Shown piece after piece: positions 1 through 64,000 of a DNA stretch of 64,000 nt. The position numbers and the translations under genes were made by a program. Within the stretch, counting starts at the first letter, position 1. Each line of letters opens with the position of its first letter. The DNA is taken from positions 100,393-164,392 of IMG/VR virus record IMGVR_UViG_3300042539_000280, one strand, 5' to 3'. The DNA comes from a virus. The notes below the pieces were generated by a model. The model did no database searches. It was not told the origin of the DNA and saw only the letters and a list, made by a program, of their open reading frames with translations.

Positions 1-101
1 AAATGTGGATTATTCTTCTCGTATTCATCACGTTCTGCAATGGTCATGGTATTGGTGTGTTCTTCACCTGTCTCTTTATTCATCCATGTATAATTAGGCA
101 T
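1..101 (-). CDS. FmdB-like small protein, N-terminal part only
   Basis: The reading frame starts with ATG at 101 and runs off the left edge of the window. The visible 33 residues begin MPNYTWMNKETGEEHTNTM and closely resemble the start of the next gene upstream (MPTYSFRDKQTGETFDVFM). Both fit the short FmdB-like family common in T4-like phages. The start codon overlaps the stop codon of that gene (TAATG), so the two are translationally coupled tandem paralogs. Function unknown. Confidence 0.6.
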   Translation of the reverse strand, partial: MPNYTWMNKETGEEHTNTMTIAERDEYEKNNPH

Positions 102-295
102 TATGCATTATCCTTTGGGTCATATGCTTTGTTATTCTTGATCCCACCATTCATATTAGCACCTAGAAAATGTGGTGCTGATAGTAGTTTCTCAAGTTCT
201 GGATGATTCTCTAAAAATTCATCCAGTTCGGAGATGGACATGAATACATCGAATGTCTCTCCGGTTTGTTTATCACGAAACGAATATGTTGGCAT
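101..295 (-). CDS. FmdB-like small protein
   Basis: This 64-residue protein opens with a PTYSFRDKQTGETFDVFMS stretch and an ELDEFLENHPEL helix, the pattern of FmdB-like proteins found in T4-like marine phages. The zinc-binding cysteines of bacterial FmdB are absent. It sits just downstream of a 2OG oxygenase gene and overlaps its own paralog to the left. Role unknown; assignment is by sequence pattern only. Confidence 0.6.
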   Translation of the reverse strand: MPTYSFRDKQTGETFDVFMSISELDEFLENHPELEKLLSAPHFLGANMNGGIKNNKAYDPKDNA

Positions 296-307
296 TATAA
301 ATCCTAT

Positions 308-859
308 TTAGTTGAATTGTGCTACAAAACAATATCTATATGGATAAGATGATAAAGAAATTGGTGCTGGCTTATGCATTAGACTATTATCAAATACCAC
401 TATTCGATTAGGTCTAAACTCTACGGCCATTTCGACTTCACCTTTAGAATTACAGAATAATGTTTCTCCGCCCCAATCTTTATCCCATTTATTGTTCACA
501 TAATATAATAGGGTCTTTCTACTCTTACCATCATACTTCATATCATCAGAATGAAAATGATATTGCGACATATGAGTTGATAGAACAACCCATGAGTTTT
601 TCAATGTGGTGAAATGTTTTTGGAGAGGTAAGATATTGGTGCTATTGAATAGGCCAAAGTTATCCAAATCTTCATTTGAGAATTGACACCTTAGAAAACT
701 GTCTCTTTCCATCTGCAAGACGGTGAAAGAGACTGACCCTACTTTATAGTATGAGGTTTCTACGAAACTCTGGAATTTGAAAATCTCATAATCTTCAAAA
801 ACGTTATCATAGATGAATATATTTTCACCCGTTGATAACGTTCTTATTGTTTCTATCAT
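308..859 (-). CDS. 2OG-Fe(II) oxygenase-like protein
   Basis: The 183-residue product has the double-stranded beta-helix signature of prolyl 4-hydroxylase-like oxygenases: YHFHSDD for the HxD pair of the iron site, a distal histidine in SLMHKPAP, and an arginine near the C-terminus (YPYRYCF) that would hold 2-oxoglutarate. WGGETLF matches the usual GGxTxF strand. The ATG at 859 is chosen because it overlaps the stop of the upstream gene (ATGA); a GTG twelve bases earlier is the alternative. Substrate unknown. One of eight such genes in the window. Confidence 0.8.
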   Translation of the reverse strand: MIETIRTLSTGENIFIYDNVFEDYEIFKFQSFVETSYYKVGSVSFTVLQMERDSFLRCQFSNEDLDNFGLFNSTNILPLQKHFTTLKNSWVVLSTHMSQYHFHSDDMKYDGKSRKTLLYYVNNKWDKDWGGETLFCNSKGEVEMAVEFRPNRIVVFDNSLMHKPAPISLSSYPYRYCFVAQFN

Positions 860-1422
860 CCTGTAATCCACTCAGGAGGCTTACGGTTCTTCCACTTGTG
901 AAGATGTGCCTTGCCATACTTATAATAGTTTCGATAGTTCTCCATCGGAAACTGTGATATGATATATTTAGGATCCATGGCACTTGGAGGTGGAGTCATA
1001 TAGTCAGTATGTATAATTTTTCCTGGAAGAACCTCTAGCATATCAAGCAGGCCAGATGACTCAACTTTATGGATTTTACCATAGCGGTGGGTATATTCGT
1101 CACAATGTTCTTTGAGATACTGCCAGGTCCAGGCATAGTTATGACTATTATCACGGCACCAGATAGCACAAGGATGATTGATATGTGTAGCCTTATACAG
1201 CATAGTGTTACGCATATCATTCACAGATGGAAATTCATATCTGGTATGGTTACGCACCTTACCAGACGCAAGAGTCCGCTCCTCGATGATTGGTGTACCA
1301 TCGAGGATACGGTGTGCGGTAGATAGCAACTGCGCCGCTTCGAGGATCATCTTGACACAATGCGAGTCAACGGACCACTCGGCACACTTTTGAGGATCAG
1401 GGTCAATATAAAACAGGTTCAT
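856..1422 (-). CDS. Conserved phage protein of unknown function
   Basis: The 188-residue protein starts MNLFYIDPDPQKCAEWSVDSH and contains HCVKMILEAAQLLSTAHR and HPCAIWCRD, a pattern I recognise as a recurring phage family whose function is not established. There is no signal peptide or membrane segment. It overlaps the ligase stop upstream and the 2OG oxygenase start downstream by ATGA junctions, so it belongs to the ligase operon. Confidence 0.7.
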   Translation of the reverse strand: MNLFYIDPDPQKCAEWSVDSHCVKMILEAAQLLSTAHRILDGTPIIEERTLASGKVRNHTRYEFPSVNDMRNTMLYKATHINHPCAIWCRDNSHNYAWTWQYLKEHCDEYTHRYGKIHKVESSGLLDMLEVLPGKIIHTDYMTPPPSAMDPKYIISQFPMENYRNYYKYGKAHLHKWKNRKPPEWITG

Positions 1423-2543
1423 AGGTCTCTATCACCTTTCCAAAATGCCACGACAACAGGGAAACGGAGTTTACCGTCATCAGTCTTATTCTGATACCGT
1501 ATCGTTACGCTTGTATATCCATAATCATTATACAACAGGTCATGCAACGTGTCAAACGAGCCTCGCACTCCCGCAAACTGTGTGGTTCCGTCTTTCAAAC
1601 GGATTTCAATCCGCTTTACAGCATCGGCCCAGTTACCTTTACCTTCTTCCATAGAGACGATTTCAAATTCATCGTCCTCAAATTCCTTATGCTTGATAAG
1701 GTTCTTAGAACGCTTACCTTCATAAGATGAGTCGATAACACGAAGCATTTGACCTTCATATCCACTTTCAAGATATTCGCCGAGCATCATTTCAATGTCA
1801 TGTTCATCCTGAATATTGGAGGTCTTTACAGCCTGAACAATCGGATAATAACGATTACCAAAAGAGTTGCCTCGGCTAATATGACTATTGATAAAGGAAA
1901 GCCGATCAATGAACGGACCATCCATAATCACATCATACACATGATACTGAACCAACTTTGAGGCTTCGATATAGTCTTTTGTTTCAGGCTTAGTCTTACG
2001 AACAAGCGAGATAATCTTTTCGAAGTTGTCTCTTAGTTCATGGTTATACAGTTCACCATCTAACACGGCATCAGGAAATGCCTGAAAGAGCGGATCAAGT
2101 GCCTCAAGAATATGAGGACAAGAAACAATCGGCTTGCCATTGCGTGACTGCATACCATCTTTAGAGATAAGGCAGCGAACACCATCAAGTTTCGGCTGTG
2201 AGAAATACGGGAACTTGTTATGCTTCTTCGGATCATACTTGTCGGCCAACATGCACTCAAAGAATTTAGCACCAAAGTAAATAGACTCACCAACAGAGGT
2301 GTGATATTTACCCTGGTTCTGTTTCTTTGTATATTCAGCATCAACCTCGGCCTTCACCTGCTCGGCAACAGTCGTCGCATTAGAACGACCAACGTTCTTG
2401 GCCTCAGGATACTGCCAACCAGAAACTACAATCTTGCCACCTTCGATGCCAGAATGTGTGCGATACTTTTCGTTATCGTATTCCATCCACCAGACACGAG
2501 TTTTGCCCGTGGTGTCGATCTTGTAGAGTTTGTCGGCGTTCAT
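1419..2543 (-). CDS. ATP-dependent DNA ligase
   Basis: The 374-residue protein joins nicked DNA during replication or repair using ATP. Motif I is KLDGVR at 118-123 (K118 would carry AMP), motif III LDGEL at 161-165, motif IV EGQMLR at 263-268 and motif V KHKEF at 284-288; an OB-like domain follows. Residues 1-75 (VWWMEYDNEKYRTHSGIEGGK) look like a WGR-type N-terminal domain rather than the T4 gp30 N-terminus. Downstream genes overlap by ATGA. Replication role is inferred from family and context. Confidence 0.93.
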   Translation of the reverse strand: MNADKLYKIDTTGKTRVWWMEYDNEKYRTHSGIEGGKIVVSGWQYPEAKNVGRSNATTVAEQVKAEVDAEYTKKQNQGKYHTSVGESIYFGAKFFECMLADKYDPKKHNKFPYFSQPKLDGVRCLISKDGMQSRNGKPIVSCPHILEALDPLFQAFPDAVLDGELYNHELRDNFEKIISLVRKTKPETKDYIEASKLVQYHVYDVIMDGPFIDRLSFINSHISRGNSFGNRYYPIVQAVKTSNIQDEHDIEMMLGEYLESGYEGQMLRVIDSSYEGKRSKNLIKHKEFEDDEFEIVSMEEGKGNWADAVKRIEIRLKDGTTQFAGVRGSFDTLHDLLYNDYGYTSVTIRYQNKTDDGKLRFPVVVAFWKGDRDL

Positions 2544-2546
2544 TGC

Positions 2547-2921
2547 TTAACATCCTTCGTCGGATATGATTTCTAAACCAACATCGGGACCGAAGTTGAT
2601 TTCTCTGCTAATTTGTTCTTCCCGATGTTTAACACTATCGAAGATAAAACGCAACTTGTTTTCTGTTGGCCAGAAACTTAGATAAGCGTTTTCACGATCA
2701 AATAGTTCCAGATATTCTTTCTCCGTGATAACACGATGGGAAAAGATATCTTCCGCAATATGATTCTGTGATACTTCTTCTAGTTTGTCTTGATAAGTTC
2801 CGGCTGTAATAGCGTCGGTCACATCATCAAGAGCATAATCATTTGGCTCACTATCAGGTAGTCGCACAACATATGTGTGGCGGAATGTGGAAACAGTTTC
2901 GACTAGGACAAGTTTGGACAT
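2547..2921 (-). CDS. Conserved phage hypothetical protein
   Basis: The 124-residue protein begins LVLVETVSTFRHTYVVRLPD and continues with an acidic helical part (EVSQNHIAEDIFSHRVITEKEYLELFDREN). Similar short proteins occur in T4-like phages, but I know no function. No signal peptide or catalytic motif is visible. It lies three bases upstream of the ligase gene in the same operon. Confidence 0.6.
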   Translation of the reverse strand: MSKLVLVETVSTFRHTYVVRLPDSEPNDYALDDVTDAITAGTYQDKLEEVSQNHIAEDIFSHRVITEKEYLELFDRENAYLSFWPTENKLRFIFDSVKHREEQISREINFGPDVGLEIISDEGC

Positions 2922-2925
2922 TATA

Positions 2926-3132
2926 TCAACTCCGTTCGATTAAGTCAAGTAGATTAGATAGGAAGCGTTCCTCAGAACCACATTGGCCTACGATACCTTC
3001 CCAAATTGGATCAATGCGAGACCGTGCCGCAAAGTCATGTTTGATACGGCGAATTTCAGCCAGTCGTTCATATAGTTTTTCTTTGATTTCGATTAGTGCC
3101 ACATCGGCGCTTTTAGTTAGAAACTCTGTCAT
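2926..3132 (-). CDS. Small hypothetical protein
   Basis: This 68-residue, mostly helical, charged protein (EIKEKLYERLAEIRRIKHDFAARSRID) is not recognised. Its start overlaps the stop of the upstream gene (ATGA), which supports it being real. No membrane segment or metal-binding motif is seen. Confidence 0.55.
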   Translation of the reverse strand: MTEFLTKSADVALIEIKEKLYERLAEIRRIKHDFAARSRIDPIWEGIVGQCGSEERFLSNLLDLIERS

Positions 3133-3545
3133 TCTGCCACCTCTAGTTTATCTTTATTGACTTTCAATGTTACTTTCTTAGCAGCATTGATATCACCAAC
3201 CAGTTTGGTATAGTCACGACCACCATCAATAGCAACTGGGCCGCACTCCCGATAATGATGACGATAATGAGAATAATACACATTATCACCAATCTGAATA
3301 CCCTCGAAAGGTTCAGTAGCGGTGATGCCATTCGTTATCATAAACTGTTCGCCATTGTGATACAAGGCGAAGTAATTAGAACCCTGCGGGTGTGCTTCTT
3401 CTGTATAAAAGATAGCGGCAGGAAAGTTGGCCCAACCGTGCTTGCCTTTGATACAAGACTCCATAACGAATGTAGCCTTATACATATTCTCCATCTTAGC
3501 GATGCCATCGGGTTTCAGGAAGGTACATTCATTATGGATTTTCAT
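3129..3545 (-). CDS. Hypothetical protein
   Basis: The start at 3545 (MKIHNECTF) is preceded by a GGAGA ribosome-binding site, so the 138-residue form is preferred to a longer reading frame that would run through the neighbour. The sequence has a two-part beta-rich look (FALYHNGEQFMITNGITATEPFEG) and a lysine-rich C-terminus. No family recognised. Confidence 0.6.
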   Translation of the reverse strand: MKIHNECTFLKPDGIAKMENMYKATFVMESCIKGKHGWANFPAAIFYTEEAHPQGSNYFALYHNGEQFMITNGITATEPFEGIQIGDNVYYSHYRHHYRECGPVAIDGGRDYTKLVGDINAAKKVTLKVNKDKLEVAE

Positions 3546-3555
3546 ATCTATCTCC

Positions 3556-4020
3556 TTACCACGATGCACGATAATAGACGGAGCGATTTTCGGCCCACTT
3601 AAAGTCCGGGTCACCCCACTTACCAACAGCAGGTGCCGCATTGCGGACCCATTCAAGTGCCTTAGTAAAGATGGAGATATCCTGGGCCTTCTGTTTCTCA
3701 TAAGAGAAATATTCATCACTCTCGCCAGGAAAGTAAGAGCGACCAAAGAAGAAACCTTCAACACGTTCCTCGAACATGCCATCGGCTTCTAGTGTATCGA
3801 TAATCTTTTGTAGGTTTTCCTGAGTAAGCCAGATACTCTGGCAATTATCTTCACCATCTGCAAATTCATTTACAATGAACCCATGCAGATTGGCATGTTT
3901 ACGCCAATAGCCAATATCAAGAGTTTTATTGGTTACGATAAAGCCATCTTCCATGACCGGGTTGGCATCGGTCTCCGAAGAAACGGTCTTTTCGCCATAG
4001 AGATACATATCAAGACCCAT
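3556..4020 (-). CDS. MGLDMYL-type conserved phage protein
   Basis: The 154-residue protein starts MGLDMYLYGEK and has DIGYWRKHANLHGFIV, a pattern shared by many phage and bacterial proteins of unknown function. It is cytoplasmic by appearance and overlaps the SWIM-type gene upstream by 11 bases. Confidence 0.65.
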   Translation of the reverse strand: MGLDMYLYGEKTVSSETDANPVMEDGFIVTNKTLDIGYWRKHANLHGFIVNEFADGEDNCQSIWLTQENLQKIIDTLEADGMFEERVEGFFFGRSYFPGESDEYFSYEKQKAQDISIFTKALEWVRNAAPAVGKWGDPDFKWAENRSVYYRASW

Positions 4021-4360
4021 GTTTCACTCCATCTATATGAGAACAACGATTGCGCCATTTGTAGGCGGTGCAGGTACACGAATAACGTTTAAACGGACCT
4101 TTTGTCACGACATACTTATCATCAACCACTCTAACATTGTCAGGTAGGCCCGAACGGTCGACCCAGGCCGCCACGATATCACGTTTATCAAGTATGCGAA
4201 CCGGTGCGTCATATTCACCTGTAGTTAGAGCAAATTCATTTTCGGACAGCCATGAAAAGTGTAAGACATGGCCAATGTAAGTATGTTCTTTAGGTTCATA
4301 CTTAGCATGAAAACCCGGCCGATAGGCCGAGTTTTTATATTTGAGTTTTAAGAGGGCCAT
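4010..4360 (-). CDS. SWIM zinc-finger-like protein
   Basis: The C-terminus holds CTCTAYKWRNRCSH, matching the CxCx(n)CxH spacing of SWIM zinc fingers, which bind DNA or protein partners. The N-terminal 80 residues are not recognised. The ATG at 4360 with AGGAG upstream is preferred over a GTG six bases earlier. 116 residues. Role in the phage unknown. Confidence 0.6.
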   Translation of the reverse strand: MALLKLKYKNSAYRPGFHAKYEPKEHTYIGHVLHFSWLSENEFALTTGEYDAPVRILDKRDIVAAWVDRSGLPDNVRVVDDKYVVTKGPFKRYSCTCTAYKWRNRCSHIDGVKHGS

Positions 4361-4374
4361 AAGCACTCCTGAAA

Positions 4375-4917
4375 TTAGAGCAATTTCGAAAGGTCGAGAC
4401 CGTCAATGGAGTCCCAGTCACGGTCAACGTTGAAGGACGTGCCGACTTCGCCGGAAGTACCGAACGTTTCCGTCACATCATCAAACTCCCGAACCTTCTT
4501 CTTCGGTGCAGCCTTACGCTTTGCAGCAACGGCCTTTAGCGTCTCAAGGTTCTTTGCCTTGATTGCTGCCTTATCGACAACCTTAGCAGGCGCCTTGACC
4601 TTAGCAACTGCCTTCGGTGCAGCAATTTTAGCCTTAGCAGCAGGCTTAGCAATCTTGCTTTTCGGCGTAGCACCACGAAGATCAGCAGCATTTGCCGGCT
4701 CGGCGATCATTGTATAAGAAACGACCTTGCGGCCATCTTTGTTAGCCTGAATAGTAAAACCATAACGGGTATTCAGGAACGAAACATACTTAGCCGCATA
4801 ATCACCAGTGCCGACATGGGCATTGATAACGTCGGGCGTTACAGTAGCGCCGAGCGGGAACACGGCAAGGGCACGGATTTCAGGACGGACACCATTAGAA
4901 GCAGCAACACGGGGCAT
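4375..4917 (-). CDS. Histone H1-like Ala/Lys-rich protein
   Basis: The 180-residue protein has a compact N-terminal part (1-75), then an Ala/Lys/Pro-rich tail at about 84-143 (runs such as AKPAAKAKIAAPKAVAKVKA) like histone H1 and bacterial H1-like proteins, then an acidic end (DRDWDSIDGLDLSKLL). It probably binds nucleic acid. It is the first gene behind a near-consensus promoter with the palindromic upstream element, so it is likely expressed early and strongly. A host nucleoid or transcription role is inference. Confidence 0.6.
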   Translation of the reverse strand: MPRVAASNGVRPEIRALAVFPLGATVTPDVINAHVGTGDYAAKYVSFLNTRYGFTIQANKDGRKVVSYTMIAEPANAADLRGATPKSKIAKPAAKAKIAAPKAVAKVKAPAKVVDKAAIKAKNLETLKAVAAKRKAAPKKKVREFDDVTETFGTSGEVGTSFNVDRDWDSIDGLDLSKLL

Positions 4918-4948
4918 ATTTAACTCCTTTTCTCATTTCAATACGGAT

Positions 4949-4976
4949 ATTATAGCACATAGGACGGATTAGTCAA
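4949..4976 (-). promoter_or_regulatory. Sigma70-like promoter with upstream element (copy A)
   Basis: On the minus strand TTGACT (4976-4971) and TATAAT (4954-4949) are separated by 16 bases. It fires toward the H1-like gene, whose ATG lies 32 bases after the -10 behind AAAGGAG. A palindrome lies 21 bases upstream of the -35. Confidence 0.88.
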
Positions 4977-4983
4977 GCGAAAA

Positions 4984-5040
4984 GGTATGTCAACGCCTGC
5001 GACATATTGTCGCACCCTGAATGTAGACGGTTGACATACC
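4984..5040. promoter_or_regulatory. Nested palindromic element (copy A)
   Basis: Inner perfect repeat TGCGACA-TAT-TGTCGCA at 4998-5014, enclosed by a perfect 11-base outer inverted repeat GGTATGTCAAC (4984-4994) and GTTGACATACC (5030-5040). It sits directly upstream of promoter copy A. A regulator-binding site is the likely role. Confidence 0.75.
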
Positions 5041-5046
5041 CTGTTG

Positions 5047-5271
5047 TCATTCACCACCCTCTAGTCTGTTTACATACATCATACGGGACGCACCGCCCGC
5101 ATAATCAAAATCCAAGGACTCGATTATGCCGTTGACCATGTCACGGTCAACCTTGAGACGGGAACGCTCATTAACATATTCTACCACATCGCCAACATAG
5201 TAGGCACCTGCCTCTATAGCATCACCTACCAATTCAACAATATCGGTATAGGCATCAGACATACGGGACAT
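5047..5271 (-). CDS. Small hypothetical protein
   Basis: The 74-residue protein (MSRMSDAYTDIVELVGDAIEAG) is helical and acidic, with no recognised motif. GGAGG lies just upstream of ATG 5271. It is the last gene of the transcript from promoter copy B, before the palindromic element of copy A. Confidence 0.6.
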   Translation of the reverse strand: MSRMSDAYTDIVELVGDAIEAGAYYVGDVVEYVNERSRLKVDRDMVNGIIESLDFDYAGGASRMMYVNRLEGGE

Positions 5272-5272
5272 A

Positions 5273-5989
5273 TTAGAACCTCCAGAAAGAGTTGATCATA
5301 TTGGTAACATAAACGTCGAGAATTTCCCAAACGTTTTTATTCGACTCAAGGTCCTCTTTCATCTTGCGAACCTTGGCCATCATGCTCATACCATGGGCAG
5401 GATAAGCAACGACCTTGACAGTCTTATCCCAGCAGGCACGGCAGTCGCCGCATTTACCATCACGCTCATATGCACCACACATAAACGCATCCGTCGGTTC
5501 ATCGGCAAACGAAACAACGGTCGAACCATGTTCCTCTGTAAATTCACCGACAATAGACGGAGACGAATAACGCACCGCAGCATTGGGCAGAGTTTTCATA
5601 CGGTCAAGAACCGCACGGATCTTCGGGATAGTATAAGACTTGGTCGGCAGCCAATGCTGCACATGCGGAGTCTTTTGCATCACCAGAAAGATTTTAAAAG
5701 CAAGAGCGGGATGATAAACGTCTCCCGAGTCGAACCAACGGAAAAACTTTTGCTTTGCAAGAGCCAGCACCATATCATCGACCCATTCGGCACGTTTCCA
5801 ATCTTCACGATTTTCTTCACGGACACGTTTTGAGTTTTTGAAACTGTAAGTGCCACCTTTAGCATAGCATCCGGCACAAACGGGCAACGGCTGCTTAGTA
5901 AACGGGTCAATCGATCCAGGGCAGGTCGAACCGGCCTGGAGAGACCACGATTTAGCGGGCATTTTCGACGCCTTGGAGAGATTAATCAT
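5273..5989 (-). CDS. GP88-family phage protein
   Basis: The start MINLSKASK at 5989 follows AAAGGAAC; longer frames would begin inside the promoter. The 238-residue product has WSLQAGSTCPGS, PVCAGCYAKGG and a later CGDCRACWD, the cysteine pattern of the phage family named after mycobacteriophage gp88. The cysteines suggest a metal or iron-sulfur site. Biochemical function is not established. Confidence 0.7.
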   Translation of the reverse strand: MINLSKASKMPAKSWSLQAGSTCPGSIDPFTKQPLPVCAGCYAKGGTYSFKNSKRVREENREDWKRAEWVDDMVLALAKQKFFRWFDSGDVYHPALAFKIFLVMQKTPHVQHWLPTKSYTIPKIRAVLDRMKTLPNAAVRYSSPSIVGEFTEEHGSTVVSFADEPTDAFMCGAYERDGKCGDCRACWDKTVKVVAYPAHGMSMMAKVRKMKEDLESNKNVWEILDVYVTNMINSFWRF

Positions 5990-6022
5990 TTTTGTTCCTT
6001 TTTCAATTTTCATCATACGGTA

Positions 6023-6051
6023 ATAATAGCACAAAGGAACGGTAAAGGCAA
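6023..6051 (-). promoter_or_regulatory. Sigma70-like promoter with upstream element (copy B)
   Basis: Minus-strand TTGCCT (6051-6046), 17-base spacer, TATTAT (6028-6023). The spacer contains ccgttcc and ends in tgtgc, as in copies C and D. It drives the GP88-like gene. Confidence 0.82.
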
Positions 6052-6072
6052 CAGAAAAGGTATGTAAACAGG

Positions 6073-6089
6073 TGCGACATGATGACGCA
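6073..6089. promoter_or_regulatory. Palindromic element (copy B)
   Basis: TGCGACA-TGA-TGACGCA, an imperfect version of the palindrome, 21 bases upstream of the -35 and followed on the plus strand by CCCTTAGTCTAT, as in copies C and E. The region up to 6180 also has GTCTACATAC twice and no convincing gene. Confidence 0.72.
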
Positions 6090-6210
6090 CCCTTAGTCTA
6101 TAGTTTTGGTAGTCTTTTGCGATTGTAGACAGATTTCTTGTCTACATACACCTTCGGTCTACATACAGGAGTCCGGAGTGCCTTGGCCACCGGATTTATG
6201 GTTTTGCGTT

Positions 6211-6375
6211 TCAATTTAGATAAACCTCCTCTATTTCAAAGTCATCAGAAGAAATTCCTTCATCGATTTCAAATTCTTCTAACATCATATCAATACAGGC
6301 CTGTGCCTGTTCTATTGTCTTAAAGACTCCACACATATCTGGTTCGAGAGAAAAATAAAGATTATAAACTTTCAT
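6211..6375 (-). CDS. Tiny early-region protein
   Basis: 54 residues (MKVYNLYFSLEPDMCGVFKTIEQAQACI), with GGAGG ten bases upstream and an AATGA overlap with the preceding gene. It resembles its neighbours in layout: an N-terminal strand, then F/Y-x-x-x-x-x-A and an acidic helix, suggesting a paralogous micro-protein family. Unknown function; possibly a host-takeover factor by position. Confidence 0.6.
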   Translation of the reverse strand: MKVYNLYFSLEPDMCGVFKTIEQAQACIDMMLEEFEIDEGISSDDFEIEEVYLN

Positions 6376-6551
6376 TCTACATAATCCTCCACAATACTAA
6401 AGTCCTCAGGTGAATACATTGCTTCACCTTCAAATTCTTCGGCCAGCATTTCATTGAGATATGCTTCTGCCTTTTCATAGTTTGAATAGATGCCACGAAT
6501 AACTTTACCATCAATCAGGTCATCATACCAAAGAATAAAGATGTTATTCAT
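6372..6551 (-). CDS. Tiny early-region protein
   Basis: 59 residues (MNNIFILWYDDLIDGKVIRG), then YSNYEKAEAYLNEMLAEEFEG and an acidic end. It shares the pattern IYSNYEKAEAYL with IFSSYVKARDYV in the product at 8106-8285. Stop and start codons overlap both neighbours. Confidence 0.6.
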   Translation of the reverse strand: MNNIFILWYDDLIDGKVIRGIYSNYEKAEAYLNEMLAEEFEGEAMYSPEDFSIVEDYVE

Positions 6552-6703
6552 TATCTTGCCTCCACAGTATTACCTTGATAAAAGGCATCATTCTTATAGT
6601 GTTCGATATAACGTTTTACTGCTACACGAGAGATACCACGAAAGGTAAGAAAGGTGCCCGCACTAAAGTAAACGGTCAGATTGAACGTATTAACATTAGC
6701 CAT
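6551..6703 (-). CDS. Tiny early-region protein
   Basis: 50 residues (MANVNTFNLTVYFSAGTFLT), then FRGISRVAVKRYIEHYKNDA. GGAG lies upstream of ATG 6703, and the stop overlaps the next start (TAATG). Net basic and beta-strand-like at the front. Not recognised. Confidence 0.55.
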   Translation of the reverse strand: MANVNTFNLTVYFSAGTFLTFRGISRVAVKRYIEHYKNDAFYQGNTVEAR

Positions 6704-6821
6704 TATATTTACTCCTTAGAGAAAGGTAAACACCAAGAACGCCGATTGTATATACGATAACCATCCACTCCGGCACGAAAGCATAAAGCGGATAGCCGTC
6801 AAAGCGGATGGATATTGTCAT
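6696..6821 (-). CDS. Tiny membrane protein
   Basis: 41 residues with one hydrophobic segment (WMVIVYTIGVLGVYL at about 19-33), so a likely single-pass inner-membrane protein. It overlaps the start of the next gene by eight bases. Unknown function. Confidence 0.5.
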   Translation of the reverse strand: MTISIRFDGYPLYAFVPEWMVIVYTIGVLGVYLSLRSKYNG

Positions 6822-6823
6822 TA

Positions 6824-7006
6824 TTACGGTCCTTGCCATTCAGCGGCCGGAGCATCTAACTCACGAGCCTCGATACGATAAAACGGTACATCAACAGAAC
6901 GATCCCAGTCCTCAAATGCAGCACGAGCCGCATCCTCAGAACCATACACACCAATCAACCAGTCAGAGTCCGAGAACGGCTCGGCTACCAAAGCATATAC
7001 TCGCAT
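6824..7006 (-). CDS. Tiny early-region protein
   Basis: 60 residues (MRVYALVAEPFSDSDWLIGV), then YGSEDAARAAFEDWDRS. The YxSxxxAxxAF part matches the pattern of the other small proteins here. Spacing to neighbours is two bases or less. Unknown function. Confidence 0.6.
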   Translation of the reverse strand: MRVYALVAEPFSDSDWLIGVYGSEDAARAAFEDWDRSVDVPFYRIEARELDAPAAEWQGP

Positions 7007-7108
7007 TTAGTTCGTCCTATCAATAACAATCCACAGCAAAGTGCCGATAAAGGAAAACGTAGCAACCATACCGAGTGCCACATATTGCATGATTTTATTT
7101 TCGTCCAT
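7007..7108 (-). CDS. Tiny membrane protein
   Basis: 33 residues with one transmembrane segment (YVALGMVATFSFIGTLLWIVI). The start overlaps the upstream stop (ATGA). Real by context, function unknown. Confidence 0.5.
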   Translation of the reverse strand: MDENKIMQYVALGMVATFSFIGTLLWIVIDRTN

Positions 7109-7260
7109 CATCTAACAATCTCCTTCTCCATAATGTATAACCAGTTACCATCATCGGTTTGTTTACCAAACCGCATGATTGAATATCCGATATTAGATAA
7201 TTCGACCAGTCGTTTGGCGACGAAACGAAAAGAACCAGACAGGATTATTTGGTGTGTCAT
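7108..7260 (-). CDS. Tiny early-region protein
   Basis: 50 residues (MTHQIILSGSFRFVAKRLVE). The start at 7260 is chosen for its GGAGG at the right distance; a longer frame lacks a site. Basic N-terminal half. Not recognised. Confidence 0.55.
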   Translation of the reverse strand: MTHQIILSGSFRFVAKRLVELSNIGYSIMRFGKQTDDGNWLYIMEKEIVR

Positions 7261-7412
7261 ATGAAAATATCCTCCAATTCGTCCATGTCGTTTATAGTAC
7301 CAGGAACAATCCAATATGAGATATCAGCATCAAGTAACAGATTGCCAAGGTACTGTGTGAAACAATACTCACGAGTGCCACGTTCATCGTAGATAGAATA
7401 AAACACCGTCAT
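7257..7412 (-). CDS. Tiny early-region protein with YWIVPGT motif
   Basis: 51 residues (MTVFYSIYDERGTREYCFTQ). The stretch SYWIVPGTINDMDELED is almost repeated in the product of 7948-8106 (SYWIVPGTLNLED), so the two are paralogs. Unknown function. Confidence 0.6.
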   Translation of the reverse strand: MTVFYSIYDERGTREYCFTQYLGNLLLDADISYWIVPGTINDMDELEDIFI

Positions 7413-7422
7413 ATTAGTTCTC

Positions 7423-7641
7423 CTATTCAGCCATCACGGCCTTGAGCAAATCTTCATTCATAACAGTAGCAGCAATAAGGCGCAAGGTCTTTAACTTGCG
7501 GGTTGCTATTGTTACAAGTTCGGGATCACTCAGGCAATCCCGCTTCATTCCCATTTCAGATAATGTGACGGCGAGTTCTTCCATGGGCAATTCCATGTTC
7601 TCACGATATTCTTGAGTATCAAGATTGACAATCGTAGTCAT
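7423..7641 (-). CDS. Small hypothetical protein
   Basis: 72 residues from the ATG at 7641, preceded by GGAG. Helical, with LPMEELAVTLSEMGMKRDCLSDPELVTIATRKLKTLRLI. Not recognised. Confidence 0.55.
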   Translation of the reverse strand: MTTIVNLDTQEYRENMELPMEELAVTLSEMGMKRDCLSDPELVTIATRKLKTLRLIAATVMNEDLLKAVMAE

Positions 7642-7642
7642 A

Positions 7643-7726
7643 TCAATTCTCCATGCTAGTAAGAGCAATAAGAGCAAACGCAACCGGCGGAACAAACACT
7701 ACCATAAAGAGAACGATATCAGTCAT
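7643..7726 (-). CDS. Micro membrane protein
   Basis: 27 residues, nearly all hydrophobic (MTDIVLFMVVFVPPVAFALI). Too short for certainty, but the start is placed between tightly packed genes and its stop overlaps the next gene's Shine-Dalgarno region. Confidence 0.4.
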   Translation of the reverse strand: MTDIVLFMVVFVPPVAFALIALTSMEN

Positions 7727-7729
7727 TAA

Positions 7730-7945
7730 TTACTCCCAAGGTTTGGCTTCACCAAGATAACAACGTGCCTGTCTAGTACCTTCAGGATTAACTAGATTAA
7801 GAAACGTGTTACCCCATTCACCGATACGGGTTGACTCGGTGATATGAATAATAGTCCAAATTTGACGGCCGGTGCCAATTTTAATCTTGTCACCGATTAC
7901 AGGATCCCATCGTTTTTCATCTTTAAAGCGATTTGACCTTTTCAT
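7730..7945 (-). CDS. Small hypothetical protein
   Basis: 71 residues, basic N-terminus (MKRSNRFKDEKRWDPVIGDK), then a beta-rich part (GRQIWTIIHITESTRIGEWG) that could be a small barrel. Not recognised. Confidence 0.6.
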   Translation of the reverse strand: MKRSNRFKDEKRWDPVIGDKIKIGTGRQIWTIIHITESTRIGEWGNTFLNLVNPEGTRQARCYLGEAKPWE

Positions 7946-7947
7946 TA

Positions 7948-8106
7948 TTAATCCTCCAGATTAAGAGTGCCGGGAACGATCCAATAGGACTCGGACGGAT
8001 ATTTGCCGCTATTGTGATTAGCACAATAGTAAGCAACCATCCAATCGTTATCAAAACCATCGGGTTCGAATACCGAAAGAGCATAGATATGACGCATAAA
8101 ATACAT
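7948..8106 (-). CDS. Tiny early-region protein with YWIVPGT motif
   Basis: 52 residues (MYFMRHIYALSVFEPDGFDN), ending SESYWIVPGTLNLED, a paralog of the product at 7257-7412. Its start overlaps the stop of the upstream gene (TAATG). Confidence 0.6.
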   Translation of the reverse strand: MYFMRHIYALSVFEPDGFDNDWMVAYYCANHNSGKYPSESYWIVPGTLNLED

Positions 8107-8285
8107 TATATTTCCTCTCCACATTGGCCGAATTGATATATTTCGTCCAGTTCAACCTTACGGATATAAACGTCACTGTCTTTCAGAGACAATACATAAT
8201 CACGAGCCTTCACATAACTGGAGAATATGCCCATTAATTGCTCGCCCTCATAAGCGATTGACCATATTACAGCGAAAACTTCCAT
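8106..8285 (-). CDS. Tiny early-region protein
   Basis: 59 residues (MEVFAVIWSIAYEGEQLMGI), then FSSYVKARDYVLSLKDSDVYIRKVE. Same layout as the product of 6372-6551. Unknown function. Confidence 0.6.
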   Translation of the reverse strand: MEVFAVIWSIAYEGEQLMGIFSSYVKARDYVLSLKDSDVYIRKVELDEIYQFGQCGEEI

Positions 8286-8289
8286 GATA

Positions 8290-8454
8290 TTAACCTTTCG
8301 TTAGTTTAACCTTAGAAACAGTATAACCCTTCTTCGGGCGTTTCACAGGTTTGGCCACTTTAATTGTACCGCCATTCTCAAAATAGTTAGTGAGGGCGTT
8401 AAGAGTGCCAAGGTCCAGGTTAAAGGACTTTTTAACGAAACGGGCGTTAGACAT
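8290..8454 (-). CDS. Tiny basic early-region protein
   Basis: 54 residues, very basic C-terminal half (KVAKPVKRPKKGYTVSKVKL). It is the first gene behind promoter copy C, with a GGAAAATATC leader before ATG. It may bind nucleic acid; not recognised. Confidence 0.6.
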   Translation of the reverse strand: MSNARFVKKSFNLDLGTLNALTNYFENGGTIKVAKPVKRPKKGYTVSKVKLTKG

Positions 8455-8486
8455 GATATTTTCCTTTCAATCTCGATTGTTGACGT

Positions 8487-8515
8487 ATCCTAGCACAACG
8501 GAACGGCATTGTCAA
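8487..8515 (-). promoter_or_regulatory. Sigma70-like promoter with upstream element (copy C)
   Basis: Minus-strand TTGACA (8515-8510), 17-base spacer with ccgttcc and tgtgc, TAGGAT (8492-8487). It heads the array of tiny genes ending near 6211. Confidence 0.82.
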
Positions 8516-8536
8516 TGTAAACTGGCACGGAACTGG

Positions 8537-8553
8537 TGCGACATGATGACGCA
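8537..8553. promoter_or_regulatory. Palindromic element (copy C)
   Basis: TGCGACA-TGA-TGACGCA, followed on the plus strand by CCCTTAGTCTATAG; 21 bases upstream of the -35, the same distance as in copies A, B and D. Confidence 0.72.
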
Positions 8554-8587
8554 CCCTTAGTCTATAGAGTCGGTAGAGTGTTGTCAT

Positions 8588-8908
8588 TCACCGAACGTCT
8601 GTATTGAGGGCGGGAGAGAGGTCACGGATCAATTCCCGCTCACGGAGGTGAGCCTCGGCCTTGCCTCGAACCACCTCATAATAGCAGACCTCGAACGCCT
8701 CCGGACCGTATTTCCGTATCGCCTTGCATAAGGCCCAGTCCCTGCCTTCGGTAAGGGCTCGGCGGACATGCTTTTGCCAGCGACGGATAACAGACTTGGA
8801 CACGGCTGATTTGTCTACATACGTCACACCGATATACTCTAAACCATTGACGGATAAAGAATATATGACATGCTTACGGTCGGAACGTGATTTGCGCTTT
8901 TTGATCAT
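8588..8908 (-). CDS. GIY-YIG nuclease-like protein
   Basis: The 106-residue protein has VIYSLSVNGLEYIGVT, the GIY...YIG strand pair, followed by a helix with RRWQKHVRRAL and a later glutamate in LRERELIRDL, fitting a minimal GIY-YIG endonuclease domain. Free-standing homing-type nucleases of this kind are common in T4-like phages. The ATG lies only five bases after the promoter -10, so the mRNA would be nearly leaderless. Confidence 0.7.
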   Translation of the reverse strand: MIKKRKSRSDRKHVIYSLSVNGLEYIGVTYVDKSAVSKSVIRRWQKHVRRALTEGRDWALCKAIRKYGPEAFEVCYYEVVRGKAEAHLRERELIRDLSPALNTDVR

Positions 8909-8913
8909 GCTGC

Positions 8914-8941
8914 ATTATAGCACAAGGAACGGAATAGGCAA
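8914..8941 (-). promoter_or_regulatory. Sigma70-like promoter with upstream element (copy D)
   Basis: Minus-strand TTGCCT (8941-8936), 16-base spacer with ccgttcc and tgtgc, perfect TATAAT (8919-8914). The downstream ATG is at 8908, leaving no room for a leader. Confidence 0.85.
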
Positions 8942-8948
8942 TAAAAAA

Positions 8949-9004
8949 GGTATGTAAACGACTGCGACAGGATGTCGCACCCTGACCTTGGCCGTTTACA
9001 TACC
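8949..9004. promoter_or_regulatory. Nested palindromic element (copy D)
   Basis: Inner perfect repeat TGCGACA-GGA-TGTCGCA (8963-8979) inside a perfect 12-base outer inverted repeat GGTATGTAAACG (8949-8960) and CGTTTACATACC (8993-9004). Confidence 0.78.
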
Positions 9005-9041
9005 TATAAATCTACCGGAATAGTAGAGTGTTTACAATAGA

Positions 9042-9239
9042 TTAATGCTCGTAAAAATCGTCCACTTCGTCAAAATCCTCGGTGTGTTCCATCCACGCCT
9101 TCTTGAGGTTCTTGAGAGGACGCTTTTTAGAAACCTCAGATTGAGGTCTTTCTAGGCGTTTGCCGCCATACTTGCGATCCTCTTCCTGGAGTTCGGCGTA
9201 GATAGAGTCGATAGGATTATGCGATTTCATCTTAGTCAT
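9042..9239 (-). CDS. Small charged hypothetical protein
   Basis: 65 residues from ATG 9239 (MTKMKSHNPIDSIYAELQEED), rich in Lys, Arg, Glu and Asp, likely disordered. It is the last gene of its transcript, directly before the copy D element. Not recognised. Confidence 0.55.
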   Translation of the reverse strand: MTKMKSHNPIDSIYAELQEEDRKYGGKRLERPQSEVSKKRPLKNLKKAWMEHTEDFDEVDDFYEH

Positions 9240-9240
9240 G

Positions 9241-9654
9241 TCATGCAGCCTTGTAAAGTTTAAGTCCTTTAAGTTTGAAATTGTCCCGCCAGGCATCAAA
9301 CGATGGTCCGTGTCCGACAGGTTCATCATAAATGTATTGGAAATGGTGTATCATTTCATGGGCCAATACCTCAACAAACATTTTCTCATTTTCAAAACTT
9401 TTGCACATGCTTATCTTGGAGGGTTTACCACGTTTCTTACAGTTGTAATAGTATAGTGCATAAACGTCTCCATACTTCTTATGTTTAGATATAAAGATTT
9501 TCTTTACAGGTTCAAGTAGACCACCAAATATTTGTTCATTTAGAATGTGGAACCATTCCCAACAAGCATCAACGGTGGGTTTATATTTCACGTTATCATA
9601 TTGTAGCGACTTGAGTTTTCTCCTATTTTGGTAGTAGTCCGTCAAATGCTTCAT
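9241..9654 (-). CDS. SprT-like zinc metallopeptidase
   Basis: The 137-residue protein has HEMIHH at 99-104, the HExxH zinc site, and a third ligand region VGHGPSF near 114-119, as in SprT/Spartan-type proteases, which act on DNA-protein crosslinks in cellular organisms. WFHILNEQIFGG is the usual SprT N-terminal helix. Small SprT-like genes are common in T4-like phages. Overlaps the gene upstream by 32 bases. Confidence 0.82.
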   Translation of the reverse strand: MKHLTDYYQNRRKLKSLQYDNVKYKPTVDACWEWFHILNEQIFGGLLEPVKKIFISKHKKYGDVYALYYYNCKKRGKPSKISMCKSFENEKMFVEVLAHEMIHHFQYIYDEPVGHGPSFDAWRDNFKLKGLKLYKAA

Positions 9655-10051
9655 TCACAAGTGCCTCGGTTAGATATGGTGTTTTTAGATCCTTCTTTAG
9701 CATGTTAGCAAACACTTCGGCCTCTTTTGGTTCAAGTGACTCCAAAATCTGGATAAGGAGTTCTTCTTTACGTTTATCAGTCAATGCCGGAGGCGTTCTA
9801 GGATTACCTTCTTGAAAGAGATATGCCCGCTGCAATGCAGAGGTCATATGATCATATGACATACCTGGTGGTACATGCTCCTTCTTATACTCAGGAACCT
9901 TTACATTGAATTTTACATTAGGATGAAAGACCGCCTGTAGGACATTTCTCAATGCCCAGTTATCATTCTTCCGTAGAACTCCAATACGGTCCTGTTTTGT
10001 CTTGGCGGTTCTAAATTCATCAAGAACCTCATAAATGTTTCTAATAGCCAT
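9623..10051 (-). CDS. Conserved T4-like phage hypothetical protein
   Basis: 142 residues (IRNIYEVLDEFRTAKTKQDR), then IGVLRKNDNWALRNVLQAVF, a pattern I associate with a conserved family in marine T4-like phages. Function unknown. The start overlaps the RNase H stop (TGATG). Helical, cytoplasmic. Confidence 0.65.
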   Translation of the reverse strand: MAIRNIYEVLDEFRTAKTKQDRIGVLRKNDNWALRNVLQAVFHPNVKFNVKVPEYKKEHVPPGMSYDHMTSALQRAYLFQEGNPRTPPALTDKRKEELLIQILESLEPKEAEVFANMLKKDLKTPYLTEALVNEAFDGLLPK

Positions 10052-10911
10052 CAAAAGTCTCCGATGGACTCAATCATTGCTTTGAGTCCTTTCTGTATAA
10101 AATAGTCAAACATTACCTGTTTAGTGGCAGGTTTGGCATCTTCAAATGCCGTGACAATGCTGGTCTGAACCTCGTTTGGTATATAGTCAAAATCGACTAG
10201 AGTTTGGTTACGCTTGAAACCACGAAGCATAGTATCGGTGGTGCAGAATGCCTCGACATCCTGTCCGATCCACTCCTGTAATTTCTTGCTGCTAATGACC
10301 TTCTGGCGTTCACCAGCGGCGAAGCAATTGTCGGGCGACAGAAAGTTAGGAATCCCATCACCACGATCACCTTTGATAATATGCTCACGCACGAAGGTCT
10401 TGGGATCGTCAATCTTGATGAACCGCTTTAGAATAGGCGAATACTGTGTAACATTAGGATACTTCTGCAACTGGCCAAAGTCCTTGTCAGATGACAGAAT
10501 AAGGACTTCACCATGAGGCGCCAGACGGGCAGCAAGGACGGCAATAACATCGTCCGCTTCCGCACCATGAACGTCAATAACCTTGTAAGGGAAAAATTCT
10601 TTGAGTTCGTCTCTAATCTTGTTTAGGACATCAAAGATCATACCCCAATCATAACCAGAGGACTCACGGTCATGCTTACGCTGGGACTTATAGAAAGGGA
10701 AATAGTCCTTGCGCCAGTAATGTCGATTGTCACAACAAAGCACCACATTAGGATACTTTGACTTGAATTGACGCACATTGGCACGAATAGTATTGATACA
10801 CATATGACGGATTAAGTCCTCATTCAATTCATTGGACTTAGCCACATGCTTTAGGTGTTGCATTAGATTGGAGATTAGTACCTGATTTAGGTCAATCAAC
10901 ATATATGACAT
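10051..10911 (-). CDS. rnh: RNase H / 5'-3' exonuclease (T4 Rnh-like)
   Basis: The 286-residue protein is a FEN/T4 RNase H family nuclease that removes RNA primers from lagging strands. Metal-ligand acidic motifs are visible: MLIDLNQ at the start, CCDNRHYWR, HGAEADDV, LSSDKDFGQL and GDRGDGIPN. MSYMLIDLN at 10911 is preferred as start because AAGGAATAT precedes it; a longer frame would overlap the upstream gene. Confidence 0.9.
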   Translation of the reverse strand: MSYMLIDLNQVLISNLMQHLKHVAKSNELNEDLIRHMCINTIRANVRQFKSKYPNVVLCCDNRHYWRKDYFPFYKSQRKHDRESSGYDWGMIFDVLNKIRDELKEFFPYKVIDVHGAEADDVIAVLAARLAPHGEVLILSSDKDFGQLQKYPNVTQYSPILKRFIKIDDPKTFVREHIIKGDRGDGIPNFLSPDNCFAAGERQKVISSKKLQEWIGQDVEAFCTTDTMLRGFKRNQTLVDFDYIPNEVQTSIVTAFEDAKPATKQVMFDYFIQKGLKAMIESIGDF

Positions 10912-10945
10912 TTTATATTCCTTGTTTGATACACTTATGGTATCA

Positions 10946-11338
10946 TCATTCTTCTTCGCTGTCAACCTTTTCCTTGGCGATTTCTTCAATCATTTTGGCA
11001 ATCTGATCCGCAATCTGTTCCTGGGTAAGGCCTTCAATATTTCCTTCCAATAGTTTCACATTGTCGTCAATAAACATATGGAGGTGATGATCAAGACCCA
11101 ATGAACGATAAATGGTGGCACGGAGAGAATCCACGACGAGGACAAAATCTTTGGCAAAGGCCTTATTTTCCACCTCAATGTCATAGTTATCCAGTTCTGT
11201 GAGAAGAAACCCGGCCAGTTCATCAACAACAGAGTCAGCAAACTTTTTGTCCGCTTTCTTGGCCCTCGCCTGATGGATTTCCTCCGGTAGTTCTCGGACT
11301 ACCTTGCTTTTGGGAAACTCGATTACTTTGTCAGTCAT
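10946..11338 (-). CDS. Conserved T4-like phage hypothetical protein
   Basis: 130 residues, acidic and helical (KKFADSVVDELAGFLLTELD), with an acidic tail. Similar genes occur next to RNase H in T4-like phages, but the function is unknown. No signal or metal site. Confidence 0.6.
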   Translation of the reverse strand: MTDKVIEFPKSKVVRELPEEIHQARAKKADKKFADSVVDELAGFLLTELDNYDIEVENKAFAKDFVLVVDSLRATIYRSLGLDHHLHMFIDDNVKLLEGNIEGLTQEQIADQIAKMIEEIAKEKVDSEEE

Positions 11339-11457
11339 TTCTTATCCTTGTTCTTTAGATCGTAGAATGTGGCAGCAACTACTATGATCCATGTCATAAT
11401 ACCTACTACCATGCCAAGATATATGCATGTCCATCCAAATGCTTCTGTAGGTGTCAT
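11335..11457 (-). CDS. Small membrane protein
   Basis: 40 residues with one transmembrane segment (CIYLGMVVGIMTWIIVVAATF). Starts and stops overlap both neighbours by ATGA, supporting a real gene. Function unknown. Confidence 0.5.
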   Translation of the reverse strand: MTPTEAFGWTCIYLGMVVGIMTWIIVVAATFYDLKNKDKK

Positions 11458-12587
11458 TTCAGCACTCTCAAAAGGATTGTATCGACGTTGATACGACCGG
11501 TTGCCTTACTCTCTTTTGTAGTTAGGCATTTCATAATGTTACGCAAGTCTACCTTACCAGCCTTCAAGACCTGTTGGACTTGTTCTTCGGGTTTACGGAG
11601 TTTCTTTGTAATCGAAACTGCCTCGTCAAATCCGATAATCGTAGACCCTCTGACCGAAAGGCCATCACGATCCACGGCATGGTACACAGTAAGATTGCGA
11701 GTTTTAGTATTGAATACCCAAAGTTGCGAAGCACCGATTATTCCTTTCGGGTCGATAGAGGTTAGAGTATCGGCAGAGGCACAGTAGTTCATCTTTGCCA
11801 CCAATACATGAGGCGGCTTGACTTTCTTCTTACGAGGTTTGCGGATTGCCTTGCCGGCTTCCTCAACCTCGTCCATGTGGTCTACAATCTTCTTGATGAA
11901 TAGACCTAGAATTTTAAGAACCGGCTTACGCCATCCACGATACGCTTCCACAAGGTCGGGGTCTTTACCAGCCTGGGCCTCGGTGATTTCTTCGTATTGA
12001 GGACGGAAGTGTTCTGCAATCCTCGACGCAATTTGCGGTTTAATTCCCTTCTCAATGGACCACTTCTTAACATCGAATTGAATAACTCCTTCTTGGAAGA
12101 AAACGTCTGTCTGTTCTTCAAGTTCACCGATTAGTTCGGACGCTTTCGCATTGATGCGATCTTGGATAGAAACAACTTTTTGAACCGGCTGTTCCGCTTC
12201 ATCTTCGGTCGTTTCCACAACATTCGCCGTGAGTTCTCTAATCTTTGTTTCAACCTTTTTCCATACATCATCGGGTAGGTTGGAACCGGTAGCCAGTAAT
12301 CGGCAGTTCCATCCGACGTTATGGAGGTCGATGGCCTTGACCGAAGCCAGTTTTCTAGTAATGTCTTTATCATACTTGATAGACTTTAGGTAGGATATTG
12401 TGAAGTTCTTGGCATCTTCACTGGAATAAAAGTAGTTAAACCAGCTATAAGCAAGTGCCATTTCTGACTGTGTGGAGTCCTCGGTCACAGTGGGTTCCGG
12501 ACCGAGGTACTTTTCGTCTGCAAACTTTGGTCGTCTGACCACTGCCGACTTTCTCACTTTTTTCTCCTTATCCGAAGATTTTTCCAT
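11454..12587 (-). CDS. Conserved T4-like phage protein, unknown function
   Basis: 377 residues from ATG 12587 (AAGGATT upstream). Basic, disordered N-terminus, a helical middle, a K/R-rich linker (RKPRKKKVKP) near 265 and a beta-rich C-terminus (LWVFNTKTRNLTVYHAVDRD). I recognise it as a conserved protein of T4-like marine phages without a known role. DNA contact is possible from the basic linker, but this is inference. Confidence 0.65.
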   Translation of the reverse strand: MEKSSDKEKKVRKSAVVRRPKFADEKYLGPEPTVTEDSTQSEMALAYSWFNYFYSSEDAKNFTISYLKSIKYDKDITRKLASVKAIDLHNVGWNCRLLATGSNLPDDVWKKVETKIRELTANVVETTEDEAEQPVQKVVSIQDRINAKASELIGELEEQTDVFFQEGVIQFDVKKWSIEKGIKPQIASRIAEHFRPQYEEITEAQAGKDPDLVEAYRGWRKPVLKILGLFIKKIVDHMDEVEEAGKAIRKPRKKKVKPPHVLVAKMNYCASADTLTSIDPKGIIGASQLWVFNTKTRNLTVYHAVDRDGLSVRGSTIIGFDEAVSITKKLRKPEEQVQQVLKAGKVDLRNIMKCLTTKESKATGRINVDTILLRVLK

Positions 12588-12861
12588 AATCCTTAAACTC
12601 GTTGATGACACAAATACCATCCTCTAGGTAATGGTATTCCTGTTCCATTTCTTCGGCATGATCTAATGCCTCATTCAGGGTATGATAGACCTCTGCATCC
12701 TGGAAGATATCACGCATTGCTTCCAGATTGCCTTCCCATTTGAAAGTTTCTTCATTGAACTTTCCATAAATGGAGTCGATGGCCTGGGCATATGCTACAC
12801 GATATTCAGGACCCTTTTCACTCTCCGTTAGGAGAACATAGATGCCATTATCAGCAGACAT
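12568..12861 (-). CDS. MSADNGIYVL-type conserved phage protein
   Basis: 97 residues beginning MSADNGIYVLLTESEKGPEY, a start shared by many phage proteins of unknown function. The acidic C-terminal half (NEALDHAEEMEQEYHYLEDG) is helical. Confidence 0.65.
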   Translation of the reverse strand: MSADNGIYVLLTESEKGPEYRVAYAQAIDSIYGKFNEETFKWEGNLEAMRDIFQDAEVYHTLNEALDHAEEMEQEYHYLEDGICVINEFKDYGKIFG

Positions 12862-12959
12862 TACTTACCCTTCTTTCCCTTGAGACGGCGTGCCTTACGC
12901 TTGGTCGATCCAATCTTGCGACGACCCTTGCGTGGTCGGTTCTTATGTGGGTGCGGCAT
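12861..12959 (-). CDS. 32-residue highly basic peptide
   Basis: Sixteen of 32 residues are Lys or Arg (core KNRPRKGRRKIGSTKRKARR). GGAGTAG precedes the ATG, and the stop overlaps the next start (TAATG). The composition resembles tiny ribosomal or RNA-binding proteins, but I cannot assign a family. Confidence 0.6.
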   Translation of the reverse strand: MPHPHKNRPRKGRRKIGSTKRKARRLKGKKGK

Positions 12960-12962
12960 ATT

Positions 12963-13235
12963 CTACTCCTTCAAAAGTTGTTTCACTGAATCATATCGGA
13001 ATGAACGCCATCCACCAGCATCGATATCCCATACCGCTTGGACGTTATCATTCAACTGCCGAGCATTTTGAGGAACTTGTCCGTCATACTCGGAAAGCAT
13101 AGCAGGTTCCACCTGCGGAACATATAGATCGGAAAGAGTGGCCCGCATAGTGCGTTCCGTACCGTCGGCTTTCTCAAAGACTACGGTAACAACCCCATTC
13201 TTTAGATCCTCACGCAAAGCATATTTATCAATCAT
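12963..13235 (-). CDS. DUF2693/WYL_2-like small protein
   Basis: 90 residues with KNGVVTVVFEKADGTERTMRATL and a C-terminal VWDIDAGGWRSFRYDSV, the layout of the small phage family annotated DUF2693 (SH3-like). The start at 13235 has AAGGA at proper spacing. Function unknown. Confidence 0.68.
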   Translation of the reverse strand: MIDKYALREDLKNGVVTVVFEKADGTERTMRATLSDLYVPQVEPAMLSEYDGQVPQNARQLNDNVQAVWDIDAGGWRSFRYDSVKQLLKE

Positions 13236-13237
13236 GG

Positions 13238-13465
13238 TCATTTTCCTTCGTTGAGCAATTTTTCAAGTTCATTATAACCGCCGATGAACACTTTGTCAAC
13301 TGTTATTATAGGAAAAGTTCTGGCGTCTGGGAACATTTCCAAGATGGTGTCACGGTCAAAGTCCTTACCTAACTTATGGACAACGTGTTCTTTTGCCTTG
13401 AGTTTTAGTAGTGTAATTGCCTTGTCGCAAAAGACACATTGGTCTTTAGAATATACTGTAATCAT
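13238..13465 (-). CDS. Glutaredoxin
   Basis: 75 residues with the CVFC redox site (10-13), TFPIITVD (cis-proline) and a GGYNELEKLL C-terminal glutathione-site motif. Phage glutaredoxins can feed electrons to ribonucleotide reductase; the class II RNR gene here makes that link plausible, although class II enzymes usually use thioredoxin. Confidence 0.92.
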   Translation of the reverse strand: MITVYSKDQCVFCDKAITLLKLKAKEHVVHKLGKDFDRDTILEMFPDARTFPIITVDKVFIGGYNELEKLLNEGK

Positions 13466-14046
13466 CTAAACGGTGCTCCTGTAATCCAACCGACTAAACT
13501 ATGTCGGGTTCCTTTTGTTGTGGGTGTAACGCTATGAAGAATGTATGAGGGAAAGGCAATCACTGTGCCCTGTTTTCGTGATGCTTTGGTGGGTTCTCCA
13601 CCTAAAAAGAATTGTAGTTCTCCGCCTTCATATTCACTTTCATCAGTCAACTGTATAACGATGGTTAGTTTTCTGACCAGGCCTTTTAGTAACTTGTCGG
13701 TATGTTCACTATAATGTCCTGATGGAGCATTGTATTCTGTAAACTGTAGACCTTCTTGGAAACCCCAAATATCAAAATTGAAACACTTATTGTTGATAGG
13801 TATCACATATGCAGTTATCTTATCAAATAACCAATCAAATTCTTTATTGTCATAGTCAATGAAACAAATCTTGCTATCCCGGATATTCTGATTATATACC
13901 GAATCCTTTTGTTGCTGGATTTCAGCCGTTTCAAGGTATAACTTTTTAGACTGTTCTATGATCCTTTGACATTCTTCGGGACTAAAAACATTATGTGAAA
14001 AGACATAATTTTCCACGCTATCATTCTTACAATAATCAGGTAACAT
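13462..14046 (-). CDS. 2OG-Fe(II) oxygenase-like protein
   Basis: 194 residues of the P4Hc type: HYSEHTDK gives HxD, LHSVTPTTKGTRHSLVGW gives the distal histidine and the 2-oxoglutarate-binding arginine, and YEGGELQFF matches the GGEL strand. Similar phage proteins are annotated as prolyl 4-hydroxylase-like. Substrate unknown. TGATG overlap with the upstream gene fixes the start. Confidence 0.87.
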   Translation of the reverse strand: MLPDYCKNDSVENYVFSHNVFSPEECQRIIEQSKKLYLETAEIQQQKDSVYNQNIRDSKICFIDYDNKEFDWLFDKITAYVIPINNKCFNFDIWGFQEGLQFTEYNAPSGHYSEHTDKLLKGLVRKLTIVIQLTDESEYEGGELQFFLGGEPTKASRKQGTVIAFPSYILHSVTPTTKGTRHSLVGWITGAPFR

Positions 14047-14444
14047 CACTTTCCTTTCACATGAGACTTTCTAACTCTAACCATAATCCATTCGTTATAG
14101 TATTGTTCGGAGATTAGTGCGTCCCTGTCAAACTGTTCTTTAGCTTCATAATACGACGCTTCGCCTTTGCTCTTACATAGACGGATGATTTCTCGTGAAA
14201 ATTTTTCCTTACCGAAGATTTCAACATGCTGGAGAAGTTCTTTATTGCTGCCATAGTAATCTAACCAATCTGAATCCACCTGTTTCTTGACACGTTTCCC
14301 CTTCTTCTTGGCGGTGCGAGTGAATTTGAATAGTTTTTTCCCAACGTATTTACGTCCTGTCGGAAGGCAGGTGATAACGTAAACGAAGGCCTGATAACCT
14401 TCGGGGATTTCGGTGAGGGGTTCGTTGTTATAGGTCCATGTCAT
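14046..14444 (-). CDS. GIY-YIG (Seg-like) endonuclease
   Basis: 132 residues with AFVYVITCLPTGRKYVGKK, the GIY-YIG core, and a glutamate-bearing helix EASYYEAKEQFDRDAL. This matches free-standing Seg-type homing nucleases of T4-like phages. It lies between two small genes with no sign of an intron. Confidence 0.75.
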   Translation of the reverse strand: MTWTYNNEPLTEIPEGYQAFVYVITCLPTGRKYVGKKLFKFTRTAKKKGKRVKKQVDSDWLDYYGSNKELLQHVEIFGKEKFSREIIRLCKSKGEASYYEAKEQFDRDALISEQYYNEWIMVRVRKSHVKGK

Positions 14445-14457
14445 AGACCTATATAGG

Positions 14458-14673
14458 TCATTCCTCGTATTCTATTTCAGGTGGATACTTTTCGTTCCAA
14501 ACTTCATCAAATGCTGAGTCTATGTCGAGACATTCTTCCAGGTTCTTGGCATCAAAGTCCTCAAATACTTCTAGTAGAACCTCATATACTTCTTTCCTAT
14601 CATCATATGAAACATCACCTTCTGATAGTCTTTCCAATATCTGTCCTAGAACCTGTGTACCTTGGGCTTTCAT
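14458..14673 (-). CDS. Small acidic hypothetical protein
   Basis: 71 residues, very acidic (VYEVLLEVFEDFDAKNLEEC), helical. Unrecognised. ATGA overlap with the upstream gene. Confidence 0.55.
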   Translation of the reverse strand: MKAQGTQVLGQILERLSEGDVSYDDRKEVYEVLLEVFEDFDAKNLEECLDIDSAFDEVWNEKYPPEIEYEE

Positions 14674-15020
14674 TCTTGCTTACCTTTCTTGTTGTAAAAG
14701 TAAGACATATAGGCTTGGAACGAATCAACCATCATTTTGTATCCGATATTGGACGCCATCATAAAATTTCTGTACCACTCATATGAGGTACTCCTGGCCA
14801 GTATGTCTGGGTTTTCTTGTTTCTTTCGTTTGTGTTTCTTTTGTAATAATGTCTTGTCATCAATCATAGTCTCTAAGAATTGTATTCTCTTTTCATTCGC
14901 TTCTTGACAAGAAAGCAAGTAAGGATCAGGACCCATCACCTTTCTTGCTTTTCTCATCTTCTTTGCTATGTGTCTTGCGACATGTAGTTGATCAAGTAAA
15001 ATTTCATCCAGTTCATTCAT
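14670..15020 (-). CDS. Hypothetical protein
   Basis: 116 residues, basic and helical, with a KKHKRKKQENPD segment in the middle. No recognised family; cytoplasmic. Confidence 0.55.
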   Translation of the reverse strand: MNELDEILLDQLHVARHIAKKMRKARKVMGPDPYLLSCQEANEKRIQFLETMIDDKTLLQKKHKRKKQENPDILARSTSYEWYRNFMMASNIGYKMMVDSFQAYMSYFYNKKGKQE

Positions 15021-15382
15021 AAAATTTCCATAGTGAACAATGCACGAGTATAAGTCTCTGGATCATAAGGAATCTTCTGTCTAGCAAAGACAACAAACCC
15101 CATGTCACCAGGCTTCATAACCTCACGCATAGACTTACCAGTTGTCCATACATCATCGACCACAAGACGAATTGGATTCTTTGGATTGCAATACTTTTGC
15201 AAAGCATTAGCTAGTTTGGTACCACCTCTTGGAATGCCATAGACGGAACCAAACTCCGTCTTTTCGCTAATCATCTTAGCAAGACAATCCCAATCTTCGT
15301 CAGTGAGTGCGTCACATTCAATCTTCCATTCTAGTTCATTACCAGCATGGGAGATAAAGTTACCGAGTTGAAATAGGTTCAT
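15017..15382 (-). CDS. Phosphoribosyltransferase-like protein
   Basis: 121 residues. VVDDVWTTGKS at 74-84 is the PRPP-binding loop of type I phosphoribosyltransferases, and VYGIPRGGTKLA at 48-59 is the strand-loop preceding the active site. Shorter than bacterial orotate PRTases (about 200), so a minimal version. It may salvage bases for phage nucleotide synthesis. Confidence 0.8.
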   Translation of the reverse strand: MNLFQLGNFISHAGNELEWKIECDALTDEDWDCLAKMISEKTEFGSVYGIPRGGTKLANALQKYCNPKNPIRLVVDDVWTTGKSMREVMKPGDMGFVVFARQKIPYDPETYTRALFTMEIL

Positions 15383-15600
15383 TGTGCTTCTTCCAGTTTC
15401 TTCTTCGCATCAAGAAATTCAATGACATTCTCATACTTGAGTTTTTCAGCATCCTCTTTAGGAAGAAGATCATATATGGGTGATTCCACAATCTGCTTTA
15501 CAAGTTCTTCTCTTGACATATTGATAATGTCACCGAAGAAACGGTTAGCAACGTCTTTGCTAACATAGTTGAGGTCCATTCCTTTCCAAGTCTTTATCAT
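15379..15600 (-). CDS. Small hypothetical protein
   Basis: 73 residues (MSREELVKQIVESPIYDLLP in the middle), helical; not recognised. Overlaps both neighbours by ATGA. Confidence 0.55.
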   Translation of the reverse strand: MIKTWKGMDLNYVSKDVANRFFGDIINMSREELVKQIVESPIYDLLPKEDAEKLKYENVIEFLDAKKKLEEAQ

Positions 15601-15995
15601 GGTACAATCCTAATAGTTGTGTTGGGGTCATGCTTTACAATCTGGTATAGAGTCGCAGCATTAGCAGGATGCAACCGAACACAGCCGTGAGAGGCAGGCC
15701 GACCCAGGTTCCCAATATGTGGAGTAGCATGAATAGCATAACCACCGCTAAAGAAAATAGAATGAGGCATAGGGGCATTGTCGTATTTCTTTGAATAGTG
15801 CATTAGTTGAAGGGAATAAGGATGGAATGTACCAGTGGGAGTATAATATCCTTTACGGGCGGTTGAGACTCGCCACTGGTACGAGCCATAGTCACTATCA
15901 ACCTGCATCATCTGGTGCGACTTGCTAATAGTGATATTGGTTTCTGCGGCAGCGGGTGTAGCGAATAGCATTGCTGCAATAAGTAGTTTCTTCAT
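15597..15995 (-). CDS. Exported L,D-transpeptidase (YkuD domain)
   Basis: 132 residues from ATG 15995 (GGAG upstream). Residues 1-17 form a signal peptide ending AAAE. The YkuD catalytic motif is HAT...ASHGCVRL with His89 and Cys105. Such enzymes make 3-3 crosslinks or trim peptidoglycan in the periplasm. A phage copy might alter the infected cell wall, for example against lysis by competitors; this is inference. Confidence 0.88.
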   Translation of the reverse strand: MKKLLIAAMLFATPAAAETNITISKSHQMMQVDSDYGSYQWRVSTARKGYYTPTGTFHPYSLQLMHYSKKYDNAPMPHSIFFSGGYAIHATPHIGNLGRPASHGCVRLHPANAATLYQIVKHDPNTTIRIVP

Positions 15996-16471
15996 TTCAC
16001 TTTCTCCATATATGTAGCACATGACGCTGGTAGTTTATTATCATACTTACAATATGCGGCGATCCAATCTGTAGCGATTGCTTTCTGTGCTTCCTCTAAT
16101 GAGATTTTACCGTCACATACCATTCTATTCAGGTGATGTTCTAATCCGTCTTTGACTCTGGCATTCCATGTTTCAGTATAGAACGATTGAGGCCATAGAT
16201 TCCGCATAGAGTTTGATCCACCAAGTTCTAAACTGATTAGATGATCAACCTCATATTGTCCGGGAACTCTTGTTATACCATATAACTCATAGATATGATC
16301 CTTTTTTGATTGCGAAACATGCCTAACTGTCTTAGTATAACCTACTGTGCAAACTTTGTCAAGACCCACTGGTAAGGTATCACCAGGAGTCATAGCAGGA
16401 TTAGGAAGGATGGGATCTGCTCCCCATGCCAGTGAAGGCACGAGGAGCATTGCTAGGATTAGATTTCGCAT
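15992..16471 (-). CDS. Exported HNH nuclease-like protein
   Basis: 159 residues with a signal peptide (1-17, AWG/AD). The HNH core is YEVDHLISLELGGSNSMRNLWPQ (D76, H77, N91). The predicted export sets it apart from the usual phage HNH proteins and suggests action in the periplasm or outside, perhaps on incoming or released DNA. Overlaps the RNR gene by 13 bases. Confidence 0.75.
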   Translation of the reverse strand: MRNLILAMLLVPSLAWGADPILPNPAMTPGDTLPVGLDKVCTVGYTKTVRHVSQSKKDHIYELYGITRVPGQYEVDHLISLELGGSNSMRNLWPQSFYTETWNARVKDGLEHHLNRMVCDGKISLEEAQKAIATDWIAAYCKYDNKLPASCATYMEKVK

Positions 16472-18354
16472 CCGCCGGCCGTGCAGGCAAGAGTTTGGAC
16501 ACCTTCAACATTGTCATCCATTTCAACCAATGTATCCCAATCAAGTGATTTAGGAATTGAAGGTAGCATTGCTTCATACAAGTCTTGTGTGATTTCTTCA
16601 TAAGGTGCTTGACGATACGAACCACCGTCATGTGGAAGGAATGATACACCAGACATTTCATCAAAGTGATCATATACCCATGCACCAACTTTCATCCATT
16701 CATCTTCTTTGACGTTGATTGTAACGGATGGCTTATGCTCACACCATGCTTCCTGATAGATAGCCCATAGTTCAAGATGCTTGATTGCGTCGATATCGTC
16801 TCTTACAACTGCACCCTTTGGTGCTTTCATTGGGAAAGAGAACACCGTTGTGGAGTCAGGCTTCATAACGTCTGGCTCCCATGGCACACCCTTGTCCTTC
16901 ATGAATTGGGTGAGAGGATCTTTATTATCAGCACGGACACGGCGGATATAATAATTGGCATGGCGAGGATGAATGCCAGAAGCGGAGTCACAGAGTTGTG
17001 AGACTGTTCCTGATGGTTTGACACAGGTGATGGCTGCTGCTGGGTTGATGCCGAGTGTGTTGGCGAGGTTAGCATTGGTGTTGATCGCATGATCACGGAG
17101 TTCATTTAGTCTCTCCTTTATATTCTTATCATCTGGATTGTTGAATAGTTTGGAGTCATAGATGCCTGTGAGAGAAACACCAAGTAGTCTTTCTTCTTCG
17201 GCGTTCTTAACCCAAATCTTTCTTAGATACGGGAAATCAGTGAGAGTAGACTGGAAAGTACCGAGAATAGTAGCAACCTCAATCTTTTCCTTAATCTGTT
17301 CAATGGTGTCTGTGGCTCTGATAACCACTTCGGTAAGGTTACAAAATCCGTATGGTCTAAGGATAATTTCACTACACGGATTGGTGCCGAATAACTGATC
17401 AGCATTTCTTCTTCCGTTTCTTTTGGCGATTTTCTGACATGCTTCACGACTGAATAAACCTCTCTCTCCTGATTTCGACTCATATAGTGATACCCATTCG
17501 GACATGAATGAACCAATTTCTGGTTTCTCGTTATATACGGCCGAGTTGTTTGATAATGCTCTCTGAGGGTTGGCCTCCCACCATGCACCTGCCTTGGCGT
17601 GGCGCATACGGTCATCTGATAGATTAGATAGACTGATCATAGCAGAACGGCGAACACCACCGACCACCACAACCTCACCGATCTTACACATAATGTCATG
17701 ACATTCAAGTGAGGTAAGACGGCGACCATGTGCGTTACGAAACATCTTTACAACAAACTTAAACAGTTCCGAAAGTGGGCCTGGTCCAGATGAACGGCCA
17801 CCAAATGTCTTTAGAGGAGCACCTGCTGGTCGAACCTTGGTCAGGTCCCACTTTGGAACTTCGCCCGTATAGAGAAGTGCAATAAGCATACGGAGAGCCT
17901 TTGCCCATCCTTCCTTACTGTCTCTAACGACGATTACGGTTTCAGAGTCAAATAGTTTCTCTGGAATTTCTGGTAGTTGATTGATAAACTGGCGTTCAAC
18001 GGAGAATCCTACACCTGTGCCACATAAGAGGATAAACATGGCTTCATCAAAGGCCTTGGGATCATCAATAGGTAGAAACGAACAGTTATAACCACAAGTG
18101 TGGTCACGCATAAGTGCCTTGCCAGATGTCATCAGGGCTCGCATAGAAGGCATGACCTTCATGTCATGAATGTGATCGAATATGCGTTTACGAAGGTCTG
18201 GTGTTATATCGTAACTATGATTTGTATGTAAGTGCATATACATAAAGTCAAGGTAACGATTGATTGTTTCTTCCCAGTTCTCACGGCGATTTTGTTCTGG
18301 TAGATAGCGTGAGTATCTGCTCTTGTAAATAAACTCTTGATATAAACTGTCCAT
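16459..18354 (-). CDS. Class II (adenosylcobalamin) ribonucleotide reductase
   Basis: 631 residues, similar in length and layout to monomeric ribonucleoside-triphosphate reductase. Visible features: MPSMRALMTSG, DHTCGYNCSF (substrate-side cysteine), FGTNPCSEIILRPYGFCNLTE (active site), KPSGTVSQLCDSASGIHPR and the C-terminal redox pair CTAGGC (C624, C629). It makes deoxynucleotides without oxygen or iron radicals but needs cobalamin from the host. Confidence 0.92.
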   Translation of the reverse strand: MDSLYQEFIYKSRYSRYLPEQNRRENWEETINRYLDFMYMHLHTNHSYDITPDLRKRIFDHIHDMKVMPSMRALMTSGKALMRDHTCGYNCSFLPIDDPKAFDEAMFILLCGTGVGFSVERQFINQLPEIPEKLFDSETVIVVRDSKEGWAKALRMLIALLYTGEVPKWDLTKVRPAGAPLKTFGGRSSGPGPLSELFKFVVKMFRNAHGRRLTSLECHDIMCKIGEVVVVGGVRRSAMISLSNLSDDRMRHAKAGAWWEANPQRALSNNSAVYNEKPEIGSFMSEWVSLYESKSGERGLFSREACQKIAKRNGRRNADQLFGTNPCSEIILRPYGFCNLTEVVIRATDTIEQIKEKIEVATILGTFQSTLTDFPYLRKIWVKNAEEERLLGVSLTGIYDSKLFNNPDDKNIKERLNELRDHAINTNANLANTLGINPAAAITCVKPSGTVSQLCDSASGIHPRHANYYIRRVRADNKDPLTQFMKDKGVPWEPDVMKPDSTTVFSFPMKAPKGAVVRDDIDAIKHLELWAIYQEAWCEHKPSVTINVKEDEWMKVGAWVYDHFDEMSGVSFLPHDGGSYRQAPYEEITQDLYEAMLPSIPKSLDWDTLVEMDDNVEGVQTLACTAGGCEI

Positions 18355-18367
18355 TCTTACTTCCTCT

Positions 18368-18532
18368 TTAAAAATCTTCTATGATTTCAAACTCAACGTC
18401 TTTGTATTTGTTCTTAAAGTATTCTGTATATCTAACGACGGCCACCCTTGATAGTTTGTTTCGTCTGATTTGTTTGTTTTCACCTTGTTCATCAACATAT
18501 TTGATAAGCATATGGTAGGTGTTTATTTTCAT
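18368..18532 (-). CDS. Small hypothetical protein
   Basis: 54 residues from ATG 18532, which overlaps the thyX stop (ATGA). Sequence MKINTYHMLIKYVDEQGENK, then a basic helix and an acidic end. Not recognised; it lies between two nucleotide-synthesis genes. Confidence 0.55.
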   Translation of the reverse strand: MKINTYHMLIKYVDEQGENKQIRRNKLSRVAVVRYTEYFKNKYKDVEFEIIEDF

Positions 18533-19287
18533 GACCAGAACTTCCAATGCCATGACTTATGAAAAGCCTTATCAATCGCTTCTTGAGCATCAAATTCAGG
18601 TTCTGGGAACCAATACTCACGCAATGACGGGAAGTGTTTTAGTATCTCTTCCTGTGCAGCAAGAGCAACCTGACGGTGTTCTTTCTGTGTGCCTTCTTCG
18701 GATCTAACGTCAATGTAATGAATCCAAGAACGAAGCGTCCCTGACATATATAGACGGGTTGTGGTTAGACCTTCTGGAAGAATTGCTCTGGCTTGTTCTT
18801 TGGCAATGCCCCATTTGATAGCATCCTCATAAAAGATTTTAGCAACCTTTGTAACACTATCTTGATTGTTTTTCCATCGCCATTCCAAATCTTCATCATC
18901 AGTCTCAATACTATTCTGACGGTTCTTAGCATCCTGTAGTCTTGCCTCTCTCGTTACAAACTGCATGTCCTTAGTTGGGTCAGCATAACGCTGGCTAAAC
19001 TCCTGAAAAGAGAATGAACGATGGCGAATGATCTGGTGAGAGATATCACGAGTTGTATTGATTTCCATTGTGATAGAAACCATCTCAAAAGGGCTCCAGT
19101 GGCGATGTTCAATCAGATACTTGAGGAGTTTAGGTGCGGTTAGATTGTTATTCTGATTGCCTGGATTCGATACTCTGGCGGTATATGCGATAAATTCTTC
19201 TGGAGTCTTATAGATAATGTTTTCTGCCATATCTATATGATCCATAATAAGCGGCTGTGTTACTGCAATAATCTTAGCATCGTTCAT
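18529..19287 (-). CDS. thyX: Flavin-dependent thymidylate synthase
   Basis: 252 residues with the ThyX motif RHRSFSFQEFSQRY at 88-101. It converts dUMP to dTMP using FAD, NADPH and methylene-tetrahydrofolate. Together with the class II RNR and the dCMP deaminase it supplies phage thymidylate. Confidence 0.95.
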   Translation of the reverse strand: MNDAKIIAVTQPLIMDHIDMAENIIYKTPEEFIAYTARVSNPGNQNNNLTAPKLLKYLIEHRHWSPFEMVSITMEINTTRDISHQIIRHRSFSFQEFSQRYADPTKDMQFVTREARLQDAKNRQNSIETDDEDLEWRWKNNQDSVTKVAKIFYEDAIKWGIAKEQARAILPEGLTTTRLYMSGTLRSWIHYIDVRSEEGTQKEHRQVALAAQEEILKHFPSLREYWFPEPEFDAQEAIDKAFHKSWHWKFWS

Positions 19288-19490
19288 TGTGCTTCCTCAA
19301 TCATTTTGATAACTTCTTTTACACTTTCTTCCACATGCCATGTATTACCTGCACCAAAAATTATTGTTCTTAGTGAACCACCATCCGTTGGTCTCTCATA
19401 AACAGAAACGATATGATCTCTATTGATATAAATTGGCATGTCTAAAGTTTCATGTGAGGATATATTAGTAAATCTCAACATCTTTGTCAT
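19284..19490 (-). CDS. FlbD-like small protein
   Basis: 68 residues (IYINRDHIVSVYERPTDGGS, then VEESVKEVIKMIEEA). The pattern of N-terminal strands and VxESxxEVxxxI recalls the small FlbD family. Function in the phage unknown; the family match is tentative. Confidence 0.45.
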   Translation of the reverse strand: MTKMLRFTNISSHETLDMPIYINRDHIVSVYERPTDGGSLRTIIFGAGNTWHVEESVKEVIKMIEEAQ

Positions 19491-20515
19491 AATTTACTCC
19501 ACTGGTTCATTCTCATAGTCGCTAATAATCCTTTGTATGTATTATTATCTATAATGTGTTGGATGGCAGCAGGTGAGGTACCCGCCAGGACCATTTCGTT
19601 GATATCTTTTTCTTTTATGGTATCAGGCCAAATGCAGACCTTGTATCCCATTTCGATTGTTTTCCGCATATTAGAAACAATCTGTTTGTTCCTAGGTTCA
19701 TTATCATATACAAAAACGTAGTTCTTGTCAAGACCTAAGATGCGAGGAGCACCGTATAATGCTGCATCCATAGTAGCCACGCAATTAGTAAGGAAAAGAG
19801 AATCGATGGGTCCCTCAACCACATACACAGTTTGCAATGCATCCAATCTATCCCAGCCAAAAATCTTAGGGTTAGTTTCATCGCCTTTGATTGTGATATA
19901 TTTGATCTTCGCATGTCTGTCAAGTGATCGCCCCTGGATGCCTAGAAGGTTACCGTCCTTGTCTTTGAACGGTATGATTATGCGTGGTTCCTTATATAGT
20001 GTTTTCTCATAGTGTGGGTAAAGGTTCTTGACAAACTCCGCAAAGTCTGCCGCAAACCACATATCTATAAGAGATACCTTACGATCCTCAAGATACTTTC
20101 TTGCATAGAACTCTGGTGGTAACGCCTTGATACGACCCGCACCAGCAGCAAACAAAGCATCAGAACTTGGTACATGAAATAAAGGTTTGAATACCGGTTT
20201 GGTTACAAAGTCCTGAACGTTTACACTATTTCTGGTATTGGATTGCACAAAGGCCTCCAATACATAGTCACGGTATAGCATTGGATCTTCATCTTTTAGG
20301 AACTTTTGGAACGTGGTAGACGAATGACAGTTGTGGCACATAAAGAAGAAGTTTTCTTTCTTCTTATAGATATAACCACGGGCCTTTGTCTTATCCTTGG
20401 AGGAATCTCCACAAACAGGACATCTAAAGTTCCATAAAAACTCTCCCCGCTGCTTGAACTGTTTTAGTCTAGGAGCGAGGAGAGAGATATACTTCTTATC
20501 GATATAAACGGACAT
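19487..20515 (-). CDS. DNA primase (T4 gp61-like)
   Basis: 342 residues. A zinc ribbon at the front (C32, C35, C60, C63) and a TOPRIM core (VYVVEGPIDSLFLTN, then VFVYDNEPRN) mark a bacterial/T4-type primase, which lays RNA primers and works with the gp41-like helicase coded at 51.4-52.8 kb. It is the first gene after promoter 20542-20570, which carries two copies of a 10-base repeat. Confidence 0.88.
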   Translation of the reverse strand: MSVYIDKKYISLLAPRLKQFKQRGEFLWNFRCPVCGDSSKDKTKARGYIYKKKENFFFMCHNCHSSTTFQKFLKDEDPMLYRDYVLEAFVQSNTRNSVNVQDFVTKPVFKPLFHVPSSDALFAAGAGRIKALPPEFYARKYLEDRKVSLIDMWFAADFAEFVKNLYPHYEKTLYKEPRIIIPFKDKDGNLLGIQGRSLDRHAKIKYITIKGDETNPKIFGWDRLDALQTVYVVEGPIDSLFLTNCVATMDAALYGAPRILGLDKNYVFVYDNEPRNKQIVSNMRKTIEMGYKVCIWPDTIKEKDINEMVLAGTSPAAIQHIIDNNTYKGLLATMRMNQWSKL

Positions 20516-20519
20516 ATTC

Positions 20520-20562
20520 CACCTGACACATAATAAACAACACTATATCATTCACCTGACAC
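20520..20562 (-). promoter_or_regulatory. Direct repeats flanking the primase -10
   Basis: On the minus strand GTGTCAGGTG occurs at 20562-20553 (between -35 and -10) and again at 20529-20520 (leader), 33 bases apart, about three helical turns. This arrangement is typical of a repressor or RNA operator controlling the primase gene. Confidence 0.55.
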
Positions 20563-20570
20563 TATGTCAA
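20542..20570 (-). promoter_or_regulatory. Sigma70-like promoter of primase operon
   Basis: Minus-strand TTGACA (20570-20565), 17-base spacer, TATAGT (20547-20542). The primase ATG follows 27 bases downstream. Confidence 0.82.
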
Positions 20571-20573
20571 GTG

Positions 20574-20909
20574 TTATTTGTTCTTGAGTAGTGGTTTCAT
20601 CTGTTGGATAACTTCCTTGAGACTGTCAATTTCTTTTCTTAGATCCTGACGGTCGGTATCAACCACAGGAATACGAGTCTCAAGTTTGTTCTTGATGGTA
20701 TCCATAGTTTCTTCTATATGGTCTACCTTCTGTTCAAGGTAAATGACCCTCTGCTGGATTTCCATATCCTTTACTTTGAACTCACCAATGGTCATGAAGT
20801 AAGCAGCCACCAGACCGCCTACCGCCAGAATAGCAGTAATGACAGGTGGTAGTCTCGTTACGGCTTCACCAACTCCATGTTCAAAGTCGTTGGTGTTATT
20901 ATCGGACAT
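20574..20909 (-). CDS. Single-pass membrane protein with coiled coil
   Basis: 111 residues. One transmembrane helix at about 25-42 (VITAILAVGGLVAAYFM), then a long coiled coil (MEIQQRVIYLEQKVDHIEETMDTIKNKLETRI). It lies next to the endolysin gene, so it may be a holin or pinholin-like lysis partner, but the topology alone does not prove this. Confidence 0.6.
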   Translation of the reverse strand: MSDNNTNDFEHGVGEAVTRLPPVITAILAVGGLVAAYFMTIGEFKVKDMEIQQRVIYLEQKVDHIEETMDTIKNKLETRIPVVDTDRQDLRKEIDSLKEVIQQMKPLLKNK

Positions 20910-20935
20910 TGATAGTTCCATTCCTTTCTACCCCT

Positions 20936-21535
20936 TTAAGCAAAGTCTTTGGGGATAAACTGTGGACCTACTTGATCGAGGTCTACAGAAGCAACGCTGA
21001 CCGCTTTGATTGCTCTCTTTGCGTTCTCCAGCATTGCTATTCTCGAATTGAGACCATTGTAACCACCATTGATACGCTTGGTGATACCCCTAATATTATC
21101 CTTGTCGGCAAGCGCATTTAGTCCATTGTCTGTCCAATATTGCACGGCAATCTTTACACCAACCTCTGGGGTCTCTGCCAGTTCTGGTTTCTTTACTAGA
21201 TCGATACCTAGTTTCTTGCCATACTTTTCATAGTTGTAACGGCCTGTAATCTGAATAGGACCACGGCCTCTAAATCTTTTACCATCACCTGCTTTTACAT
21301 TACCAAGGTCACGGCGTCCTTCATATGCTGCACCAGAAGCATATTCTCGCATTGTTCTGAAATGATCGCTTTCGTGTGCTAATTGTGCGAGAAAGTGAGC
21401 AATTCTTAGTTTCGTTGTAATACCTGCCTTTTCCATTTCTTTAGGCAAGAACTTTGCTAGGCCTTCTGTAACCTCTTTGTTGACTGGAGCACCAGCAACT
21501 TTTCTTAGCAATTCTGGTGTTATGATTATGCTCAT
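20936..21535 (-). CDS. GH19-type endolysin
   Basis: 199 residues of the chitinase-19 lysozyme fold: AHFLAQLAHESDHFRTMREY with catalytic E55 and E64, and GDGKRFRGRGPIQITGRYNY at 83-102. It cleaves peptidoglycan glycan strands. No signal peptide, so it needs a holin. Lysis partners (spanins, putative holin) are at 60.3-61.1 kb. Confidence 0.9.
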   Translation of the reverse strand: MSIIITPELLRKVAGAPVNKEVTEGLAKFLPKEMEKAGITTKLRIAHFLAQLAHESDHFRTMREYASGAAYEGRRDLGNVKAGDGKRFRGRGPIQITGRYNYEKYGKKLGIDLVKKPELAETPEVGVKIAVQYWTDNGLNALADKDNIRGITKRINGGYNGLNSRIAMLENAKRAIKAVSVASVDLDQVGPQFIPKDFA

Positions 21536-21537
21536 TA

Positions 21538-21945
21538 TTATCTCCTTTTGCCATATCTGGCATATGTCATTTCGCCTGTGTTCTTATTCTTTAGTATGAT
21601 TGGGCGACCTGGATTCTTGTTAGCATATTCTCTAATCTCTGCTAGACAATCATCCTCTTCCAGATACTTGCGCCATGTCTTGTGCTTACGCTTTTCCATC
21701 TTGGCAGTATGGAAAACAGATGGTGAAACCTCGAATACCATAGCACCAGCAAATGTATCTTCCGCTAGAACAGGTGCCTTACGACGGAAGTAACCCATAA
21801 TAACAGAGGTCGGTGGAGTTTTTTGTCTTTTCTGTATCTTTCTTTGGGTCTTTACAGATACACCAGACTCTCCATGACTGCCAACTCCAATGCCAGCAAT
21901 ACCACCTCCGCCTGCACTATTTGTCGGAGCATCTTCGTCAATCAT
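21538..21945 (-). CDS. Conserved T4-like phage hypothetical protein
   Basis: 135 residues, Gly-rich front (NSAGGGGIAGIGVGSHGESG) and basic C-terminal half ending TYARYGKRR. Seen in marine T4-like phages in my recollection; function unknown. May be virion-associated given the neighbourhood. Confidence 0.55.
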   Translation of the reverse strand: MIDEDAPTNSAGGGGIAGIGVGSHGESGVSVKTQRKIQKRQKTPPTSVIMGYFRRKAPVLAEDTFAGAMVFEVSPSVFHTAKMEKRKHKTWRKYLEEDDCLAEIREYANKNPGRPIILKNKNTGEMTYARYGKRR

Positions 21946-22334
21946 TGTAGGTTCCTTAGTCTATTGGCGATATCCAAATCAACCAGTATTTCTTCTTGTC
22001 TTATACTGTATTTATCAAACGAGACAGTCAATCTCTTAGGCATATAGTTCAAAAATATAAGAATTGTTTTGAGGAGGGGATAATCTTCTGGATCAACTTT
22101 GAAAAATAACATATTCACGGTTGCTTCTACACCAAAGACATTGGAGAGGATGATGACATGATTGAGCACCAACCTCTCCTTGAAGTCTCCAGTTTGTCTA
22201 TACTTACGCAATAACCTTTTCACATACTTTATACGCTTCAAGTCTTCCTCAAACTCTGACTGTATAATGTGCGGTTTGTCATAGGCCTTGGCGGCGTATA
22301 TCAAAAAGTTATCATCATTTAGATCACTAAACAT
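21942..22334 (-). CDS. Conserved T4-like phage hypothetical protein
   Basis: 130 residues (LKRIKYVKRLLRKYRQTGDF, then VLNHVIILSNVFGVEATVNM). A conserved small protein near structural genes in T4-like phages. No catalytic motif seen. Confidence 0.6.
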   Translation of the reverse strand: MFSDLNDDNFLIYAAKAYDKPHIIQSEFEEDLKRIKYVKRLLRKYRQTGDFKERLVLNHVIILSNVFGVEATVNMLFFKVDPEDYPLLKTILIFLNYMPKRLTVSFDKYSIRQEEILVDLDIANRLRNLQ

Positions 22335-22344
22335 CACACAAGTA

Positions 22345-24051
22345 TTAGACTTTCACATACTTTGAGGGATCAAACTTATCTTTGGAAATACGACGAACTT
22401 TACGTTCTGGATCGTTTTTACCTGTTACTTGAATGGTCTTAGAAGGACCTTCAACACCAAGACCGGCCTTCACCTGGGTAGAAACCTTACGTTTCATGAT
22501 ACGAAAAGCAGATGCCTTCTTGACAGAACCCATGGCTTCGTCCATTTGTTCTTTCTTCTTGGCCTTCCATGCGGTTGCAAAAGCAATAGACTTTTCCTTG
22601 GCGGTTAGACCGTCCTTGGAATAACCCTTCTTGATGTGTTTGACCATACGTTCAAACTTGGCACCTGGAGGTGCTTTTTCTTCTAGTCTATTCATAGCCA
22701 TTTGTATACCAGCGGCTCTTTTGTTAGCAGTCTTTCTTTCTTTTGGAGAAAGATCAGAAAGATATGGATCCTTTGCCTTACCAACTAATGTATCTAGTTG
22801 CTTACCAGCCTTCTTTTCATATCTTGCTACAGTTGATCGCTTTAGTTCATCAATCTGTTCATCTTCCATAAGACCCTTTGTATGAAAGTGTCTTTTCATA
22901 GCACGACGGATTTCACCTTTATGAACATCTCCACCCATATGCTTGGAGATAGCAGCGTCACGTTCACGAGTTGACTGACCGCCTACCTGTCCTGGCGCAG
23001 TCTTAAATGCTTTGATAATATCATCATAGCGTTTTTCTTTACTCTGCTTGATTTCATCAATCTGTTCTTTCTTTTCAAAAGATCCATGCTTTGAATACTC
23101 ATTGCTGTCCTTGCCATAACCATGACGACGAGCCATAGACTTTAGTTGTTCCTCTGATTTACCAGCGAACTTCTTAGCCTTTTCTTCTGGTGTCATGTTG
23201 GCAATACGCTGCTTATGCTTGATAACAGAAGCAGGCATACGACCTTCTTCAACAGTTTCTTCCATATAAGGATGCTTAGGAGCAGAGGCACCAACCTTTG
23301 CTTTACCTGTCATCTTCTTATGTGCTAGAGAGATACCCTTTTCACGGGTCTTTTCTCTACGGCCGGCGGCCTTGGCATCGTCAGAAGTGGCCGCAGGATA
23401 TTGACCTGGGTTCTTCTTGAAATGCTTGATATCACCTAGTTCCTGTTCAGCACCTTTACGATAACGAACAAGTTTACCTAATGATACCTCGTTTAGACCC
23501 TTTTCGGAATCCGCTACTGCTTCTTTGTTACCCTTCTTCTTTTCATCAGAGGTAACATCGTGCATTGGTTCCTTTTCAGCACTACGTTGGCTCATGGTTG
23601 CCTTGTCATCGGCACATTCTTTCATGGTGATTTCGGCCATGTCTAGCATCTTGTCTAGTTCGGCCTTATCAACAACCTTAGCCATGCATGAGAACATACC
23701 AAGCATACCTCTATAATCAAAGAATAGGTAATACTTTTCTGGTACTTCACGAATGAACTCACCGGAGTCATTCATGCCCATCTTCTCACCAAACTGTACC
23801 ATTTCATATACCTCAATACCCTTATGACCTTCAAGGAAGGTTTTCTTGGGTAGAATGATACTGAAATATGCCAACGCCTTTGACACCTTACGGAGAGTAA
23901 TGTAAGGGGTCACATGAGAGCGTGAACAAATGCCGGAGAGAATGGCATTGATCTGATCACGAACTGCCTCGTTACGAAGATCAAAATTGCCATCCTGAAC
24001 CATTGCGGTTGGAAGAACTTCCTCACTTATAAATTTTTGGAATGATTTCAT
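22345..24051 (-). CDS. Capsid-targeted, repeat-bearing virion protein (predicted)
   Basis: 568 residues. The start at 24051 (AGGAG eight bases upstream) gives MKSFQKFISEEV, close to the T4 capsid-targeting peptide MKTYQEFIAEA, including the (I/L)xE site cut by the prohead protease. After a folded part (1-150) the protein is Lys-rich and disordered with repeats EQIDEIKQSKEKRYDD, EQIDELKRSTVARYEK and EQMDEAMGSVKK, each carrying an I/L/M-D-E site. Likely a packaged head protein. The exact role is unknown. Confidence 0.65.
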   Translation of the reverse strand: MKSFQKFISEEVLPTAMVQDGNFDLRNEAVRDQINAILSGICSRSHVTPYITLRKVSKALAYFSIILPKKTFLEGHKGIEVYEMVQFGEKMGMNDSGEFIREVPEKYYLFFDYRGMLGMFSCMAKVVDKAELDKMLDMAEITMKECADDKATMSQRSAEKEPMHDVTSDEKKKGNKEAVADSEKGLNEVSLGKLVRYRKGAEQELGDIKHFKKNPGQYPAATSDDAKAAGRREKTREKGISLAHKKMTGKAKVGASAPKHPYMEETVEEGRMPASVIKHKQRIANMTPEEKAKKFAGKSEEQLKSMARRHGYGKDSNEYSKHGSFEKKEQIDEIKQSKEKRYDDIIKAFKTAPGQVGGQSTRERDAAISKHMGGDVHKGEIRRAMKRHFHTKGLMEDEQIDELKRSTVARYEKKAGKQLDTLVGKAKDPYLSDLSPKERKTANKRAAGIQMAMNRLEEKAPPGAKFERMVKHIKKGYSKDGLTAKEKSIAFATAWKAKKKEQMDEAMGSVKKASAFRIMKRKVSTQVKAGLGVEGPSKTIQVTGKNDPERKVRRISKDKFDPSKYVKV

Positions 24052-24066
24052 GTTCATCACTCCTTA

Positions 24067-24687
24067 TTATACAACGTAAAGAATTGTTGCTGAACCGGAT
24101 GTTACGCTGTTTGCACCAGTTGCGGTTACTAGGGCACGGAATACGTTGCCGTTTGCGGTCTGGTTGTTTGCAGTAAATGTTGGTGATGTATTGTTGAAAT
24201 ACTGACCACCTGTGTTTGCAACATTGGCCCATGAAGAACCATTGTATTTCTGCCAGTAATACTTGATAGAAGCACCTGATGGTGTTGATGTAGCAGCAAC
24301 GGTGAAGGTTAGGTTACCAATTGTCGATTTTGTATTACTTGTTGGCTGTGTGGTAACTGTTAGACGATAATCTGGGAACTGTGTATCGTCTGTACCGTCA
24401 GTGGCGATTGAACCTGTAGCAACAAGAACTTCGTAGGTAATACGACCAGCACGGAGACCGGTGCCTTCCTTACGAAGAACCCAACCAGAGTGTGGAATGT
24501 CTTTGTTGACCTGTGCTTCATTTGTATCAACGGCGAACTGGCCAACGATTTCATTTGTGATGAAAGCATTAGCAGTTACGTTCTTATAAAGAGCAGACTG
24601 GTTAGCAGAGGTTGATGCTCTGTTATACTGGATTACGGCTGCAATGTCTGAATTGGCAGCATTGTCTTTATTACCCCATAGTGGCAT
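24067..24687 (-). CDS. Virion structural protein with Ig-like domain
   Basis: 206 residues. The N-terminal half (MPLWGNKDNAANSDIAAVIQ, HSGWVLRKEGTGLRAGRITYEVLVATGSI) is a conserved structural protein of T4-like marine phages; the C-terminal half (SIKYYWQKYNGSSWANVANT) is an Ig-like fold typical of surface-exposed phage proteins. Probably on the capsid or tail surface. Confidence 0.72.
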   Translation of the reverse strand: MPLWGNKDNAANSDIAAVIQYNRASTSANQSALYKNVTANAFITNEIVGQFAVDTNEAQVNKDIPHSGWVLRKEGTGLRAGRITYEVLVATGSIATDGTDDTQFPDYRLTVTTQPTSNTKSTIGNLTFTVAATSTPSGASIKYYWQKYNGSSWANVANTGGQYFNNTSPTFTANNQTANGNVFRALVTATGANSVTSGSATILYVV

Positions 24688-24700
24688 TGTTCTTTTCCTT

Positions 24701-24874
24701 TTAGTTGTAAGTTTGACCTACTACGCCTGGGACCTCGGGATTCTGAACTACAGGATCCGCAGGTTGACCAGTCTGGGTCTTTCCTGGGTTTATTAGTTTT
24801 TTATCGGCGGCCTTTTGCAAGGCCACCTTTGTATCTTCCTTGGCAATCTTCTTGCTGTCGGGTTTCTTTTTCAT
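24701..24874 (-). CDS. Small disordered protein
   Basis: 57 residues, Lys-rich start (MKKKPDSKKIAKEDTK), then Gly/Pro-rich end. TAATG overlap with the upstream gene. Not recognised; likely virion-associated by context. Confidence 0.5.
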   Translation of the reverse strand: MKKKPDSKKIAKEDTKVALQKAADKKLINPGKTQTGQPADPVVQNPEVPGVVGQTYN

Positions 24875-26382
24875 TATACGATCCTATATTTATTATCACC
24901 CACTGAAACATAACTTTCAGCAACCATCTTCTTTTCTTCTTGCTGAGTACCACCAAACTTACCTCTGTTGGCCCATGCCTTGCCGGCAGGACTATCAGCA
25001 GAATAAGATGGTTCAGGTGCCGCAGTAACAGAAGCCTTCACCTCTGGTGCCGGAGCAGGTGCGGTTTCAGGTGGTTTATTCTGTGAAATAAACCCACCAG
25101 TGTCACTTGTGGCATTTTTAGGTTTAGCTGCTGATCCTGCAATATCCGGAACACCTGTTGGCACTCTTGTAGTGGTAGTAGGTGTTCTTTCTGGATTAAG
25201 TCTAACACTACTAAATGTGTCAGGTTTTTCCGCTGCCTTCATGCCAGTATCTTGTTGTTTGATAGGTGTTGGTGAAAGAGATCCAGAAGAAGTGCCAGCT
25301 GTAGTGAGGCCGGCGACTCTTGTTAGACCTTGTCTACCAGGACCATATGATGCTCGATCAGTCGAAACATTTTTTGGTGCTGTGTCTGCCTTAGTTGCAG
25401 AAGAAGCAGTAGCAGGTGTTGATGACTTACCAACACTTGTCACCTTTTGCTGTGACATAGGCACAAACTTTTCTTCTGGTGCCTTTGCAGTTCCTTTGCC
25501 TCGAATGTTTGACTGATATGTACCAGTTTCACCAGTTTTTGGATTTGTCCATTTGAATTGGCCAGTTGACTTAGCACCCATTGATCCTGCTTCCTTACGG
25601 GCCTGTGAGAAGGCCTGCTTGAAAGAAGATGGTTCTGTCTTTGGTGCTGCCGCTGGTTTAGCAACAGGAGCAGACATTGTACCAGGTTCTTTTGTCTGGA
25701 CAGGAGCAATCTTAGAAGGTAGTTCCTGATTCTTGACAGAAGGTGCTAGTTCTCCACGTCTTGACATAGAACCAACCATACCAGTTTGTGTGTTCTTGAC
25801 AGATGCACTTGGTGTAGTTGATGAACGATAACCTGCAACTTGTGTCTTGCCTGTATCTGTTTTACGGAATACAGGATTACCTGGTTCGGTCTTAGTGGAA
25901 TCTGGAACTGCAAGACCAGCAACACCAAGGGCACGACCTGCCACCTTTGCTGCTATACCTTTTGCAACAGAACTGGCGGCCGCCACAGTAGCCTTAGGTG
26001 TGGCCATAGCGGCACGGCCGGCGCCACTCATTTTGGTCACCATTTGACTTGGTGATGACTTTGCCATCTTCTGTGCTACTTGACTACCACCCTGTGAGAA
26101 TGATGTAGAACCACCAACTGAGGATGGTTTCATTGATCCAGTAGCTTGCTGACTAAAACTTGGGTTGAATCGGTTAGAGATATTTCTCTTTACGTCAGTT
26201 GTGGTTGGTTTCATTGTACCGAAACTGGAACCCATTCTAGCACCACCTGATTTTACAGTTGTGCCTTGTGACGCAAAACTCTGACCTGCACGATAAGTAT
26301 TACCCTGTAGTCTTTGCTGCGATGCGCTTGCCTGACGACGAACACCTGGAACAGGCATTTCGACGTTAGGTGGCATCGACAT
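24874..26382 (-). CDS. Long Ser/Thr/Pro/Ala-rich disordered protein
   Basis: 502 residues of low complexity without a clear globular domain. The part SFKQAFSQARKEAGSMGAKS followed by FKWTNPKTGETGTY matches a short motif found near the ends of many phage virion proteins (FxxAFxxARxxG...FxWxGKxYxT). An unstructured head or tail-associated protein is likely. No signal peptide. Confidence 0.6.
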   Translation of the reverse strand: MSMPPNVEMPVPGVRRQASASQQRLQGNTYRAGQSFASQGTTVKSGGARMGSSFGTMKPTTTDVKRNISNRFNPSFSQQATGSMKPSSVGGSTSFSQGGSQVAQKMAKSSPSQMVTKMSGAGRAAMATPKATVAAASSVAKGIAAKVAGRALGVAGLAVPDSTKTEPGNPVFRKTDTGKTQVAGYRSSTTPSASVKNTQTGMVGSMSRRGELAPSVKNQELPSKIAPVQTKEPGTMSAPVAKPAAAPKTEPSSFKQAFSQARKEAGSMGAKSTGQFKWTNPKTGETGTYQSNIRGKGTAKAPEEKFVPMSQQKVTSVGKSSTPATASSATKADTAPKNVSTDRASYGPGRQGLTRVAGLTTAGTSSGSLSPTPIKQQDTGMKAAEKPDTFSSVRLNPERTPTTTTRVPTGVPDIAGSAAKPKNATSDTGGFISQNKPPETAPAPAPEVKASVTAAPEPSYSADSPAGKAWANRGKFGGTQQEEKKMVAESYVSVGDNKYRIV

Positions 26383-26420
26383 TGCTAGTTCGTTTACCGA
26401 CTTACCCGTTCCCGGTGCGC

Positions 26421-27569
26421 CTAGAAACCCTGGTCTTCCTTCATGTGCTTGGCACGGATCTTGGCAAGGATAGCACCTGCTACCTTCTTACCACGTTCCT
26501 CTGAACCATAACGTTCGCCGGCCTTCTTAGCAATCATCTTGAATGATTTGCCTGGCTTACCAATGTCTTTACCAGCACGGGCAGCCTTGGCAGAATATGC
26601 GGCTTCATTTACTGTTTCTTCTGGTAGATGACCTGGCTTGGTGTGTGAACCAAGACGACGCTTGATATTGCCTTTTAGTGTGGCAGTATCTTGCTTATGA
26701 ACCTTACCAGATTTTGTCATTCTGTCTGTTGGATGGCGACGATCACGGGCAATGGAATCTTCTTTACCACGATCTTCACCACGGCGAACTAGACCTACAG
26801 ATGATTGAGCGCCAGCACGTTCGGCATTATGTGCAGTCTTTTTACCAAACTTTCTCTTGATTAGACCATGTAGTTTGCTGGTGTCTCTTTCTTGTGCTTC
26901 TTTTTCTCTATAAGCAGAGATAGCAGCCTTCTTTGAAACTTCATCAATCTGTTCATCTTCCTTGACCACATTCTGCATACGTTGTGTGGTTGGATTGCCT
27001 GGTGTTAGTGAAGATGCTGCACCTGGATAGGACTTAGGTGTTGATGGATCTTCCTTAGGAGCAGACTTAGTAACGTCGCCTGAACCTTGAACTGATGGAT
27101 CTCTTTTTACAACGTCAAGGCCTTCGCCCATCTTTTTCTTGCCACCCATCTGGTCTTTACCGAGACGACCAGCAACAACGTCACCACGGGTAACTTTGTC
27201 ATATGGAGGATAGTTGTTAGCAAGATTACCATCATTGCCTTCTTTTGTTAGTTCACGAGCAGTTCTCTTTGGTGACTGACCTGGGAATCCGCCCATCTTT
27301 TTGATGTGTTCCATGCCAGTCTTTTCTTCATGCTCTTTCTTCTTTTCTTTATTCTCTTTATTACCTTCTTTCATGCACTTATAGGCTTCTTCTAGTCTGG
27401 CATCATATGCTGCTAGTTGCTCTCTAACAACTGCCTTGCGAGAATATACACCAAACTCCTCGTTGACAAGGGCCTCGGCTTCACGGCGCATGTCGCCATC
27501 TTTTCTTGCTTCCATGACCGCTTGAACTAGAGGGTCCTTCTTGGTTAGAAATGGGTTGTTTCCAAACAT
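26421..27569 (-). CDS. Charged disordered protein with cleavage-like repeats
   Basis: 382 residues, mostly Lys/Glu/Gly-rich. It contains EDEQIDEVSKKAAISAYREK, like the repeats in the 22345-24051 product, and ends with EETVNEAAYSAKAARAGKDI followed by GSEERGKKVAGAILAKIR, a helix-turn pattern seen in many T4-like phages. Probably a packaged or scaffold-like head protein cut at (I/L/V)xE sites. Confidence 0.58.
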   Translation of the reverse strand: MFGNNPFLTKKDPLVQAVMEARKDGDMRREAEALVNEEFGVYSRKAVVREQLAAYDARLEEAYKCMKEGNKENKEKKKEHEEKTGMEHIKKMGGFPGQSPKRTARELTKEGNDGNLANNYPPYDKVTRGDVVAGRLGKDQMGGKKKMGEGLDVVKRDPSVQGSGDVTKSAPKEDPSTPKSYPGAASSLTPGNPTTQRMQNVVKEDEQIDEVSKKAAISAYREKEAQERDTSKLHGLIKRKFGKKTAHNAERAGAQSSVGLVRRGEDRGKEDSIARDRRHPTDRMTKSGKVHKQDTATLKGNIKRRLGSHTKPGHLPEETVNEAAYSAKAARAGKDIGKPGKSFKMIAKKAGERYGSEERGKKVAGAILAKIRAKHMKEDQGF

Positions 27570-27610
27570 TTTAGTTTTCCTTGTAAGTTGAATTGGATAA
27601 TGTAATCCTA

Positions 27611-29632
27611 TTATTTAGTATATTTCTTTTTTCTTCTGGATCCAAATAATGATTTCTTTTCAAATTCTGCTGCTGTAGCATTTTGTCGAACATCATCATT
27701 TCCAGTGGTTGCAGGTACCGATGACATAGTTCCTGAGTATGGATCGTCTAAACTCTCCATTCTCACCAACTTTTCGGCAGTCTCTTTCATCTTTTGTTCT
27801 GAAAGAGAACCATAACGTGCCTTGAAACGCTTTTTGGTTTCTTCACTCTGCATCCAACGATCTAGTCTTTGTCTGCTAATCTGTCTATCAAGACCGGTTA
27901 AATCAATTGCTTGATTATCACCGAATCCAGGTCCTTTTGGAAGGCCTGCTTCATCGCCTATTCTGTCAGCACCAATAGGTGCCGCAGATGGGCTTCTTAC
28001 TGTTTTCTGTTTCAAATCTAATACTCTCATAGGTTTGGGTGGACCAGGTTCTTGACCTGGGGTGTCTTGTGCATATCTATCTGTTAGTTTCTGGGTTCCC
28101 CAGTTACCTGCACCACCAACCAAAACCTTTCTATTGTTTGGAGAGAAGTCAGTATATCCCTCCAACATAGCCTGGAATTTACGATCATTATCAGTTGTAA
28201 CAAATTCATCAATCTCGGATGTTACCGAGTCAATTAGTTTTTGGTATGTTTCCTGAATAACTTTTTCGGATTGGTTTAGGTCTAAGTCATTCTTGACTTC
28301 AATGACCTTTTCAAATAACTGGTCGTATTTGTTTAGTGCGTCTTGTGCAGACTTCCACTTACCAAAGCGGACATTCTCTGCAATGACACGGCCTTTTCCA
28401 GCACGAGCCTCGTTTCTTAGTTTTGATACCTCGTTGCTGGTATTGACAAATACCATAATAGTTTCATAACCTCTGGCATCAAGTGACTCCTTGATACCTC
28501 TTGCTTTATCATAATCGAATGAACCATTGATGACTACATTACCTTCTAATGTAATCTTATGAAATTCGTCAGCATTTACCTCTGTAAATCCACATGGTAG
28601 AATTGCCTCTTTTAGAATCTTATCTTTACCAGAACCTGGTGTTCCAGCAAGAATGATGGCCTTTTCGGTCACATACTGCATATCGAAATAACTTGGATTC
28701 AAACTACCAAAATAACGCATTACCTTACCGGCATCTGCGTTGGCCTCGTTTTCAATCTTAGAACCGGTGGCACCTTCTTTCTTGATATCTTTACCAAGAC
28801 GACCATCAAGGTTCTGCTTATGATGAACCAACTCATGTGCTACTGAACGGAAGATATCCATCGGATGACGGTTCTTAGTTGCAACTCTAACCAATTTTTC
28901 ACCAGGTGAATAAGAAGCAAATGATGGTTGATTTACTGGATTCTTATCTCCACTTTCATCTGATCCCATGTATTGAAATTTTGGTCTTTCATCGATACCA
29001 AGATGGGCACAAGTAAAGTCAACGAATGACATCAACTTGTCATGAAATTCTTTTCTTGTCATACCACTGGTATCTTCTTTTAGAAAGGCACGAGTGGCGG
29101 TGAATATCTTTCGTGCTAGGGTCTTATCTTTGGCGGCAGATGCCTTGGCAAATGTGGCAAAGTCACCCTTGCGAACGGCTGCACGAAGATCGGTACCAGA
29201 AATTCCCTTCTTACGGGCACCTGATGACACGACCTCAAAATGTTTGAATGGATAATGAATCTTTGGATTGAAATCTTTGGCGGTTCTTGGTTTTACATAC
29301 TTAGTAAGTGATGTTCTAAACTCTTGAACACGGTCGTCACCGACAACAAATGTAACATCTTCATAACCTTCATCTGCTAGTTTCTTAGCAATAGCAAATG
29401 CGGTTTTCATCTTTGGATCATCCACAAAATTTACACCAGGGAATATCTGACGAAGAAACGTCATTTTCTCTCGTGGTGAAAGTGGATTTTTGGACGGATC
29501 ATGTGATTGGGAGGTATAGATACGGTGTTCGGCACCTTTTCTCTGTGCTAACTTTACCGCATATGTAATTAGTTCTGCATGGCCTGTGGTTGGCGGATTA
29601 TAACGGCCAAATGTGAATACAATCTTTTTCAT
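27611..29632 (-). CDS. Nucleotidyltransferase-metallopeptidase-kinase fusion
   Basis: 673 residues in at least three parts. 1-180: cytidylyltransferase-like nucleotidyltransferase with PPTTGH (13-18) and SGTDLR (145-150). 187-320: zinc peptidase-like with HELVHH (H266, E267, H270) and a later ENEANAD ligand region. 323-470: P-loop kinase with AGTPGSGKDKI (329-339), resembling polynucleotide kinases. 480-673: disordered tail. The link FLKE at 183-186 looks like a prohead-protease site, so the chain may be cut into enzymes. Late virion cargo is inferred. Confidence 0.75.
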   Translation of the reverse strand: MKKIVFTFGRYNPPTTGHAELITYAVKLAQRKGAEHRIYTSQSHDPSKNPLSPREKMTFLRQIFPGVNFVDDPKMKTAFAIAKKLADEGYEDVTFVVGDDRVQEFRTSLTKYVKPRTAKDFNPKIHYPFKHFEVVSSGARKKGISGTDLRAAVRKGDFATFAKASAAKDKTLARKIFTATRAFLKEDTSGMTRKEFHDKLMSFVDFTCAHLGIDERPKFQYMGSDESGDKNPVNQPSFASYSPGEKLVRVATKNRHPMDIFRSVAHELVHHKQNLDGRLGKDIKKEGATGSKIENEANADAGKVMRYFGSLNPSYFDMQYVTEKAIILAGTPGSGKDKILKEAILPCGFTEVNADEFHKITLEGNVVINGSFDYDKARGIKESLDARGYETIMVFVNTSNEVSKLRNEARAGKGRVIAENVRFGKWKSAQDALNKYDQLFEKVIEVKNDLDLNQSEKVIQETYQKLIDSVTSEIDEFVTTDNDRKFQAMLEGYTDFSPNNRKVLVGGAGNWGTQKLTDRYAQDTPGQEPGPPKPMRVLDLKQKTVRSPSAAPIGADRIGDEAGLPKGPGFGDNQAIDLTGLDRQISRQRLDRWMQSEETKKRFKARYGSLSEQKMKETAEKLVRMESLDDPYSGTMSSVPATTGNDDVRQNATAAEFEKKSLFGSRRKKKYTK

Positions 29633-29655
29633 TCTTCTCCCTCTGCGGGTTTATA

Positions 29656-29781
29656 TTAGTTATTTAGTTTTTGTTTTTTCCTTGACTGCTTTACAATCTT
29701 CTTGATTGTTGCAACAACAGGAACGGGTTTAGTCTCTGGATGTCCTGTTTCGCATCCACAGTGTTCTTTTATTTTCTTCAT
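29656..29781 (-). CDS. Tiny basic protein
   Basis: 41 residues (MKKIKEHCGCETGHPETKPV), ending in a Lys-rich helix. Two cysteines and a histidine could bind metal. Unrecognised. Confidence 0.45.
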   Translation of the reverse strand: MKKIKEHCGCETGHPETKPVPVVATIKKIVKQSRKKQKLNN

Positions 29782-29806
29782 TACTCTTCCTAATATTAGA
29801 CTATTT

Positions 29807-30547
29807 TTATATTTTTATATTTGTGTTATAAACGTTCCTGTCATTTCCAAAGTCAGTCAACCAATTTACTCCGGTGAGTCCAGTTTCTCTAATATCTTTA
29901 CCTTTTTGTATGACGCCGATCAGATCACCAAAATTCGATACTAATGCATATCTTCTTTTTTGTCTATCTGGTGTAATATTTATAATATCAGCAAACAAAT
30001 ACATATTTTCTTCTTTTTCTTTTAGTATGACTTCACTATATAATTTTCCCAATAAAAACATTCCAGATATACAGGTCACATCGTGACCATAGTATTCTAC
30101 ACGACAATTATGAACAATGTTCTGAATTAATCTTTCTAAGATTACGGCACCAGGTTTTGCAATCATAAAATTATTTTGAACTACTAACCCTTGTGATTGC
30201 CAATCAAAATGGGCCCTAGGAGCACAGAAGTTGTATTTTTCAAAAAACTCCATATCAATGTCTGACATCATTTGGATATGTAAATCAACATATACACCTC
30301 CATACAAATATAAAAGACATGCTCGGGCTAAGTCACATTTGAAGGCATACGGATTCAATTTTTTATAGGAAAGATAAACTTCTTCTGAGAAATTATTAAG
30401 TAGTATATCTTCTATCTCTTTTCCGGAATATAAATGATAATCTCCTGGAATACATTCTCTAACACTGTCACAACATCTTTCAGTAATTTTAGGTAAAATT
30501 TTAGGAATATTATTATCATCATTTATCAAAATTTGGTGTATTTTCAT
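29807..30547 (-). CDS. GT32-like glycosyltransferase
   Basis: 246 residues with the 'sugar-binding region containing DXD' layout: FKCDLARACLLYLYGGVYVDLHI. The DXD motif reads D88-L-H90, so the second aspartate is replaced by histidine, which may change metal use or inactivate it. The gene is AT-rich compared with neighbours, a sign of recent transfer. Target unknown; a virion protein or host surface sugar is possible. Confidence 0.75.
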   Translation of the reverse strand: MKIHQILINDDNNIPKILPKITERCCDSVRECIPGDYHLYSGKEIEDILLNNFSEEVYLSYKKLNPYAFKCDLARACLLYLYGGVYVDLHIQMMSDIDMEFFEKYNFCAPRAHFDWQSQGLVVQNNFMIAKPGAVILERLIQNIVHNCRVEYYGHDVTCISGMFLLGKLYSEVILKEKEENMYLFADIINITPDRQKRRYALVSNFGDLIGVIQKGKDIRETGLTGVNWLTDFGNDRNVYNTNIKI

Positions 30548-31785
30548 TATTTACCCCAGTTTTTCACCGCCAAAAAGTTTGCACGACTAAATTCCATTCT
30601 GTCAACCAATTTGACTGCATCGCCACCTGTGGACCATGCTGCCACATATCCTTCTGGTGTGGTTACTTTATAACCACCGTCGGCAGTATGTAAGAATGTG
30701 CCAAGATCATTCACCTGATTGAACTTGTGAATGAGTAGCATCTTGGCCTCTACCAATATTCTCTGTAAATCAAAAATCATTTTGAGGTGAGAAGCATGTT
30801 GACGATACCAGCGGAGAATCATATCTCTTTCTTGGATTCGCTTTTGTTTGGTAGCAGGCATCTTAGCAGTTTCTATGTGCTTGGTATATTTATCACCAAC
30901 CCACTTTATAAGTTCTGCGGTATATCCTTTACCATATGACTGACCAGCACGGACTTTCTGGTTATTGAAAGTCATAATGTCAATACGGTATGTGGAATTG
31001 GAAGCAATCTCATTGAACATGCTGGCAGGGATGGACCTGAATAGTGAACCTGCTTGTGATAGTAATGAGGTAAGTTTAGCGTTTTCGGTCTTGGTTAGTG
31101 TAGCACGACCAGTAACATCGGAGAATTTGTTTGATCTAAACCAAACGTTTCTATTCTTTCTTAGACCACTGATATCAACATCAAAGTGTGTCTGTAATGT
31201 GTCCATAGTTTTACCATAATATGATGTATGAAACACAATACCCATCTGTGCAGCCATTACCTCTTTGGCCATAGCGGAGTCTACAGGTACGGCATATGTA
31301 ATGGTGTTTGGTCTGAAAGTAATATATCTCTTACCATCAATGGTCTCTGTCTTGAGGTCAGACTTAGAGAACATAAAGTCACCGTGAATGATGCCTTTGA
31401 TACCTAGTGCAGGGAGATATTTTAGTGCCTGCGATAGTTTATCAGCAAGACCGCCAGTATGATTGGCACGAATGTCGGCCTCGGTGTAATTCAGTTTGGA
31501 ATTTTTAGCAAATATAGATTTAGAACCAACAAAGAACTTACCATTTTCAGGATTGATACCAGCATATAGTGCCGGCGCACCATCGAACTTGGTTCTAAGG
31601 ATAAGTGCCTCGGATAACAGGTCATTCTCGTCCTTGATGGCAAACATATCTTTCAATGAGATTAGAAAGTTGATTGCGTTACGGGTGCCCGCTACACCAC
31701 CTTCCAATACGGCATCTTCAATGTGAGTAAGATGACGGTCTTTTTCGGCTGCTGCTTCTTTGAGATATTGGTTGAGTCGGATCAT
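30547..31785 (-). CDS. Ligase-fold (KxDG) protein with capsid-targeting start
   Basis: 412 residues. It opens MIRLNQYLKEAAAE, like the T4 capsid-targeting peptide with an LxE cut site. LRTKFDGAPALYAG at 63-76 matches the KxDG nucleotidyl-lysine motif (K66, D68, G69); GIIHGDFMF at 131-139 and GIVFHTSYY at 182-190 sit where motifs III and IV of ligases would lie. The family is conserved in T4-like marine phages without proven activity. A packaged RNA/DNA ligase is a reasonable hypothesis. Confidence 0.65.
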   Translation of the reverse strand: MIRLNQYLKEAAAEKDRHLTHIEDAVLEGGVAGTRNAINFLISLKDMFAIKDENDLLSEALILRTKFDGAPALYAGINPENGKFFVGSKSIFAKNSKLNYTEADIRANHTGGLADKLSQALKYLPALGIKGIIHGDFMFSKSDLKTETIDGKRYITFRPNTITYAVPVDSAMAKEVMAAQMGIVFHTSYYGKTMDTLQTHFDVDISGLRKNRNVWFRSNKFSDVTGRATLTKTENAKLTSLLSQAGSLFRSIPASMFNEIASNSTYRIDIMTFNNQKVRAGQSYGKGYTAELIKWVGDKYTKHIETAKMPATKQKRIQERDMILRWYRQHASHLKMIFDLQRILVEAKMLLIHKFNQVNDLGTFLHTADGGYKVTTPEGYVAAWSTGGDAVKLVDRMEFSRANFLAVKNWGK

Positions 31786-31786
31786 T

Positions 31787-33217
31787 TTAGACTTTCAGGT
31801 TACATTCTTTTGACAACAGTTCCTTGAACTCGTGGTCGATTGTAGCAAAAAATTGTGGTTGAGGAGAGAACTTGCCTTTATATCTAAGTTCCAAATTTAG
31901 AATATTTAGATTACCTCTTCTTAGTTTGAAGAAAACCTTGGCAGCACCTGACTCCTCGTCCTCGGCACCTTTTCTTTTGTTGGCTTCTAATGATGCCTTT
32001 CTTCTGTTAGCATCAATCTCAACAACATAATTGGACTTTTTATATTTGTTTTCAATTCTGCTTAGACCACATAGAACGGTCTTTAGTGAAATAACATTGG
32101 CAGGTGAAAATGATACGGCAGTCTTTGATACTTTACCGATACCTGTAACAAGAAAGAAAGCAAATTCATTTTCATCAATATCTTTCTTGGTAAGTTCATC
32201 ATACATTTTGGTCTTTAGAACAAGATTGATTAGAGACTCACCAAACAATGCGGCATTTCCGTCTCTATTCATAATTTCGACATATTTACCCCAAAGGGCA
32301 TTGCCTTCTTTACCAAGATCATTATTGACGAATGAACGCATAGAATTTGGATCTCTAAGTCCTGCACGGTCAACGTCATAAGGAGTTTTATCTTCCCAGA
32401 CTGCTCTTGGTGCCTTGGCCCAACCTTTGGTATTGATATATGTATCGGGGAATTTTTTAGTATCACGACCCTTTGCTTCATAGAGAAGTTCAATTTTTTT
32501 ATCTCTATCTCTCAAAGCAGCAGGCGAATAACCTTTGATATCTTTTTTATCCAAGATACCTTTAGAAATGGCCTGTTCAACCAGATTGGCAAAGTATTCT
32601 TTCTTTGCTGTATCAATTTCAGCACGAATGAGGGCAAATGAATCCTGATTTTCTTTGACGGCACCTTTGGCGTTCTTTGCTGTTCCTCTTTTCATTGTTT
32701 TAGAAACAGTCTGTGGGTTACCGGCATTTAGAACGGAGTCGAAAACTTTATTGATGATTGTTGGGTCCTGTGCCTGTGCGGCATTCTTTTTCTTTAGCGA
32801 AACGCCATAGTATTTCTTACCATACTTTAGCATAATATCGGAAGAATTATATGAGGAGAATCCGTAGGCGCTGATCTGGAATTTTTGCACCTCTTTTGGC
32901 CAAACATCACCTGTCATATAGACACCGGCAGGTGCGGCATTCTTTTGTGATGCAGGTAATACACCTTTGAAACCAATAGCACCAGATATACCTCTAGCAA
33001 GATCATCTAGTGATCCTGGAGTTGTATCTATTGTTTTGATAAAACTTGTCTTGATGGAAGGACTTCCATACTGGACACTAGAGTTTGCTATCTTTTTTAC
33101 TTGCGTTATGAACTTGGTGAGACTGTTGATATCTTTGACAGCAGCCTTCAATTCAGTAATGCTAAAGAACATTGCTGCCGCAAACATAATTTCCGATCTT
33201 TCAACTGATGCTGCCAT
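31787..33217 (-). CDS. Putative PD-(D/E)XK-like nuclease, conserved phage protein
   Basis: 476 residues. SSDIMLKYGKKYYGVSLKKK near 128-147 has the D-x(n)-SxK spacing of restriction-type nuclease cores, but the middle acidic residue is replaced, so this is weak. The C-terminal part is beta-rich (KVFFKLRRGNLNILNLELRY). It lies among predicted capsid cargo genes, two bases from the ligase-like gene. Confidence 0.5.
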   Translation of the reverse strand: MAASVERSEIMFAAAMFFSITELKAAVKDINSLTKFITQVKKIANSSVQYGSPSIKTSFIKTIDTTPGSLDDLARGISGAIGFKGVLPASQKNAAPAGVYMTGDVWPKEVQKFQISAYGFSSYNSSDIMLKYGKKYYGVSLKKKNAAQAQDPTIINKVFDSVLNAGNPQTVSKTMKRGTAKNAKGAVKENQDSFALIRAEIDTAKKEYFANLVEQAISKGILDKKDIKGYSPAALRDRDKKIELLYEAKGRDTKKFPDTYINTKGWAKAPRAVWEDKTPYDVDRAGLRDPNSMRSFVNNDLGKEGNALWGKYVEIMNRDGNAALFGESLINLVLKTKMYDELTKKDIDENEFAFFLVTGIGKVSKTAVSFSPANVISLKTVLCGLSRIENKYKKSNYVVEIDANRRKASLEANKRKGAEDEESGAAKVFFKLRRGNLNILNLELRYKGKFSPQPQFFATIDHEFKELLSKECNLKV

Positions 33218-33226
33218 AGGACCTCA

Positions 33227-33247
33227 ATAAGAGTTTATTTCTCTTAT
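33227..33247 (-). other. Intergenic hairpin
   Basis: ATAAGAG and CTCTTAT, a 7-base inverted repeat with a 7-base AT loop, between the Dam stop and the next gene. No T-run follows, so it is not a classic terminator; it may protect mRNA ends. It adjoins a CTAAATA motif. Confidence 0.4.
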
Positions 33248-33249
33248 AT

Positions 33250-34080
33250 TTAGTCGTAATTGGTAAGCAACAGTTCCAGACGTTTTGGTTGGTTCTTACG
33301 ATAGTTGGCCGAGTTTGACCGCATGGTATAGGTCAATGGAAAGTCATGCTGATTCCATTCTGGGAAACGATCTTTCACTGACTGGTCGGCATTATAAGAG
33401 ATTGCTATGTTAGCAAGTGTGGGCTTGCGACAATCAAGAGCAAATATCTCGTGACTGAATCCCTTGTGCATGTTACCCTTCTTACCATATAGATTTGAAC
33501 CAATCTCATATGGTGGATCAAGATAGATGAATGTATCGTCATCAGCACCTGACAATAGTTCCTCGTATGATACATTGGTGATCTTCCAATCTTTGATAAT
33601 CTTACCATACTCTTTTAGATCCTCGATGCCTTTCAGAGTAAAGTTACCATTAGAGGCCATCTTGGAGAATGACGAGGACTCGGTAAGACCGGAGAAAGAA
33701 CATTTATTGACAATCCAAAAGGCCTTTGCCTTTGCGAAAGGTGTTTCATCTGGATCATTTAGTATTTCTTTATTGACCTCAAATAGTATTCTGGCCTTAT
33801 CTTCGGTACTATTCTCCAGTTTGGCCTCTCTCAATTCATCCGACAACAGGGTGGGTACCTTTTGCAAATGATGCCAAAAGTTATAGAGAGGCCAGTATAG
33901 GTCATTGACCCATACGGTTTCTGGGTTATAGTTTTGAGTCATCCATAAGGCAACAGAACCGCCCCCGAGGAACGGTTCTCTATAATGCTTTACACTATCC
34001 GTTGGTGGAAAGTAAGGTGCCATTTTATTCATGGCCTTACTCTTACCACCAGGATATCTCAAAGGAGTCTTTAGTCTCAT
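33250..34080 (-). CDS. dam: DNA adenine methyltransferase (Dam family)
   Basis: 276 residues with LRYPGGKSKAM (7-17), YREPFLGGGSVALW (33-46, AdoMet site) and the catalytic DPPY at 188-191. Class D12 N6-adenine methylase, as in T4 Dam. It may protect phage DNA from host restriction. A GATC target is usual for the family but not shown. Confidence 0.92.
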   Translation of the reverse strand: MRLKTPLRYPGGKSKAMNKMAPYFPPTDSVKHYREPFLGGGSVALWMTQNYNPETVWVNDLYWPLYNFWHHLQKVPTLLSDELREAKLENSTEDKARILFEVNKEILNDPDETPFAKAKAFWIVNKCSFSGLTESSSFSKMASNGNFTLKGIEDLKEYGKIIKDWKITNVSYEELLSGADDDTFIYLDPPYEIGSNLYGKKGNMHKGFSHEIFALDCRKPTLANIAISYNADQSVKDRFPEWNQHDFPLTYTMRSNSANYRKNQPKRLELLLTNYD

Positions 34081-34751
34081 TATGCTTCCTCAATAAACTT
34101 GATTAGGTCTTCCGGCTTAACCATGATGAATTTCTCACCATTATACTTCTTTCTGATCTTCTCGGCAACTCTTTTGCTGGCCTCTTTCTCGCTTACCTGT
34201 TTCAATAAGACGGCCGAACTTTTAGTGTTGGCAACCTCTCTTTTCAAATCCTCAATCTCTTTCTCATACTTTGCCGTATTGGCAGGCCGGAAGTGTTCTT
34301 GAAATCCCAACCAAAACTCACGAGCGGCTACGTCACGGCCAATGCCCGGTGGAATAGTAATATCACCTGTTTCAATATTGACACCAACTCTACCGACTTT
34401 AGTTTCAATGGAGATAACACTTGTAGTAGATGGCTGTGCGACTGAGATTGATTGAGTTGCACTACCATATGTAAGATTGCCTGGGTTGATAGCATTGATA
34501 CTGGCAGCAGACACACTACCACTGACTGGTACCCAACCTTGTTGCGTATAGACTTTTATAAGTCCGTCATTACTATCAGACCACAAATCTCCGAAAGAAG
34601 GATTTATTGGTGCAAGGGCTCCGTTGGTATGAACAGCATAACCACCATTATTCACGGCGCCGGTTGCGCCCGTAGCACTGACAGAGGCCTGCCCGATTTG
34701 GCCGAGACCGGCACCCAAGGCACCTTTCATATTTGGAATATTGATGGCCAT
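34080..34751 (-). CDS. Structural-like protein with coiled coil and C-terminal motif
   Basis: 223 residues: a Gly/Ala/Thr-rich front with WSDSNDGLIKVYTQQGWVPV, a coiled-coil middle (KYEKEIEDLKREVANTKSS) and the end IRKKYNGEKFIMVKPEDLIK. The end is nearly the same as in the product of 35047-35634. Likely virion or assembly-related; exact role unknown. Confidence 0.58.
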   Translation of the reverse strand: MAINIPNMKGALGAGLGQIGQASVSATGATGAVNNGGYAVHTNGALAPINPSFGDLWSDSNDGLIKVYTQQGWVPVSGSVSAASINAINPGNLTYGSATQSISVAQPSTTSVISIETKVGRVGVNIETGDITIPPGIGRDVAAREFWLGFQEHFRPANTAKYEKEIEDLKREVANTKSSAVLLKQVSEKEASKRVAEKIRKKYNGEKFIMVKPEDLIKFIEEA

Positions 34752-35050
34752 CAGTCATGTACCTCAAAAACGTGATAGAGGCGGGGACCATTCACCATCC
34801 CGATATACTCAAATGTTTTCTTTTCATAATCTTCCATTGGAACTTCTTCACAATAGATAGCGAGCCATCGTTCTTTTAATTTATGTTCTGGGTTTACAAT
34901 AGCATGAATCTGTATCTTACCACCGTCATGCGGCCATGTATGTGATACACCGATAATCTTGGCACCTTTTGGTAGGTCTACCCTGACAAAGTTGGCGGCA
35001 CCAAGGTCATCAAAAGTATCCACTTTATATCTACGAATTTCTTTTGTCAT
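34751..35050 (-). CDS. Small hypothetical protein
   Basis: 99 residues, beta-rich (VRVDLPKGAKIIGVSHTWPH, RLYHVFEVHD). The layout recalls small phage proteins that end in 'FEV', also seen in the product of 36041-36364 (YYIFEVLQ). Function unknown. Confidence 0.55.
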   Translation of the reverse strand: MTKEIRRYKVDTFDDLGAANFVRVDLPKGAKIIGVSHTWPHDGGKIQIHAIVNPEHKLKERWLAIYCEEVPMEDYEKKTFEYIGMVNGPRLYHVFEVHD

Positions 35051-35634
35051 TTCATGTCCTCAATCAGTTTGGCCAGAGACTCTGGCTTTTCCATAATCAA
35101 CTTCTGACCCTTATACTTCTTACGAATAAGAGTGGCAGCATCTTTCTTTACTTCGGTTCTCACCTGTGCGGTAATAGCGTTCTCAAACTCTTTCTGTTTA
35201 TCCTGTAGTTCTTTTTCTACCTGTGATACTTCACCACTTAGGTATTTTTCTTTCAGGTCTTTCAGTGAAAAGTGACCGGGTTTATCGGGCAGCATATAAC
35301 AATCAAGAGACTCATATACTTTGGCATTGGCCTTTTTGAGGTCAGAGAACATCTTTTTCAGGACTTCTTTGTCCTTCTTTTTCTTCTCATAAATGTCATA
35401 GTATTGAACCTCTTTACTACGCTTCGGTTCAAAATGTTTACCTTCAACACCACAAATATGATCATACTTTCTGGAAATATCACAGAAAGATGTTTCATAT
35501 ATTAGATGACCTGACACGGTGCTGGTTGTGTAGTTACCGGGTCTATGACATGTGGCAAACTCATAGTGATTGAATATAGATGGGAACCAACTGGGCTTAC
35601 AATACTTACAATCTTTACATGGTAGATTGGTCAT
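35047..35634 (-). CDS. Cys-rich protein with C-terminal motif
   Basis: 195 residues. An N-terminal zinc-ribbon-like part (LPCKDCKYCKPSW, then FATCHRPG, FCDISR, HICGVEG) is followed by charged helices and the end LIRKKYKGQKLIMEKPESLA, shared with the 34080-34751 product. The N-terminus may bind zinc. No family recognised. Confidence 0.55.
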   Translation of the reverse strand: MTNLPCKDCKYCKPSWFPSIFNHYEFATCHRPGNYTTSTVSGHLIYETSFCDISRKYDHICGVEGKHFEPKRSKEVQYYDIYEKKKKDKEVLKKMFSDLKKANAKVYESLDCYMLPDKPGHFSLKDLKEKYLSGEVSQVEKELQDKQKEFENAITAQVRTEVKKDAATLIRKKYKGQKLIMEKPESLAKLIEDMK

Positions 35635-36044
35635 CGCTTATCCCACTTTGCTGCTTTGATGCCGGCATATACCTCTACGCTATCCATAGCATAGTTTTTC
35701 ATTTCTTCAAAATAGATCATATCATTTTTTACAAGTTCATGCATTAGTTTATTCACAAGATCGGCCTTTACATTATGCATTAGTGCGGTCTTATGTGTTA
35801 CCATATTCAAATCATGATGATCTACTGTTTCCCGTGCGGTAAAGGTATATGTTTCTTCTCTACCAAAGTTTTGTAGGTCTTGTAAAGAATAGTTTGGCGT
35901 TACCGGTTTCGGCGGATTAATATCAATACCCTGGTCAATAAGATACTTCTTACAGAAGGCAACACGGGTATTCTTATCAAAACACTTTTCAGCACCACGC
36001 TCAAATAGAGACTGTGCCAGTTTTTCTTCCATTGTCTCGTTCAT
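35631..36044 (-). CDS. Hypothetical protein
   Basis: 137 residues, mixed helix/strand (VKADLVNKLMHELVKNDMIY). ATGA overlaps on both sides place it in the operon. Not recognised. Confidence 0.55.
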   Translation of the reverse strand: MNETMEEKLAQSLFERGAEKCFDKNTRVAFCKKYLIDQGIDINPPKPVTPNYSLQDLQNFGREETYTFTARETVDHHDLNMVTHKTALMHNVKADLVNKLMHELVKNDMIYFEEMKNYAMDSVEVYAGIKAAKWDKR

Positions 36045-36364
36045 TGTAACACCTCAAAGATATAGTAGTTAGAAGGAAAGAATGGACCATGTGCTGGAGT
36101 CCACCAACTCGGTTGTGTTGTTTCTACTCTTGTGATAAACCTAAAAGGTTTTTGTTGTATAGAATCCATATTTTGATATGCTGCGGTTGCTATGAAGGTA
36201 CGAACAACCGATATATCACCTTCTTCTAACATGGTCATATAGAGGTTACCACCTTCTCGACAATATACATCCAATATCTCGGAGTTCTTTTTGGTCGTTA
36301 TACCAATGGTGTATCCGTTATTGAGATTGCTTGTATGGGCCATAGGTTTTTCTATGATTTGCAT
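36041..36364 (-). CDS. Hypothetical protein
   Basis: 107 residues from ATG 36364, which overlaps the upstream stop (TAATG) with GGAGG ten bases away; an ATG six bases earlier is possible. Beta-rich, ending YYIFEVLQ. Not recognised. Confidence 0.5.
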   Translation of the reverse strand: MQIIEKPMAHTSNLNNGYTIGITTKKNSEILDVYCREGGNLYMTMLEEGDISVVRTFIATAAYQNMDSIQQKPFRFITRVETTQPSWWTPAHGPFFPSNYYIFEVLQ

Positions 36365-36576
36365 TACCATGTGACCTCCATCGTTGTCTTTTTCGGACAA
36401 TATCCGAGGTTGACCCATCGTGTTATCTTACGATCCCATTCTATATCATCAGGACGAATATTCATAAAAAGAGCCCATGCTTCTGTTGCCGTCCTGGCAA
36501 AAGTATGTTCACGAGGGTACCACGGATGGTCCCCAAATTTGATAGGGCAGCAGATTACATATCCTTCGATCTTCAT
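36364..36576 (-). CDS. Small hypothetical protein
   Basis: 70 residues (HTFARTATEAWALFMNIRPD), a shape common in small phage proteins. ATGA overlap with the dCMP deaminase stop. Unknown function. Confidence 0.55.
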   Translation of the reverse strand: MKIEGYVICCPIKFGDHPWYPREHTFARTATEAWALFMNIRPDDIEWDRKITRWVNLGYCPKKTTMEVTW

Positions 36577-36986
36577 TTCACCACCTCATAATCACCATCA
36601 TCGCAAGTGTATATCGTTCTCTTTAGGCCAAACTCTGCGATTGCTCTGGCACAACCAGGACACGGCTTAGACAAACCCCATACAAACTTTTTGGTAAACG
36701 GTTTCTCTTTCTTTACTCGTGCGATATACAGGTCACACTTAGAAAGATCATCGACATCCATTTCACGCAAGGCATTCTTGATAGCAGCCACTTCCGCATG
36801 TAGGAAGATGGCATGTTCATTCTTGGAATACTTGGCTTGCATGGGATGGGATTTCATACTATTGATGCCAATAGACACGATACGGTTACGGCAAACGACA
36901 GCGGCCGCAAACTTTTCCCTTAGACCGGGATTAGCAGCAGCCACTTTCGCTAGTGTATGGAGAATACCTACGTTCACATTTTTCAT
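36573..36986 (-). CDS. dCMP/cytidine deaminase family protein
   Basis: 137 residues with HAEVAAI (H63, E65) and PCPGCARAI (C109, C112), the zinc site of the cytidine/deoxycytidylate deaminase family. It would make dUMP for ThyX. The ATG is just seven bases after the -10 of a strong promoter, leaving almost no leader. Confidence 0.88.
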   Translation of the reverse strand: MKNVNVGILHTLAKVAAANPGLREKFAAAVVCRNRIVSIGINSMKSHPMQAKYSKNEHAIFLHAEVAAIKNALREMDVDDLSKCDLYIARVKKEKPFTKKFVWGLSKPCPGCARAIAEFGLKRTIYTCDDGDYEVVK

Positions 36987-36992
36987 AATATC

Positions 36993-37021
36993 ATTATATA
37001 CGAGGGAGTTTAGGAAGTCAA
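36993..37021 (-). promoter_or_regulatory. Sigma70-like promoter of dCMP deaminase
   Basis: Minus-strand TTGACT (37021-37016), 17-base spacer, TATAAT (36998-36993). The start codon lies at 36986, where transcription should begin. Confidence 0.85.
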
Positions 37022-37645
37022 CTGAGGATACTTGTTGACTATCTTTCCTTTGACTGTAGAAACCGTGGCAGGAATGGTTCCGCCAATATCTTTACCGTCA
37101 TATCGCCACTGGATCTGGATAATTCCTACGGCACGGGCGTGCCATGCTCTCCAACCTGCGGCCTTACCGCCGTTGAATGACTGGTCATATTCAATCTCGA
37201 CCACGTCGGTATGACCTAGTAGATAGTTATATTGATTAGCAAACTTTACTCTTTGATTACCTTTAGCAGGTGCTTCAAACTTGGTAGAAGCAATAGAATC
37301 GATTTCAATTGGTGCATTGAACTCATCGCCAATATTTTGAACACCACCCCAAAAGATTTCTTTACCTTTGGTAAATGCTGTGGTTCTATACTGTGTCCAG
37401 AATTGATATGCACGGCGAGGATAGATATCGGCAGTTTCAGTTACACCTTTTTCACCGAGATAATCCATGACCCATGTGGAAGTCCACTTATTATCATGGT
37501 AATCTTCTTGATAGAAATGGCGATTGTCTCCGGAATTCCAGACCATGAATGAATATGGTTTTCCATCAGCACCATTACCAAAGTTATGAATTGATAGATA
37601 ACCTGGCGCCGGTTGTGGCCAGTAATTGCGGAATAGAAACGCCAT
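37010..37645 (-). CDS. Hypothetical protein, possibly structural
   Basis: 211 residues from ATG 37645 (TAATG with the Dps stop). Aromatic- and Gly-rich beta pattern (GYLSIHNFGNGADGKPYSFM, FYQEDYHDNKWTSTWVMDYL). No catalytic motif or family recognised. Its 3' end covers the -35 of the dCMP deaminase promoter. Confidence 0.55.
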   Translation of the reverse strand: MAFLFRNYWPQPAPGYLSIHNFGNGADGKPYSFMVWNSGDNRHFYQEDYHDNKWTSTWVMDYLGEKGVTETADIYPRRAYQFWTQYRTTAFTKGKEIFWGGVQNIGDEFNAPIEIDSIASTKFEAPAKGNQRVKFANQYNYLLGHTDVVEIEYDQSFNGGKAAGWRAWHARAVGIIQIQWRYDGKDIGGTIPATVSTVKGKIVNKYPQLTS

Positions 37646-38085
37646 TATTTTTCTCCCATAGTTGCCTTTAGCATCCAACGGTGTTTACGATGGGCCGTGA
37701 TTAGGTCTTGGACATAATTCTGCCAACCCCAGGCCTTTTGTTCACCTGCTAGTCTGTAACATTCATCAAGGCAGGCCAAGACCGTTTCATTGGCATCATA
37801 TAGATTTTTGAACATCTTTTCTGGCTTGACAATCTGTGTATCTTCTTTTATCTCTGATAACTCAATCATACGGGCCAGGGATGCTGGAGCAAAATTATCC
37901 ATTTGTCGGATATGCTCGGCAATCACATCAATCTCGTCGTGGGCACTCTCGTATAAGTCACCAAAGAACTCGTGATACTGTGGAAAGTTATCGCCGATAT
38001 AGTTCCAGTGATATGCATGTGCCTTCATATAGAACACAAACATATTACCTAATAGGACTTTTGCTCTTTCTACTACTTCATCCAT
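37645..38085 (-). CDS. Dps/ferritin-like protein
   Basis: 146 residues with FYMKAHAYHWNYIGDNFPQY and ESAHDEIDVIAEHIRQMD, the ferroxidase-site pattern of Dps (AHxYHWN...H..D..DxIAExI). Dps stores iron and shields DNA from oxidants. A phage copy may protect phage DNA or manage iron for the many Fe enzymes here. Confidence 0.8.
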   Translation of the reverse strand: MDEVVERAKVLLGNMFVFYMKAHAYHWNYIGDNFPQYHEFFGDLYESAHDEIDVIAEHIRQMDNFAPASLARMIELSEIKEDTQIVKPEKMFKNLYDANETVLACLDECYRLAGEQKAWGWQNYVQDLITAHRKHRWMLKATMGEK

Positions 38086-38284
38086 CTTTTTTCTCTATGT
38101 GTTTATCCCATTTATCTATGGGACATTTGGAACTCATGAACATAGTTTTACCACTTAGAAAGCAACCACATTTACCACACTGGTTTGTAGTCTTTATATG
38201 GTGTTCGCAACTTTCACAAATCTTCATTCTTTCTAAGGAGACCCTTCTTCGACGGGCCCACACATTGTTCATTTCAATAGTCAT
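38078..38284 (-). CDS. DUF6171-like zinc-ribbon protein
   Basis: 68 residues: CESCEHH, then QCGKCGCFLSGK and SSKCPIDKW, the four-cysteine ribbon with 'CP..KW' end that is common in T4-like phages. Zinc binding is probable; function unknown. Confidence 0.7.
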   Translation of the reverse strand: MTIEMNNVWARRRRVSLERMKICESCEHHIKTTNQCGKCGCFLSGKTMFMSSKCPIDKWDKHIEKKDG

Positions 38285-38288
38285 AGAC

Positions 38289-39200
38289 CTATTTATGTTT
38301 TGCCATGTCTACGATGTTTACACCATTACCATGATCCGGTATGTCGTCGTAAGGATAATTACCATTCCATTTACTACATCTTGGTTGTGAAATACATTCT
38401 CGACAAACAGGAATATTAACTGGTTCACCATTCTTTCTGACTACCTGTCCATCATAAGAATAACCATTTTTATCCCAAGGCATGTCATTCAACCCACCTT
38501 GTTCAAAAGGTAGTCCAGCAATTTCTGTTGTTGTTATCGATTCTATCTTTTGTTTATCAATTTCGGGATATACATTTTTATGCCAAAACTCTTTGATTGA
38601 TGGTATTCTTGGGTGATTGTTAAGACCAATAAAGTTGTCACATTTAGGTGAATCTATCCACCATGCAAAAGGATTTTTATCACTATTATGAATAGCGCCT
38701 ACTGGACATGCTTTCGCACAATCATCACAACCGATACATCTATTCCATATTTTATAATTTATTCTTTTGTTTTCTGGTAAGTCTACAATATTATCCGAAA
38801 ATCTTATGACAGCAATATGACAATCAAAACCAAATTTATAACTGTAAATCAAAGAGTTTTTTGCTCTTACACCTAGTCCTGATAATATGGCAGCTTCTTT
38901 AAAATTTGTGTATACCATACAATTTGGATGTTTTTCCAAAACACCATTTGACTCCAGTATATCTAAGGCCTCATCATAGTGTGTATAATCCCATGTGTGA
39001 CCGTGTCTGATAACAACTAAAGCATTTGTTTCATATCTAAAATGAATATGGTTGCTATAATCTTCGACAAAGATATTATGTAATTTTATTTTTACAGGAT
39101 GTAAATTTGTTCTATGAAAATTCTCTGGTGTTAGAACTCCAATATCCCAATTCTGTTCATCAAATAGACTTTTGAGGTAGTTGAATGATATATCAGACAT
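38289..39200 (-). CDS. QueG/RdhA-superfamily iron-sulfur protein
   Basis: 303 residues. FKEAAILSGLGVRAKNSLIY near 100-119 resembles the QueG/reductive-dehalogenase signature, and C155, C158, C161, C165 (CIGCDDCAKACPVGAI) bind a [4Fe-4S] cluster. The classic second cluster motif is not clear, though CRECISQPRC near the end could serve. QueG relatives use cobalamin; whether this one does is unknown. AT-rich, probably acquired. Confidence 0.65.
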   Translation of the reverse strand: MSDISFNYLKSLFDEQNWDIGVLTPENFHRTNLHPVKIKLHNIFVEDYSNHIHFRYETNALVVIRHGHTWDYTHYDEALDILESNGVLEKHPNCMVYTNFKEAAILSGLGVRAKNSLIYSYKFGFDCHIAVIRFSDNIVDLPENKRINYKIWNRCIGCDDCAKACPVGAIHNSDKNPFAWWIDSPKCDNFIGLNNHPRIPSIKEFWHKNVYPEIDKQKIESITTTEIAGLPFEQGGLNDMPWDKNGYSYDGQVVRKNGEPVNIPVCRECISQPRCSKWNGNYPYDDIPDHGNGVNIVDMAKHK

Positions 39201-39214
39201 TCATAATCCATTAC

Positions 39215-39244
39215 AAAAAAGAGCGGAGATTTCTCTCCGCCCTC
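39215..39244 (-). terminator. Rho-independent terminator
   Basis: Reading the minus strand: GCGGAGA-GAAA-TCTCCGC hairpin with flanking GAG/CTC pairing, followed by TCTTTTTT. It ends the transcript of the exported peptidase gene. Confidence 0.88.
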
Positions 39245-39250
39245 TATTTA

Positions 39251-39748
39251 TTATCGCTGGACGTGCATGTGATTAAAGTGTCCGGCTACTCGCCACAACA
39301 CCGTATAACCTTCTGCTCTTAGTTCATTGGCAAGATGATCAAATCTACCTGCATATCCAGAACGTGCTTCAACCACGCCACGACCCACATTGATGTCGAT
39401 GGCACGGCCTGCGTAGTGTGCCCAACCATGATGAACATGATGGACTCCCCCAAATCTTGGGTGTTCCGATACACGGAACCCTCTACGCTGCAAGTCATAG
39501 CCGAGGGCGACTAAGGAGTTTGAAGCATGACCGAAACCCCAGTGATCTTCTTGCTCCTGCTTATACGCCATGGCTTGTCTCTTATTCTTGAAACGTGGCT
39601 GGGGCGAGACACTCCAATCCTCACCACCAAGAATGGTGGAGATAGGATCGGTTTCCTCAGCAACGGATGGCGCTGAATAGCGGCTTCTTGCTTCTACGGT
39701 CCCCGTCAAAGCAAGGACTGTAATGAAAGCAAATAAAACCTTCTTCAT
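39251..39748 (-). CDS. Exported M15-like peptidase
   Basis: 165 residues. Signal peptide 1-20 (TGTVEA/RS). The C-terminal half has WAHYAGRAIDIN and VLWRVAGHFNHMHVQR, the HxxxxxxD and HxH zinc ligands of the peptidase M15 (D-Ala-D-Ala carboxypeptidase-like) fold. Probably acts on peptidoglycan in the periplasm. Confidence 0.72.
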   Translation of the reverse strand: MKKVLFAFITVLALTGTVEARSRYSAPSVAEETDPISTILGGEDWSVSPQPRFKNKRQAMAYKQEQEDHWGFGHASNSLVALGYDLQRRGFRVSEHPRFGGVHHVHHGWAHYAGRAIDINVGRGVVEARSGYAGRFDHLANELRAEGYTVLWRVAGHFNHMHVQR

Positions 39749-39938
39749 TTTAGTACCTTTCTGTTATGCCTCCACGCACAATACTCCACAGTAAACGAAA
39801 GATTAATGAAATGTGGGATTGATTTAGACCGAAGTCTGACGAGGAGGAGTGGGTGCCGCTGCCATTACATCCGTGGTCAGCGGCGATTAACCACAAGGCA
39901 ATATGACTGCCTTGTGGAATAGTATTTAGGCGCCGGCG
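39749..39938 (-). other. Non-coding gap with two hairpins
   Basis: 190 bases without a credible gene. GCCGCTG (39855-39861) pairs with CAGCGGC (39878-39884), and CCACAAGGCA (39891-39900) pairs with TGCCTTGTGG (39908-39917, loop 7). No T-run follows the second hairpin on the minus strand. It could be a small RNA or a leader structure for the M15-like gene. Confidence 0.45.
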
Positions 39939-40400
39939 TTATAAACTTGGAAATTTATCTGCCGCAATGGATGCCGCCCATGCAGATGGTTTTACCTTAG
40001 GCGTAACACCAGTCATGCCTTTGATATATCCCATCGCTTCATTGATTACACACGATGAACCATGCTTGAAGTCTGGATTGATATCAATATGAACTTCATA
40101 CTTTCTATCACCAATAGACTCGGCCAAGTCCAAATACATCTGTGCTGCCTTCATTACCTCATTCATAAGTCTCATACGAGGCTTATCACGAGACTGATCA
40201 TAGTCCCTTTCAGTAACAATCTCACCGAAAATCTTAGCACCACGGTTACCATCATAATGGACAACAACTACGGTTGCGTAGTCTGCCCACCATATACCGT
40301 GCCGCTTGTGTCTCTCCGAGTCAGCACCAATGTAAATGTGGGTGGACTCGGAGGTATTTTCGATAAAGTCTCTAACTTCATCCAAGTCCAACCTCTTCAT
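39939..40400 (-). CDS. RNase H-like fold protein (DUF458/YkuK-like)
   Basis: 153 residues: HIYIGADSERHKRHGIWWAD, VVVVHYDGNRGAKIF and KYEVHIDINPDFKHGSSCVI with VTPKVKPSAWAAS, the pattern of the DUF458/YkuK-type RNase H-like family. Acidic residues in GADSE and HIDIN could bind metal. Activity not shown. Confidence 0.7.
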   Translation of the reverse strand: MKRLDLDEVRDFIENTSESTHIYIGADSERHKRHGIWWADYATVVVVHYDGNRGAKIFGEIVTERDYDQSRDKPRMRLMNEVMKAAQMYLDLAESIGDRKYEVHIDINPDFKHGSSCVINEAMGYIKGMTGVTPKVKPSAWAASIAADKFPSL

Positions 40401-40403
40401 CGT

Positions 40404-40751
40404 TTACTCTCTTTCTAAGTACCTGTCTGTGATCCTCTTAGGAGCAAAGAACTGTTTTACTGTTTCAATTACCACGGCATTCTCATATGGTTTACATGAG
40501 AATACATCGAGGTAAAAGTTGCCAGTGTCGTCACAAAAATGTGCTACGATATTTGATGTTTCGATCAACTGAACCAATGTATAACCCAGTTTATCGTCCT
40601 CTCCAAAATGAACGACCTGGGGTTCACCATAGGCCTTCATGTTGATGCGCTTCACTAGCGCCTTAGCAAATGCAGCAATGTTGGTGCTGCTAGTAATTAG
40701 TTCCTTGTCTGCGTCATAGCAGTCAAGGACTAGATGATATCCCCAAGCCAT
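40404..40751 (-). CDS. speD: S-adenosylmethionine decarboxylase-like protein
   Basis: 115 residues: WGYHLVLDCYDAD, KAYGEPQVVHFG, VQLIETSNIVAHF and YLDVFSCKPY fit the small AdoMetDC family. The self-cleavage site of bacterial SpeD (LAESHxSIH) appears as LIETSNIVAH, with one extra residue, so serine of ETS would form the pyruvoyl group. It would supply decarboxylated AdoMet for polyamines, useful for DNA packing. Confidence 0.8.
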   Translation of the reverse strand: MAWGYHLVLDCYDADKELITSSTNIAAFAKALVKRINMKAYGEPQVVHFGEDDKLGYTLVQLIETSNIVAHFCDDTGNFYLDVFSCKPYENAVVIETVKQFFAPKRITDRYLERE

Positions 40752-40765
40752 TTATTCTTCCTCTG

Positions 40766-41134
40766 TTAAATGTCTCTTTGCTTAGTCTGCTTCTTATATG
40801 TTTCCCAGACTTCTTCGATAGCCTTAGGATTATAGGTCACACTAGACATTGTAGCAAGTAAGCAACTTTTCTGTTCATTGGGAACAGCGGCAGTAATAGC
40901 AATAGATTGACCAGCGGTCCAAATCGATTCGACAACACCTTCACTGTTTGTCATATTTAGCAGTATGTCATACCCCTTTTCGGTCATGGTCTTATCAAGG
41001 TCTGCATTAGTAAGGCATATCATGTCCTCTTTCTTATCTTCTTTCTTCTTGAATTCCTCACCTAGAACATATTGTGTAAGTCCGAAAGAAACAGTAAAGA
41101 CGGCCGCAAAGATCATAATATGTCGCATTTTCAT
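40766..41134 (-). CDS. Exported hypothetical protein
   Basis: 122 residues with a signal peptide (IMIFAAVFTVSFGLTQYVLG/EE), a Lys/Glu-rich spacer and two cysteines (MICLTNAD, SCLLATM). Periplasmic; function unknown. ATG 41128 is an alternative start. Confidence 0.6.
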   Translation of the reverse strand: MKMRHIMIFAAVFTVSFGLTQYVLGEEFKKKEDKKEDMICLTNADLDKTMTEKGYDILLNMTNSEGVVESIWTAGQSIAITAAVPNEQKSCLLATMSSVTYNPKAIEEVWETYKKQTKQRDI

Positions 41135-41138
41135 TCTC

Positions 41139-41783
41139 CTAGATTGGTACCCAATGGTTTATCATTTCATTTTCAGGAAAGTGATGTTCAATTCCTTCTG
41201 TGTGTAAGATTTCAAATGCTATGGAAATTCTTGGTTCATCTTGATTCCAAGGCCATGTTCTATGTTCACTGTGAACAAATTTTCCACCCATTTTACTAAA
41301 GACCAGATGGTCATTTATATTATCTATGTCATATGTTTTATCGTCATTATATCTTACAGTTGTATGAGAAGGTTCGCCATATACACAATAATATCCACTC
41401 ATAAACTGCCTATCTTCTGTATTAGAATGAGAATGCCAGTCTATGAATTGTCCTCGGGTATAGAAATTCATCCAAGATTGAATATAATATTTTCCATTAT
41501 ATTCTTTTGGTTTAACCTCATAAAAAGTCTCTCTGATTGACTTGTATAGTTGGTGTAAACCATCGTATGGATAGAAAAAGGTATTATATTTCTTCCATAG
41601 TCTTGCCGAATTTGAAACCGACAACATCATATCTTCACTAAATCGGGCACCACCATAATCCATATTTTTTGGATCGAATCGTTGTAATACACCATTCAAT
41701 CTATAACAATCCGATTTTATTTGGGCGGTATTCAGATTTAGTTTTTTGATCAGAAGATCATCATGTATAATTTCTCTTATCAT
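41139..41783 (-). CDS. 2OG-Fe(II) oxygenase-like protein (HxH variant)
   Basis: 214 residues. FIDWHSHSNTEDRQFMSGYY replaces the usual HxD by HxH, as in some phage oxygenase families; distal GGKFVHSEHRTW supplies a histidine and EPRISIAFEI the arginine. AT-rich gene. The iron-binding set should be checked structurally. Confidence 0.72.
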   Translation of the reverse strand: MIREIIHDDLLIKKLNLNTAQIKSDCYRLNGVLQRFDPKNMDYGGARFSEDMMLSVSNSARLWKKYNTFFYPYDGLHQLYKSIRETFYEVKPKEYNGKYYIQSWMNFYTRGQFIDWHSHSNTEDRQFMSGYYCVYGEPSHTTVRYNDDKTYDIDNINDHLVFSKMGGKFVHSEHRTWPWNQDEPRISIAFEILHTEGIEHHFPENEMINHWVPI

Positions 41784-42061
41784 TATTCATACTTGGTATG
41801 GACTGAATTGCAGTAACTAACTAATGATACATCGGAGTTACCGCTTTTATGTTTTGTGATTAGTTTTTTGATAGGTGCGGTTACTAGATCCGCAAACCCG
41901 TCTGATATGTGGATGCCTTCCTGTATATCAAAACTTGGTAGATTGAATGTTTTGATATACTCACGTTTAGCATATTCTTCATTATCAGCATCAATGATCA
42001 TGAGGGCCAATGTATGGCCCTCTTTGTTTTGGATATCGGAGGTGATAGTGAAGTAACACAT
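41783..42061 (-). CDS. Small hypothetical protein
   Basis: 92 residues from ATG 42061, one base after the upstream stop (TAATATG). MCYFTITSDIQNKEGHTLAL, then an acidic helix. Not recognised. Confidence 0.5.
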   Translation of the reverse strand: MCYFTITSDIQNKEGHTLALMIIDADNEEYAKREYIKTFNLPSFDIQEGIHISDGFADLVTAPIKKLITKHKSGNSDVSLVSYCNSVHTKYE

Positions 42062-42062
42062 A

Positions 42063-42428
42063 TTACCAACCACCAAAGATATCATCTTCTTCATAGACAC
42101 GGGCGCCCGGACTATTGCGAATGATGATTTGCTTTTTGACGGCAGGTGCCCGATAGGCAGGAACCGCTACAGGTGCATAACCGTATCCAGCACCATAAGC
42201 ACCATAAACAGGTGCACCATAAGCATACGGATAACTATAGGTCTGTGCCATCATAGCACCAGCAAGTAGACCACCAACTGCCATACCAGCAATTGCGGCA
42301 CCACTGCCGTAACCCCAACCACCATATCCCCAACCGCCGTATCCGCCCCAAAACTGGGCCTTAGCAGGCGTGGCAGCGGCAAAAGCAATGCCGATTGCGG
42401 CGACTAATGCAATAATACTCTTCCTCAT
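42063..42428 (-). CDS. Exported Gly/Tyr-rich protein
   Basis: 121 residues from ATG 42428 (AAAGGATC upstream). Signal peptide 1-24 (PAKA/Q), then GGYGGWGYGGWGYGSG, a hydrophobic glycine-rich segment (AIAGMAVGGLLAGAMMA) and Tyr/Ala/Pro repeats. Looks like a host envelope protein; may insert in a membrane. Function unknown. Confidence 0.62.
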   Translation of the reverse strand: MRKSIIALVAAIGIAFAAATPAKAQFWGGYGGWGYGGWGYGSGAAIAGMAVGGLLAGAMMAQTYSYPYAYGAPVYGAYGAGYGYAPVAVPAYRAPAVKKQIIIRNSPGARVYEEDDIFGGW

Positions 42429-42441
42429 TTCAGTGATCCTT

Positions 42442-42711
42442 TTAGAGAACGATAGAACCAGCATAATTCTCAAAGAAGCCTTTAAGGTTTTCTTCGAAAG
42501 ACGGGCTACGACTTATATAGTCACGATACAATTCATAGATTTCATCATAGACACGAGGTGCAACAAACTCGGTGTTATTCTTGTCAACAACTTCCCATTT
42601 GTTACCACCATCACGATACTCGATTTCCTCAATCAATTCGTCCGTGTCATAATCACAAAGGTCGACATCAACATCAACGGCGACTTCTCGATAAACAGTC
42701 TTGCTAACCAT
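42442..42711 (-). CDS. Small acidic hypothetical protein
   Basis: 89 residues (YREVAVDVDVDLCDYDTDEL, then VYDELYELYRDYIS-like helix). GGAG before ATG. First gene after the promoter at 42739-42767. Not recognised. Confidence 0.55.
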   Translation of the reverse strand: MVSKTVYREVAVDVDVDLCDYDTDELIEEIEYRDGGNKWEVVDKNNTEFVAPRVYDEIYELYRDYISRSPSFEENLKGFFENYAGSIVL

Positions 42712-42738
42712 TCCGTTTCTCCTCTCACATTATGAATA

Positions 42739-42767
42739 AGGATAGCACAGAAGAAACGGAATGTCAA
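42739..42767 (-). promoter_or_regulatory. Sigma70-like promoter
   Basis: Minus-strand TTGACA (42767-42762), 17-base spacer ending ctgtgc, TATCCT (42744-42739). It drives the acidic protein at 42442-42711 and the exported Gly/Tyr-rich protein. Confidence 0.72.
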
Positions 42768-42774
42768 GTCTATT

Positions 42775-43002
42775 TTACTTTTCCTTAGGCTGGGTAGCAA
42801 TGAATCCAGGATAATAGGAGTTTTCCTTATGATGATTAGCAGCAACGTGAGAACCACGGAGACCACCCTTCAATTCAGTGCTAGGGATAGTAGAAGCACC
42901 AGCAGCATAACCATACTTCTCAAATGTATCGGTCTTATATTCAGTTGCAAATGCTGGTGTTGCTAGTGTGAGGATAGTTAGTAGAGAAATAACTTTATTC
43001 AT
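42775..43002 (-). CDS. Small exported protein
   Basis: 75 residues; signal peptide 1-19 (TPAFA/TEY), mature part with GYAAGASTIPSTELKGGLRG. No cysteines or catalytic motif. Periplasmic, unknown. Confidence 0.6.
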   Translation of the reverse strand: MNKVISLLTILTLATPAFATEYKTDTFEKYGYAAGASTIPSTELKGGLRGSHVAANHHKENSYYPGFIATQPKEK

Positions 43003-43046
43003 TTCTTTTCCTTTATGTTATGCTTCCCATTAGGCGAAGCAGTTTT

Positions 43047-43063
43047 ATTGTGCAGCGCACAAT
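43047..43063 (-). other. Leader hairpin
   Basis: ATTGTGC-AGC-GCACAAT, a perfect 7-base inverted repeat just downstream of the -10 at 43069-43074, at the 5' end of the mRNA for the small exported protein. May stabilise the message. Confidence 0.5.
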
Positions 43064-43068
43064 ACAAT

Positions 43069-43097
43069 AATATATAGGCACCTTGTCGATTTGTCAA
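43069..43097 (-). promoter_or_regulatory. Sigma70-like promoter
   Basis: Minus-strand TTGACA (43097-43092), 17-base spacer ending ggtgccta, TATATT (43074-43069). The spacer end resembles those at 50342-50358 and 50626-50642. Confidence 0.78.
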
Positions 43098-43100
43098 GAA

Positions 43101-43583
43101 CTAATTTAGTCTCTGAACCGTTATCGATGAGGTTGATCCCATCCCGATAGCACGAGCAGCACCATAAGACAAATCGAGAGAACGGCCACGAACGAAAGGA
43201 CCTCGGTCATTGACGACAACAGTAGTGCATCCATGGTGACATACTCTTAGGTGAGTTCCAAATGGAAGTGAACGATGGGCTGCTGTGTGGGCGTTAGGGT
43301 TGAAAACTGCGCCTGACGCCGTATGTCGGGAGAGACGTTCGCCGTGCCCGTAAAACGAAGCAACCATGCGGCTGCCACCAGAACCGCCCCCAGCATAATC
43401 GCCATCACTATTGTTATCATAACGTGGAGAAACGCTCTTACCATGTCTACCTTTTCCTTTGACTGTCTGTTGTGGTTGAGACTGACCGCCAAAGATACCA
43501 CCGAAAAAATCAGATAACGGATCGGCAGCGGCCGAGGTTGTTAGTGTAGCAAATAACGCCAGGGTTGTCAAGATATTTTTCAT
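43101..43583 (-). CDS. RlpA-like exported lytic transglycosylase
   Basis: 160 residues; signal peptide 1-20 (SAAA/DP), a Gly/Ser/Gln-rich linker, then the double-psi beta-barrel: MVASFYGHGERLSRHTASGA, SLPFGTHLRV, VVVNDRGPFVRGRSLDLSYG. RlpA cleaves naked glycan strands during division. The C-terminal SPOR domain of host RlpA is missing. Confidence 0.85.
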   Translation of the reverse strand: MKNILTTLALFATLTTSAAADPLSDFFGGIFGGQSQPQQTVKGKGRHGKSVSPRYDNNSDGDYAGGGSGGSRMVASFYGHGERLSRHTASGAVFNPNAHTAAHRSLPFGTHLRVCHHGCTTVVVNDRGPFVRGRSLDLSYGAARAIGMGSTSSITVQRLN

Positions 43584-43593
43584 AATATACTCC

Positions 43594-44304
43594 TTATTCC
43601 ATAAGATTGTTTTTTATTTCCTTCAAAATAAATTTCTTTTGTCTCGACTCATTGAAAATATTATACCAATAATTCAAACTAACGATTTTAGTCTTATACA
43701 TTTTAGACTTTACGTTTTGTCTTACAATTTTTTTGAGTTTATCGGTAAAGAAAAACCTTTTCAAGGTTATATTTTCATTGGTGTCAAATTTTATATAAGA
43801 CCAATCATCACCTCTTTTCATACTAATAAAATTAGTATCATCATTTAGAAGAAACTGACAATCTGTAGGCCTGAACCATTTTCCTATGTTGAATCTTCCT
43901 GGAATGAATCTAGTATTTTTTACAAAATCATTCTCAGAAAAATGAGCACCTGTTCCACTTGCTTCTATTTCTTCCTCACAAAAGAAGATATAGTTTACAG
44001 AGAAAGATAATAAACCCTGCTCAACTGATTTAGCATGAACATAATGATTTATAAAATCTTGATCATACATATCACTATTGTATGTGCCTGCTTGTCTATT
44101 TATTTTTAGACTATAATCATATGGGAACTTTAGAGCAAAAGTATTAAGCAATTCTTGTCTGACTGCCGGACAAAGTCTAAAATCATTATGTTTTTCGAAA
44201 GCATAATTAGTTTTTACCTCTCTTTTATATAAATTTTCTGGTTCAAAATAATTTATTTCTGAAAAATAATCATCTATATTATATACAGACCAGTAGATAT
44301 TCAT
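43594..44304 (-). CDS. Hypothetical protein, AT-rich gene
   Basis: 236 residues from ATG 44304 (AAGGAAAT upstream). Contains IPGRFNIGKWFRPTDCQFLL and a Lys-rich C-terminus. The shape recalls phage proteins near radical SAM and oxygenase genes, but I see no catalytic motif. Strong AT bias suggests recent acquisition. Confidence 0.55.
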   Translation of the reverse strand: MNIYWSVYNIDDYFSEINYFEPENLYKREVKTNYAFEKHNDFRLCPAVRQELLNTFALKFPYDYSLKINRQAGTYNSDMYDQDFINHYVHAKSVEQGLLSFSVNYIFFCEEEIEASGTGAHFSENDFVKNTRFIPGRFNIGKWFRPTDCQFLLNDDTNFISMKRGDDWSYIKFDTNENITLKRFFFTDKLKKIVRQNVKSKMYKTKIVSLNYWYNIFNESRQKKFILKEIKNNLME

Positions 44305-44321
44305 ATAAATTTCCTTCAATT

Positions 44322-44395
44322 GGTTCAGGATCATGGATTCGAACCACGAATACCGGAGTCAGAGTCCGGGGTTTTACCAGTTAAACTAATCCTGA
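44322..44395 (-). tRNA. tRNA-Gln (CTG)
   Basis: Acceptor TCAGGAT/ATCCTGA, T loop TTCGAAT, anticodon loop CTCTGAC, encoded CCA. Lies between the AT-rich gene and the radical SAM gene. Confidence 0.92.
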
Positions 44396-44398
44396 ATA

Positions 44399-45862
44399 TT
44401 ATAGACTTAGTTTTTTGTGTTTATAATCTTGTAATCGGTCATAGAAAATTGAGTCATCCATATGTGTTTGAAACCCAACTTTTGATTTCAAACAATCTAA
44501 GATTGATAGATTTCTTTGATAAAGAAAATGTAAATTAAATCCAGTCGCTCCATATTCGCCACTATTGTATAGGTGAAAGTTCATATCATTGCATATATCT
44601 TGTGCCGTAAAAATGTCCATGTTATCATTTTCCCACATCATTTTTTTAGCAACTTGTTCGATACCAATTCTTTCTACCTTTGAATTTGTTATATGTCGAT
44701 ATCCCCATTTGCTATAATCTAAACTAAGGGTAGATAACCTGTCCATTGTCGGATCTAGTGGAATTTCCAAAGGATTGATACTATAAAATTCACCTTTCCA
44801 ATTTTCCTCAAGCCAATTGAAAGTTCTATTCAACGTTTCTACTGTTTCGTGTGGGAGACCGGCAATAAGTGATATATGACCACGATAATATCCATCACCA
44901 TGAGTTTTGAAATATTGTTTGGCATCCAGAATACCACTCAATATTTTTTCCATATTACTACTTTTTCCAATAGTCTTAGCACTCGCAGGATTCAGACTTT
45001 CTAATCCATAGAAATGAGCAACCATCCCTAGGCGAACCATAGGTTCCCAATCTTGAGGTCTAATTGCTAATAAGTCACCTCTCAAAAATGCGCTAAAGAA
45101 GGGTCTAAAAGATAATCTATCCGCCGCATCAGCATACTTTACAACCTTTTCAGTATAATCATTGAATGTTTCATCTGCTACAAAATAATTTGAAACACCC
45201 CAATTATCATAGTTGGTTGACATTTCCTCATAAAAATCTTCGGCACTCCGAGTATAATCACCTTTTACTCCCAAAATGGGGTAGTTACAATACAAACATT
45301 TGAAGATGCAACCACGGGAAAATTCCATGGTCAACCATTCTCGTTGGTCGATAAAGTCTCGGTTTTGATAAACGATTTTTACTTCTTTTTGAGGAAAAGC
45401 AGGATAGTCTTTAATTGCATTGATAACTTTTTTATCTTCATAAATAGGATCAAACTTAATACCTTCAATTGGTGTATTGCCTATTAGGCTTTTTGTCAAT
45501 TCGGTTATAGCCTTTTCACCATATCCATGAACATAATAATGAATATAATTCGTTTTCATTCTTGGTGAACTTTGACCACCTAGAATGATCGTTACATCAG
45601 GATAATTTTCTGTAACCCATTGACAGAATAATTCTAAGTTTGGATCCCAATAACTCATAAAAGCACTAAATCCAACAAATACAGTTTTGTTGGATATTCG
45701 TGATCTACATATTTCTTTTAGTTCATCCAATTCAAAGAAGTTGGCCCAGTCAATGACCTCAACATCCCATCCTTCTTGTCTCAGATGGGTGGCAATTCTA
45801 TGTCCGCCTGGTAATCTTTTGTTGAAGTTTTCACAAATACTAAAGATCAAAGCATGGTGCAT
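44399..45862 (-). CDS. Cobalamin-binding radical SAM protein
   Basis: 487 residues. An N-terminal cobalamin-binding-like Rossmann part (to about 125: VGFSAFMSYWDPN, TIILGGQSSP) and a radical SAM core with SRGCIFKCLYCNYP (C185, C189, C192) binding [4Fe-4S]. ISLIAGLPHETVETL is the usual later strand. Members methylate or rearrange diverse substrates. It is flanked on both sides by tRNA-Gln genes. Substrate unknown; AT-rich. Confidence 0.82.
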   Translation of the reverse strand: MHHALIFSICENFNKRLPGGHRIATHLRQEGWDVEVIDWANFFELDELKEICRSRISNKTVFVGFSAFMSYWDPNLELFCQWVTENYPDVTIILGGQSSPRMKTNYIHYYVHGYGEKAITELTKSLIGNTPIEGIKFDPIYEDKKVINAIKDYPAFPQKEVKIVYQNRDFIDQREWLTMEFSRGCIFKCLYCNYPILGVKGDYTRSAEDFYEEMSTNYDNWGVSNYFVADETFNDYTEKVVKYADAADRLSFRPFFSAFLRGDLLAIRPQDWEPMVRLGMVAHFYGLESLNPASAKTIGKSSNMEKILSGILDAKQYFKTHGDGYYRGHISLIAGLPHETVETLNRTFNWLEENWKGEFYSINPLEIPLDPTMDRLSTLSLDYSKWGYRHITNSKVERIGIEQVAKKMMWENDNMDIFTAQDICNDMNFHLYNSGEYGATGFNLHFLYQRNLSILDCLKSKVGFQTHMDDSIFYDRLQDYKHKKLSL

Positions 45863-45900
45863 AAATATCTCTTACTATGGATTCACTCCATTATATAGAT

Positions 45901-45975
45901 TGGATCGGGGACAAGGACTCGAACCCTGATAGACAGAACCAAAATCTGCCGTTCTACCAATTAAACTATCCCCGA
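45901..45975 (-). tRNA. tRNA-Gln (TTG)
   Basis: Acceptor TCGGGGA/TCCCCGA, anticodon loop TTTTGGT, encoded CCA. Second Gln tRNA; together with 44322 it flanks the radical SAM gene. Confidence 0.92.
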
Positions 45976-45982
45976 ACAAAGA

Positions 45983-46067
45983 TGGTGCCGAGAGTAGGGT
46001 TCGAACCTACCGTGCTATAAGCGTCCGATTTACAGTCGGGTGCCCGTCCACTCAGGCGGTCTCGGCA
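45983..46067 (-). tRNA. tRNA-Tyr (GTA)
   Basis: Class II tRNA with a long variable arm; acceptor TGCCGAG/CTCGGCA, anticodon loop CTGTAAA, encoded CCA. Confidence 0.9.
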
Positions 46068-46070
46068 TAT

Positions 46071-46144
46071 TGGTTGTCCCTGATGGTATCGATCCATCGT
46101 CTATCGCTTATCAAGCGATTGCTCTACCTTTGAGCTAAGGGACA
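46071..46144 (-). tRNA. tRNA-Ile (GAT)
   Basis: Acceptor TGTCCCT/AGGGACA, anticodon loop TTGATAA, encoded CCA. The 5' end overlaps the 3' end of the small gene at 46135-46326. Confidence 0.9.
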
Positions 46145-46326
46145 GCAACTTTTAAACCTGTCAGTGGAATCTCATAGGACTCCACCGACACAATCTTTGA
46201 AACTCCTCTACAAGTAGCAATGAAACTTTCTGTATCTTTCCAGTTTCTAAAAGAAGTCTGGTATGTATTGCTACCATCTTTGATAAACACTATAAACTGT
46301 TTACCTTCTTTTGTCAAGTCAATCAT
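46135..46326 (-). CDS. Small hypothetical protein overlapping a tRNA
   Basis: 63 residues from ATG 46326 with AGGAG upstream (MIDLTKEGKQFIVFIKDGSN, then ATCRGVSKIVSVESYEIPL). Its TAG stop lies inside the acceptor/D region of the tRNA-Ile gene. Not recognised. Confidence 0.55.
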   Translation of the reverse strand: MIDLTKEGKQFIVFIKDGSNTYQTSFRNWKDTESFIATCRGVSKIVSVESYEIPLTGLKVAVP

Positions 46327-46327
46327 T

Positions 46328-46792
46328 TCAAAACTCCTTACGAGACTGGTTACACTCGAAAGTATACCAGCCTTCGGCACGACAGGCATCGATGATACGG
46401 TGACGATCATCAAACATTGCACCAACAGTATAACCAGGGTTAGCAGCAAGCCAATTCTTGATAATCGCAACCTTCAAAAGGTCATCATTACCACGAAAGC
46501 CGAAAGGACGCATATACATATCATCGTGGGACATCCACGGGATATGCTTATTGACCCATTCTAAAGTATCCTCACGAAAACGCTCATCACGGGCAGTAAC
46601 GATAATCACCTTATCACCCGGACGATCATTAGCCAAAGCGTGTAACACATCGATTACAGGCTGATAAGGCTCATCCAAATGCTGCTTTGAAAAGAACGCA
46701 TCCCATTCCTTTTTACCATTATCAAGATGGTGCATACGATGTTCGTTATCAGCAAGAGTGCCGTCAATATCAAAAATCCAAACCTTATTCAT
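46328..46792 (-). CDS. HAD phosphatase like the T4 Pnkp 3'-phosphatase domain
   Basis: 154 residues from ATG 46792 (AAAGGAA upstream). VWIFDIDGTLADNEHRMHHL is the HAD motif I with D8 and D10, in the form typical of the T4 polynucleotide kinase phosphatase domain; VIIVTARDERFR is motif II and MFDDRHRIIDAC motif IV. It would remove 3'-phosphates from nucleic acid ends, without a fused kinase. Confidence 0.82.
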   Translation of the reverse strand: MNKVWIFDIDGTLADNEHRMHHLDNGKKEWDAFFSKQHLDEPYQPVIDVLHALANDRPGDKVIIVTARDERFREDTLEWVNKHIPWMSHDDMYMRPFGFRGNDDLLKVAIIKNWLAANPGYTVGAMFDDRHRIIDACRAEGWYTFECNQSRKEF

Positions 46793-46817
46793 TCCTTTTC
46801 CTTTCACATTATGTCTA

Positions 46818-46846
46818 ATCCTATCACATTCGAAAAGGAATGTCAA
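46818..46846 (-). promoter_or_regulatory. Sigma70-like promoter
   Basis: Minus-strand TTGACA (46846-46841), 17-base spacer, TAGGAT (46823-46818). It drives the HAD phosphatase, the small gene and the tRNA-Ile/Tyr/Gln genes beyond. Confidence 0.75.
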
Positions 46847-46850
46847 GTAA

Positions 46851-46924
46851 TGGTGCCGGTTAACGGAATCGAACCGCTATCAGAGGACTACGAAACCACT
46901 GTAATGCCATTATACTAAACCGGC
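46851..46924 (-). tRNA. tRNA-Thr (CGT), weak anticodon stem
   Basis: Acceptor GCCGGTT/AACCGGC, T loop TTCGATT, encoded CCA. The anticodon loop is read as TTCGTAG by analogy with bacterial tRNA-Thr(CGT); the stem then has two T-T mismatches, so identity is less certain. Confidence 0.75.
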
Positions 46925-46929
46925 GTAAC

Positions 46930-47004
46930 TGGTGCCGCAAGTAGGAATTGAACCTACGACCTTTCCCTTACCATGGGAATGCACTACCTCTGTGCTATTG
47001 CGGC
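46930..47004 (-). tRNA. tRNA-Thr (GGT)
   Basis: Acceptor GCCGCAA/TTGCGGC, anticodon stem TTCCC/GGGAA with loop ATGGTAA, encoded CCA. Confidence 0.92.
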
Positions 47005-47007
47005 GAA

Positions 47008-47091
47008 TGGTACTGGGACTAGGTATCGATCCTAGGCTCCGAGTTCCACAAACTCGGGTGCTTCCATTACACTACCCCAGCAAATTGGTAG
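47008..47091 (-). tRNA. tRNA-His (GTG)
   Basis: Acceptor CTGGGGT with an extra G at -1, anticodon loop TTGTGGA, encoded CCA. The extra G is typical of tRNA-His. Confidence 0.9.
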
Positions 47092-47095
47092 GCGC

Positions 47096-47163
47096 ACTCG
47101 GATTCGAACCGAGAAAACTTACGGGTTTGAGCCGACTGACTTTACCTATTTGTCCATGCGCCC
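47096..47163 (-). tRNA. tRNA-Leu (CAA), short variable arm
   Basis: Acceptor GGGCGCA/TGCGCCT, T loop TTCGAAT, anticodon loop read as CTCAAAC, encoded CCA. The variable region is shorter than usual for tRNA-Leu and the anticodon stem is imperfect. Confidence 0.72.
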
Positions 47164-47164
47164 A

Positions 47165-47240
47165 TGGTGCGTCCCCTTAGAATCAAACTAAGTCCTTCGG
47201 TACTTCAAGCCGACGTGCGGATCACCTACACCAGGGACAC
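47165..47240 (-). tRNA. tRNA-Phe (GAA)
   Basis: Acceptor GTGTCCC/GGGACGC, anticodon loop TTGAAGT, encoded CCA. T loop TTTGATT. Confidence 0.85.
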
Positions 47241-47245
47241 ATAAA

Positions 47246-47320
47246 TGGTGCTTCATAGGAGTATCGATCTCCTCTTTCCCGCTTGAGAGGCGAGTGTCCT
47301 AGCCAATAGACGAATGAAGC
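47246..47320 (-). tRNA. tRNA-Glu (CTC)
   Basis: Acceptor GCTTCAT/ATGAAGC, anticodon stem CTCGC/GCGGG with loop CTCTCAA, encoded CCA. Confidence 0.9.
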
Positions 47321-47592
47321 ATAATAAGTGAGGATGAGGTGCCCAACCCCTCGCCTGCTGCTCCTCGACAGCGCCCTCTCTCCTGCAAATCCTAAACAGT
47401 CACGAATAGGACCGAGAGGCATGACTTGCGCCGAGCCGATGGCGACTAACCCACCCAGGCATTATTTCGGCTACAGAGGTCACGGCGACCTATTAAGAAG
47501 AAACGCTCCACCTATAGAGGATACTTAATGCTTAGTGTGCGATCACTAAGAATGTTCTCCCGGTTTCGCATCCCGGTACCGTTTCTTCAATA
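47321..47592. ncRNA. Structured non-coding segment inside tRNA array
   Basis: 272 bases, locally GC-rich, with no credible protein. Paired parts include AGGTC/GACCT, CTTAGTG/CACTAAG (47531-47550), AGCCGA/TCGGCT and a long-range pair GAAGAAACG (from 47498) with CGTTTCTTC (near 47580) enclosing a cloverleaf-like fold with a TTCGCAT loop on the plus strand. It could be one or two stable RNAs or decayed tRNAs. Strand not decided. Confidence 0.4.
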
Positions 47593-47668
47593 TGGTGGAC
47601 GTGAGAGGACTTGAACCCCCAACCTTCTCCGTGCAAAGGAGTTGCGCTCCCAGTTGCGCCACACGCCC
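47593..47668 (-). tRNA. tRNA-Ala (TGC)
   Basis: Acceptor GGGCGTG/CACGTCC, anticodon loop TTTGCAC, T loop TTCAAGT, encoded CCA. Confidence 0.9.
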
Positions 47669-47673
47669 ATAAC

Positions 47674-47748
47674 TGGCGACCCGTAGGGGTATCGATCCCC
47701 TCTCCCTAGCGTGACAGGCTAGAGTCCACACCTGCTGACTCACGGGCC
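47674..47748 (-). tRNA. tRNA-Asp (GTC)
   Basis: Acceptor GGCCCGT/ACGGGTC, anticodon stem CTAGC/GCTAG with loop CTGTCAC, encoded CCA. Confidence 0.92.
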
Positions 47749-47754
47749 ATTAAT

Positions 47755-47792
47755 TGGCTGGGACTTCACAGAGGTATAGGCTCTCCGTCCCG
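47755..47792 (-). ncRNA. tRNA-like minihelix or tRNA remnant
   Basis: On the minus strand GGGAC pairs with GTCCC and AGAG with CTCT around a 7-base loop, ending in GCCA like the neighbouring tRNAs. D and anticodon arms are missing. A competing repeat GTATAGG/CCTATAC (47774-47806) also exists. Probably a deleted tRNA; a functional minihelix cannot be excluded. Confidence 0.4.
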
Positions 47793-47811
47793 TAACTTTC
47801 CTATACTGCAT

Positions 47812-47888
47812 TGGTGCGCCTGGCAGGACTCGAACCTGCAAAATCTGGTTTCTAAGACCAGCGCCTTTACCAATTTGACCACAAGCGC
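47812..47888 (-). tRNA. tRNA-Leu (TAG)
   Basis: Acceptor GCGCTTG/CAGGCGC, anticodon stem CTGGT/ACCAG with loop CTTAGAA, encoded CCA. Short variable region as in the Leu(CAA) gene. Confidence 0.88.
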
Positions 47889-47893
47889 ATATA

Positions 47894-47968
47894 TGGTGCG
47901 GAATGATGGAATCGAACCACCGACACCCTGCGTGTAAAACAGGTGTTCTGCCATTGAACTAATCCCGC
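47894..47968 (-). tRNA. tRNA-Val (TAC)
   Basis: Acceptor GCGGGAT/ATTCCGC, anticodon stem CCTGT/GCAGG with loop TTTACAC, encoded CCA. Confidence 0.92.
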
Positions 47969-47973
47969 ATAAC

Positions 47974-48059
47974 TGGCGGATAAGTGAGGTCTCGATCCCC
48001 AAGCCTCTCGGCTCCTTTCGTTTTCGAAACGAAGGCCAGTCCCACTGACTTACTTATCC
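47974..48059 (-). tRNA. tRNA-Ser (CGA)
   Basis: Class II with long variable arm; acceptor GGATAAG/CTTATCC, anticodon stem TTCGT/ACGAA with loop TTCGAAA, encoded CCA. Confidence 0.9.
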
Positions 48060-48065
48060 ATAAAC

Positions 48066-48154
48066 TGGCGGAGTAGTAGGTATCCGACACCTATTCCCTT
48101 TCGGGAACCATCCGCTTTCCAAGCGGTGCAGACTCCTTGCCTGTTACTTACTCC
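48066..48154 (-). tRNA. tRNA-Ser (GGA)
   Basis: Class II; variable arm TTCCCGAAAGGGAA, anticodon loop TTGGAAA, acceptor GGAGTAA pairing toward TACTCC, encoded CCA. Confidence 0.9.
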
Positions 48155-48155
48155 G

Positions 48156-48243
48156 TGGCGGAGGGCGACGGTCTCGATCCGCATACCCCTAAGGATACCC
48201 TTGGTTTAGCAAACCAGGACAAGTCCCACCTGCTTCACCCTCC
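48156..48243 (-). tRNA. tRNA-Ser (GCT)
   Basis: Class II; acceptor GGAGGGT/GCCCTCC, anticodon loop TTGCTAA, encoded CCA. Third serine tRNA in a row. Confidence 0.9.
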
Positions 48244-48244
48244 G

Positions 48245-48385
48245 TTACATTCCAAACTGTGCCTTTACGGCAGTAACAATTTCATCAATGACGGTGTTGA
48301 TTTCATCGTCCGTCTGTGTAATTCCAAAACGATCTCTTAGAATAGATACAATAGCACTTCTTGTTTCATCTGTCAAGTTAAACAT
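48245..48385 (-). CDS. Tiny hypothetical protein
   Basis: 46 residues (MFNLTDETRSAIVSILRDRF, then GITQTDDEINTVIDEIV), helical. Preceded by GGAG, placed between a 2OG oxygenase gene and tRNA-Ser. Unknown function. Confidence 0.55.
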   Translation of the reverse strand: MFNLTDETRSAIVSILRDRFGITQTDDEINTVIDEIVTAVKAQFGM

Positions 48386-48388
48386 TAT

Positions 48389-49000
48389 TTATCTCCTCAA
48401 AATCTCGGCTCTACTGCCGATAGTTTCATCATAGAATATATTAAACGCTACTGATGTTCTGTTAATGGTAGATTTGTTCTCCGTTACCGAGTGATACAAT
48501 TTACTAGGAAACAGATACAAATCATACTTCTTAGGATTATATATCATGTGTGACCAATTGAATTGGGTACCATTGGTCATACCATCCCTAAAGGTTTCTT
48601 CCATGTATTGTGGTCGGTAGATTAGAAAATCACCACTGTCATCGTCCACATTCATGTAAAGACAACCACTGACTTTACTATTAGGGTGATAGTGTTTATG
48701 ATGACTATCCCCAGGTCTATTCAGGTTCAACCACGAACCTGTTATGCCTAACTTAGGCGACTCGCCTAAAATTTGGGTGCTGTAATGATCAATATATTCC
48801 TGTATGACAGGTTTTAGTTTTAGACCGTTCAACACAGTATAATCTTTACTTATAACATTGATAACATTACCTTCGGTATGACTTGGATCGTTAGCCTTGT
48901 TATCAAGGAACTCAATCTCATTAGTCATTTCTTCATTCAATACTGAACCGAGATTGACTATCATCACCGGTAATGGAAAGATACTATCAACCTTTATCAT
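48389..49000 (-). CDS. 2OG-Fe(II) oxygenase-like protein (HxH type)
   Basis: 203 residues of the phage 2OG family with ITGSWLNLNRPGDSHHKHYH and HPNSKVSGCLYMNV; distal KLYHSVTENKS and an arginine in INRTSVAFNIFY. HxD is replaced by HxH-like residues, as known for a phage oxygenase subfamily. Sits within the tRNA array. Confidence 0.8.
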   Translation of the reverse strand: MIKVDSIFPLPVMIVNLGSVLNEEMTNEIEFLDNKANDPSHTEGNVINVISKDYTVLNGLKLKPVIQEYIDHYSTQILGESPKLGITGSWLNLNRPGDSHHKHYHPNSKVSGCLYMNVDDDSGDFLIYRPQYMEETFRDGMTNGTQFNWSHMIYNPKKYDLYLFPSKLYHSVTENKSTINRTSVAFNIFYDETIGSRAEILRR

Positions 49001-49113
49001 TACTGACTTAGTAGAATGTTAATATCGCTTACAATAAATCCTACTGTAATAGCGATAGCAAAGAAAATGACCAGGCGAAAGATGGCCTGATATTTTAGTT
49101 GTTCTCTATCCAT
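49000..49113 (-). CDS. Tiny membrane protein
   Basis: 37 residues with one transmembrane helix (AIFRLVIFFAIAITVGFIVS). TAATG overlap with the oxygenase start. Function unknown. Confidence 0.5.
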   Translation of the reverse strand: MDREQLKYQAIFRLVIFFAIAITVGFIVSDINILLSQ

Positions 49114-49133
49114 ATATATTACCTCTCACGAAA

Positions 49134-49211
49134 TGGTCTAGGTGGAGGGATTCGAACCCCCGTTATTCTTCGTCCCAAACGAAGTGCCATACCAGGCTAG
49201 GCGACACCTAG
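49134..49211 (-). tRNA. tRNA-Pro (TGG)
   Basis: Acceptor CTAGGTG/CACCTAG, anticodon stem CTTCG/CGAAG with loop TTTGGGA, encoded CCA. Confidence 0.92.
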
Positions 49212-49218
49212 ATAAAAC

Positions 49219-49292
49219 TGGCGAAGGTACCAAGAGTCGAACTTGGGCTTGCGGTTTTGGAGACCGCCGTGCTACCGTAACACTTTACCAAC
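49219..49292 (-). tRNA. tRNA-Trp (CCA)
   Basis: Anticodon stem GCGGT/ACCGC with loop CTCCAAA, encoded CCA. The acceptor GTTGGTA/TACCTTC has two T-T mismatches, so aminoacylation may be weak. Confidence 0.85.
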
Positions 49293-49294
49293 AT

Positions 49295-49369
49295 TGGGTG
49301 CGGACCCATGAGTCGAACATGGCTCTCTTGCTTATGAGACAAGAATGGTCACCGGACCACCTGACCGCA
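49295..49369 (-). tRNA. tRNA-Met (CAT)
   Basis: Acceptor TGCGGTC/GTCCGCA with one mismatch, anticodon loop CTCATAA, encoded CCA. Elongator Met, or Ile after lysidine modification. Confidence 0.85.
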
Positions 49370-49376
49370 ATAACTC

Positions 49377-49451
49377 TGGTGCTGGAAGTTGGAATCAAAC
49401 CAACCTTTAAGGCCTTATGAGGACCCTTCGACATCTTGCCGACCTACCAGC
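49377..49451 (-). tRNA. tRNA with CAT anticodon (Met or Ile2)
   Basis: Acceptor GCTGGTA/TTCCAGC, anticodon stem GGGTC/GGCCT with loop CTCATAA, encoded CCA. T loop TTTGATT. Directly adjacent to another CAT tRNA. Confidence 0.85.
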
Positions 49452-49458
49452 ATATTGA

Positions 49459-49495
49459 TGGGCGGGTGTGGCTGACACCCTTTAAATGCACCCGC
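49459..49495 (-). ncRNA. tRNA-like minihelix or tRNA remnant
   Basis: Minus strand GCGGGTG, 20 bases, CACCCGC, then CCA: a perfect 7-base acceptor-like stem with encoded CCA but no room for D, anticodon and T arms. An inner alternative hairpin GGGTGT/ACACCC competes. Probably a tRNA gene after deletion. Confidence 0.4.
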
Positions 49496-49511
49496 TAGAT
49501 GCTACCCATAT

Positions 49512-49588
49512 TGGCGTTCCCGGAAGGACTCAAACCCTCAACCTCTGGTTTCGTAGACCAGCGTTCTATTCAGTTGAACTACGGAAAC
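49512..49588 (-). tRNA. tRNA-Arg (ACG)
   Basis: Acceptor GTTTCCG/CGGGAAC, anticodon stem CTGGT/ACCAG with loop CTACGAA, encoded CCA. A34 would need host TadA to become inosine. Confidence 0.9.
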
Positions 49589-49597
49589 ATACTAAAC

Positions 49598-49671
49598 TGG
49601 AGCGGGTAGGTGGTACTGACCCACCTTCTACACGTTGGCAACGTGTCATAATACCTTTATACTATACCCGC
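49598..49671 (-). tRNA. tRNA-Gly (GCC)
   Basis: Acceptor GCGGGTA/TACCCGC, anticodon stem ACACG/CGTGT with loop TTGCCAA, encoded CCA. Unusual T loop TCAGTAC. Confidence 0.88.
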
Positions 49672-49675
49672 ATAT

Positions 49676-49751
49676 TGGAGGATCCGGTCGGGCTCGAACC
49701 GACAACCGTAGGATTAAAAGTCCTCTGCACCACCTATTGTGCTACGGATCC
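49676..49751 (-). tRNA. tRNA-Lys (TTT)
   Basis: Acceptor GGATCCG/CGGATCC, anticodon loop CTTTTAA, encoded CCA. Confidence 0.92.
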
Positions 49752-49756
49752 ATAAT

Positions 49757-49832
49757 TGGTGAACCTGGAAGGAATCGAACCTTCAACACACGGATTAAGA
49801 GTCCGCTACTCTACCAATTGAGTTACAGGTCC
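49757..49832 (-). tRNA. tRNA-Lys (CTT)
   Basis: Acceptor GGACCTG/CAGGTTC, anticodon loop CTCTTAA, encoded CCA. Follows the other Lys tRNA. Confidence 0.92.
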
Positions 49833-49837
49833 ATAAT

Positions 49838-49912
49838 TGGTGACCCCTAGCGGAATCGAACCGCTCTACCAAGATTGAAAGTCTTGTGTCCTAACCGATA
49901 GACGAAGGGGCC
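49838..49912 (-). tRNA. tRNA-Glu (TTC)
   Basis: Acceptor GGCCCCT/AGGGGTC, anticodon stem CAAGA/TCTTG with loop CTTTCAA, encoded CCA. Confidence 0.92.
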
Positions 49913-49916
49913 GTAT

Positions 49917-49991
49917 TGGCTGGAATGGCAGGATTCGAACCTGCGACCAAGTGATTAACAGTCACCTGCGCTACCGCTGCGCCACATTCCA
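49917..49991 (-). tRNA. tRNA-Asn (GTT)
   Basis: Acceptor TGGAATG/CATTCCA, anticodon loop CTGTTAA, encoded CCA. Confidence 0.92.
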
Positions 49992-50012
49992 ATATAAATG
50001 TATTAATAGTAA

Positions 50013-50088
50013 TGGAGGGCCGTCCCGGAATTGAACCGAGTTCTCAAGGATTTGCAGTCCCGTGCCTTACCGTCCGACTCACGGCCCT
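50013..50088 (-). tRNA. tRNA-Cys (GCA)
   Basis: Acceptor AGGGCCG/CGGCCCT, anticodon loop CTGCAAA, T loop TTCAATT, encoded CCA. Confidence 0.92.
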
Positions 50089-50124
50089 TACTATAACCAT
50101 ATTCAATTGTCAAACAGCATACAA

Positions 50125-50310
50125 CTAGGCAATCTTATACTCTTTATACTTGCGCTGAATGGACACAGTGCCATGCGCTTTCAATCGAGCATAATCTCGG
50201 AATGCCGAGCCGTCTTTATCGTGGTACTCTTTGCGATAGTTTGGACGACCGTTACGGTCACAAGCCTCAACTATCCAAAAGTAATCTCGTTTTATGTTTT
50301 CATCCTTCAT
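50125..50310 (-). CDS. Small hypothetical protein
   Basis: 61 residues from ATG 50310 (MKDENIKRDYFWIVEACDRN), basic C-terminus (VSIQRKYKEYKIA). First gene behind promoter copy E. The family pattern is not recognised; nucleic acid contact is possible. Confidence 0.55.
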   Translation of the reverse strand: MKDENIKRDYFWIVEACDRNGRPNYRKEYHDKDGSAFRDYARLKAHGTVSIQRKYKEYKIA

Positions 50311-50335
50311 GTCGTCTCTCACTCAACAGTTGCAT

Positions 50336-50364
50336 ACTATATAGGCGCCAGATGGCAAAGTCAA
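50336..50364 (-). promoter_or_regulatory. Sigma70-like promoter with upstream element (copy E)
   Basis: Minus-strand TTGACT (50364-50359), 17-base spacer, TATAGT (50341-50336). It leads into the small gene and the long tRNA array. Confidence 0.82.
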
Positions 50365-50384
50365 GAACTTTTTTCACTTTTTTC

Positions 50385-50401
50385 TGCGACATTTTGACGC
50401 A
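50385..50401. promoter_or_regulatory. Palindromic element (copy E)
   Basis: TGCGACA-TTT-TGACGCA, followed on the plus strand by CCCTTAGTCTAT, 20 bases upstream of the -35. Confidence 0.72.
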
Positions 50402-50438
50402 CCCTTAGTCTATTGATTAGATAGACTGTTTACATTCG

Positions 50439-50514
50439 TGGTAGAGGTGGAGGGATTCGAACCCCCGGTAGAACCGTTATGAGCGGCTGGCCTTAACCAC
50501 TTGGCTACACCTCT
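50439..50514 (-). tRNA. tRNA with CAT anticodon (Met or Ile2)
   Basis: Acceptor AGAGGTG/CACCTCT, anticodon loop CTCATAA, encoded CCA. Third CAT tRNA in the window; its D arm with GGTTAAGGC is fuller than the other two. Confidence 0.88.
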
Positions 50515-50520
50515 ATGTAA

Positions 50521-50597
50521 TGGCGGTCCCAATAGGATTCGAACCTATAACCTGCCGCTTAGAAGGCGGCTGCACTATCCTGTTGTGCTATGGAACC
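50521..50597 (-). tRNA. tRNA-Arg (TCT)
   Basis: Acceptor GGTTCCA/TGGGACC, anticodon stem GCCGC/GCGGC with loop CTTCTAA, encoded CCA. First tRNA behind the promoter at 50620-50648. Confidence 0.92.
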
Positions 50598-50619
50598 AAT
50601 CTTTCCTGATTGTCTGATT

Positions 50620-50648
50620 AGTATATAGGCACCGGATCATAATGTCAA
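50620..50648 (-). promoter_or_regulatory. Sigma70-like promoter of tRNA array
   Basis: Minus-strand TTGACA (50648-50643), 17-base spacer ending ggtgccta, TATACT (50625-50620). It lies 23 bases before tRNA-Arg(TCT). Confidence 0.83.
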
Positions 50649-50663
50649 GCATTATTTTAGGAA

Positions 50664-50897
50664 TTATTCCGAAAACTCCATAGCGAATGCCTGGTTTATA
50701 TCAGGTTTTGGGGCCCTTGTCAACATAAAAGATGGTGTGAATCCGTCAAATCCGCCACCTCTTTCAAGTCGGTTTGTTTCCAATACGGCATCTTCCTCGA
50801 AAAGGAATGTGGCGATAACTTGTTCTGTGGCAGTTTCATAGACATGCCACTCCAAACAATCGTATTCATCAAACTCTGGATAATATGTATATTTCAT
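50664..50897 (-). CDS. Small hypothetical protein
   Basis: 77 residues from ATG 50897, just after the oxygenase stop (TAAAATG). MKYTYYPEFDEYDCLEWHVY, then an acidic helix. Not recognised. Confidence 0.55.
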   Translation of the reverse strand: MKYTYYPEFDEYDCLEWHVYETATEQVIATFLFEEDAVLETNRLERGGGFDGFTPSFMLTRAPKPDINQAFAMEFSE

Positions 50898-50898
50898 T

Positions 50899-51402
50899 TT
50901 AGACCCTATCAAAGAATATTTGAATTGATGTTCTAACGGGGCTATGACTAGACAAAGCCGATACCGAATGTTCTACATTACCTTCATGGTAAATTGCTAA
51001 ATTTTTTCTAGGAACTAAACCTTTTATTGTGTTGTTATCATTATAAAGATACAGACCTCCATGATTTTTATTCCATCCATCTAATAGATAGATCGTCATG
51101 GCACCTCTATACTTTGTATCATCATGCCAAGGTATGTGAGATCCTGGAGTGAAATAATAAAAAGACATTAATGATATTTCATTATATCTTACATGTTTCT
51201 GTAAAGTATCTTCAATTCTTTTTCTTAGATCATTCTTGTCTATATCATGTATCAATATGAGACTGCTATCCTGAATAATATATTCCGGCCAAAATTGATT
51301 TGTAGAAAATTTCACATATTGACTACCCCATAATTGATAAGAATATTCTGCACAGTCATAAAACAAATCTTCATCTAAAAAGTTTTCATATTGAGTAATC
51401 AT
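50899..51402 (-). CDS. 2OG-Fe(II) oxygenase-like protein
   Basis: 167 residues, compact P4Hc fold: SHIPWHDDTKYRGAMTIYL supplies HxD, NHGGLYLY the GG strand, NVEHSVS the distal histidine and PVRTSIQIFF the arginine. AT-rich gene just downstream of the helicase gene. Confidence 0.87.
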   Translation of the reverse strand: MITQYENFLDEDLFYDCAEYSYQLWGSQYVKFSTNQFWPEYIIQDSSLILIHDIDKNDLRKRIEDTLQKHVRYNEISLMSFYYFTPGSHIPWHDDTKYRGAMTIYLLDGWNKNHGGLYLYNDNNTIKGLVPRKNLAIYHEGNVEHSVSALSSHSPVRTSIQIFFDRV

Positions 51403-52775
51403 ACTTTGAGTCCTTTGAACTTGCTTTTACCACCATCAAACTTTCTCGGAATCGGTTCTGGTTCAGGTTGTCCTGAATCCGCCAAGTCTTGTGCAGATTG
51501 TTCAACATCATACAACTTCATTTTAGACCTGTCAACCCCGATAACAAATCTTTTATAAAGACCTGGGTCACCATAGCGGTTTTTCAACTGTTTCACCTGG
51601 ATCTGTTTCAACTGCTCCATGGTTTCATTCGTGATAAGTGCCACGAAGAAGTCGGCAGTGGCCGGTAGACCAAACGACTCGGAGGTATCAGTCATATCAG
51701 GATCAGATGAACCATAACCACCTCTGGTCAACTGTGTAGCAGACCAGACAGGCACATTGAACTCAACCGCAAGACCTCTAAGTTCCTCGGCGATTGCCTT
51801 GATATATGTATAACTATTGGCCACACCTGCCTTCACACGGGAGGAGGAACAGATGTTTAGATAGTCGATCATAATGGCATCAGGAACAAAGTTCTTCTTG
51901 AGGTTCAATTCATTCAACAATGCTCTAAAGTGGTTCGTGGATGCTGTGGAGGTGGCATACTCTTTCACAATCAACTTACCATGTGTTTTCTCTTTCAACT
52001 TATCAATCTTGTTCTTATACACGTCCTTAGGAAGGAGCATAAGGTCATCAAGTGTAATGTTTAGGAGATTGGCGTCGATACGTTCTGCCACTCGTTCCTC
52101 AGACAACTCTAAAGTAATGTAAAGAACGTTTTTACCTTGATTAAGGTAAGAAGAAGCAAGATGGCAAAGAGTAAGTGATTTACCAACACCGACGCCAGCC
52201 ATAACGATATTGAGAGTCTTTTTCGGGACTCCATTCTTGGTAATCTTGTTAAAGAACTCCAGATCAAACGGTAGTCTTTCTTCAACTCTGTGATAATACT
52301 CATATCTATCCTCTGCTTGTTCTAAATAATCGTGACCAACATTCGGGTCAAAAGATATAGCCAGAGCGTCAGACAACAAAGTAGGTATAGCGCCCTTAGT
52401 GAGTCTCCCCTTCCCATTCATAATCTCCAATGATTCGGTAATAGCATTATAGATTGCACGTTCCTGACAAAACTTCTCGGTGTTCTCCACCAACCAATCT
52501 TCATTGGTCTCGGTCGTGTCAGCAGTAAGTTCTTTGATTGTTTCTTTGATATTCTTGATAGTATCGTCGGTAGATCCACGAATGTTATCTACCTCAATCT
52601 CCAAGGCATCGATAGTTGGTTGCTGATTATATTTCAGAACAAAACCAGCCACTTCTTGGAAAAGCAGCCGGTCTTCCTGGTTCGGAAAGTAATCAGGTTT
52701 TAGAAACGGTAGGACCTTACGAGTGAACTTCTCGTTCTTGATCAGGTTCTTTAGTATCGTTTGTTCTAGTCTCAT
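51399..52775 (-). CDS. Replicative DNA helicase (T4 gp41/DnaB-like)
   Basis: 458 residues from ATG 52775 (AAGGACTTAC upstream). Walker A GVGVGKS at 194-200, later AIMIDYLNICSSSR (Walker B) and WSATQLTRGG. It unwinds DNA at the fork as a hexamer and pairs with the gp61-like primase. A longer frame into the oxygenase gene upstream is unlikely. Confidence 0.92.
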   Translation of the reverse strand: MRLEQTILKNLIKNEKFTRKVLPFLKPDYFPNQEDRLLFQEVAGFVLKYNQQPTIDALEIEVDNIRGSTDDTIKNIKETIKELTADTTETNEDWLVENTEKFCQERAIYNAITESLEIMNGKGRLTKGAIPTLLSDALAISFDPNVGHDYLEQAEDRYEYYHRVEERLPFDLEFFNKITKNGVPKKTLNIVMAGVGVGKSLTLCHLASSYLNQGKNVLYITLELSEERVAERIDANLLNITLDDLMLLPKDVYKNKIDKLKEKTHGKLIVKEYATSTASTNHFRALLNELNLKKNFVPDAIMIDYLNICSSSRVKAGVANSYTYIKAIAEELRGLAVEFNVPVWSATQLTRGGYGSSDPDMTDTSESFGLPATADFFVALITNETMEQLKQIQVKQLKNRYGDPGLYKRFVIGVDRSKMKLYDVEQSAQDLADSGQPEPEPIPRKFDGGKSKFKGLKV

Positions 52776-52788
52776 GTAAGTCCTTGTT

Positions 52789-53415
52789 TCACGGCCGGTC
52801 AGCATCCAAAAATATATTACCTGATATGCTTATCCTTTCTTCATCCGTTGAGCAGAAAGGATAAACACAATGTAGCAATTTGGATGGAAAGAGTATTATA
52901 ACACCTTCATATTCTTTTGTCAAATCAAATCTTTGAGACCATAAACTTCCTAGAGTAGTTGGGTAAGTAAATTCAAATTGACCAGAATAAGTCGTTGCCA
53001 TTTCACCCATTCTTCCATATTCCTTTTCAAGGCCGTAAGGTATCTTGACCCAAATGGTATATGAATAGACACCTTGATGCACATGGTTAGGAATGAATTG
53101 GCCTTTTTTCTGTATATTGAACCATGGATCCCCCGCTGTAAACGGGAGATTCTTTGATAGAATATCGACATATCTTATATAATCGAAACTTTCATTATAT
53201 TCTTTGACCAGAGATAACACATAATCTTGTAATGCTTTTTTATCCTTGATCCAGAAATGTTTAGTTACACCCATAGATGATAGACCAGTGGTCATAACAT
53301 CTTCGGACTCTCTCCATTCTAAACATTCTTTTTTTAGATTATTGAAAAGTTCATCAGGCACATTCTTCTTTAAATAACCAATGTTGGGTAATGCAACTGC
53401 ACCCTCATTTTTCAT
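52789..53415 (-). CDS. 2OG-Fe(II) oxygenase-like protein (HxH type)
   Basis: 208 residues from ATG 53415. FIPNHVHQGVYSYTIWVKIP gives the first iron ligands, SKLLHCVYPF the distal histidine, ERISISGNIFLD the arginine, and GQFEFTYP the strand. HxH instead of HxD, as in several relatives here. Placed between helicase and UvsX genes. Confidence 0.77.
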   Translation of the reverse strand: MKNEGAVALPNIGYLKKNVPDELFNNLKKECLEWRESEDVMTTGLSSMGVTKHFWIKDKKALQDYVLSLVKEYNESFDYIRYVDILSKNLPFTAGDPWFNIQKKGQFIPNHVHQGVYSYTIWVKIPYGLEKEYGRMGEMATTYSGQFEFTYPTTLGSLWSQRFDLTKEYEGVIILFPSKLLHCVYPFCSTDEERISISGNIFLDADRP

Positions 53416-53722
53416 CACCACTCTCCGAGTTAGCCTCGGCTTCTGACGCATCCAATAGTAGGGCATTTAGAATCAGTCCAAGAACCTCGTTGAATCTCTG
53501 GTTTTTCCGTAGTGTCACCATAGATAAATCATTTGTCTTATCTATTTCATAATCATATAACATTCTTGGGATGTTGTCCTCACCCATCTTGAATGTCACT
53601 TGGGTATAATGATACACCACTCCGGCGAACGGGTCAAGATTCAATTCTATTGGAACTGTAGTTCCATCTTTCTTAGAATCGAACAAGTCATCCCGAAATA
53701 CATAATCAATTCCTAGTTCCAT
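53405..53722 (-). CDS. Conserved T4-like phage hypothetical protein
   Basis: 105 residues: VPIELNLDPFAGVVYHYTQV, then FNEVLGLILNALLLDASEAE. A conserved small protein in marine T4-like phages near UvsX, by recollection; function unknown. Confidence 0.6.
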   Translation of the reverse strand: MELGIDYVFRDDLFDSKKDGTTVPIELNLDPFAGVVYHYTQVTFKMGEDNIPRMLYDYEIDKTNDLSMVTLRKNQRFNEVLGLILNALLLDASEAEANSESGDEK

Positions 53723-54365
53723 TAATATCCTCCATTCTTCTTCTTACTACTATTACATCATTTGCATGGTTAGCATTTAAACCATTTAGATCGACAAAGT
53801 GTAGGAAAACTTGTGCTTGCCAAAGTCCTTCTTCATATTTTTTTCGACCATGAGCAACTTCCATACCTTTGTATAGAATGGCATCTCCTATTCCTATTTC
53901 GATTTTTTGTAAATGTGAAGGATCATAATCTTCTATTTTCTCCCCGAAATATTCTATCCCATCTACAAAAGAAATATGAGGTTTGGTGTGTTCTACATCC
54001 ATAAAACAAAAAGGCCATATGGATTCTCCACCATACCCCAACGTAATTGATACTGATACTTCACAAGAAGTTCTATCTGTGTGGATTTCAAGTTCATCGC
54101 CATGTTTATAAATTCTGGCATAAGAATATGTTTGAGATAGTTTTTTGTCTAAAATTTTTTCTAAAGTAGGTCTTATTTTTTCACATAGGTAGTTCAATTC
54201 GCCTTTCGAAAATGAAATTTCATATCCCATACCATCAGTTACATGTTGTCCATTTTCTTTGGAAATGAAAAGTTTTAGTAATGCCTGTTCACTTTCTTCT
54301 TTTGACAATAAGTTTCCAATATACAAACAACCTACTTTGTCAAAAATTTCAGAGTATTCATTCAA
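53706..54365 (-). CDS. 2OG-Fe(II) oxygenase-like protein
   Basis: 219 residues. [20 protein letters not shown] supplies Hx[21 protein letters not shown] the distal histidine, and [10 protein letters not shown] the last strand. The usual basic residue for 2-oxoglutarate would be in GRKK. AT-rich, overlaps uvsX by eight bases. Confidence 0.82.
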
Positions 54366-55398
54366 CTTCCTCCTCCGTCACATTCATTGATCCATATAGG
54401 AACTCGGCCTTACAAAAATCGTCAATCACATCCAAGGTGGCCTGGTCGAAATACTTTTCAGGATTGGCCTCAATCTGTGATTCAAATGCCTTAGAACCAT
54501 CTGGCAATTCAATACGGGTAGATACCTTTTTGAATACACCAAACTTGATGGCAAGGTCTAGCAGGCCATAATACTTATCCAGTCCGTGGGCATAGTTAAG
54601 TCGGGTCTCTACCTTCTTGTTCTCAATGGTCATACGAGACTTCTTGAGCAATGCGGTGATGATAGCACCAGAGATAGAACCATCTTTATCTTTGTCCTTC
54701 TTCTTGGACAGGAAGATGATTGTAGAAGCAGCATATTCAAGACCTGAACCACCACCCATCTTCTTCATTGGTACATATGATCCAACGACATCATAGACAT
54801 GGTTAGTGACGATCAATGGAACTTTGGCCTTACCAAGTTTCAGAGTCAATACACGGAACGCACCACGCACCAACTGGGCACGGGTCATGTCTCGGGTATC
54901 TTTACCGTCGGCAATATCTTGCATTTCTTTGTCGGTTGATAGATTGCCTAGTGAGTCGAGAACAAACACCATTGGAGGCTTCTCCTTACCCTCTAGGTAC
55001 TTGTCTAGGATCTTTACTGCCTGTGTGCGAAACTCTTGGACAGTAGCCACAGGAACAATGCCAACACGCTTTGCGTCAATGCCACGATCAGCAACGAATT
55101 GTTTGGAGATAGCGGACTCTGACTCAAAGTAAAATACAAATCCATCTGGGTTATCCTCTAGGAACTGTTTGACCACATTGAGGGCATAGAAAGTCTTACC
55201 AACGGAAGGTTCACCAGCAAATGCTGTAACCTTGTTCTGTGGTAGACCACCATAGATTGACCCTGATAGTAGGGCATTCATGGCATAGTTACCAGTACCA
55301 ATGTAACCGGTAACGTCACCTGCTGCTACACCGTCATCGACGATGCCTGCATATTCATTATCTGTTTCTGCTAATAGTTGATTGAAAATATCTGACAT
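54358..55398 (-). CDS. uvsX: UvsX-like RecA recombinase
   Basis: 346 residues. Walker A GEPSVGKT at 62-69, Walker [13 protein letters not shown], and [20 protein letters not shown]. It drives strand exchange for recombination-dependent replication and repair, as in T4. Confidence 0.93.
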
Positions 55399-55425
55399 AA
55401 GATTCTCCTTTCGTCAGTTTAGTTT

Positions 55426-56178
55426 TTATTCACCTTTTTGAAAGTCGAAAGAATCTAAATCTATATTTTTTAGTTCTCGGAAATCTTCTTTCAAAAATTC
55501 TTTAAAAGATTCAAATTTTGTGTCCATATTCTCTTTGAGATATGATATATTATCTTTACCCCATATTCCTGTATGATAATGCTTTGTGTATAAATTATCA
55601 GAATATGTCTCAAATGGAGGGTTATAAAGATCAAGAGGCAATGCCTTATATCTTCTTCTTGTCACTTGTGATACGAAACTTAGTTTCAATGGTCCACATA
55701 TGTCCATGCAGTAGGCATTTTGATCCATACCTTCTTCAAATTCATAGAACTCTCTTTCGATATGCACCATGTATTCGAACCAAAACGGCGAACCTTTTTT
55801 GGATGCCATCAAACAATTTTGATATACTTCATTCAAAATCGGTGATTCAACCAGGCACAGATCGTCGTCTTTAATTTCATCATAAAAGTTTTTGTAACAG
55901 TATAGATCCAGATCGGCATATATTCCACCATAATAATGTAGAATACAACATCTGGCAAAGTCCAATCGATTTATATGAAATTTAAAAGACTTATACAGGT
56001 TAGAAAAGTCATTATAATGTTTTTCAACTAACTTGTCAATACTATTATCATCCCAAAGCATATGTTTATACTCTGGTTCTGGAAAGTTTTTTAACCAGGT
56101 TTCTCTACACTTGTCCCATAAAGGATGCCAATCGTCCTTATTCTTAGGAGCCTGATGATGAATTATTTTAGGTATCAT
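55426..56178 (-). CDS. GT32-like glycosyltransferase
   Basis: 250 residues: IPKIIHHQAPKNKDDWHPLW, RLDFARCCILHYYGGIYADL and an intact DXD in YADLDLY. Related in fold to the product at 29807-30547 but not close. It would transfer a sugar to an unknown acceptor. AT-rich insertion between uvsX and the polymerase. Confidence 0.82.
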   Translation of the reverse strand: MIPKIIHHQAPKNKDDWHPLWDKCRETWLKNFPEPEYKHMLWDDNSIDKLVEKHYNDFSNLYKSFKFHINRLDFARCCILHYYGGIYADLDLYCYKNFYDEIKDDDLCLVESPILNEVYQNCLMASKKGSPFWFEYMVHIEREFYEFEEGMDQNAYCMDICGPLKLSFVSQVTRRRYKALPLDLYNPPFETYSDNLYTKHYHTGIWGKDNISYLKENMDTKFESFKEFLKEDFRELKNIDLDSFDFQKGE

Positions 56179-56366
56179 GCAACTTCCTTAAAGTGTTTCT
56201 GTAGTTCCGGTGATAGTTTCTTTAGAAGATCACCACCGACCCCAACTCGAACCAGTGTGGCTAGTTCGACTACGTTGTTGGGTGTAATTGTTCCTTCGTC
56301 TGGCACAAACTCATAAAGACGGGCGGGTGAATGTTTTAGATGCTTATCTTCTGTCTTTTTACTCAT
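56175..56366 (-). CDS. Conserved small protein
   Basis: 63 residues from ATG 56366, overlapping the polymerase stop (ATGA). HSPARLYEFVPDEGTITPNN, then VELATLVRVGVGGDLLKKLS. Seen near the polymerase in related phages by recollection. Unknown role. Confidence 0.6.
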   Translation of the reverse strand: MSKKTEDKHLKHSPARLYEFVPDEGTITPNNVVELATLVRVGVGGDLLKKLSPELQKHFKEVA

Positions 56367-58912
56367 GCGAAGAAGTCCTCCAGACTTGCAGTTTTCTCGG
56401 TCTTCCAACCAATGGAATCCAAGATGATTTTGAGAGGGTCAAGGAATGCTTTAGTGAACTGTGTATTATAGTCTATATATTTAGACAAGGCAAATTCTTC
56501 CGGTATACCGCCCTGAGGGAATGATATCACGTTAGATTGCACATGGTTTGGTTCTTTGAGGAATACATACTTTAGTTTCTCACCGTTTTGAATCAATGGA
56601 TACTTAGAAGTAAGGCCATTACTATGTAGAAAATGGTTATATATGAGAGCACCACGAACATGAATAGGGGTGCCGGATGCATATATAGTTTCTCTGTGCG
56701 AGTATTTAACCAAGCCGTTAATTCCTCGTGGGAAGGAAATCTCTGAGAGCGGCAGAGTTTCAAACTCTCGCTTGTAATCCTCAATAAAGCGGTACATTGC
56801 ATCTTCATTCTGGTTAAGAATAACATCAATACTTTCTTTCAGTTTGTCACGACATGATGATGGGGTTGAGGACTTGATCATTTCAAGCCCCTTTACTTTC
56901 ACCTTAGGTTGAGCATACTGCACACCTTCGGAGTTATGGACGTTTAGAATATAACGCTTCTTACCTGTCCAGATGGCCTTGTCACACAAGACCTCACGCT
57001 TCATTACTAACTTCTGTTGGAATACATTAATGTATGCACCAAGGTCTGCAAAAGCTTGATCAATAACAGGTTGTATCTTAGCTTCACATATTTTATCAAG
57101 ATATGCGATTTTTCTGTCCGTGCTTGTTTCAGTTTGACCAATCGTAGCACCCACGATCTTATCAAGATTAAGGTAAACTGAGTCCGTATCGATTGCAATA
57201 ACGTAGTCATCGTCTGCCTTTAGTACCTTGTTGAGATATTGGTTAATCCTTTTTTCGACCCAGCGTATGGAAAGTTGGCCAGTCGTCGTGACAGCAACCG
57301 CCTGACGTAGATCGAAGAACCGGAAGTATTTGGAACCCATAGCTCCGTAAAGAGAGTTGAGGGAGACCTTTTTAGAGAGTTGGAGGTTGTTGAACCTAGC
57401 AATCTTGTTTTTAAGTTCTTTCTTCTTCTTTGGGTCCGTTTCATTTTCGTAGGCCGCTTCGGCATCTAGCATTTCCTTCTTATAGAGTTTACGCTCGGCA
57501 AACATCTTCTCAACCATCTCTGGCATGAATCCTTGCTTGTCACGGCGGAAGAACTGACCATTGGCAGTTAGGGTAACGTTATCACTGTGTAGACCGGAGG
57601 TGTCAATAACACCTGATAAGAGGCGGTCAATATCCACAGACTGATTAAGAACATTCCGCATACTGTCAGTATAGGACTCAGGTTCAACAATAGTCTCAGG
57701 ACTAATGTTAGAACCCATGATAACAGAAGGATACTCAGAATTAACGTCATAAGATGCCACCCAGTTATAAAGACCGGGAACAGGGGGTTTAACATAAGCA
57801 CCTTCGTATTTCTCCTTCTTCTCGTTTCTAACGATTGGTGGAACTACAATGTTCTTTGACTTGAGGTGGTGGAAACAGATAACGTCCCACATGCGGACTT
57901 GTGCGAACACGTCCTCAAAGTTACACTTGTTGTCATAGGACAAGGTAAGGGCCAACTCGATTAGTTTATTCTTGGCATCGATCTTATCAACGAGGTCAAC
58001 GTCTTTGATGTTATAGTCGATGAACTTTTGATAGTCTTGCTTATACAGACCGATAAGATTGCCATATTCCTCATACGACAACTTACGCTCACCAAGTTCC
58101 TCGTGGGCGATGTTATCCAACTTATAGGATTCTTGTGACTTACCATCTGGTGCATATCGCTGGTATAGATCAAGCATATCCAGGGTAGCAATACCCTTGA
58201 ATGAATAGGAATTGATCACACGATTTTGTCCAAGGTCAACCTGCTTGGGAGTAATGATACCCCAAGGTGAAAGTTTCTTGGCCTCTGGTTCACCAGCAAT
58301 CTTGGCAATACGATTAACAAGATAAGGAATATCGAAGTTCTGGACGTTCCAACCTGTAATGATATCAGGATATTCGGACTGCCACCAACCAATAAACTTC
58401 TTGATTAGGTCATACTCATTAGAGCATTGGATATAGGTAACCGTATTGCGGGTGTTGTTATAATCACCGCAACCAAAGGTTGTGAAATGGCCATCCATCT
58501 TGACCGTGATAGCAGTCAATGGGCCATTAGCATCGTCAGGTTCAGGGAACCCACCATTCGGTGGTTCACCAACCTCGATATCGATATTGGCCACTTTGAT
58601 CTGTGAGATATCCCAATCGACAACACCTTTAAACTCGTCCGCAATAAAGCAATACTGATAACGTTGATTACCATATACGGTAAAGTTCTCAACACCTTCA
58701 TACTGCTTTACAAAGTCACGGGCGTCACGGATCGTTCCCGGTTTCACAGGCCCGACATACTCGCCATGTATCGTGGTATACTTGGTAGGTGTCTGGGAAC
58801 GAACAAAGAGTGTCGGGTGGTAGTCCACCTTATACGACACTCTCCGTCCATCCTCAACGCCTCTATACAGGATTTTACCTGACCATAGTTCAACGTTGGT
58901 ATAAAATTTCAT
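56363..58912 (-). CDS. Family B DNA polymerase (T4 gp43-like)
   Basis: 849 residues. Exonuclease motifs NIDIEV and NVQNFDIPYLV, polymerase motifs SLNSLYGAMGSKYFRF and AIDTDSVYL, and a C-terminal SLEDFFA tail resembling the clamp-binding end of T4 gp43. The replicative polymerase with proofreading. Overlaps both neighbours by single codons. Confidence 0.96.
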   Translation of the reverse strand: MKFYTNVELWSGKILYRGVEDGRRVSYKVDYHPTLFVRSQTPTKYTTIHGEYVGPVKPGTIRDARDFVKQYEGVENFTVYGNQRYQYCFIADEFKGVVDWDISQIKVANIDIEVGEPPNGGFPEPDDANGPLTAITVKMDGHFTTFGCGDYNNTRNTVTYIQCSNEYDLIKKFIGWWQSEYPDIITGWNVQNFDIPYLVNRIAKIAGEPEAKKLSPWGIITPKQVDLGQNRVINSYSFKGIATLDMLDLYQRYAPDGKSQESYKLDNIAHEELGERKLSYEEYGNLIGLYKQDYQKFIDYNIKDVDLVDKIDAKNKLIELALTLSYDNKCNFEDVFAQVRMWDVICFHHLKSKNIVVPPIVRNEKKEKYEGAYVKPPVPGLYNWVASYDVNSEYPSVIMGSNISPETIVEPESYTDSMRNVLNQSVDIDRLLSGVIDTSGLHSDNVTLTANGQFFRRDKQGFMPEMVEKMFAERKLYKKEMLDAEAAYENETDPKKKKELKNKIARFNNLQLSKKVSLNSLYGAMGSKYFRFFDLRQAVAVTTTGQLSIRWVEKRINQYLNKVLKADDDYVIAIDTDSVYLNLDKIVGATIGQTETSTDRKIAYLDKICEAKIQPVIDQAFADLGAYINVFQQKLVMKREVLCDKAIWTGKKRYILNVHNSEGVQYAQPKVKVKGLEMIKSSTPSSCRDKLKESIDVILNQNEDAMYRFIEDYKREFETLPLSEISFPRGINGLVKYSHRETIYASGTPIHVRGALIYNHFLHSNGLTSKYPLIQNGEKLKYVFLKEPNHVQSNVISFPQGGIPEEFALSKYIDYNTQFTKAFLDPLKIILDSIGWKTEKTASLEDFFA

Positions 58913-59226
58913 TAGTTTCCTGGTAGGATTAGTTTGTTGTCGGCCATAACAATGCCGCCAAAGATAGAGTTATACTGGTTGATAAAGTCTGTAATTGGTT
59001 CCATATGACACATGATCACATGGTTATAGATCACAAACTCCTTGTCCTTCGACCAATTGGTAAAAGGTGCAAGTGCCACGCCTGGCTCCTTAGGGTTCTC
59101 CTTCGATGGAATTACCACGATACGGACAGGGTTACGGATCTTTGTGGTCTTTTCAGTGACCTCAAGAACCTCACCAATAATGTCCTCGCCCGTGAAAAAG
59201 CGAACAATCTTCAAATCTTTTGCCAT
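58912..59226 (-). CDS. Conserved Sm-like small protein
   Basis: 104 residues: IVRFFTGEDIIGEVLEVTEK, then IRNPVRIVVIPSKENP and ITDFINQYNSIF, an Sm-like barrel pattern conserved in marine T4-like phages. Starts on the polymerase start codon region. Function unknown. Confidence 0.62.
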   Translation of the reverse strand: MAKDLKIVRFFTGEDIIGEVLEVTEKTTKIRNPVRIVVIPSKENPKEPGVALAPFTNWSKDKEFVIYNHVIMCHMEPITDFINQYNSIFGGIVMADNKLILPGN

Positions 59227-59432
59227 TAGTCTACAATCTCCATTAGATAGTCATAAACGCCGACTGTAACCCACTTCTCAGGAATATGGGTCATTCGGCT
59301 ACCATTCTCACCCACGAATGAGTAAGAGTTATCAAGATCCATGATCTTTACGATCCGTTCCCACTTGCCATCAAAGGCACGCTGCTTGAACTCCTCAGCA
59401 AGGATATCCACTTTCTTACCATTGAAAATCAT
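59226..59432 (-). CDS. Small hypothetical protein
   Basis: 68 residues from ATG 59432 (AAGGAG at good spacing): MIFNGKKVDILAEEFKQRAF, then a beta-rich end. A longer frame would overlap the upstream gene. Not recognised. Confidence 0.55.
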   Translation of the reverse strand: MIFNGKKVDILAEEFKQRAFDGKWERIVKIMDLDNSYSFVGENGSRMTHIPEKWVTVGVYDYLMEIVD

Positions 59433-59442
59433 ACTAATCTCC

Positions 59443-60057
59443 TTAGTCCCATAGTCCTTGATAATACTTCCCGAATAGTCGGAAGCCGTTTTGAATACGA
59501 TCATTATACAACTTCATGCCATCAAAGTCAACCCAATAATCAGGATTGATCTGATTTACTTGATACATAGCGTTTTCATCATCTTCTTCGCCTGAAACAA
59601 GATCCCATTTATACTCAGCCTCACCATGATGAAATTGATCTTCCCATGAGTCATCAAGTTTGCTCTCAAAGGCAAAGATCATTTCATTGAGAACCCATTC
59701 CCATCTGTAATGGACCCAGTTATCATGGCCATCAGGATTACCATATCGCATATACGAAGGAAGATCCTCGTCATCAACCAATTGAGAACCGTGCTTGGTT
59801 TCTTGTAGTTGCATGAGCATAGGAAGAACGATGTGGGCTAGAGTATGATCCATTGACCAAGTATCATACTTATCAATACGCACCTTGATATCACGTTCGC
59901 CACGGATTTTATATACCCAATCACAAACTTTAGCAACCCAAGTATCGGCAAGCCATGTACCAATCTTGTGTGAAGTATCTTCGCTAACAAATGGAATCCA
60001 ATCAGCAATCTGATATGGTCCGATCCAATTACGGTAAGGTCCGATGTAGACTTTCAT
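59443..60057 (-). CDS. Conserved phage protein of unknown function
   Basis: 204 residues: KVYIGPYRNWIGPYQIADWI, VRIDKYDTWSMDHTLAHIVL, LQETKHGSQLVDDEDLP and WVLNEMIFAFESKLDDSWED. A well-conserved phage family by recollection with no known activity. Aromatic and acidic; no signal. Confidence 0.68.
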   Translation of the reverse strand: MKVYIGPYRNWIGPYQIADWIPFVSEDTSHKIGTWLADTWVAKVCDWVYKIRGERDIKVRIDKYDTWSMDHTLAHIVLPMLMQLQETKHGSQLVDDEDLPSYMRYGNPDGHDNWVHYRWEWVLNEMIFAFESKLDDSWEDQFHHGEAEYKWDLVSGEEDDENAMYQVNQINPDYWVDFDGMKLYNDRIQNGFRLFGKYYQGLWD

Positions 60058-60223
60058 AATGTTTCCTTATTTCAATTTTGATGTTATGGGCACAGGTAGC
60101 ACATTCAACGGAACACCCGTGTTTGTTCATGATTTCCTGGACAGAAGGAACAGGCCCGGAATGATTGTCCAGAATTTGTTTGACAGTATTGGAAGATAGT
60201 GCGTTACAGGAACATAAGATCAT
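60029..60223 (-). CDS. Bfd-like [2Fe-2S] protein
   Basis: 64 residues with CSCNALS (C4, C6) and CSVECATC (C37, C41, C44), matching the bacterioferritin-associated ferredoxin fold (CxC...CxxC). Bfd delivers electrons that release iron from ferritin cages. With the Dps-like gene at 37.6 kb it suggests phage control of iron stores. Confidence 0.75.
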   Translation of the reverse strand: MILCSCNALSSNTVKQILDNHSGPVPSVQEIMNKHGCSVECATCAHNIKIEIRKHYESLHRTLP

Positions 60224-60246
60224 TGCTTCCTCTCCTAATACTATAT

Positions 60247-60274
60247 ATTATAGCAGAATGTTTGGAGATGTCAA
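60247..60274 (-). promoter_or_regulatory. Sigma70-like promoter of the Bfd-like gene
   Basis: Minus-strand TTGACA (60274-60269), 16-base spacer ending ttctgc, TATAAT (60252-60247). It lies inside the leader of the divergent spanin genes. Confidence 0.8.
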
Positions 60275-60275
60275 G

Positions 60276-60614
60276 ATGCCTATCAATAGTTGGACAATAA
60301 ATCTTATAGCAGCAATCGTTCTTTCCGTTATACTCGGCGGCGGATACTATGTATGGAAAAGAAACGTAGAAGAAGCAGCCGTTGCCGAATTGAGAATACA
60401 ACAGTTAGAAACCGAGTTGAAGGCACAAGAGAAACTTGTGGAAGACCTGACTGCTATCAACAAAGAGAGTAATGAGATTATTGCCGACCTCAAACAAAAA
60501 GAGATTGATCTAAACCAGAAACTAAGAGACTTGGATTCATATCTAAGCACCCATAAAGACGATAAAGAGTCATCAGAGGTTCTCAAAAGAACATTCAAGG
60601 AGTTATCCCAATGA
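60276..60614 (+). CDS. Inner-membrane spanin (Rz-like)
   Basis: 112 residues on the plus strand, with GGAG before ATG 60276. An N-terminal transmembrane helix (INLIAAIVLSVILGGGYYVW), then a long coiled coil (ELRIQQLETELKAQEKLVED), the build of an i-spanin. It ends in ATGA overlap with the lipoprotein gene, the classic Rz/Rz1 order. Spanins fuse the inner and outer membranes at lysis. Confidence 0.82.
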   Translation: MPINSWTINLIAAIVLSVILGGGYYVWKRNVEEAAVAELRIQQLETELKAQEKLVEDLTAINKESNEIIADLKQKEIDLNQKLRDLDSYLSTHKDDKESSEVLKRTFKELSQ

Positions 60615-60874
60615 AGAAATTTATCATAATTGCGGCACTCCTGTTGACAGGATGTCAGTCTACGGCGCCTACTACAAAACTCCGTGTGGTAACCCCACCT
60701 GATCAAATGTATGATTGTCCTATCAAAAAACAATGGCCAAAATGGCAGACACTAAATGACACCGAGGTGGCCAAAACGGTCGTTGAACTTTATAAGAACA
60801 ATTCTCGTTGTAAGGCCTCCGTCGATGCCATTCGTAAGTTTCTAGCGGATGCTAAGACCCGCATAGAACGTTAG
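60611..60874 (+). CDS. Outer-membrane lipoprotein spanin (Rz1-like)
   Basis: 87 residues. Signal peptide with lipobox LLLTGC/Q (C15), then a short periplasmic part. Paired with the i-spanin gene by overlap. A small o-spanin is the best reading. Its stop overlaps the convergent holin-like gene. Confidence 0.8.
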   Translation: MKKFIIIAALLLTGCQSTAPTTKLRVVTPPDQMYDCPIKKQWPKWQTLNDTEVAKTVVELYKNNSRCKASVDAIRKFLADAKTRIER

Positions 60875-61095
60875 AGTGTGGTTGGTGGGGATGGAGTCTG
60901 TGCATTGGTAACATTGTTATCCTTTGCAGCAACACCAATACCAACGATTGATAGTAGGAATGGCCATACTTCATCCAATGGTGGAAGAGGCATTGACTCT
61001 GGCCACACACCAGCATACTTTAGAGCATAGGCAACTAATGGGATTAGTGCCATTGCTGTGGTACGCCAGTTAGCAGTAAGATTTGAGAGGTTCAT
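60871..61095 (-). CDS. Putative holin
   Basis: 74 residues from ATG 61095 (GGAG upstream), two hydrophobic helices (TAMALIPLVAYALKYAGVW and PFLLSIVGIGVAAKD) and a polar tail, the size and topology of a class II holin. It converges on the spanin genes, so the lysis functions are split across strands. Confidence 0.62.
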   Translation of the reverse strand: MNLSNLTANWRTTAMALIPLVAYALKYAGVWPESMPLPPLDEVWPFLLSIVGIGVAAKDNNVTNAQTPSPPTTL

Positions 61096-61151
61096 AAGAA
61101 GCTCCATAATAATACCCGGAATTGGGTACCACTATTTAGTTTCCTATAGAT

Positions 61152-61226
61152 TGGAGCGGGTGACTGGGATCGAACCAGCGACGAACAGCTTGGAAGGCTG
61201 ACACTCTACCACTGAGTTACACCCGC
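61152..61226 (-). tRNA. tRNA-Gly (TCC)
   Basis: Acceptor GCGGGTG/CACCCGC, anticodon loop CTTCCAA, encoded CCA. Stands alone, 10.5 kb from the main array. Confidence 0.92.
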
Positions 61227-61233
61227 AATTCTT

Positions 61234-61479
61234 TTACTGTATCTGGTATATAGCCGTGCCACAAGATGGCTTAATCACAGGTGATATTTCCCATGAACGA
61301 AGCCAACCCTGATGCCAAGTCCCACCAACACAATACATACCACGATGAACGGGACCTGACCAGTCACCAGCAAATGGTGGATCCTGGATAGGATTGTAAT
61401 ATGTTCCGTAAGGAACATGATTGTGAGCGAAGGCCGAGGTGCTAAAAAGCACCGCAGCAAGGATTAGAACCCGTCTCAT
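61234..61479 (-). CDS. Small exported protein
   Basis: 81 residues; signal peptide 1-18 (SAFA/HN), mature part with two cysteines (GMYCVGGTWH, KPSCGTAIYQ) likely forming a disulfide. Periplasmic; unknown. Confidence 0.6.
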   Translation of the reverse strand: MRRVLILAAVLFSTSAFAHNHVPYGTYYNPIQDPPFAGDWSGPVHRGMYCVGGTWHQGWLRSWEISPVIKPSCGTAIYQIQ

Positions 61480-61763
61480 AGACCAAGAACACCTAGACCT
61501 AGAAGGCCCTGCTTACCCTTTGGGGTAATATCAATAGAGATATCGGAACCATCATTGTCAACGTCAACGTCAGCACCTGGAGGGGCAGTAACAACTAGAC
61601 CGTGTGGGGTATACTGTGCTGCTGGAGCATAGACGCCTGCACTCTTGGTAGCACCAGGAACTGCAACAGTCTTACCGTTGTGGGTTTCATCTAGGGTTGT
61701 TAGTGCGGAAGCGGAAACTGTTAGACCTAGAATTAGGGCTGCTGCTAGAAATACCTTATTCAT
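61476..61763 (-). CDS. Small exported protein
   Basis: 95 residues; signal peptide 1-20 (SASA/LT), then a beta-rich acidic part (PPGADVDVDNDGSDISIDIT). Overlaps the next gene by ATGA. Unknown. Confidence 0.6.
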   Translation of the reverse strand: MNKVFLAAALILGLTVSASALTTLDETHNGKTVAVPGATKSAGVYAPAAQYTPHGLVVTAPPGADVDVDNDGSDISIDITPKGKQGLLGLGVLGL

Positions 61764-61798
61764 TATTATTCACCTTTCTTGTTATAGGGATTGTCCCA

Positions 61799-62401
61799 TT
61801 AGTAATAATCTGGAGTTGTAAATGTGAAATTGATAACACACCTTGTATGTGATTTCACAGGAGCAAAACTAGAATGATATGTAGCACCATCGAATAAGAC
61901 GATCTTATTTTCTTGAGGTGTTATGGTTCTTTCAATCTCAAAACCACCATTTTTGTTTATATAATCAATATCTTCCATCCATCCTCGGCCTGCACAAGGA
62001 TCAAATTGTTGTTTGTAGAAAATTGTATCACCATCACTATCATTCATATATAGAACGGCCGCCACATGTCGTCTTTCATCATCGATATGCGGAGTGTGTT
62101 CATAATATACAGGCTTAATAGTTTCAAGATTTGTTCTTGATCTATACAATTCCCTCATTTCAATATTAGCCTTATCGAGGATAGAAAAGATACAACTGTC
62201 CATAATAGGTTTCAATGTAGGATTGAGAACACCTAAACTATCTTCATAGAAGCGATGATAAAAACTGTAAACGTAAGTATCATCACCTTTATCGGCAGGA
62301 CCAGTGGTCTTGATATAATACCACGGAAATTGCTCATTGAAAATGTGTTCTTTCAGGTATCGAAAGAGATTATTTGGTAGAGCATTTTCCATAATTATCA
62401 T
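61799..62401 (-). CDS. 2OG-Fe(II) oxygenase-like protein
   Basis: 200 residues: YYEHTPHIDDERRHVAAVLY gives HxD, FDGATYHSSFAPV the distal histidine, and HTRCVINFTF the arginine. SDGDTIFYK fits the GxTxF strand. Eighth member of the family in this window. Confidence 0.87.
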   Translation of the reverse strand: MIIMENALPNNLFRYLKEHIFNEQFPWYYIKTTGPADKGDDTYVYSFYHRFYEDSLGVLNPTLKPIMDSCIFSILDKANIEMRELYRSRTNLETIKPVYYEHTPHIDDERRHVAAVLYMNDSDGDTIFYKQQFDPCAGRGWMEDIDYINKNGGFEIERTITPQENKIVLFDGATYHSSFAPVKSHTRCVINFTFTTPDYY

Positions 62402-62416
62402 AATAAAACCTTTTCT

Positions 62417-62674
62417 TTATGCGAGTCCTGTACCATCATGATCGGCAAGGACAGGATTTTTCAATGAACCGTCGAGATTTCGTTCTCTTGGTGTGCGATC
62501 TACACCGATGAAATTCTCTGGATGTTTGAGGATTTCCGCAACAAACTTGACAAACTCCAATAGTTGTTCTTTGTCATAGTTGGTGCCTAGTTTACCTTCT
62601 TCACGAATGTAAGCAGAAATCATGCAATATGCTTCTGTTACGGCGGAATGACTTACTTTATCTCCTACGAGCAT
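62417..62674 (-). CDS. Small hypothetical protein
   Basis: 85 residues (EGKLGTNYDKEQLLEFVKFV, then a polar end NPVLADHDGTGLA). First gene after promoter 62697-62725. Not recognised. Confidence 0.55.
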   Translation of the reverse strand: MLVGDKVSHSAVTEAYCMISAYIREEGKLGTNYDKEQLLEFVKFVAEILKHPENFIGVDRTPRERNLDGSLKNPVLADHDGTGLA

Positions 62675-62696
62675 TTATCTCTCCTTTATAACCTTT

Positions 62697-62725
62697 AGTA
62701 TATAGGTCATTTTGTATTGTGTCAA
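62697..62725 (-). promoter_or_regulatory. Sigma70-like promoter
   Basis: Minus-strand TTGACA (62725-62720), 17-base spacer ending gaccta, TATACT (62702-62697), with an AAAGGAGAG site before the next ATG. Confidence 0.82.
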
Positions 62726-62961
62726 GTCTTTTGTCCAGGTCTCTGACACTTTACCCGGTATTCTAATGGTTTATTAGGATGATCTTTCTGCCAGTCATCA
62801 ATATACTGTGCAGCACGAATGTATCCTTCAAGTAAGCACTTGGTAGGAGTCTCGACCGCATCCAATGTTTCAGAATAAATCTTGGTTGTACCGTCACACT
62901 TGCTAGTTTCACCAGCAACAACGGCACAATACATTACAATAGGGACAATATAGTTTAGCAC
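62722..62961 (-). CDS. Small exported protein with GTG start
   Basis: 79 residues. GTG at 62961 follows GAGG and overlaps the upstream stop (GTGCTAA), giving MLNYIVPIVMYCAVVAGETS, a signal-like start. Four cysteines. Unknown, probably periplasmic. Confidence 0.5.
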   Translation of the reverse strand: MLNYIVPIVMYCAVVAGETSKCDGTTKIYSETLDAVETPTKCLLEGYIRAAQYIDDWQKDHPNKPLEYRVKCQRPGQKT

Positions 62962-63119
62962 TTGAACCTCACTGTGGCGTCTTTCCATTCACCCATCACG
63001 GGCACCTGGGCCTGTGCGGTTTTCAATTGACACACCTTCGGTTCAATCTTGACCTGGTGCGTTTCACATTCACCAGAATGTAGGCAAATGCTGATAACAG
63101 CAAATACTAACTCTTTCAT
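62955..63119 (-). CDS. Small exported protein
   Basis: 54 residues: MKELVFAVISICLHSGECET, then KVCQLKTAQAQVPVMGEWKD and a terminal cysteine. Short signal-like start and four cysteines, like the gene after it. Unknown. Confidence 0.5.
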   Translation of the reverse strand: MKELVFAVISICLHSGECETHQVKIEPKVCQLKTAQAQVPVMGEWKDATVRFKC

Positions 63120-63120
63120 A

Positions 63121-63348
63121 CTATGCTCCATGTATTGTTAGTGCCGCAAAGTAGATCGTCAAAAACATGACGATTGTTCCTAGCAATGCCCCAACAATCG
63201 TGGGCCATTCCTTCTTATAATATTCTACTAACTTATTCCCCTTGCGATTGGGAGACTGCTCTGTGGTAGTATCTGTCGAATATTGACAGACGATCTTCTT
63301 CTGAGTAGCAGTCGGGAATTGGATAACCTTTGACTTTTTCCCAGACAT
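63121..63348 (-). CDS. Small membrane protein
   Basis: 75 residues from ATG 63348 (TTGGAG upstream), basic start (MSGKKSKVIQFPTATQKK) and one C-terminal transmembrane helix (TIVGALLGTIVMFLTIYFAA). Overlaps the gene at 63233-63457 by 116 bases out of frame. Confidence 0.55.
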   Translation of the reverse strand: MSGKKSKVIQFPTATQKKIVCQYSTDTTTEQSPNRKGNKLVEYYKKEWPTIVGALLGTIVMFLTIYFAALTIHGA

Positions 63349-63457
63349 GATGTGCCATCTCCAATGTGTGTTCACGATCCGCTTCGGTAATGCGGAGGTG
63401 TTTTATCACCTCCACTCTTTTATCAAAGGACTGTGTAGAGGCCAATTGCGACACCAA
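63233..63457 (-). CDS. Hypothetical protein in overlapping frame
   Basis: Up to 74 residues; the true start is unclear (GTG 63457, or a GTG in the hairpin region, or ATG for MAHHVW). EMAHHVWEKVKGYPIPDCYS and EEDRLSIFDRYYHRAV look protein-like. A perfect hairpin GGAGGTG/CACCTCC (63394-63413) lies over the likely ribosome-binding site. Confidence 0.45.
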   Translation of the reverse strand: MVSQLASTQSFDKRVEVIKHLRITEADREHTLEMAHHVWEKVKGYPIPDCYSEEDRLSIFDRYYHRAVSQSQGE

Positions 63458-63647
63458 TTGTTAGCGGAATTAGGTTATTCAACATAACAACACCGAGTGT
63501 GGTAAAGAACAGGGAGGAGGATTCATCACCTTCTTCCATCTGATCTAGTTCTGGCTCGATGATGTATTCATATACCCACTTCTTGATGGTCGTATTGACC
63601 AACATGCTGAAAATCAGGGCGGCAGGTACGATAAGGAAGTTAATCAT
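63423..63647 (-). CDS. Small two-helix membrane protein
   Basis: 74 residues: helix FLIVPAALIFSMLVNTTI, acidic loop DQMEEGDESSS and helix LGVVMLNNLIPLTIGVAIGLY. Holin-sized, but away from the spanins. Unknown. Confidence 0.55.
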   Translation of the reverse strand: MINFLIVPAALIFSMLVNTTIKKWVYEYIIEPELDQMEEGDESSSLFFTTLGVVMLNNLIPLTIGVAIGLYTVL

Positions 63648-63650
63648 TGT

Positions 63651-63845
63651 TTAGTCCTTTGCTTCATTGATACGGTTGTTATAATACACCAAAAGTTCGC
63701 ACAAGTCAATAGTCTTTTTCAAGTCCTTTTCCGTTATCTGGTTTTCTGCCAAAATCTGTAATTGCTCTCTCCTGTTCTCGCAGGTACTCATTTGACGGAG
63801 TATTTCGATGCAATCCTCCAGATCCTCGTTCAGTAGTTCGAACAT
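63651..63845 (-). CDS. Small hypothetical protein
   Basis: 64 residues from ATG 63845 (AAGGAAAC upstream): MFELLNEDLEDCIEILRQMS, then helical EKDLKKTIDLCELLVYYNNR. Not recognised. Confidence 0.55.
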   Translation of the reverse strand: MFELLNEDLEDCIEILRQMSTCENRREQLQILAENQITEKDLKKTIDLCELLVYYNNRINEAKD

Positions 63846-64000
63846 GATTTGTTTCCTTATTGTGGATCCAATCGTTACATGCTCTAATTTGCTGATCCGT
63901 GATTTCCCCATTACAAACTGGCTTCATCTTCGGATACATAAAAATTTGATCTAGTATAGGTATAGTCATATAAAGAAAAATGAAGACCGCACCAAAGGTA
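63706..64000 (-). CDS. Partial gene at right edge, membrane-anchored start
   Basis: The frame is open through the right edge. Visible part: TFGAVFIFLYMTIPILDQIF (hydrophobic), then YPKMKPVCNGEITDQQIRAC. The last 40 residues overlap the gene at 63651-63845 out of frame and look less protein-like, so the true end is uncertain. Confidence 0.4.
   Translation of the reverse strand, partial: TFGAVFIFLYMTIPILDQIFMYPKMKPVCNGEITDQQIRACNDWIHNKETNHVRTTERGSGGLHRNTPSNEYLREQERAITDFGRKPDNGKGLEKDY

Follow-up and report, generated by a model that had tools for sequence, protein, structure and literature searches.

Near the start of the 64 kb of viral DNA analysed here (the window, which is the last part of a 164,392-base IMG/VR virus record), two short palindromes are each enclosed by a second inverted repeat, and the locus raises the question of whether such a nested unit is a site for a protein, a structure in RNA, or one superimposed on the other. 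The nested arrangement itself, reported in a first-pass annotation, is confirmed for both copies, called A and D: perfect arms of 11–13 bp enclose TGCGACA-N3-TGTCGCA. In both, GGTATGTMAAC precedes the palindrome and GTTKACATACC follows it, and then comes TTTT or TTTTTT; copy A spans 57 bp in total, and the arms of copy D make 13 perfect pairs once extended. The single arm base distinguishing A from D (C-G versus A-T) is changed on both sides, so that pairing is preserved. Inverted repeats of perfect 11-mers separated by gaps of 28–42 were found at four sites within the 64 kb: A, D and two more near 42.7 and 46.8 kb; the same search in 60 dinucleotide shuffles gave a mean of 0.3 hits per 64 kb. 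The repeats near 42.7 and 46.8 kb are unrelated to the element.

Five palindromes and their promoters

The plausible genes in the first 14 kb of the window lie on the minus strand, and the element has therefore to be read on that strand. Five such palindromes are present in the whole record, all situated between same-strand genes; the fifth, copy E, lies between tRNA genes and had been missed before (Table 1). The order on the minus strand is the same in every copy: AGGG-TGCGWCA-NNN-TGTCGCA, a spacer of 21 bp (in E, 20 bp), a -35 hexamer (TTGACT, TTGCCT or TTGACA), 16–17 bp, and a -10 hexamer (TATAAT, TATTAT, TAGGAT or TATAGT). Each of copies A to E thus stands just upstream of a sigma70-type promoter, which bears out the earlier suggestion of a control element adjoining promoters; the promoter of copy D is directed into a GIY-YIG-like gene (8588–8908). 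A search of Rfam returned tRNAs only, and comparing the element with named phages by BLAST gave nothing convincing.

Table 1. Positions in the window of the five palindromes, their outer boxes and the adjoining promoters
Feature	Position	Strand	Remarks
Copy A nested inverted repeat	4984–5040	-	Arms GGTATGTCAAC 4984–4994 / GTTGACATACC 5030–5040, perfectly paired; palindrome 4998–5014; terminator-like hairpin, then TTTT
Copy A operator TGCGACAATATGTCGCA, proposed RegA/PrrA/RoxR-type box	4998–5014	-	
Copy A promoter	4949–4976	-	-35 TTGACT 4971–4976, -10 TATAAT 4949–4954; 21 bp below palindrome
Copy B operator TGCGTCATCATGTCGCA	6073–6089	-	Right box GTTTACATACC 6059–6069; without left arm
Copy B promoter	6023–6051	-	-35 TTGCCT 6046–6051, -10 TATTAT 6023–6028
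Copy C operator TGCGTCATCATGTCGCA	8537–8553	-	Right box GTTTACA 8516–8522, one helical turn lower, abutting the -35
Copy C promoter	8487–8515	-	-35 TTGACA 8510–8515, -10 TAGGAT 8487–8492
Copy D nested inverted repeat	8949–9004	-	Arms GGTATGTAAAC 8949–8959 / GTTTACATACC 8994–9004, paired; terminator-like hairpin, then TTTTTT
Copy D operator TGCGACATCCTGTCGCA	8963–8979	-	
Copy D promoter	8914–8941	-	-35 TTGCCT 8936–8941, -10 TATAAT 8914–8919
Copy E operator TGCGTCAAAATGTCGCA	50385–50401	-	20 bp above promoter; sole outer box is distant left TGTAAAC 50428–50434; without T-run
Copy E promoter	50336–50364	-	-35 TTGACT 50359–50364, -10 TATAGT 50336–50341

When the minus-strand RNA is folded and compared with shuffled sequences, copies A (-27.9 kcal/mol, z -5.8) and D (-32.3 kcal/mol, z -7.1) form exceptionally stable structures, copy B is moderate (z -2.6) and copy C shows no unusual folding (z 0.1). 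A stable stem with a T-run directly behind it on the transcribed strand, the hallmark of an intrinsic terminator, is found in A and D and is not found in C and E. Copies A and D thus look like an intrinsic terminator of the upstream gene superimposed on an operator, that is, like a composite promoter–terminator cassette. Such cassettes, the promoter-early stem-loops (PeSLs), have reportedly been described in T4-like phages by Arbiol in 2010 and Comeau in 2014; they are characterised by an early promoter joined to a stem-loop terminator and reportedly promote the exchange of gene modules through homologous recombination. Both PeSLs and the present element appear to be repeated promoter and stem-loop cassettes between T4-like phage genes, in a region of small variable genes, with a promoter in all five copies here and a terminator-like hairpin in A and D only; they differ in that the present stem contains an invariant regulator-like box in helical register with the -35, and in that the terminator part is optional. 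We infer that the element may be a variant of these cassettes, with a helically phased promoter of the activator type that has been joined to a terminator-like hairpin in A and D.

Conservation and helical phasing in related phages

A scan of IMG/VR with the flanked box AGGGTGCGWCANNNTGTCGCA yielded at least 118 loci, where about 3 would be expected by chance according to our own estimate. Among the matches listed are T4-like relatives, a second group whose terminase resembles the one in pelagiphage HTVC027P, and also many unrelated contigs. The distance from the end of the palindrome to the -35 is 0 (9 clusters), 10–11 (11) or 20–21 bp (38) in 58 of the 78 promoter-bearing clusters among the matches listed, which are partly interdependent, the 21-bp class coming mostly from one phage group; the 29 promoter calls in shuffled sequence were scattered across all distances. 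Among related promoters of tRNA regions, both 10/11 and 20/21 bp spacers are found. Shared ancestry by itself does not produce spacing in whole helical turns, and such spacing fits an operator whose protein contacts RNA polymerase from one face; in this respect the inner palindrome behaves as a site for protein binding would. The box was absent from the control phages (cyanophage DSL-LC03, T4, phiM12, Cr30 and phiM6) and from HTVC027P, HTVC023P, HTVC010P, HTVC019P and DSL-LC04, while the T4-like pelagiphage HTVC008M carries three copies with one mismatch.

Further searches of IMG/VR gave 136 loci from the T4-like group, including 71 related clusters at 21 bp spacing, and across the non-redundant sites of the 20/21 class (about 69–71) the inner palindrome is near-invariant. 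Genes neighbouring the elements differ among the relatives. The first-pass annotation had treated the outer arms as half-sites that one protein may touch together, and had made their conservation in related phages the point on which this would turn. The outcome is mixed: the inner palindrome is found in all aligned sites and the right box GTTKACA in 63 of the 71, placed at +3 (48), +2 (9) or, one turn later, +13/14 (12). The symmetric pair did not survive the comparison, the inverted left TGTMAAC being found in 46 of 71 sites at variable distance, sometimes with a direct copy in its place. An obligatory outer palindrome was accordingly rejected, with the left arm optional, at times direct, and the variable arm base matching in 28 of 39 pairs (Fisher P = 0.02, ignoring relatedness); GTTKACA as a genome-wide box was also rejected, there being no enrichment across the whole phage genome. 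Judged by these alignments, the inner palindrome is the core of the element and the outer arms are optional; the right arm, with its fixed and helically phased places in relatives, may be a separate site. Arms of at least 11 bp occur in only 12 of the 71 sites, of which 8 have T-runs of at least 5, compared with 6 of the 59 others (P = 1e-4). Since long arms go with T-runs, and the RNA of A and D folds strongly, the full nested repeat would be a special form, a terminator-like hairpin laid over the operator. The importance of the original observation rests on the inner palindrome, not on the outer arms.

The box in bacterial genomes and the candidate regulator

Of 398 Pseudomonadota genomes, 17 contain the box GGTGCGACANNNTGTCGCA, with 22 matches at 19 places in all, as against 2 matches for the reversed box used as control. 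The neighbours, read by eye, include genes for TonB-dependent receptors and CopC/YcnI-like, PCuAC-like and CyoA-like genes, and one box adjoins a RegB/RegA-like pair, the kinase of which matches ActS/PrrB. Its regulator has ActR/PrrA/RegA as best match (6.5e-38), albeit with an NCBIfam score under the equivalog cut-off, and matches 3rqi and PrrA (1umq) in the PDB. RegA, PrrA, ActR, RegR and RoxR are redox two-component regulators of Pseudomonadota. A gene of the RegA family was found in every one of the 17 genomes with the box, as compared with 17 of 34 others, and in seven of the former it lies no more than 3.3 kb from the box; with looser boxes, four more genomes show the same regBA-type neighbourhood. 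In genomes with a RegA above the cut-off, likely alphaproteobacteria, the strict box was not found near regA. In the hosts, -10 hexamers (at least 5/6 matches) are most frequent at +23 relative to the box, where 4 were seen and 0.2 would be expected; the phage 0-bp class has exactly this distance. The box with a promoter at 20/21 spacing is not common in bacteria, a scan for it giving five scattered matches, near chance.

For PrrA, published ChIP-seq did not find a strong consensus, and the proposed PrrA/RegA site is a GCG inverted repeat (PMC4263372). All five phage copies fit GCGNC-N5-GNCGC, with W allowed on one side. Like the sites of this family, the phage box is an inverted repeat, GCGAC-N5-GTCGC (cf. 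PMC4263372), upstream of promoters, and in hosts the same box stands beside regB/regA-type, oxidase and copper genes; unlike the host boxes, those of phages are multicopy, have a tighter consensus and, compared with the +23 arrangement, usually lie one or two helical turns farther upstream. We take this as good evidence that a RegA/PrrA/RoxR-type regulator has its site in the box, although a different regulator, itself controlling regBA and copper genes, would leave an identical pattern in the genomes. A literature search for both half-sites together, and for phages using PrrA/RegA, returned nothing relevant.

A search with the HTH_8 model found no Fis-type or RegA-type regulator encoded by this phage, nor by four other long T4-like records; since the phage lacks one of its own by this search, it presumably borrows that of its host, which would then have to possess it. 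As to the identity of that host, the closest DNA polymerases are those of cyanophages (47%) and the closest class II ribonucleotide reductases those of phages infecting the alphaproteobacteria Sinorhizobium, Rhizobium and Roseobacter. Of the four two-component systems of SAR11 bacteria, one is a retained RegB/RegA (PMC13198564); HTVC027P and other isolated pelagiphages are without the box although their host keeps RegB/RegA (PMC13198564), which counts against a host regulator.

Proposed mechanism and alternative readings

From its sequence, each copy is probably a sigma70-type promoter, on the minus strand of a T4-like phage, equipped with a box for a host regulator of the RegA/PrrA/ActR/RoxR type, to which A and D would add a terminator-like hairpin. 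A dimer of the host response regulator would occupy the operator TGCGWCA-N3-TGTCGCA, on the same helical face in every case and at about -44, -54 or -65 from the start, and once bound would aid recruitment of RNA polymerase; phage genes, perhaps early ones, would in this way be turned on by the redox/copper two-component system of the host. In A and D the outer arms and the T-run, transcribed from the upstream gene, would form a hairpin like that of an intrinsic terminator and shield the new promoter from read-through. Activator-dependent promoters of CRP class I and II have the operator on one helical face, in steps of ~10.5 bp from the -35. The phage operator resembles them in face and stepping, but the regulator would be of another family and the positions are about -44, -54 and -65.

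It is possible, though unlikely, that the copies are mainly PeSL-like terminator–promoter cassettes spread by recombination, with the palindrome serving as terminator stem only and no regulator bound to it. The strong folds of A and D with their TTTT or TTTTTT, the association of long arms with T-runs, the position of every copy between same-strand genes and the existence of PeSLs as a published class in T4-like phages (cited in PMC4503421) all agree with this; however, a T-run is missing from C and E and the fold of C is not unusual, the sequence of the stem is conserved beyond mere pairing, and both the phasing to the -35 and the linkage in host genomes would be left unexplained. Less probable still is an activator or repressor encoded by the phage outside the HTH_8 model, the likeness to host boxes being due to convergence or capture: boxes are indeed dense in phages (3–9 per record) and rare in hosts, but they are common to phages of different kinds and linked to regBA in hosts, and the phage has no Fis-type domain by that search.

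We consider highly improbable the proposal, also from the first-pass annotation, that the unit is a cruciform or a control element working in both directions, with one protein contacting both outer half-sites. The arms pair without mismatch, the difference between A and D is compensatory, and the right arm is conserved; yet the left is conserved neither in place nor in orientation, and plus-strand transcription from the TTGACA at 5031–5036 had to be given up, there being no -10 at 15–19 bp (best 2/6 matches) and no plausible plus-strand gene downstream. A cruciform is not needed as an explanation for anything.

Promoters used early by phages are usually assumed to win through strength alone. 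We give roughly even chances to the broader proposition that environmental T4-like and other phages wire promoters to the host RegB/RegA (PrrA/RoxR) system by an operator in register with the -35, some of these operators being overlaid by a terminator, and thereby let phage gene expression be gated by the redox state inside the infected cell. If this is true, a box for a global regulator of the host, common to unrelated phages and helically stepped, would wire infection to the respiratory and copper state of the host; it would also supply a well-defined operator consensus, open to testing, in a regulator family with sites that have proved difficult to pin down, and the box might serve as a marker for guessing the hosts of uncultured phages.

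Boxes and heptamers in other phages

Fully symmetric versions of the inner palindrome, AGGGTGCGACA-N3-TGTCGCACCCT, are borne by phage contigs of other groups, namely L028 (1870-1900) and L079 (4060-4300); in the latter they are arranged as a tandem duplication of approximately 123 bp. The T4-like pelagiphage HTVC008M carries three boxes with one mismatch each, one of which (HTVC008M 135440) is followed immediately by TTTACT and, 17 bp further, by TAGAGT. Downstream of several box promoters (in the phage sequences L050, L054, L058, and others) TGTAAACATG or GTAAACATG lies on the upstream side of the start codon and immediately at it, which is the outer-arm heptamer again.

Further inverted repeats and neighboring genes

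Two other long inverted repeats, with arms CATTCCGTTTC and CATTCCTTTTC with GGAATGTCAAG, surround minus-strand promoter-like sequences (see table) and thereby resemble another, second type of hairpin/promoter element. The gene for a small GIY-YIG-like protein, situated between copies D and C of the box, is kept adjoining the element in relatives.

Features of the window outside the box copies
Feature	Position	Strand	Remark
Long inverted repeat	42709-42763		arms of at least 11
Long inverted repeat	46790-46842		arms of at least 11
GIY-YIG-like gene	8588-8908		immediately downstream of copy D promoter, upstream of copy C
Class II (B12-dependent) ribonucleotide reductase	16459-18354
tRNA genes	spread over 44321-61226	minus (27/27)	n = 27

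Affinities of the ribonucleotide reductase and the DNA polymerase

The nearest relatives of the ribonucleotide reductase are found in phages of Sinorhizobium, Rhizobium, and Roseobacter, whereas those of the DNA polymerase are found in cyanophages.

Follow-up and report, generated by a model that had tools for sequence, protein, structure and literature searches.

Several described systems come close to the locus considered here. The internal head proteins of T4 (IPI-III and Alt) carry a leader and are processed by gp21, the prohead protease, which is reported to cut after L/I-x-E (PMC9026906). The T4 capsid protein gp23 is reported to lose 65 residues (PMC9958956). Another precedent is offered by the polyvalent proteins encoded by phages and by conjugative elements, in which unrelated enzyme domains, a zincin included, share one phage protein. 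It has been proposed that these proteins are injected and that embedded peptidases process them; the class as described draws its nucleotidyltransferases from the Pol-beta group and its kinases from the protein kinases (Iyer et al. 2017, PMC5512222). The cyanophage-core "cytitidyltransferase" T4-GC190 (syn9 gp184, P-SSM4_155) belongs to a group reported from virions (PMC3037559). Finally, NadR fuses a HIGH nucleotidyltransferase to a P-loop kinase (PMC9503650).

Here, we show that a 673-aa open reading frame encodes a predicted nucleotidyltransferase (D1), zincin (D2) and P-loop kinase-like domain (D3), followed by a tail (D4), in a single chain (Table 1). The frame lies on the minus strand, which the original prediction had left unstated, in a window of 64,000 nucleotides that spans bases 100393-164392 of a virus record (164,392 bases in all, possibly incomplete). 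The original prediction had read a nucleotidyltransferase, a zinc peptidase and a P-loop kinase in one chain, and this is confirmed: the frame is open, and near-full-length relatives exist at 84-85% (L001 and L002), 65% (L004) and 55% identity (L005). A further copy (L003) is 100% identical and presumably comes from the same genome. We think it likely, on sequence grounds, that this chain is a polyprotein carried as cargo in the head of a T4-like phage and cut by a gp21-type protease into modules that are ejected into the host. As with the T4 internal head proteins, there are L/I-x-E type sites, a gp21 homologue, leader-bearing single-gene relatives and enzyme cargo (Alt in T4); in contrast to them, several enzymes occupy one chain with sites between, and no leader stands at its start. 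The chain resembles polyvalent proteins in joining unrelated enzyme domains, but D1 and D3 are unlike the nucleotidyltransferases and kinases described for that class, and processing would fall to a separate prohead protease. T4-GC190 is a separate gene, about 380 aa long, whose product has a leader-like N terminus of its own, whereas here D1 is fused to D2-D3-D4.

Table 1. Features of the 673-aa chain and its neighbours, in window coordinates.
Feature	Position	Strand	Basis
Whole ORF, putative polyprotein, 673 aa	27611..29632	minus	open frame, relatives
D1, residues 1-186, predicted HIGH-superfamily nucleotidyltransferase	29075..29632	minus	Pfam, PHROG, alignment
D1/D2 junction, candidate site L-K-E (E186), strict L/I-x-E	29075..29083	minus	conserved in 43/43
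D2, residues 187-320, zincin-like domain	28673..29074	minus	alignment, AlphaFold model, VIA
HELVHH, predicted zinc-binding motif, residues 266-271	28820..28837	minus	invariant H, E, H in alignment
D2/D3 junction, candidate site V-T-E (E323), off strict L/I-x-E	28664..28672	minus	junction counts
D3, residues 324-477, zeta-toxin/polynucleotide-kinase-like P-loop domain	28202..28663	minus	Pfam Zeta_toxin, model, Foldseek
P-loop GTPGSGKD, residues 330-337	28622..28645	minus	alignment
D3/D4, candidate site M-L-E (E491), off strict consensus	28160..28168	minus	weak, controls up to 47/50
TPGQ module, residues 505-539	28016..28120	minus	78 matches in fetched ORFs
C-terminal module, residues 590-624	27761..27865	minus	91 matches, each in an ORF with D1, D2 or D3
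DUF6267 protein, neighbour, leader-like N terminus	30547..31785	minus	Pfam 8.2e-102; leader pattern
Leader-like first 10 residues of DUF6267 protein	31756..31785	minus	leader pattern
Leader-like residues 4-13 of ORF 22345-24060	24022..24051	minus	leader pattern

The genomic setting is that of a T4-type phage. The same record encodes a gp21-type prohead protease (Peptidase_S77, PF03420, 2.1e-37; T4 gp21 in the PDB, 4e-23) and a gp23-type major capsid protein, in which LNE|A at residue 52 aligns with E65 of T4 gp23 in a gappy part of the alignment. The ORF is flanked by T4-type replication genes (DNA polymerase, UvsX, gp41-type helicase, primase, thymidylate synthase and ribonucleotide reductase) and by an endolysin gene. 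In syn9 and P-SSM4, the equivalent stretch, the gp41-primase interval, holds a "cytidyltransferase" gene. A search of the record found D1, D2 and D3 nowhere outside the polyprotein ORF. Photo_RC was not found in the record; this gene thus gives no indication of a cyanobacterial host. Five window proteins gave no match in a defence library, and the whole 673-aa protein used as query gave none among solved structures.

Several side observations concern the neighbours. DUF6267 proteins, to which the window gene 30547-31785 belongs, have in common invariant K-x-D-G, E-G-(Y/F)-V and K-(L/I)-(V/I)-(D/N)-R; these resemble ATP-dependent ligase motifs I, IV and V. DUF6267 had no match among PDB profiles at E <= 1, and our search of the open-licence literature found no paper that names it. 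The glycosyltransferase-like gene 29807-30547, which like a second glycosyltransferase-like gene at 55426-56178 matches PHROG 28262, lies between the DUF6267 and polyprotein genes; it looks like an insertion, because it is absent from that place in L002.

From its Pfam and PHROG matches and its motifs, D1 is predicted to be a HIGH-superfamily nucleotidyltransferase. Residues 7-151 match Pfam CTP_transf_like (27.5 bits, above the cut-off of 21), and the PHROG match is to cytidyltransferase (4.3e-41). Both T-T-G-H and S-G-T-x-x-R are found, with G17 and H18 invariant in 34 aligned rows. The best solved relatives are phosphopantetheine adenylyltransferases, at only E 0.002. Cyanophage homologues are 36-41% identical, with P-SSM4_155, which carries the label T4-GC190, at 41%. 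D1 is common among cultured phages (530 records), and its homologues in the jumbo phages K64-1 and PBECO4 are small separate genes. T4-GC190 has been detected by mass spectrometry in S-SM1 virions (PMC3037559), and cytidylyltransferase or NMNAT-like proteins are reported from virions of S-SZBM1 (PMC9146016), S-CREM2 (PMC10665884) and S-SCSM1 (PMC9602691). These are D1 orthologues or similar proteins, none of them the fused chain, and the S-CREM2 authors caution that such enzymes may be carry-over in purified virions (PMC10665884).

D2 combines HELVHH with a conserved E-N-E-A-N; the H, E and H and both E are invariant in 28/28 aligned members. Its confident AlphaFold model (mean pLDDT 86.7, pTM 0.83) has one N-terminal helix, three strands and C-terminal helices, and this helix-sheet-helix core, bearing HExxH and a downstream Glu, leads us to predict that D2 is a zincin. 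The best VIA match is Wss1 (Z 8.7, at the edge of informative; 103 residues, rmsd 3.3), and PprI and selecase are other best fold matches. Foldseek found no match to the model at E <= 0.001, Pfam gave no family for the window's own D2 at E <= 1, and the D2 profile had a single match among solved structures (E 0.77). As to a link with zincins of the polyvalent clades, MPTase-PolyVal is matched by 4/28 members (best E 0.016) and Peptidase_M78 by 15/28 (best 0.00082), and the window's D2 matches neither. D2 occurs in 7 cultured-phage records, and as its own small gene in L006 and L011. A screen of bacterial and archaeal genome contigs gave 17 pattern matches, 0 of them confirmed, which does not imply absence. 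On a separate note, a 907-aa protein of Flavobacterium phage immuto (L010, 3159-5882), annotated as an NMN adenylyltransferase, has a D2-like zincin inside it and, by eye, a Pol-beta-like N terminus.

D3 is predicted to be a kinase-like P-loop domain of the zeta-toxin/polynucleotide kinase type. It matches Pfam Zeta_toxin at 27.9 bits (cut-off 22.3), as do 44/44 aligned members, 43/44 of which also match AAA_33. In Foldseek searches with its model (mean pLDDT 91.6), polynucleotide kinases come out best (1.6e-6), followed by adenylate and UMP/CMP kinases. The three domain calls of the original prediction are thus supported. Its further claim that all key motifs are intact holds for D1 and for D2 (HELVHH and the Glu) but is too strong for D3, because its P-loop has GSGKD where GSGK(S/T) would be expected, and because the acidic residue that follows strand 2, though present here, has moved or been replaced in several close relatives. 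D3 is found in 8 cultured-phage records. Cultured relatives that encode it as a standalone gene include Methylophilales phage Melnitz (gp118, with a D1 gene in L176) and Pelagibacter phage HTVC008M (gp129, with D1 as gp130). We also observed a D3-like P-loop domain inside a 778-aa protein of Agrobacterium phage Atu_ph07 (L012, 4221-6557), the N-terminal part of which resembles, by eye, the two preceding genes; these sequences look ADP-ribosyltransferase-like to us.

The tail had been called long and disordered. Plain disorder does not describe it, since the TPGQ and C-terminal modules recur in relatives; the one TPGQ match outside ORFs with D1-D3 is HTVC008M gp128 (L007). As an aside, DUF6321 modules recur C-terminally, in polyproteins as well as in small genes with leaders (L066, L103, L108).

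The main evidence for processing is where a short motif falls. At D1/D2, distinct segments carry [LIVM]xE in 43/43 cases and [LI]xE in 41/43, with seven kinds of middle residue; control motifs score 1 to 35 of 43. At D2/D3 the figures are 51/51 and 32/51 (controls 14 to 28), and at D3/D4 50/50 and 27/50 (controls 17 to 47). D3/D4 is given no weight, because its linkers are long and control motifs occur in as many as 46-47 of 50. Each of the 22 dereplicated proteins has [LIVM]xE at all three junctions, against linker-shuffle expectations of 11.0, 5.5 and 11.0. Where D1 is absent, the motif still lies within 25 residues ahead of D2 in 17/17 cases (strict form 16/17). Thus, as putative cleavage sites, the D1/D2 junction is strong, D2/D3 good but often V-x-E, and D3/D4 uninformative. 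One caveat is that the sequences are related, so these counts are not independent trials. Another is that the 673-aa protein holds 14 copies of [LIVM]xE, most of them within domains, so the motif alone proves nothing and its position does. The internal FLKE site that had been picked out is real, lying at D1/D2, but relatives keep L-x-E and not the F. We also compared local-alignment ends between relatives (552 clustered points from 76 query ORFs) with random points. Ends fell near [LI]xE 143 times against 112 expected and near [LI]xD 134 times against 90; since [LI]xD is enriched more, the test does not discriminate and we rejected it as support.

A second line of evidence comes from relatives encoded as single genes. 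In 49/50 distinct standalone D3 genes, the N-terminal leader closes with this motif, which lies exactly 14 residues ahead of the P-loop. D2-D3 proteins have it at 14 in 26/50 and at 6 or 7 in 23/50 (missing in 1); the 673-aa protein belongs to the latter, V-x-E group. [LI]xE occurs within the first 30 residues of 47/51 standalone D3 proteins versus 54/237 other ORFs. A stricter leader pattern, whose positions 4 and 7 (both aromatic/aliphatic), 8 and 10 are those reported for T4 IPIII targeting and processing (PMC9026906), is found in 29/51 standalone D3 proteins versus 76/642 other ORFs and 5/4,130 internal methionines; the 76 are an unclean negative set, because they are mostly DUF6267 and HAD neighbours of the same kind. 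Standalone D2 has a leader in L092, L093 and L011, and lacks one in S-SRM01. A looser pattern matches 5/109 window genes, some by chance. Leaders thus sit on neighbours and single-gene relatives and not on the 673-aa chain, where a capsid-targeting leader was sought at the start and not found; D1 begins the chain directly. The leader pattern also starts a CCA-adding enzyme (L117, 1999-3639) and an adenylate kinase (L150, 4305-4886), a side observation hinting that tRNA or nucleotide enzymes may be head cargo.

The spacing rule was replicated on loci fetched after the pattern had been seen (69/80 used; 14 D3 ORFs dropped as seen before or duplicate). Among 55 distinct D3 domains, most of them in D1-D3 fusions without the zincin, all 55 have [LIVM]xE 13 or 14 residues before the P-loop (strict [LI]xE 54/55), and none has it at spacings 4-12. 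Shared descent explains part of the spacing-13 class, because neighbouring residues are conserved too; in the spacing-14 class of these loci the middle residue is of 11 kinds, while L is present in 91% (another accepted residue in the rest) and E is kept.

The architecture itself recurs in relatives. Among 5,942 ORFs of fetched loci (the best 80 of 582 and best 80 of 529 relatives), D1, D2, D3 and D4 were found in at least 86, 104, 158 and 90 ORFs. At least 55 complete ORFs, all from uncultured phages, have the order D1-D2-D3-D4; this number counts some contigs twice, because the loci overlap, and falls to 22 on dereplication. Other arrangements among complete ORFs are D2-D3-D4 (at least 17), D1-D4 (8), D1-D3 (5), D2 alone (5) and D3 alone (59), each a lower bound. 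Modules are also swapped or inserted. In 7 fetched ORFs, drawn from 5 contigs, a HicA module flanked by two motifs occupies the D1/D2 junction (Pfam above cut-off in both tested). The D1 slot of several D2-D3-D4 proteins holds an NMNAT-like domain (TIGR00125, 33.9 bits, cut-off 27.7; NMNAT-specific models below cut-off). Three further modules were seen: a ParB-like stretch, supported by PHROG in L080 only; in L092, a HAD domain following D2 (PHROG polynucleotide kinase, 6.9e-8); and a Pol-beta-like stretch in L163, below the Pfam cut-off. Among cultured phages (INPHARED), 0/532 matching records had a single match over 80% of the chain. This fits the earlier statement that no described protein has this domain order. 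That statement needs qualification: on its own, D1 corresponds to a cyanophage core protein already known and detected in virions (PMC3037559), and phage proteins that carry several enzymes and are injected have been described as a class (PMC5512222). Within the open-licence literature searched, we found no description of this architecture or of prohead-protease sites between enzyme modules. Each ingredient is already known; it is enzyme modules split by head-protease sites in one T4-like chain that appear undescribed in that literature.

What else could such a chain be? One alternative is NAD salvage of the NadR kind, in which the nucleotidyltransferase and P-loop kinase would act as adenylyltransferase and riboside kinase, restoring NAD after a host NAD-depleting defence, with the zincin an added module. 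NadR does pair a HIGH nucleotidyltransferase with a P-loop kinase (PMC9503650), D1-D3 proteins without D2 exist (5 distinct, and many of the 53 internal replication cases), and some relatives have the NMNAT-like domain in the D1 slot. However, the Zeta_toxin and AAA_33 matches place D3 in another P-loop family: AAA_28, the NadR kinase family, is absent from the 14 Pfam families matched by the 44 D3 members at E <= 0.01, which leaves a direct relation of D3 to the NadR kinase unsupported. D1's nearest solved structures, distant as they are, are phosphopantetheine adenylyltransferases; NAPRTase was found in 0/1 records, the one searched being this possibly incomplete one; a zincin sits between the two domains; and the cutting motif between D1 and D3 would part the pair. 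We consider this alternative unlikely.

It is less likely still that the chain is a polyvalent protein cut by its own zincin, in the head or after injection. Self-cutting zincins have been proposed for polyvalent proteins (PMC5512222), and the catalytic residues of D2 are all kept (28/28), yet the junction motif is also kept where D2 is missing, in 4/5 distinct D1-D3 linkers and 49/50 standalone D3 genes, and D2 itself occurs as a separate small gene. Slightly less probable again is an ordinary cytoplasmic multidomain enzyme, never packaged, in which hydrophobic-x-E would simply mark the helix ends of linkers. The motif is indeed short and frequent, and packaging of the 673-aa protein is our inference; a fixed spacing with a variable middle residue, the enrichment of N-terminal leaders and the detection of D1 orthologues in virions (PMC3037559, PMC9146016) argue against it.

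We therefore return to the head-cargo polyprotein. The domains, their conserved order, the junction motif, the gp21 homologue and the leader-bearing single-gene relatives are directly computed. The specificity of T4 gp21, the leader determinants and the virion detection of D1 orthologues are carried over, by analogy, from published work (PMC9026906, PMC3037559). In this proposal, the chain would be made late and taken into the prohead core, where the gp21-type protease would cut between modules, directly following hydrophobic-x-E. Nucleotidyltransferase, zincin and P-loop kinase, now apart, would remain enclosed with the DNA and be ejected with it on infection of the next host; there they may act before phage gene expression, most likely on nucleotides, RNA ends or host proteins (counter-defence or takeover). 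We infer packaging, cutting, ejection and all activities of the 673-aa protein. The original prediction of a virion polyprotein releasing separate enzymes is thus well supported, by the motif conserved at junctions and the leader-bearing single-gene relatives, and as a reading of sequence it stops short of proof. Against it stand the lack of a leader on the 673-aa protein and the departure of V-T-E at D2/D3 and M-L-E at D3/D4 from strict L/I-x-E. The shortness and frequency of the motif, the relatedness of the sequences, the looser leader matches in the window and the carry-over caution (PMC10665884) also weigh against it. A core-targeting element might be provided by the C-terminal helix of D1, which bears L-x-E, or by the C-terminal module. 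The company kept by the chain (PNK-like kinase, HAD, ligase-like DUF6267, nucleotidyltransferases) suggests a predicted role in nucleotide or RNA-end work, with NAD chemistry the main alternative (PMC9503650).

Finally, we tentatively extend this proposal to a wide group of T4-like phages, as a possibility that we hold with less than even confidence. In these phages, the head-maturation protease may also process polyproteins, releasing a reshuffled repertoire of injected enzymes: single genes would carry leaders and fusions keep junction sites, allowing modules to be swapped freely. The PNK-like kinase, the HAD domain akin to PNK phosphatase, ligase-like DUF6267, the CCA-adding enzyme, NMNAT-like and Pol-beta-like nucleotidyltransferases, HicA and the zincin might then form a nucleotide and tRNA repair-and-attack kit, delivered before the first phage gene is read. 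If this is true, mature N termini would be predicted directly after hydrophobic-x-E, which for standalone D3 means the G of G-x-x-D-P, next to the leader E. T4-style head processing and polyvalent injected proteins, so far separate ideas, would become joined, and hypothetical proteins abundant in aquatic phage data would become a readable list of injected enzymes, each cargo being the module between two sites.
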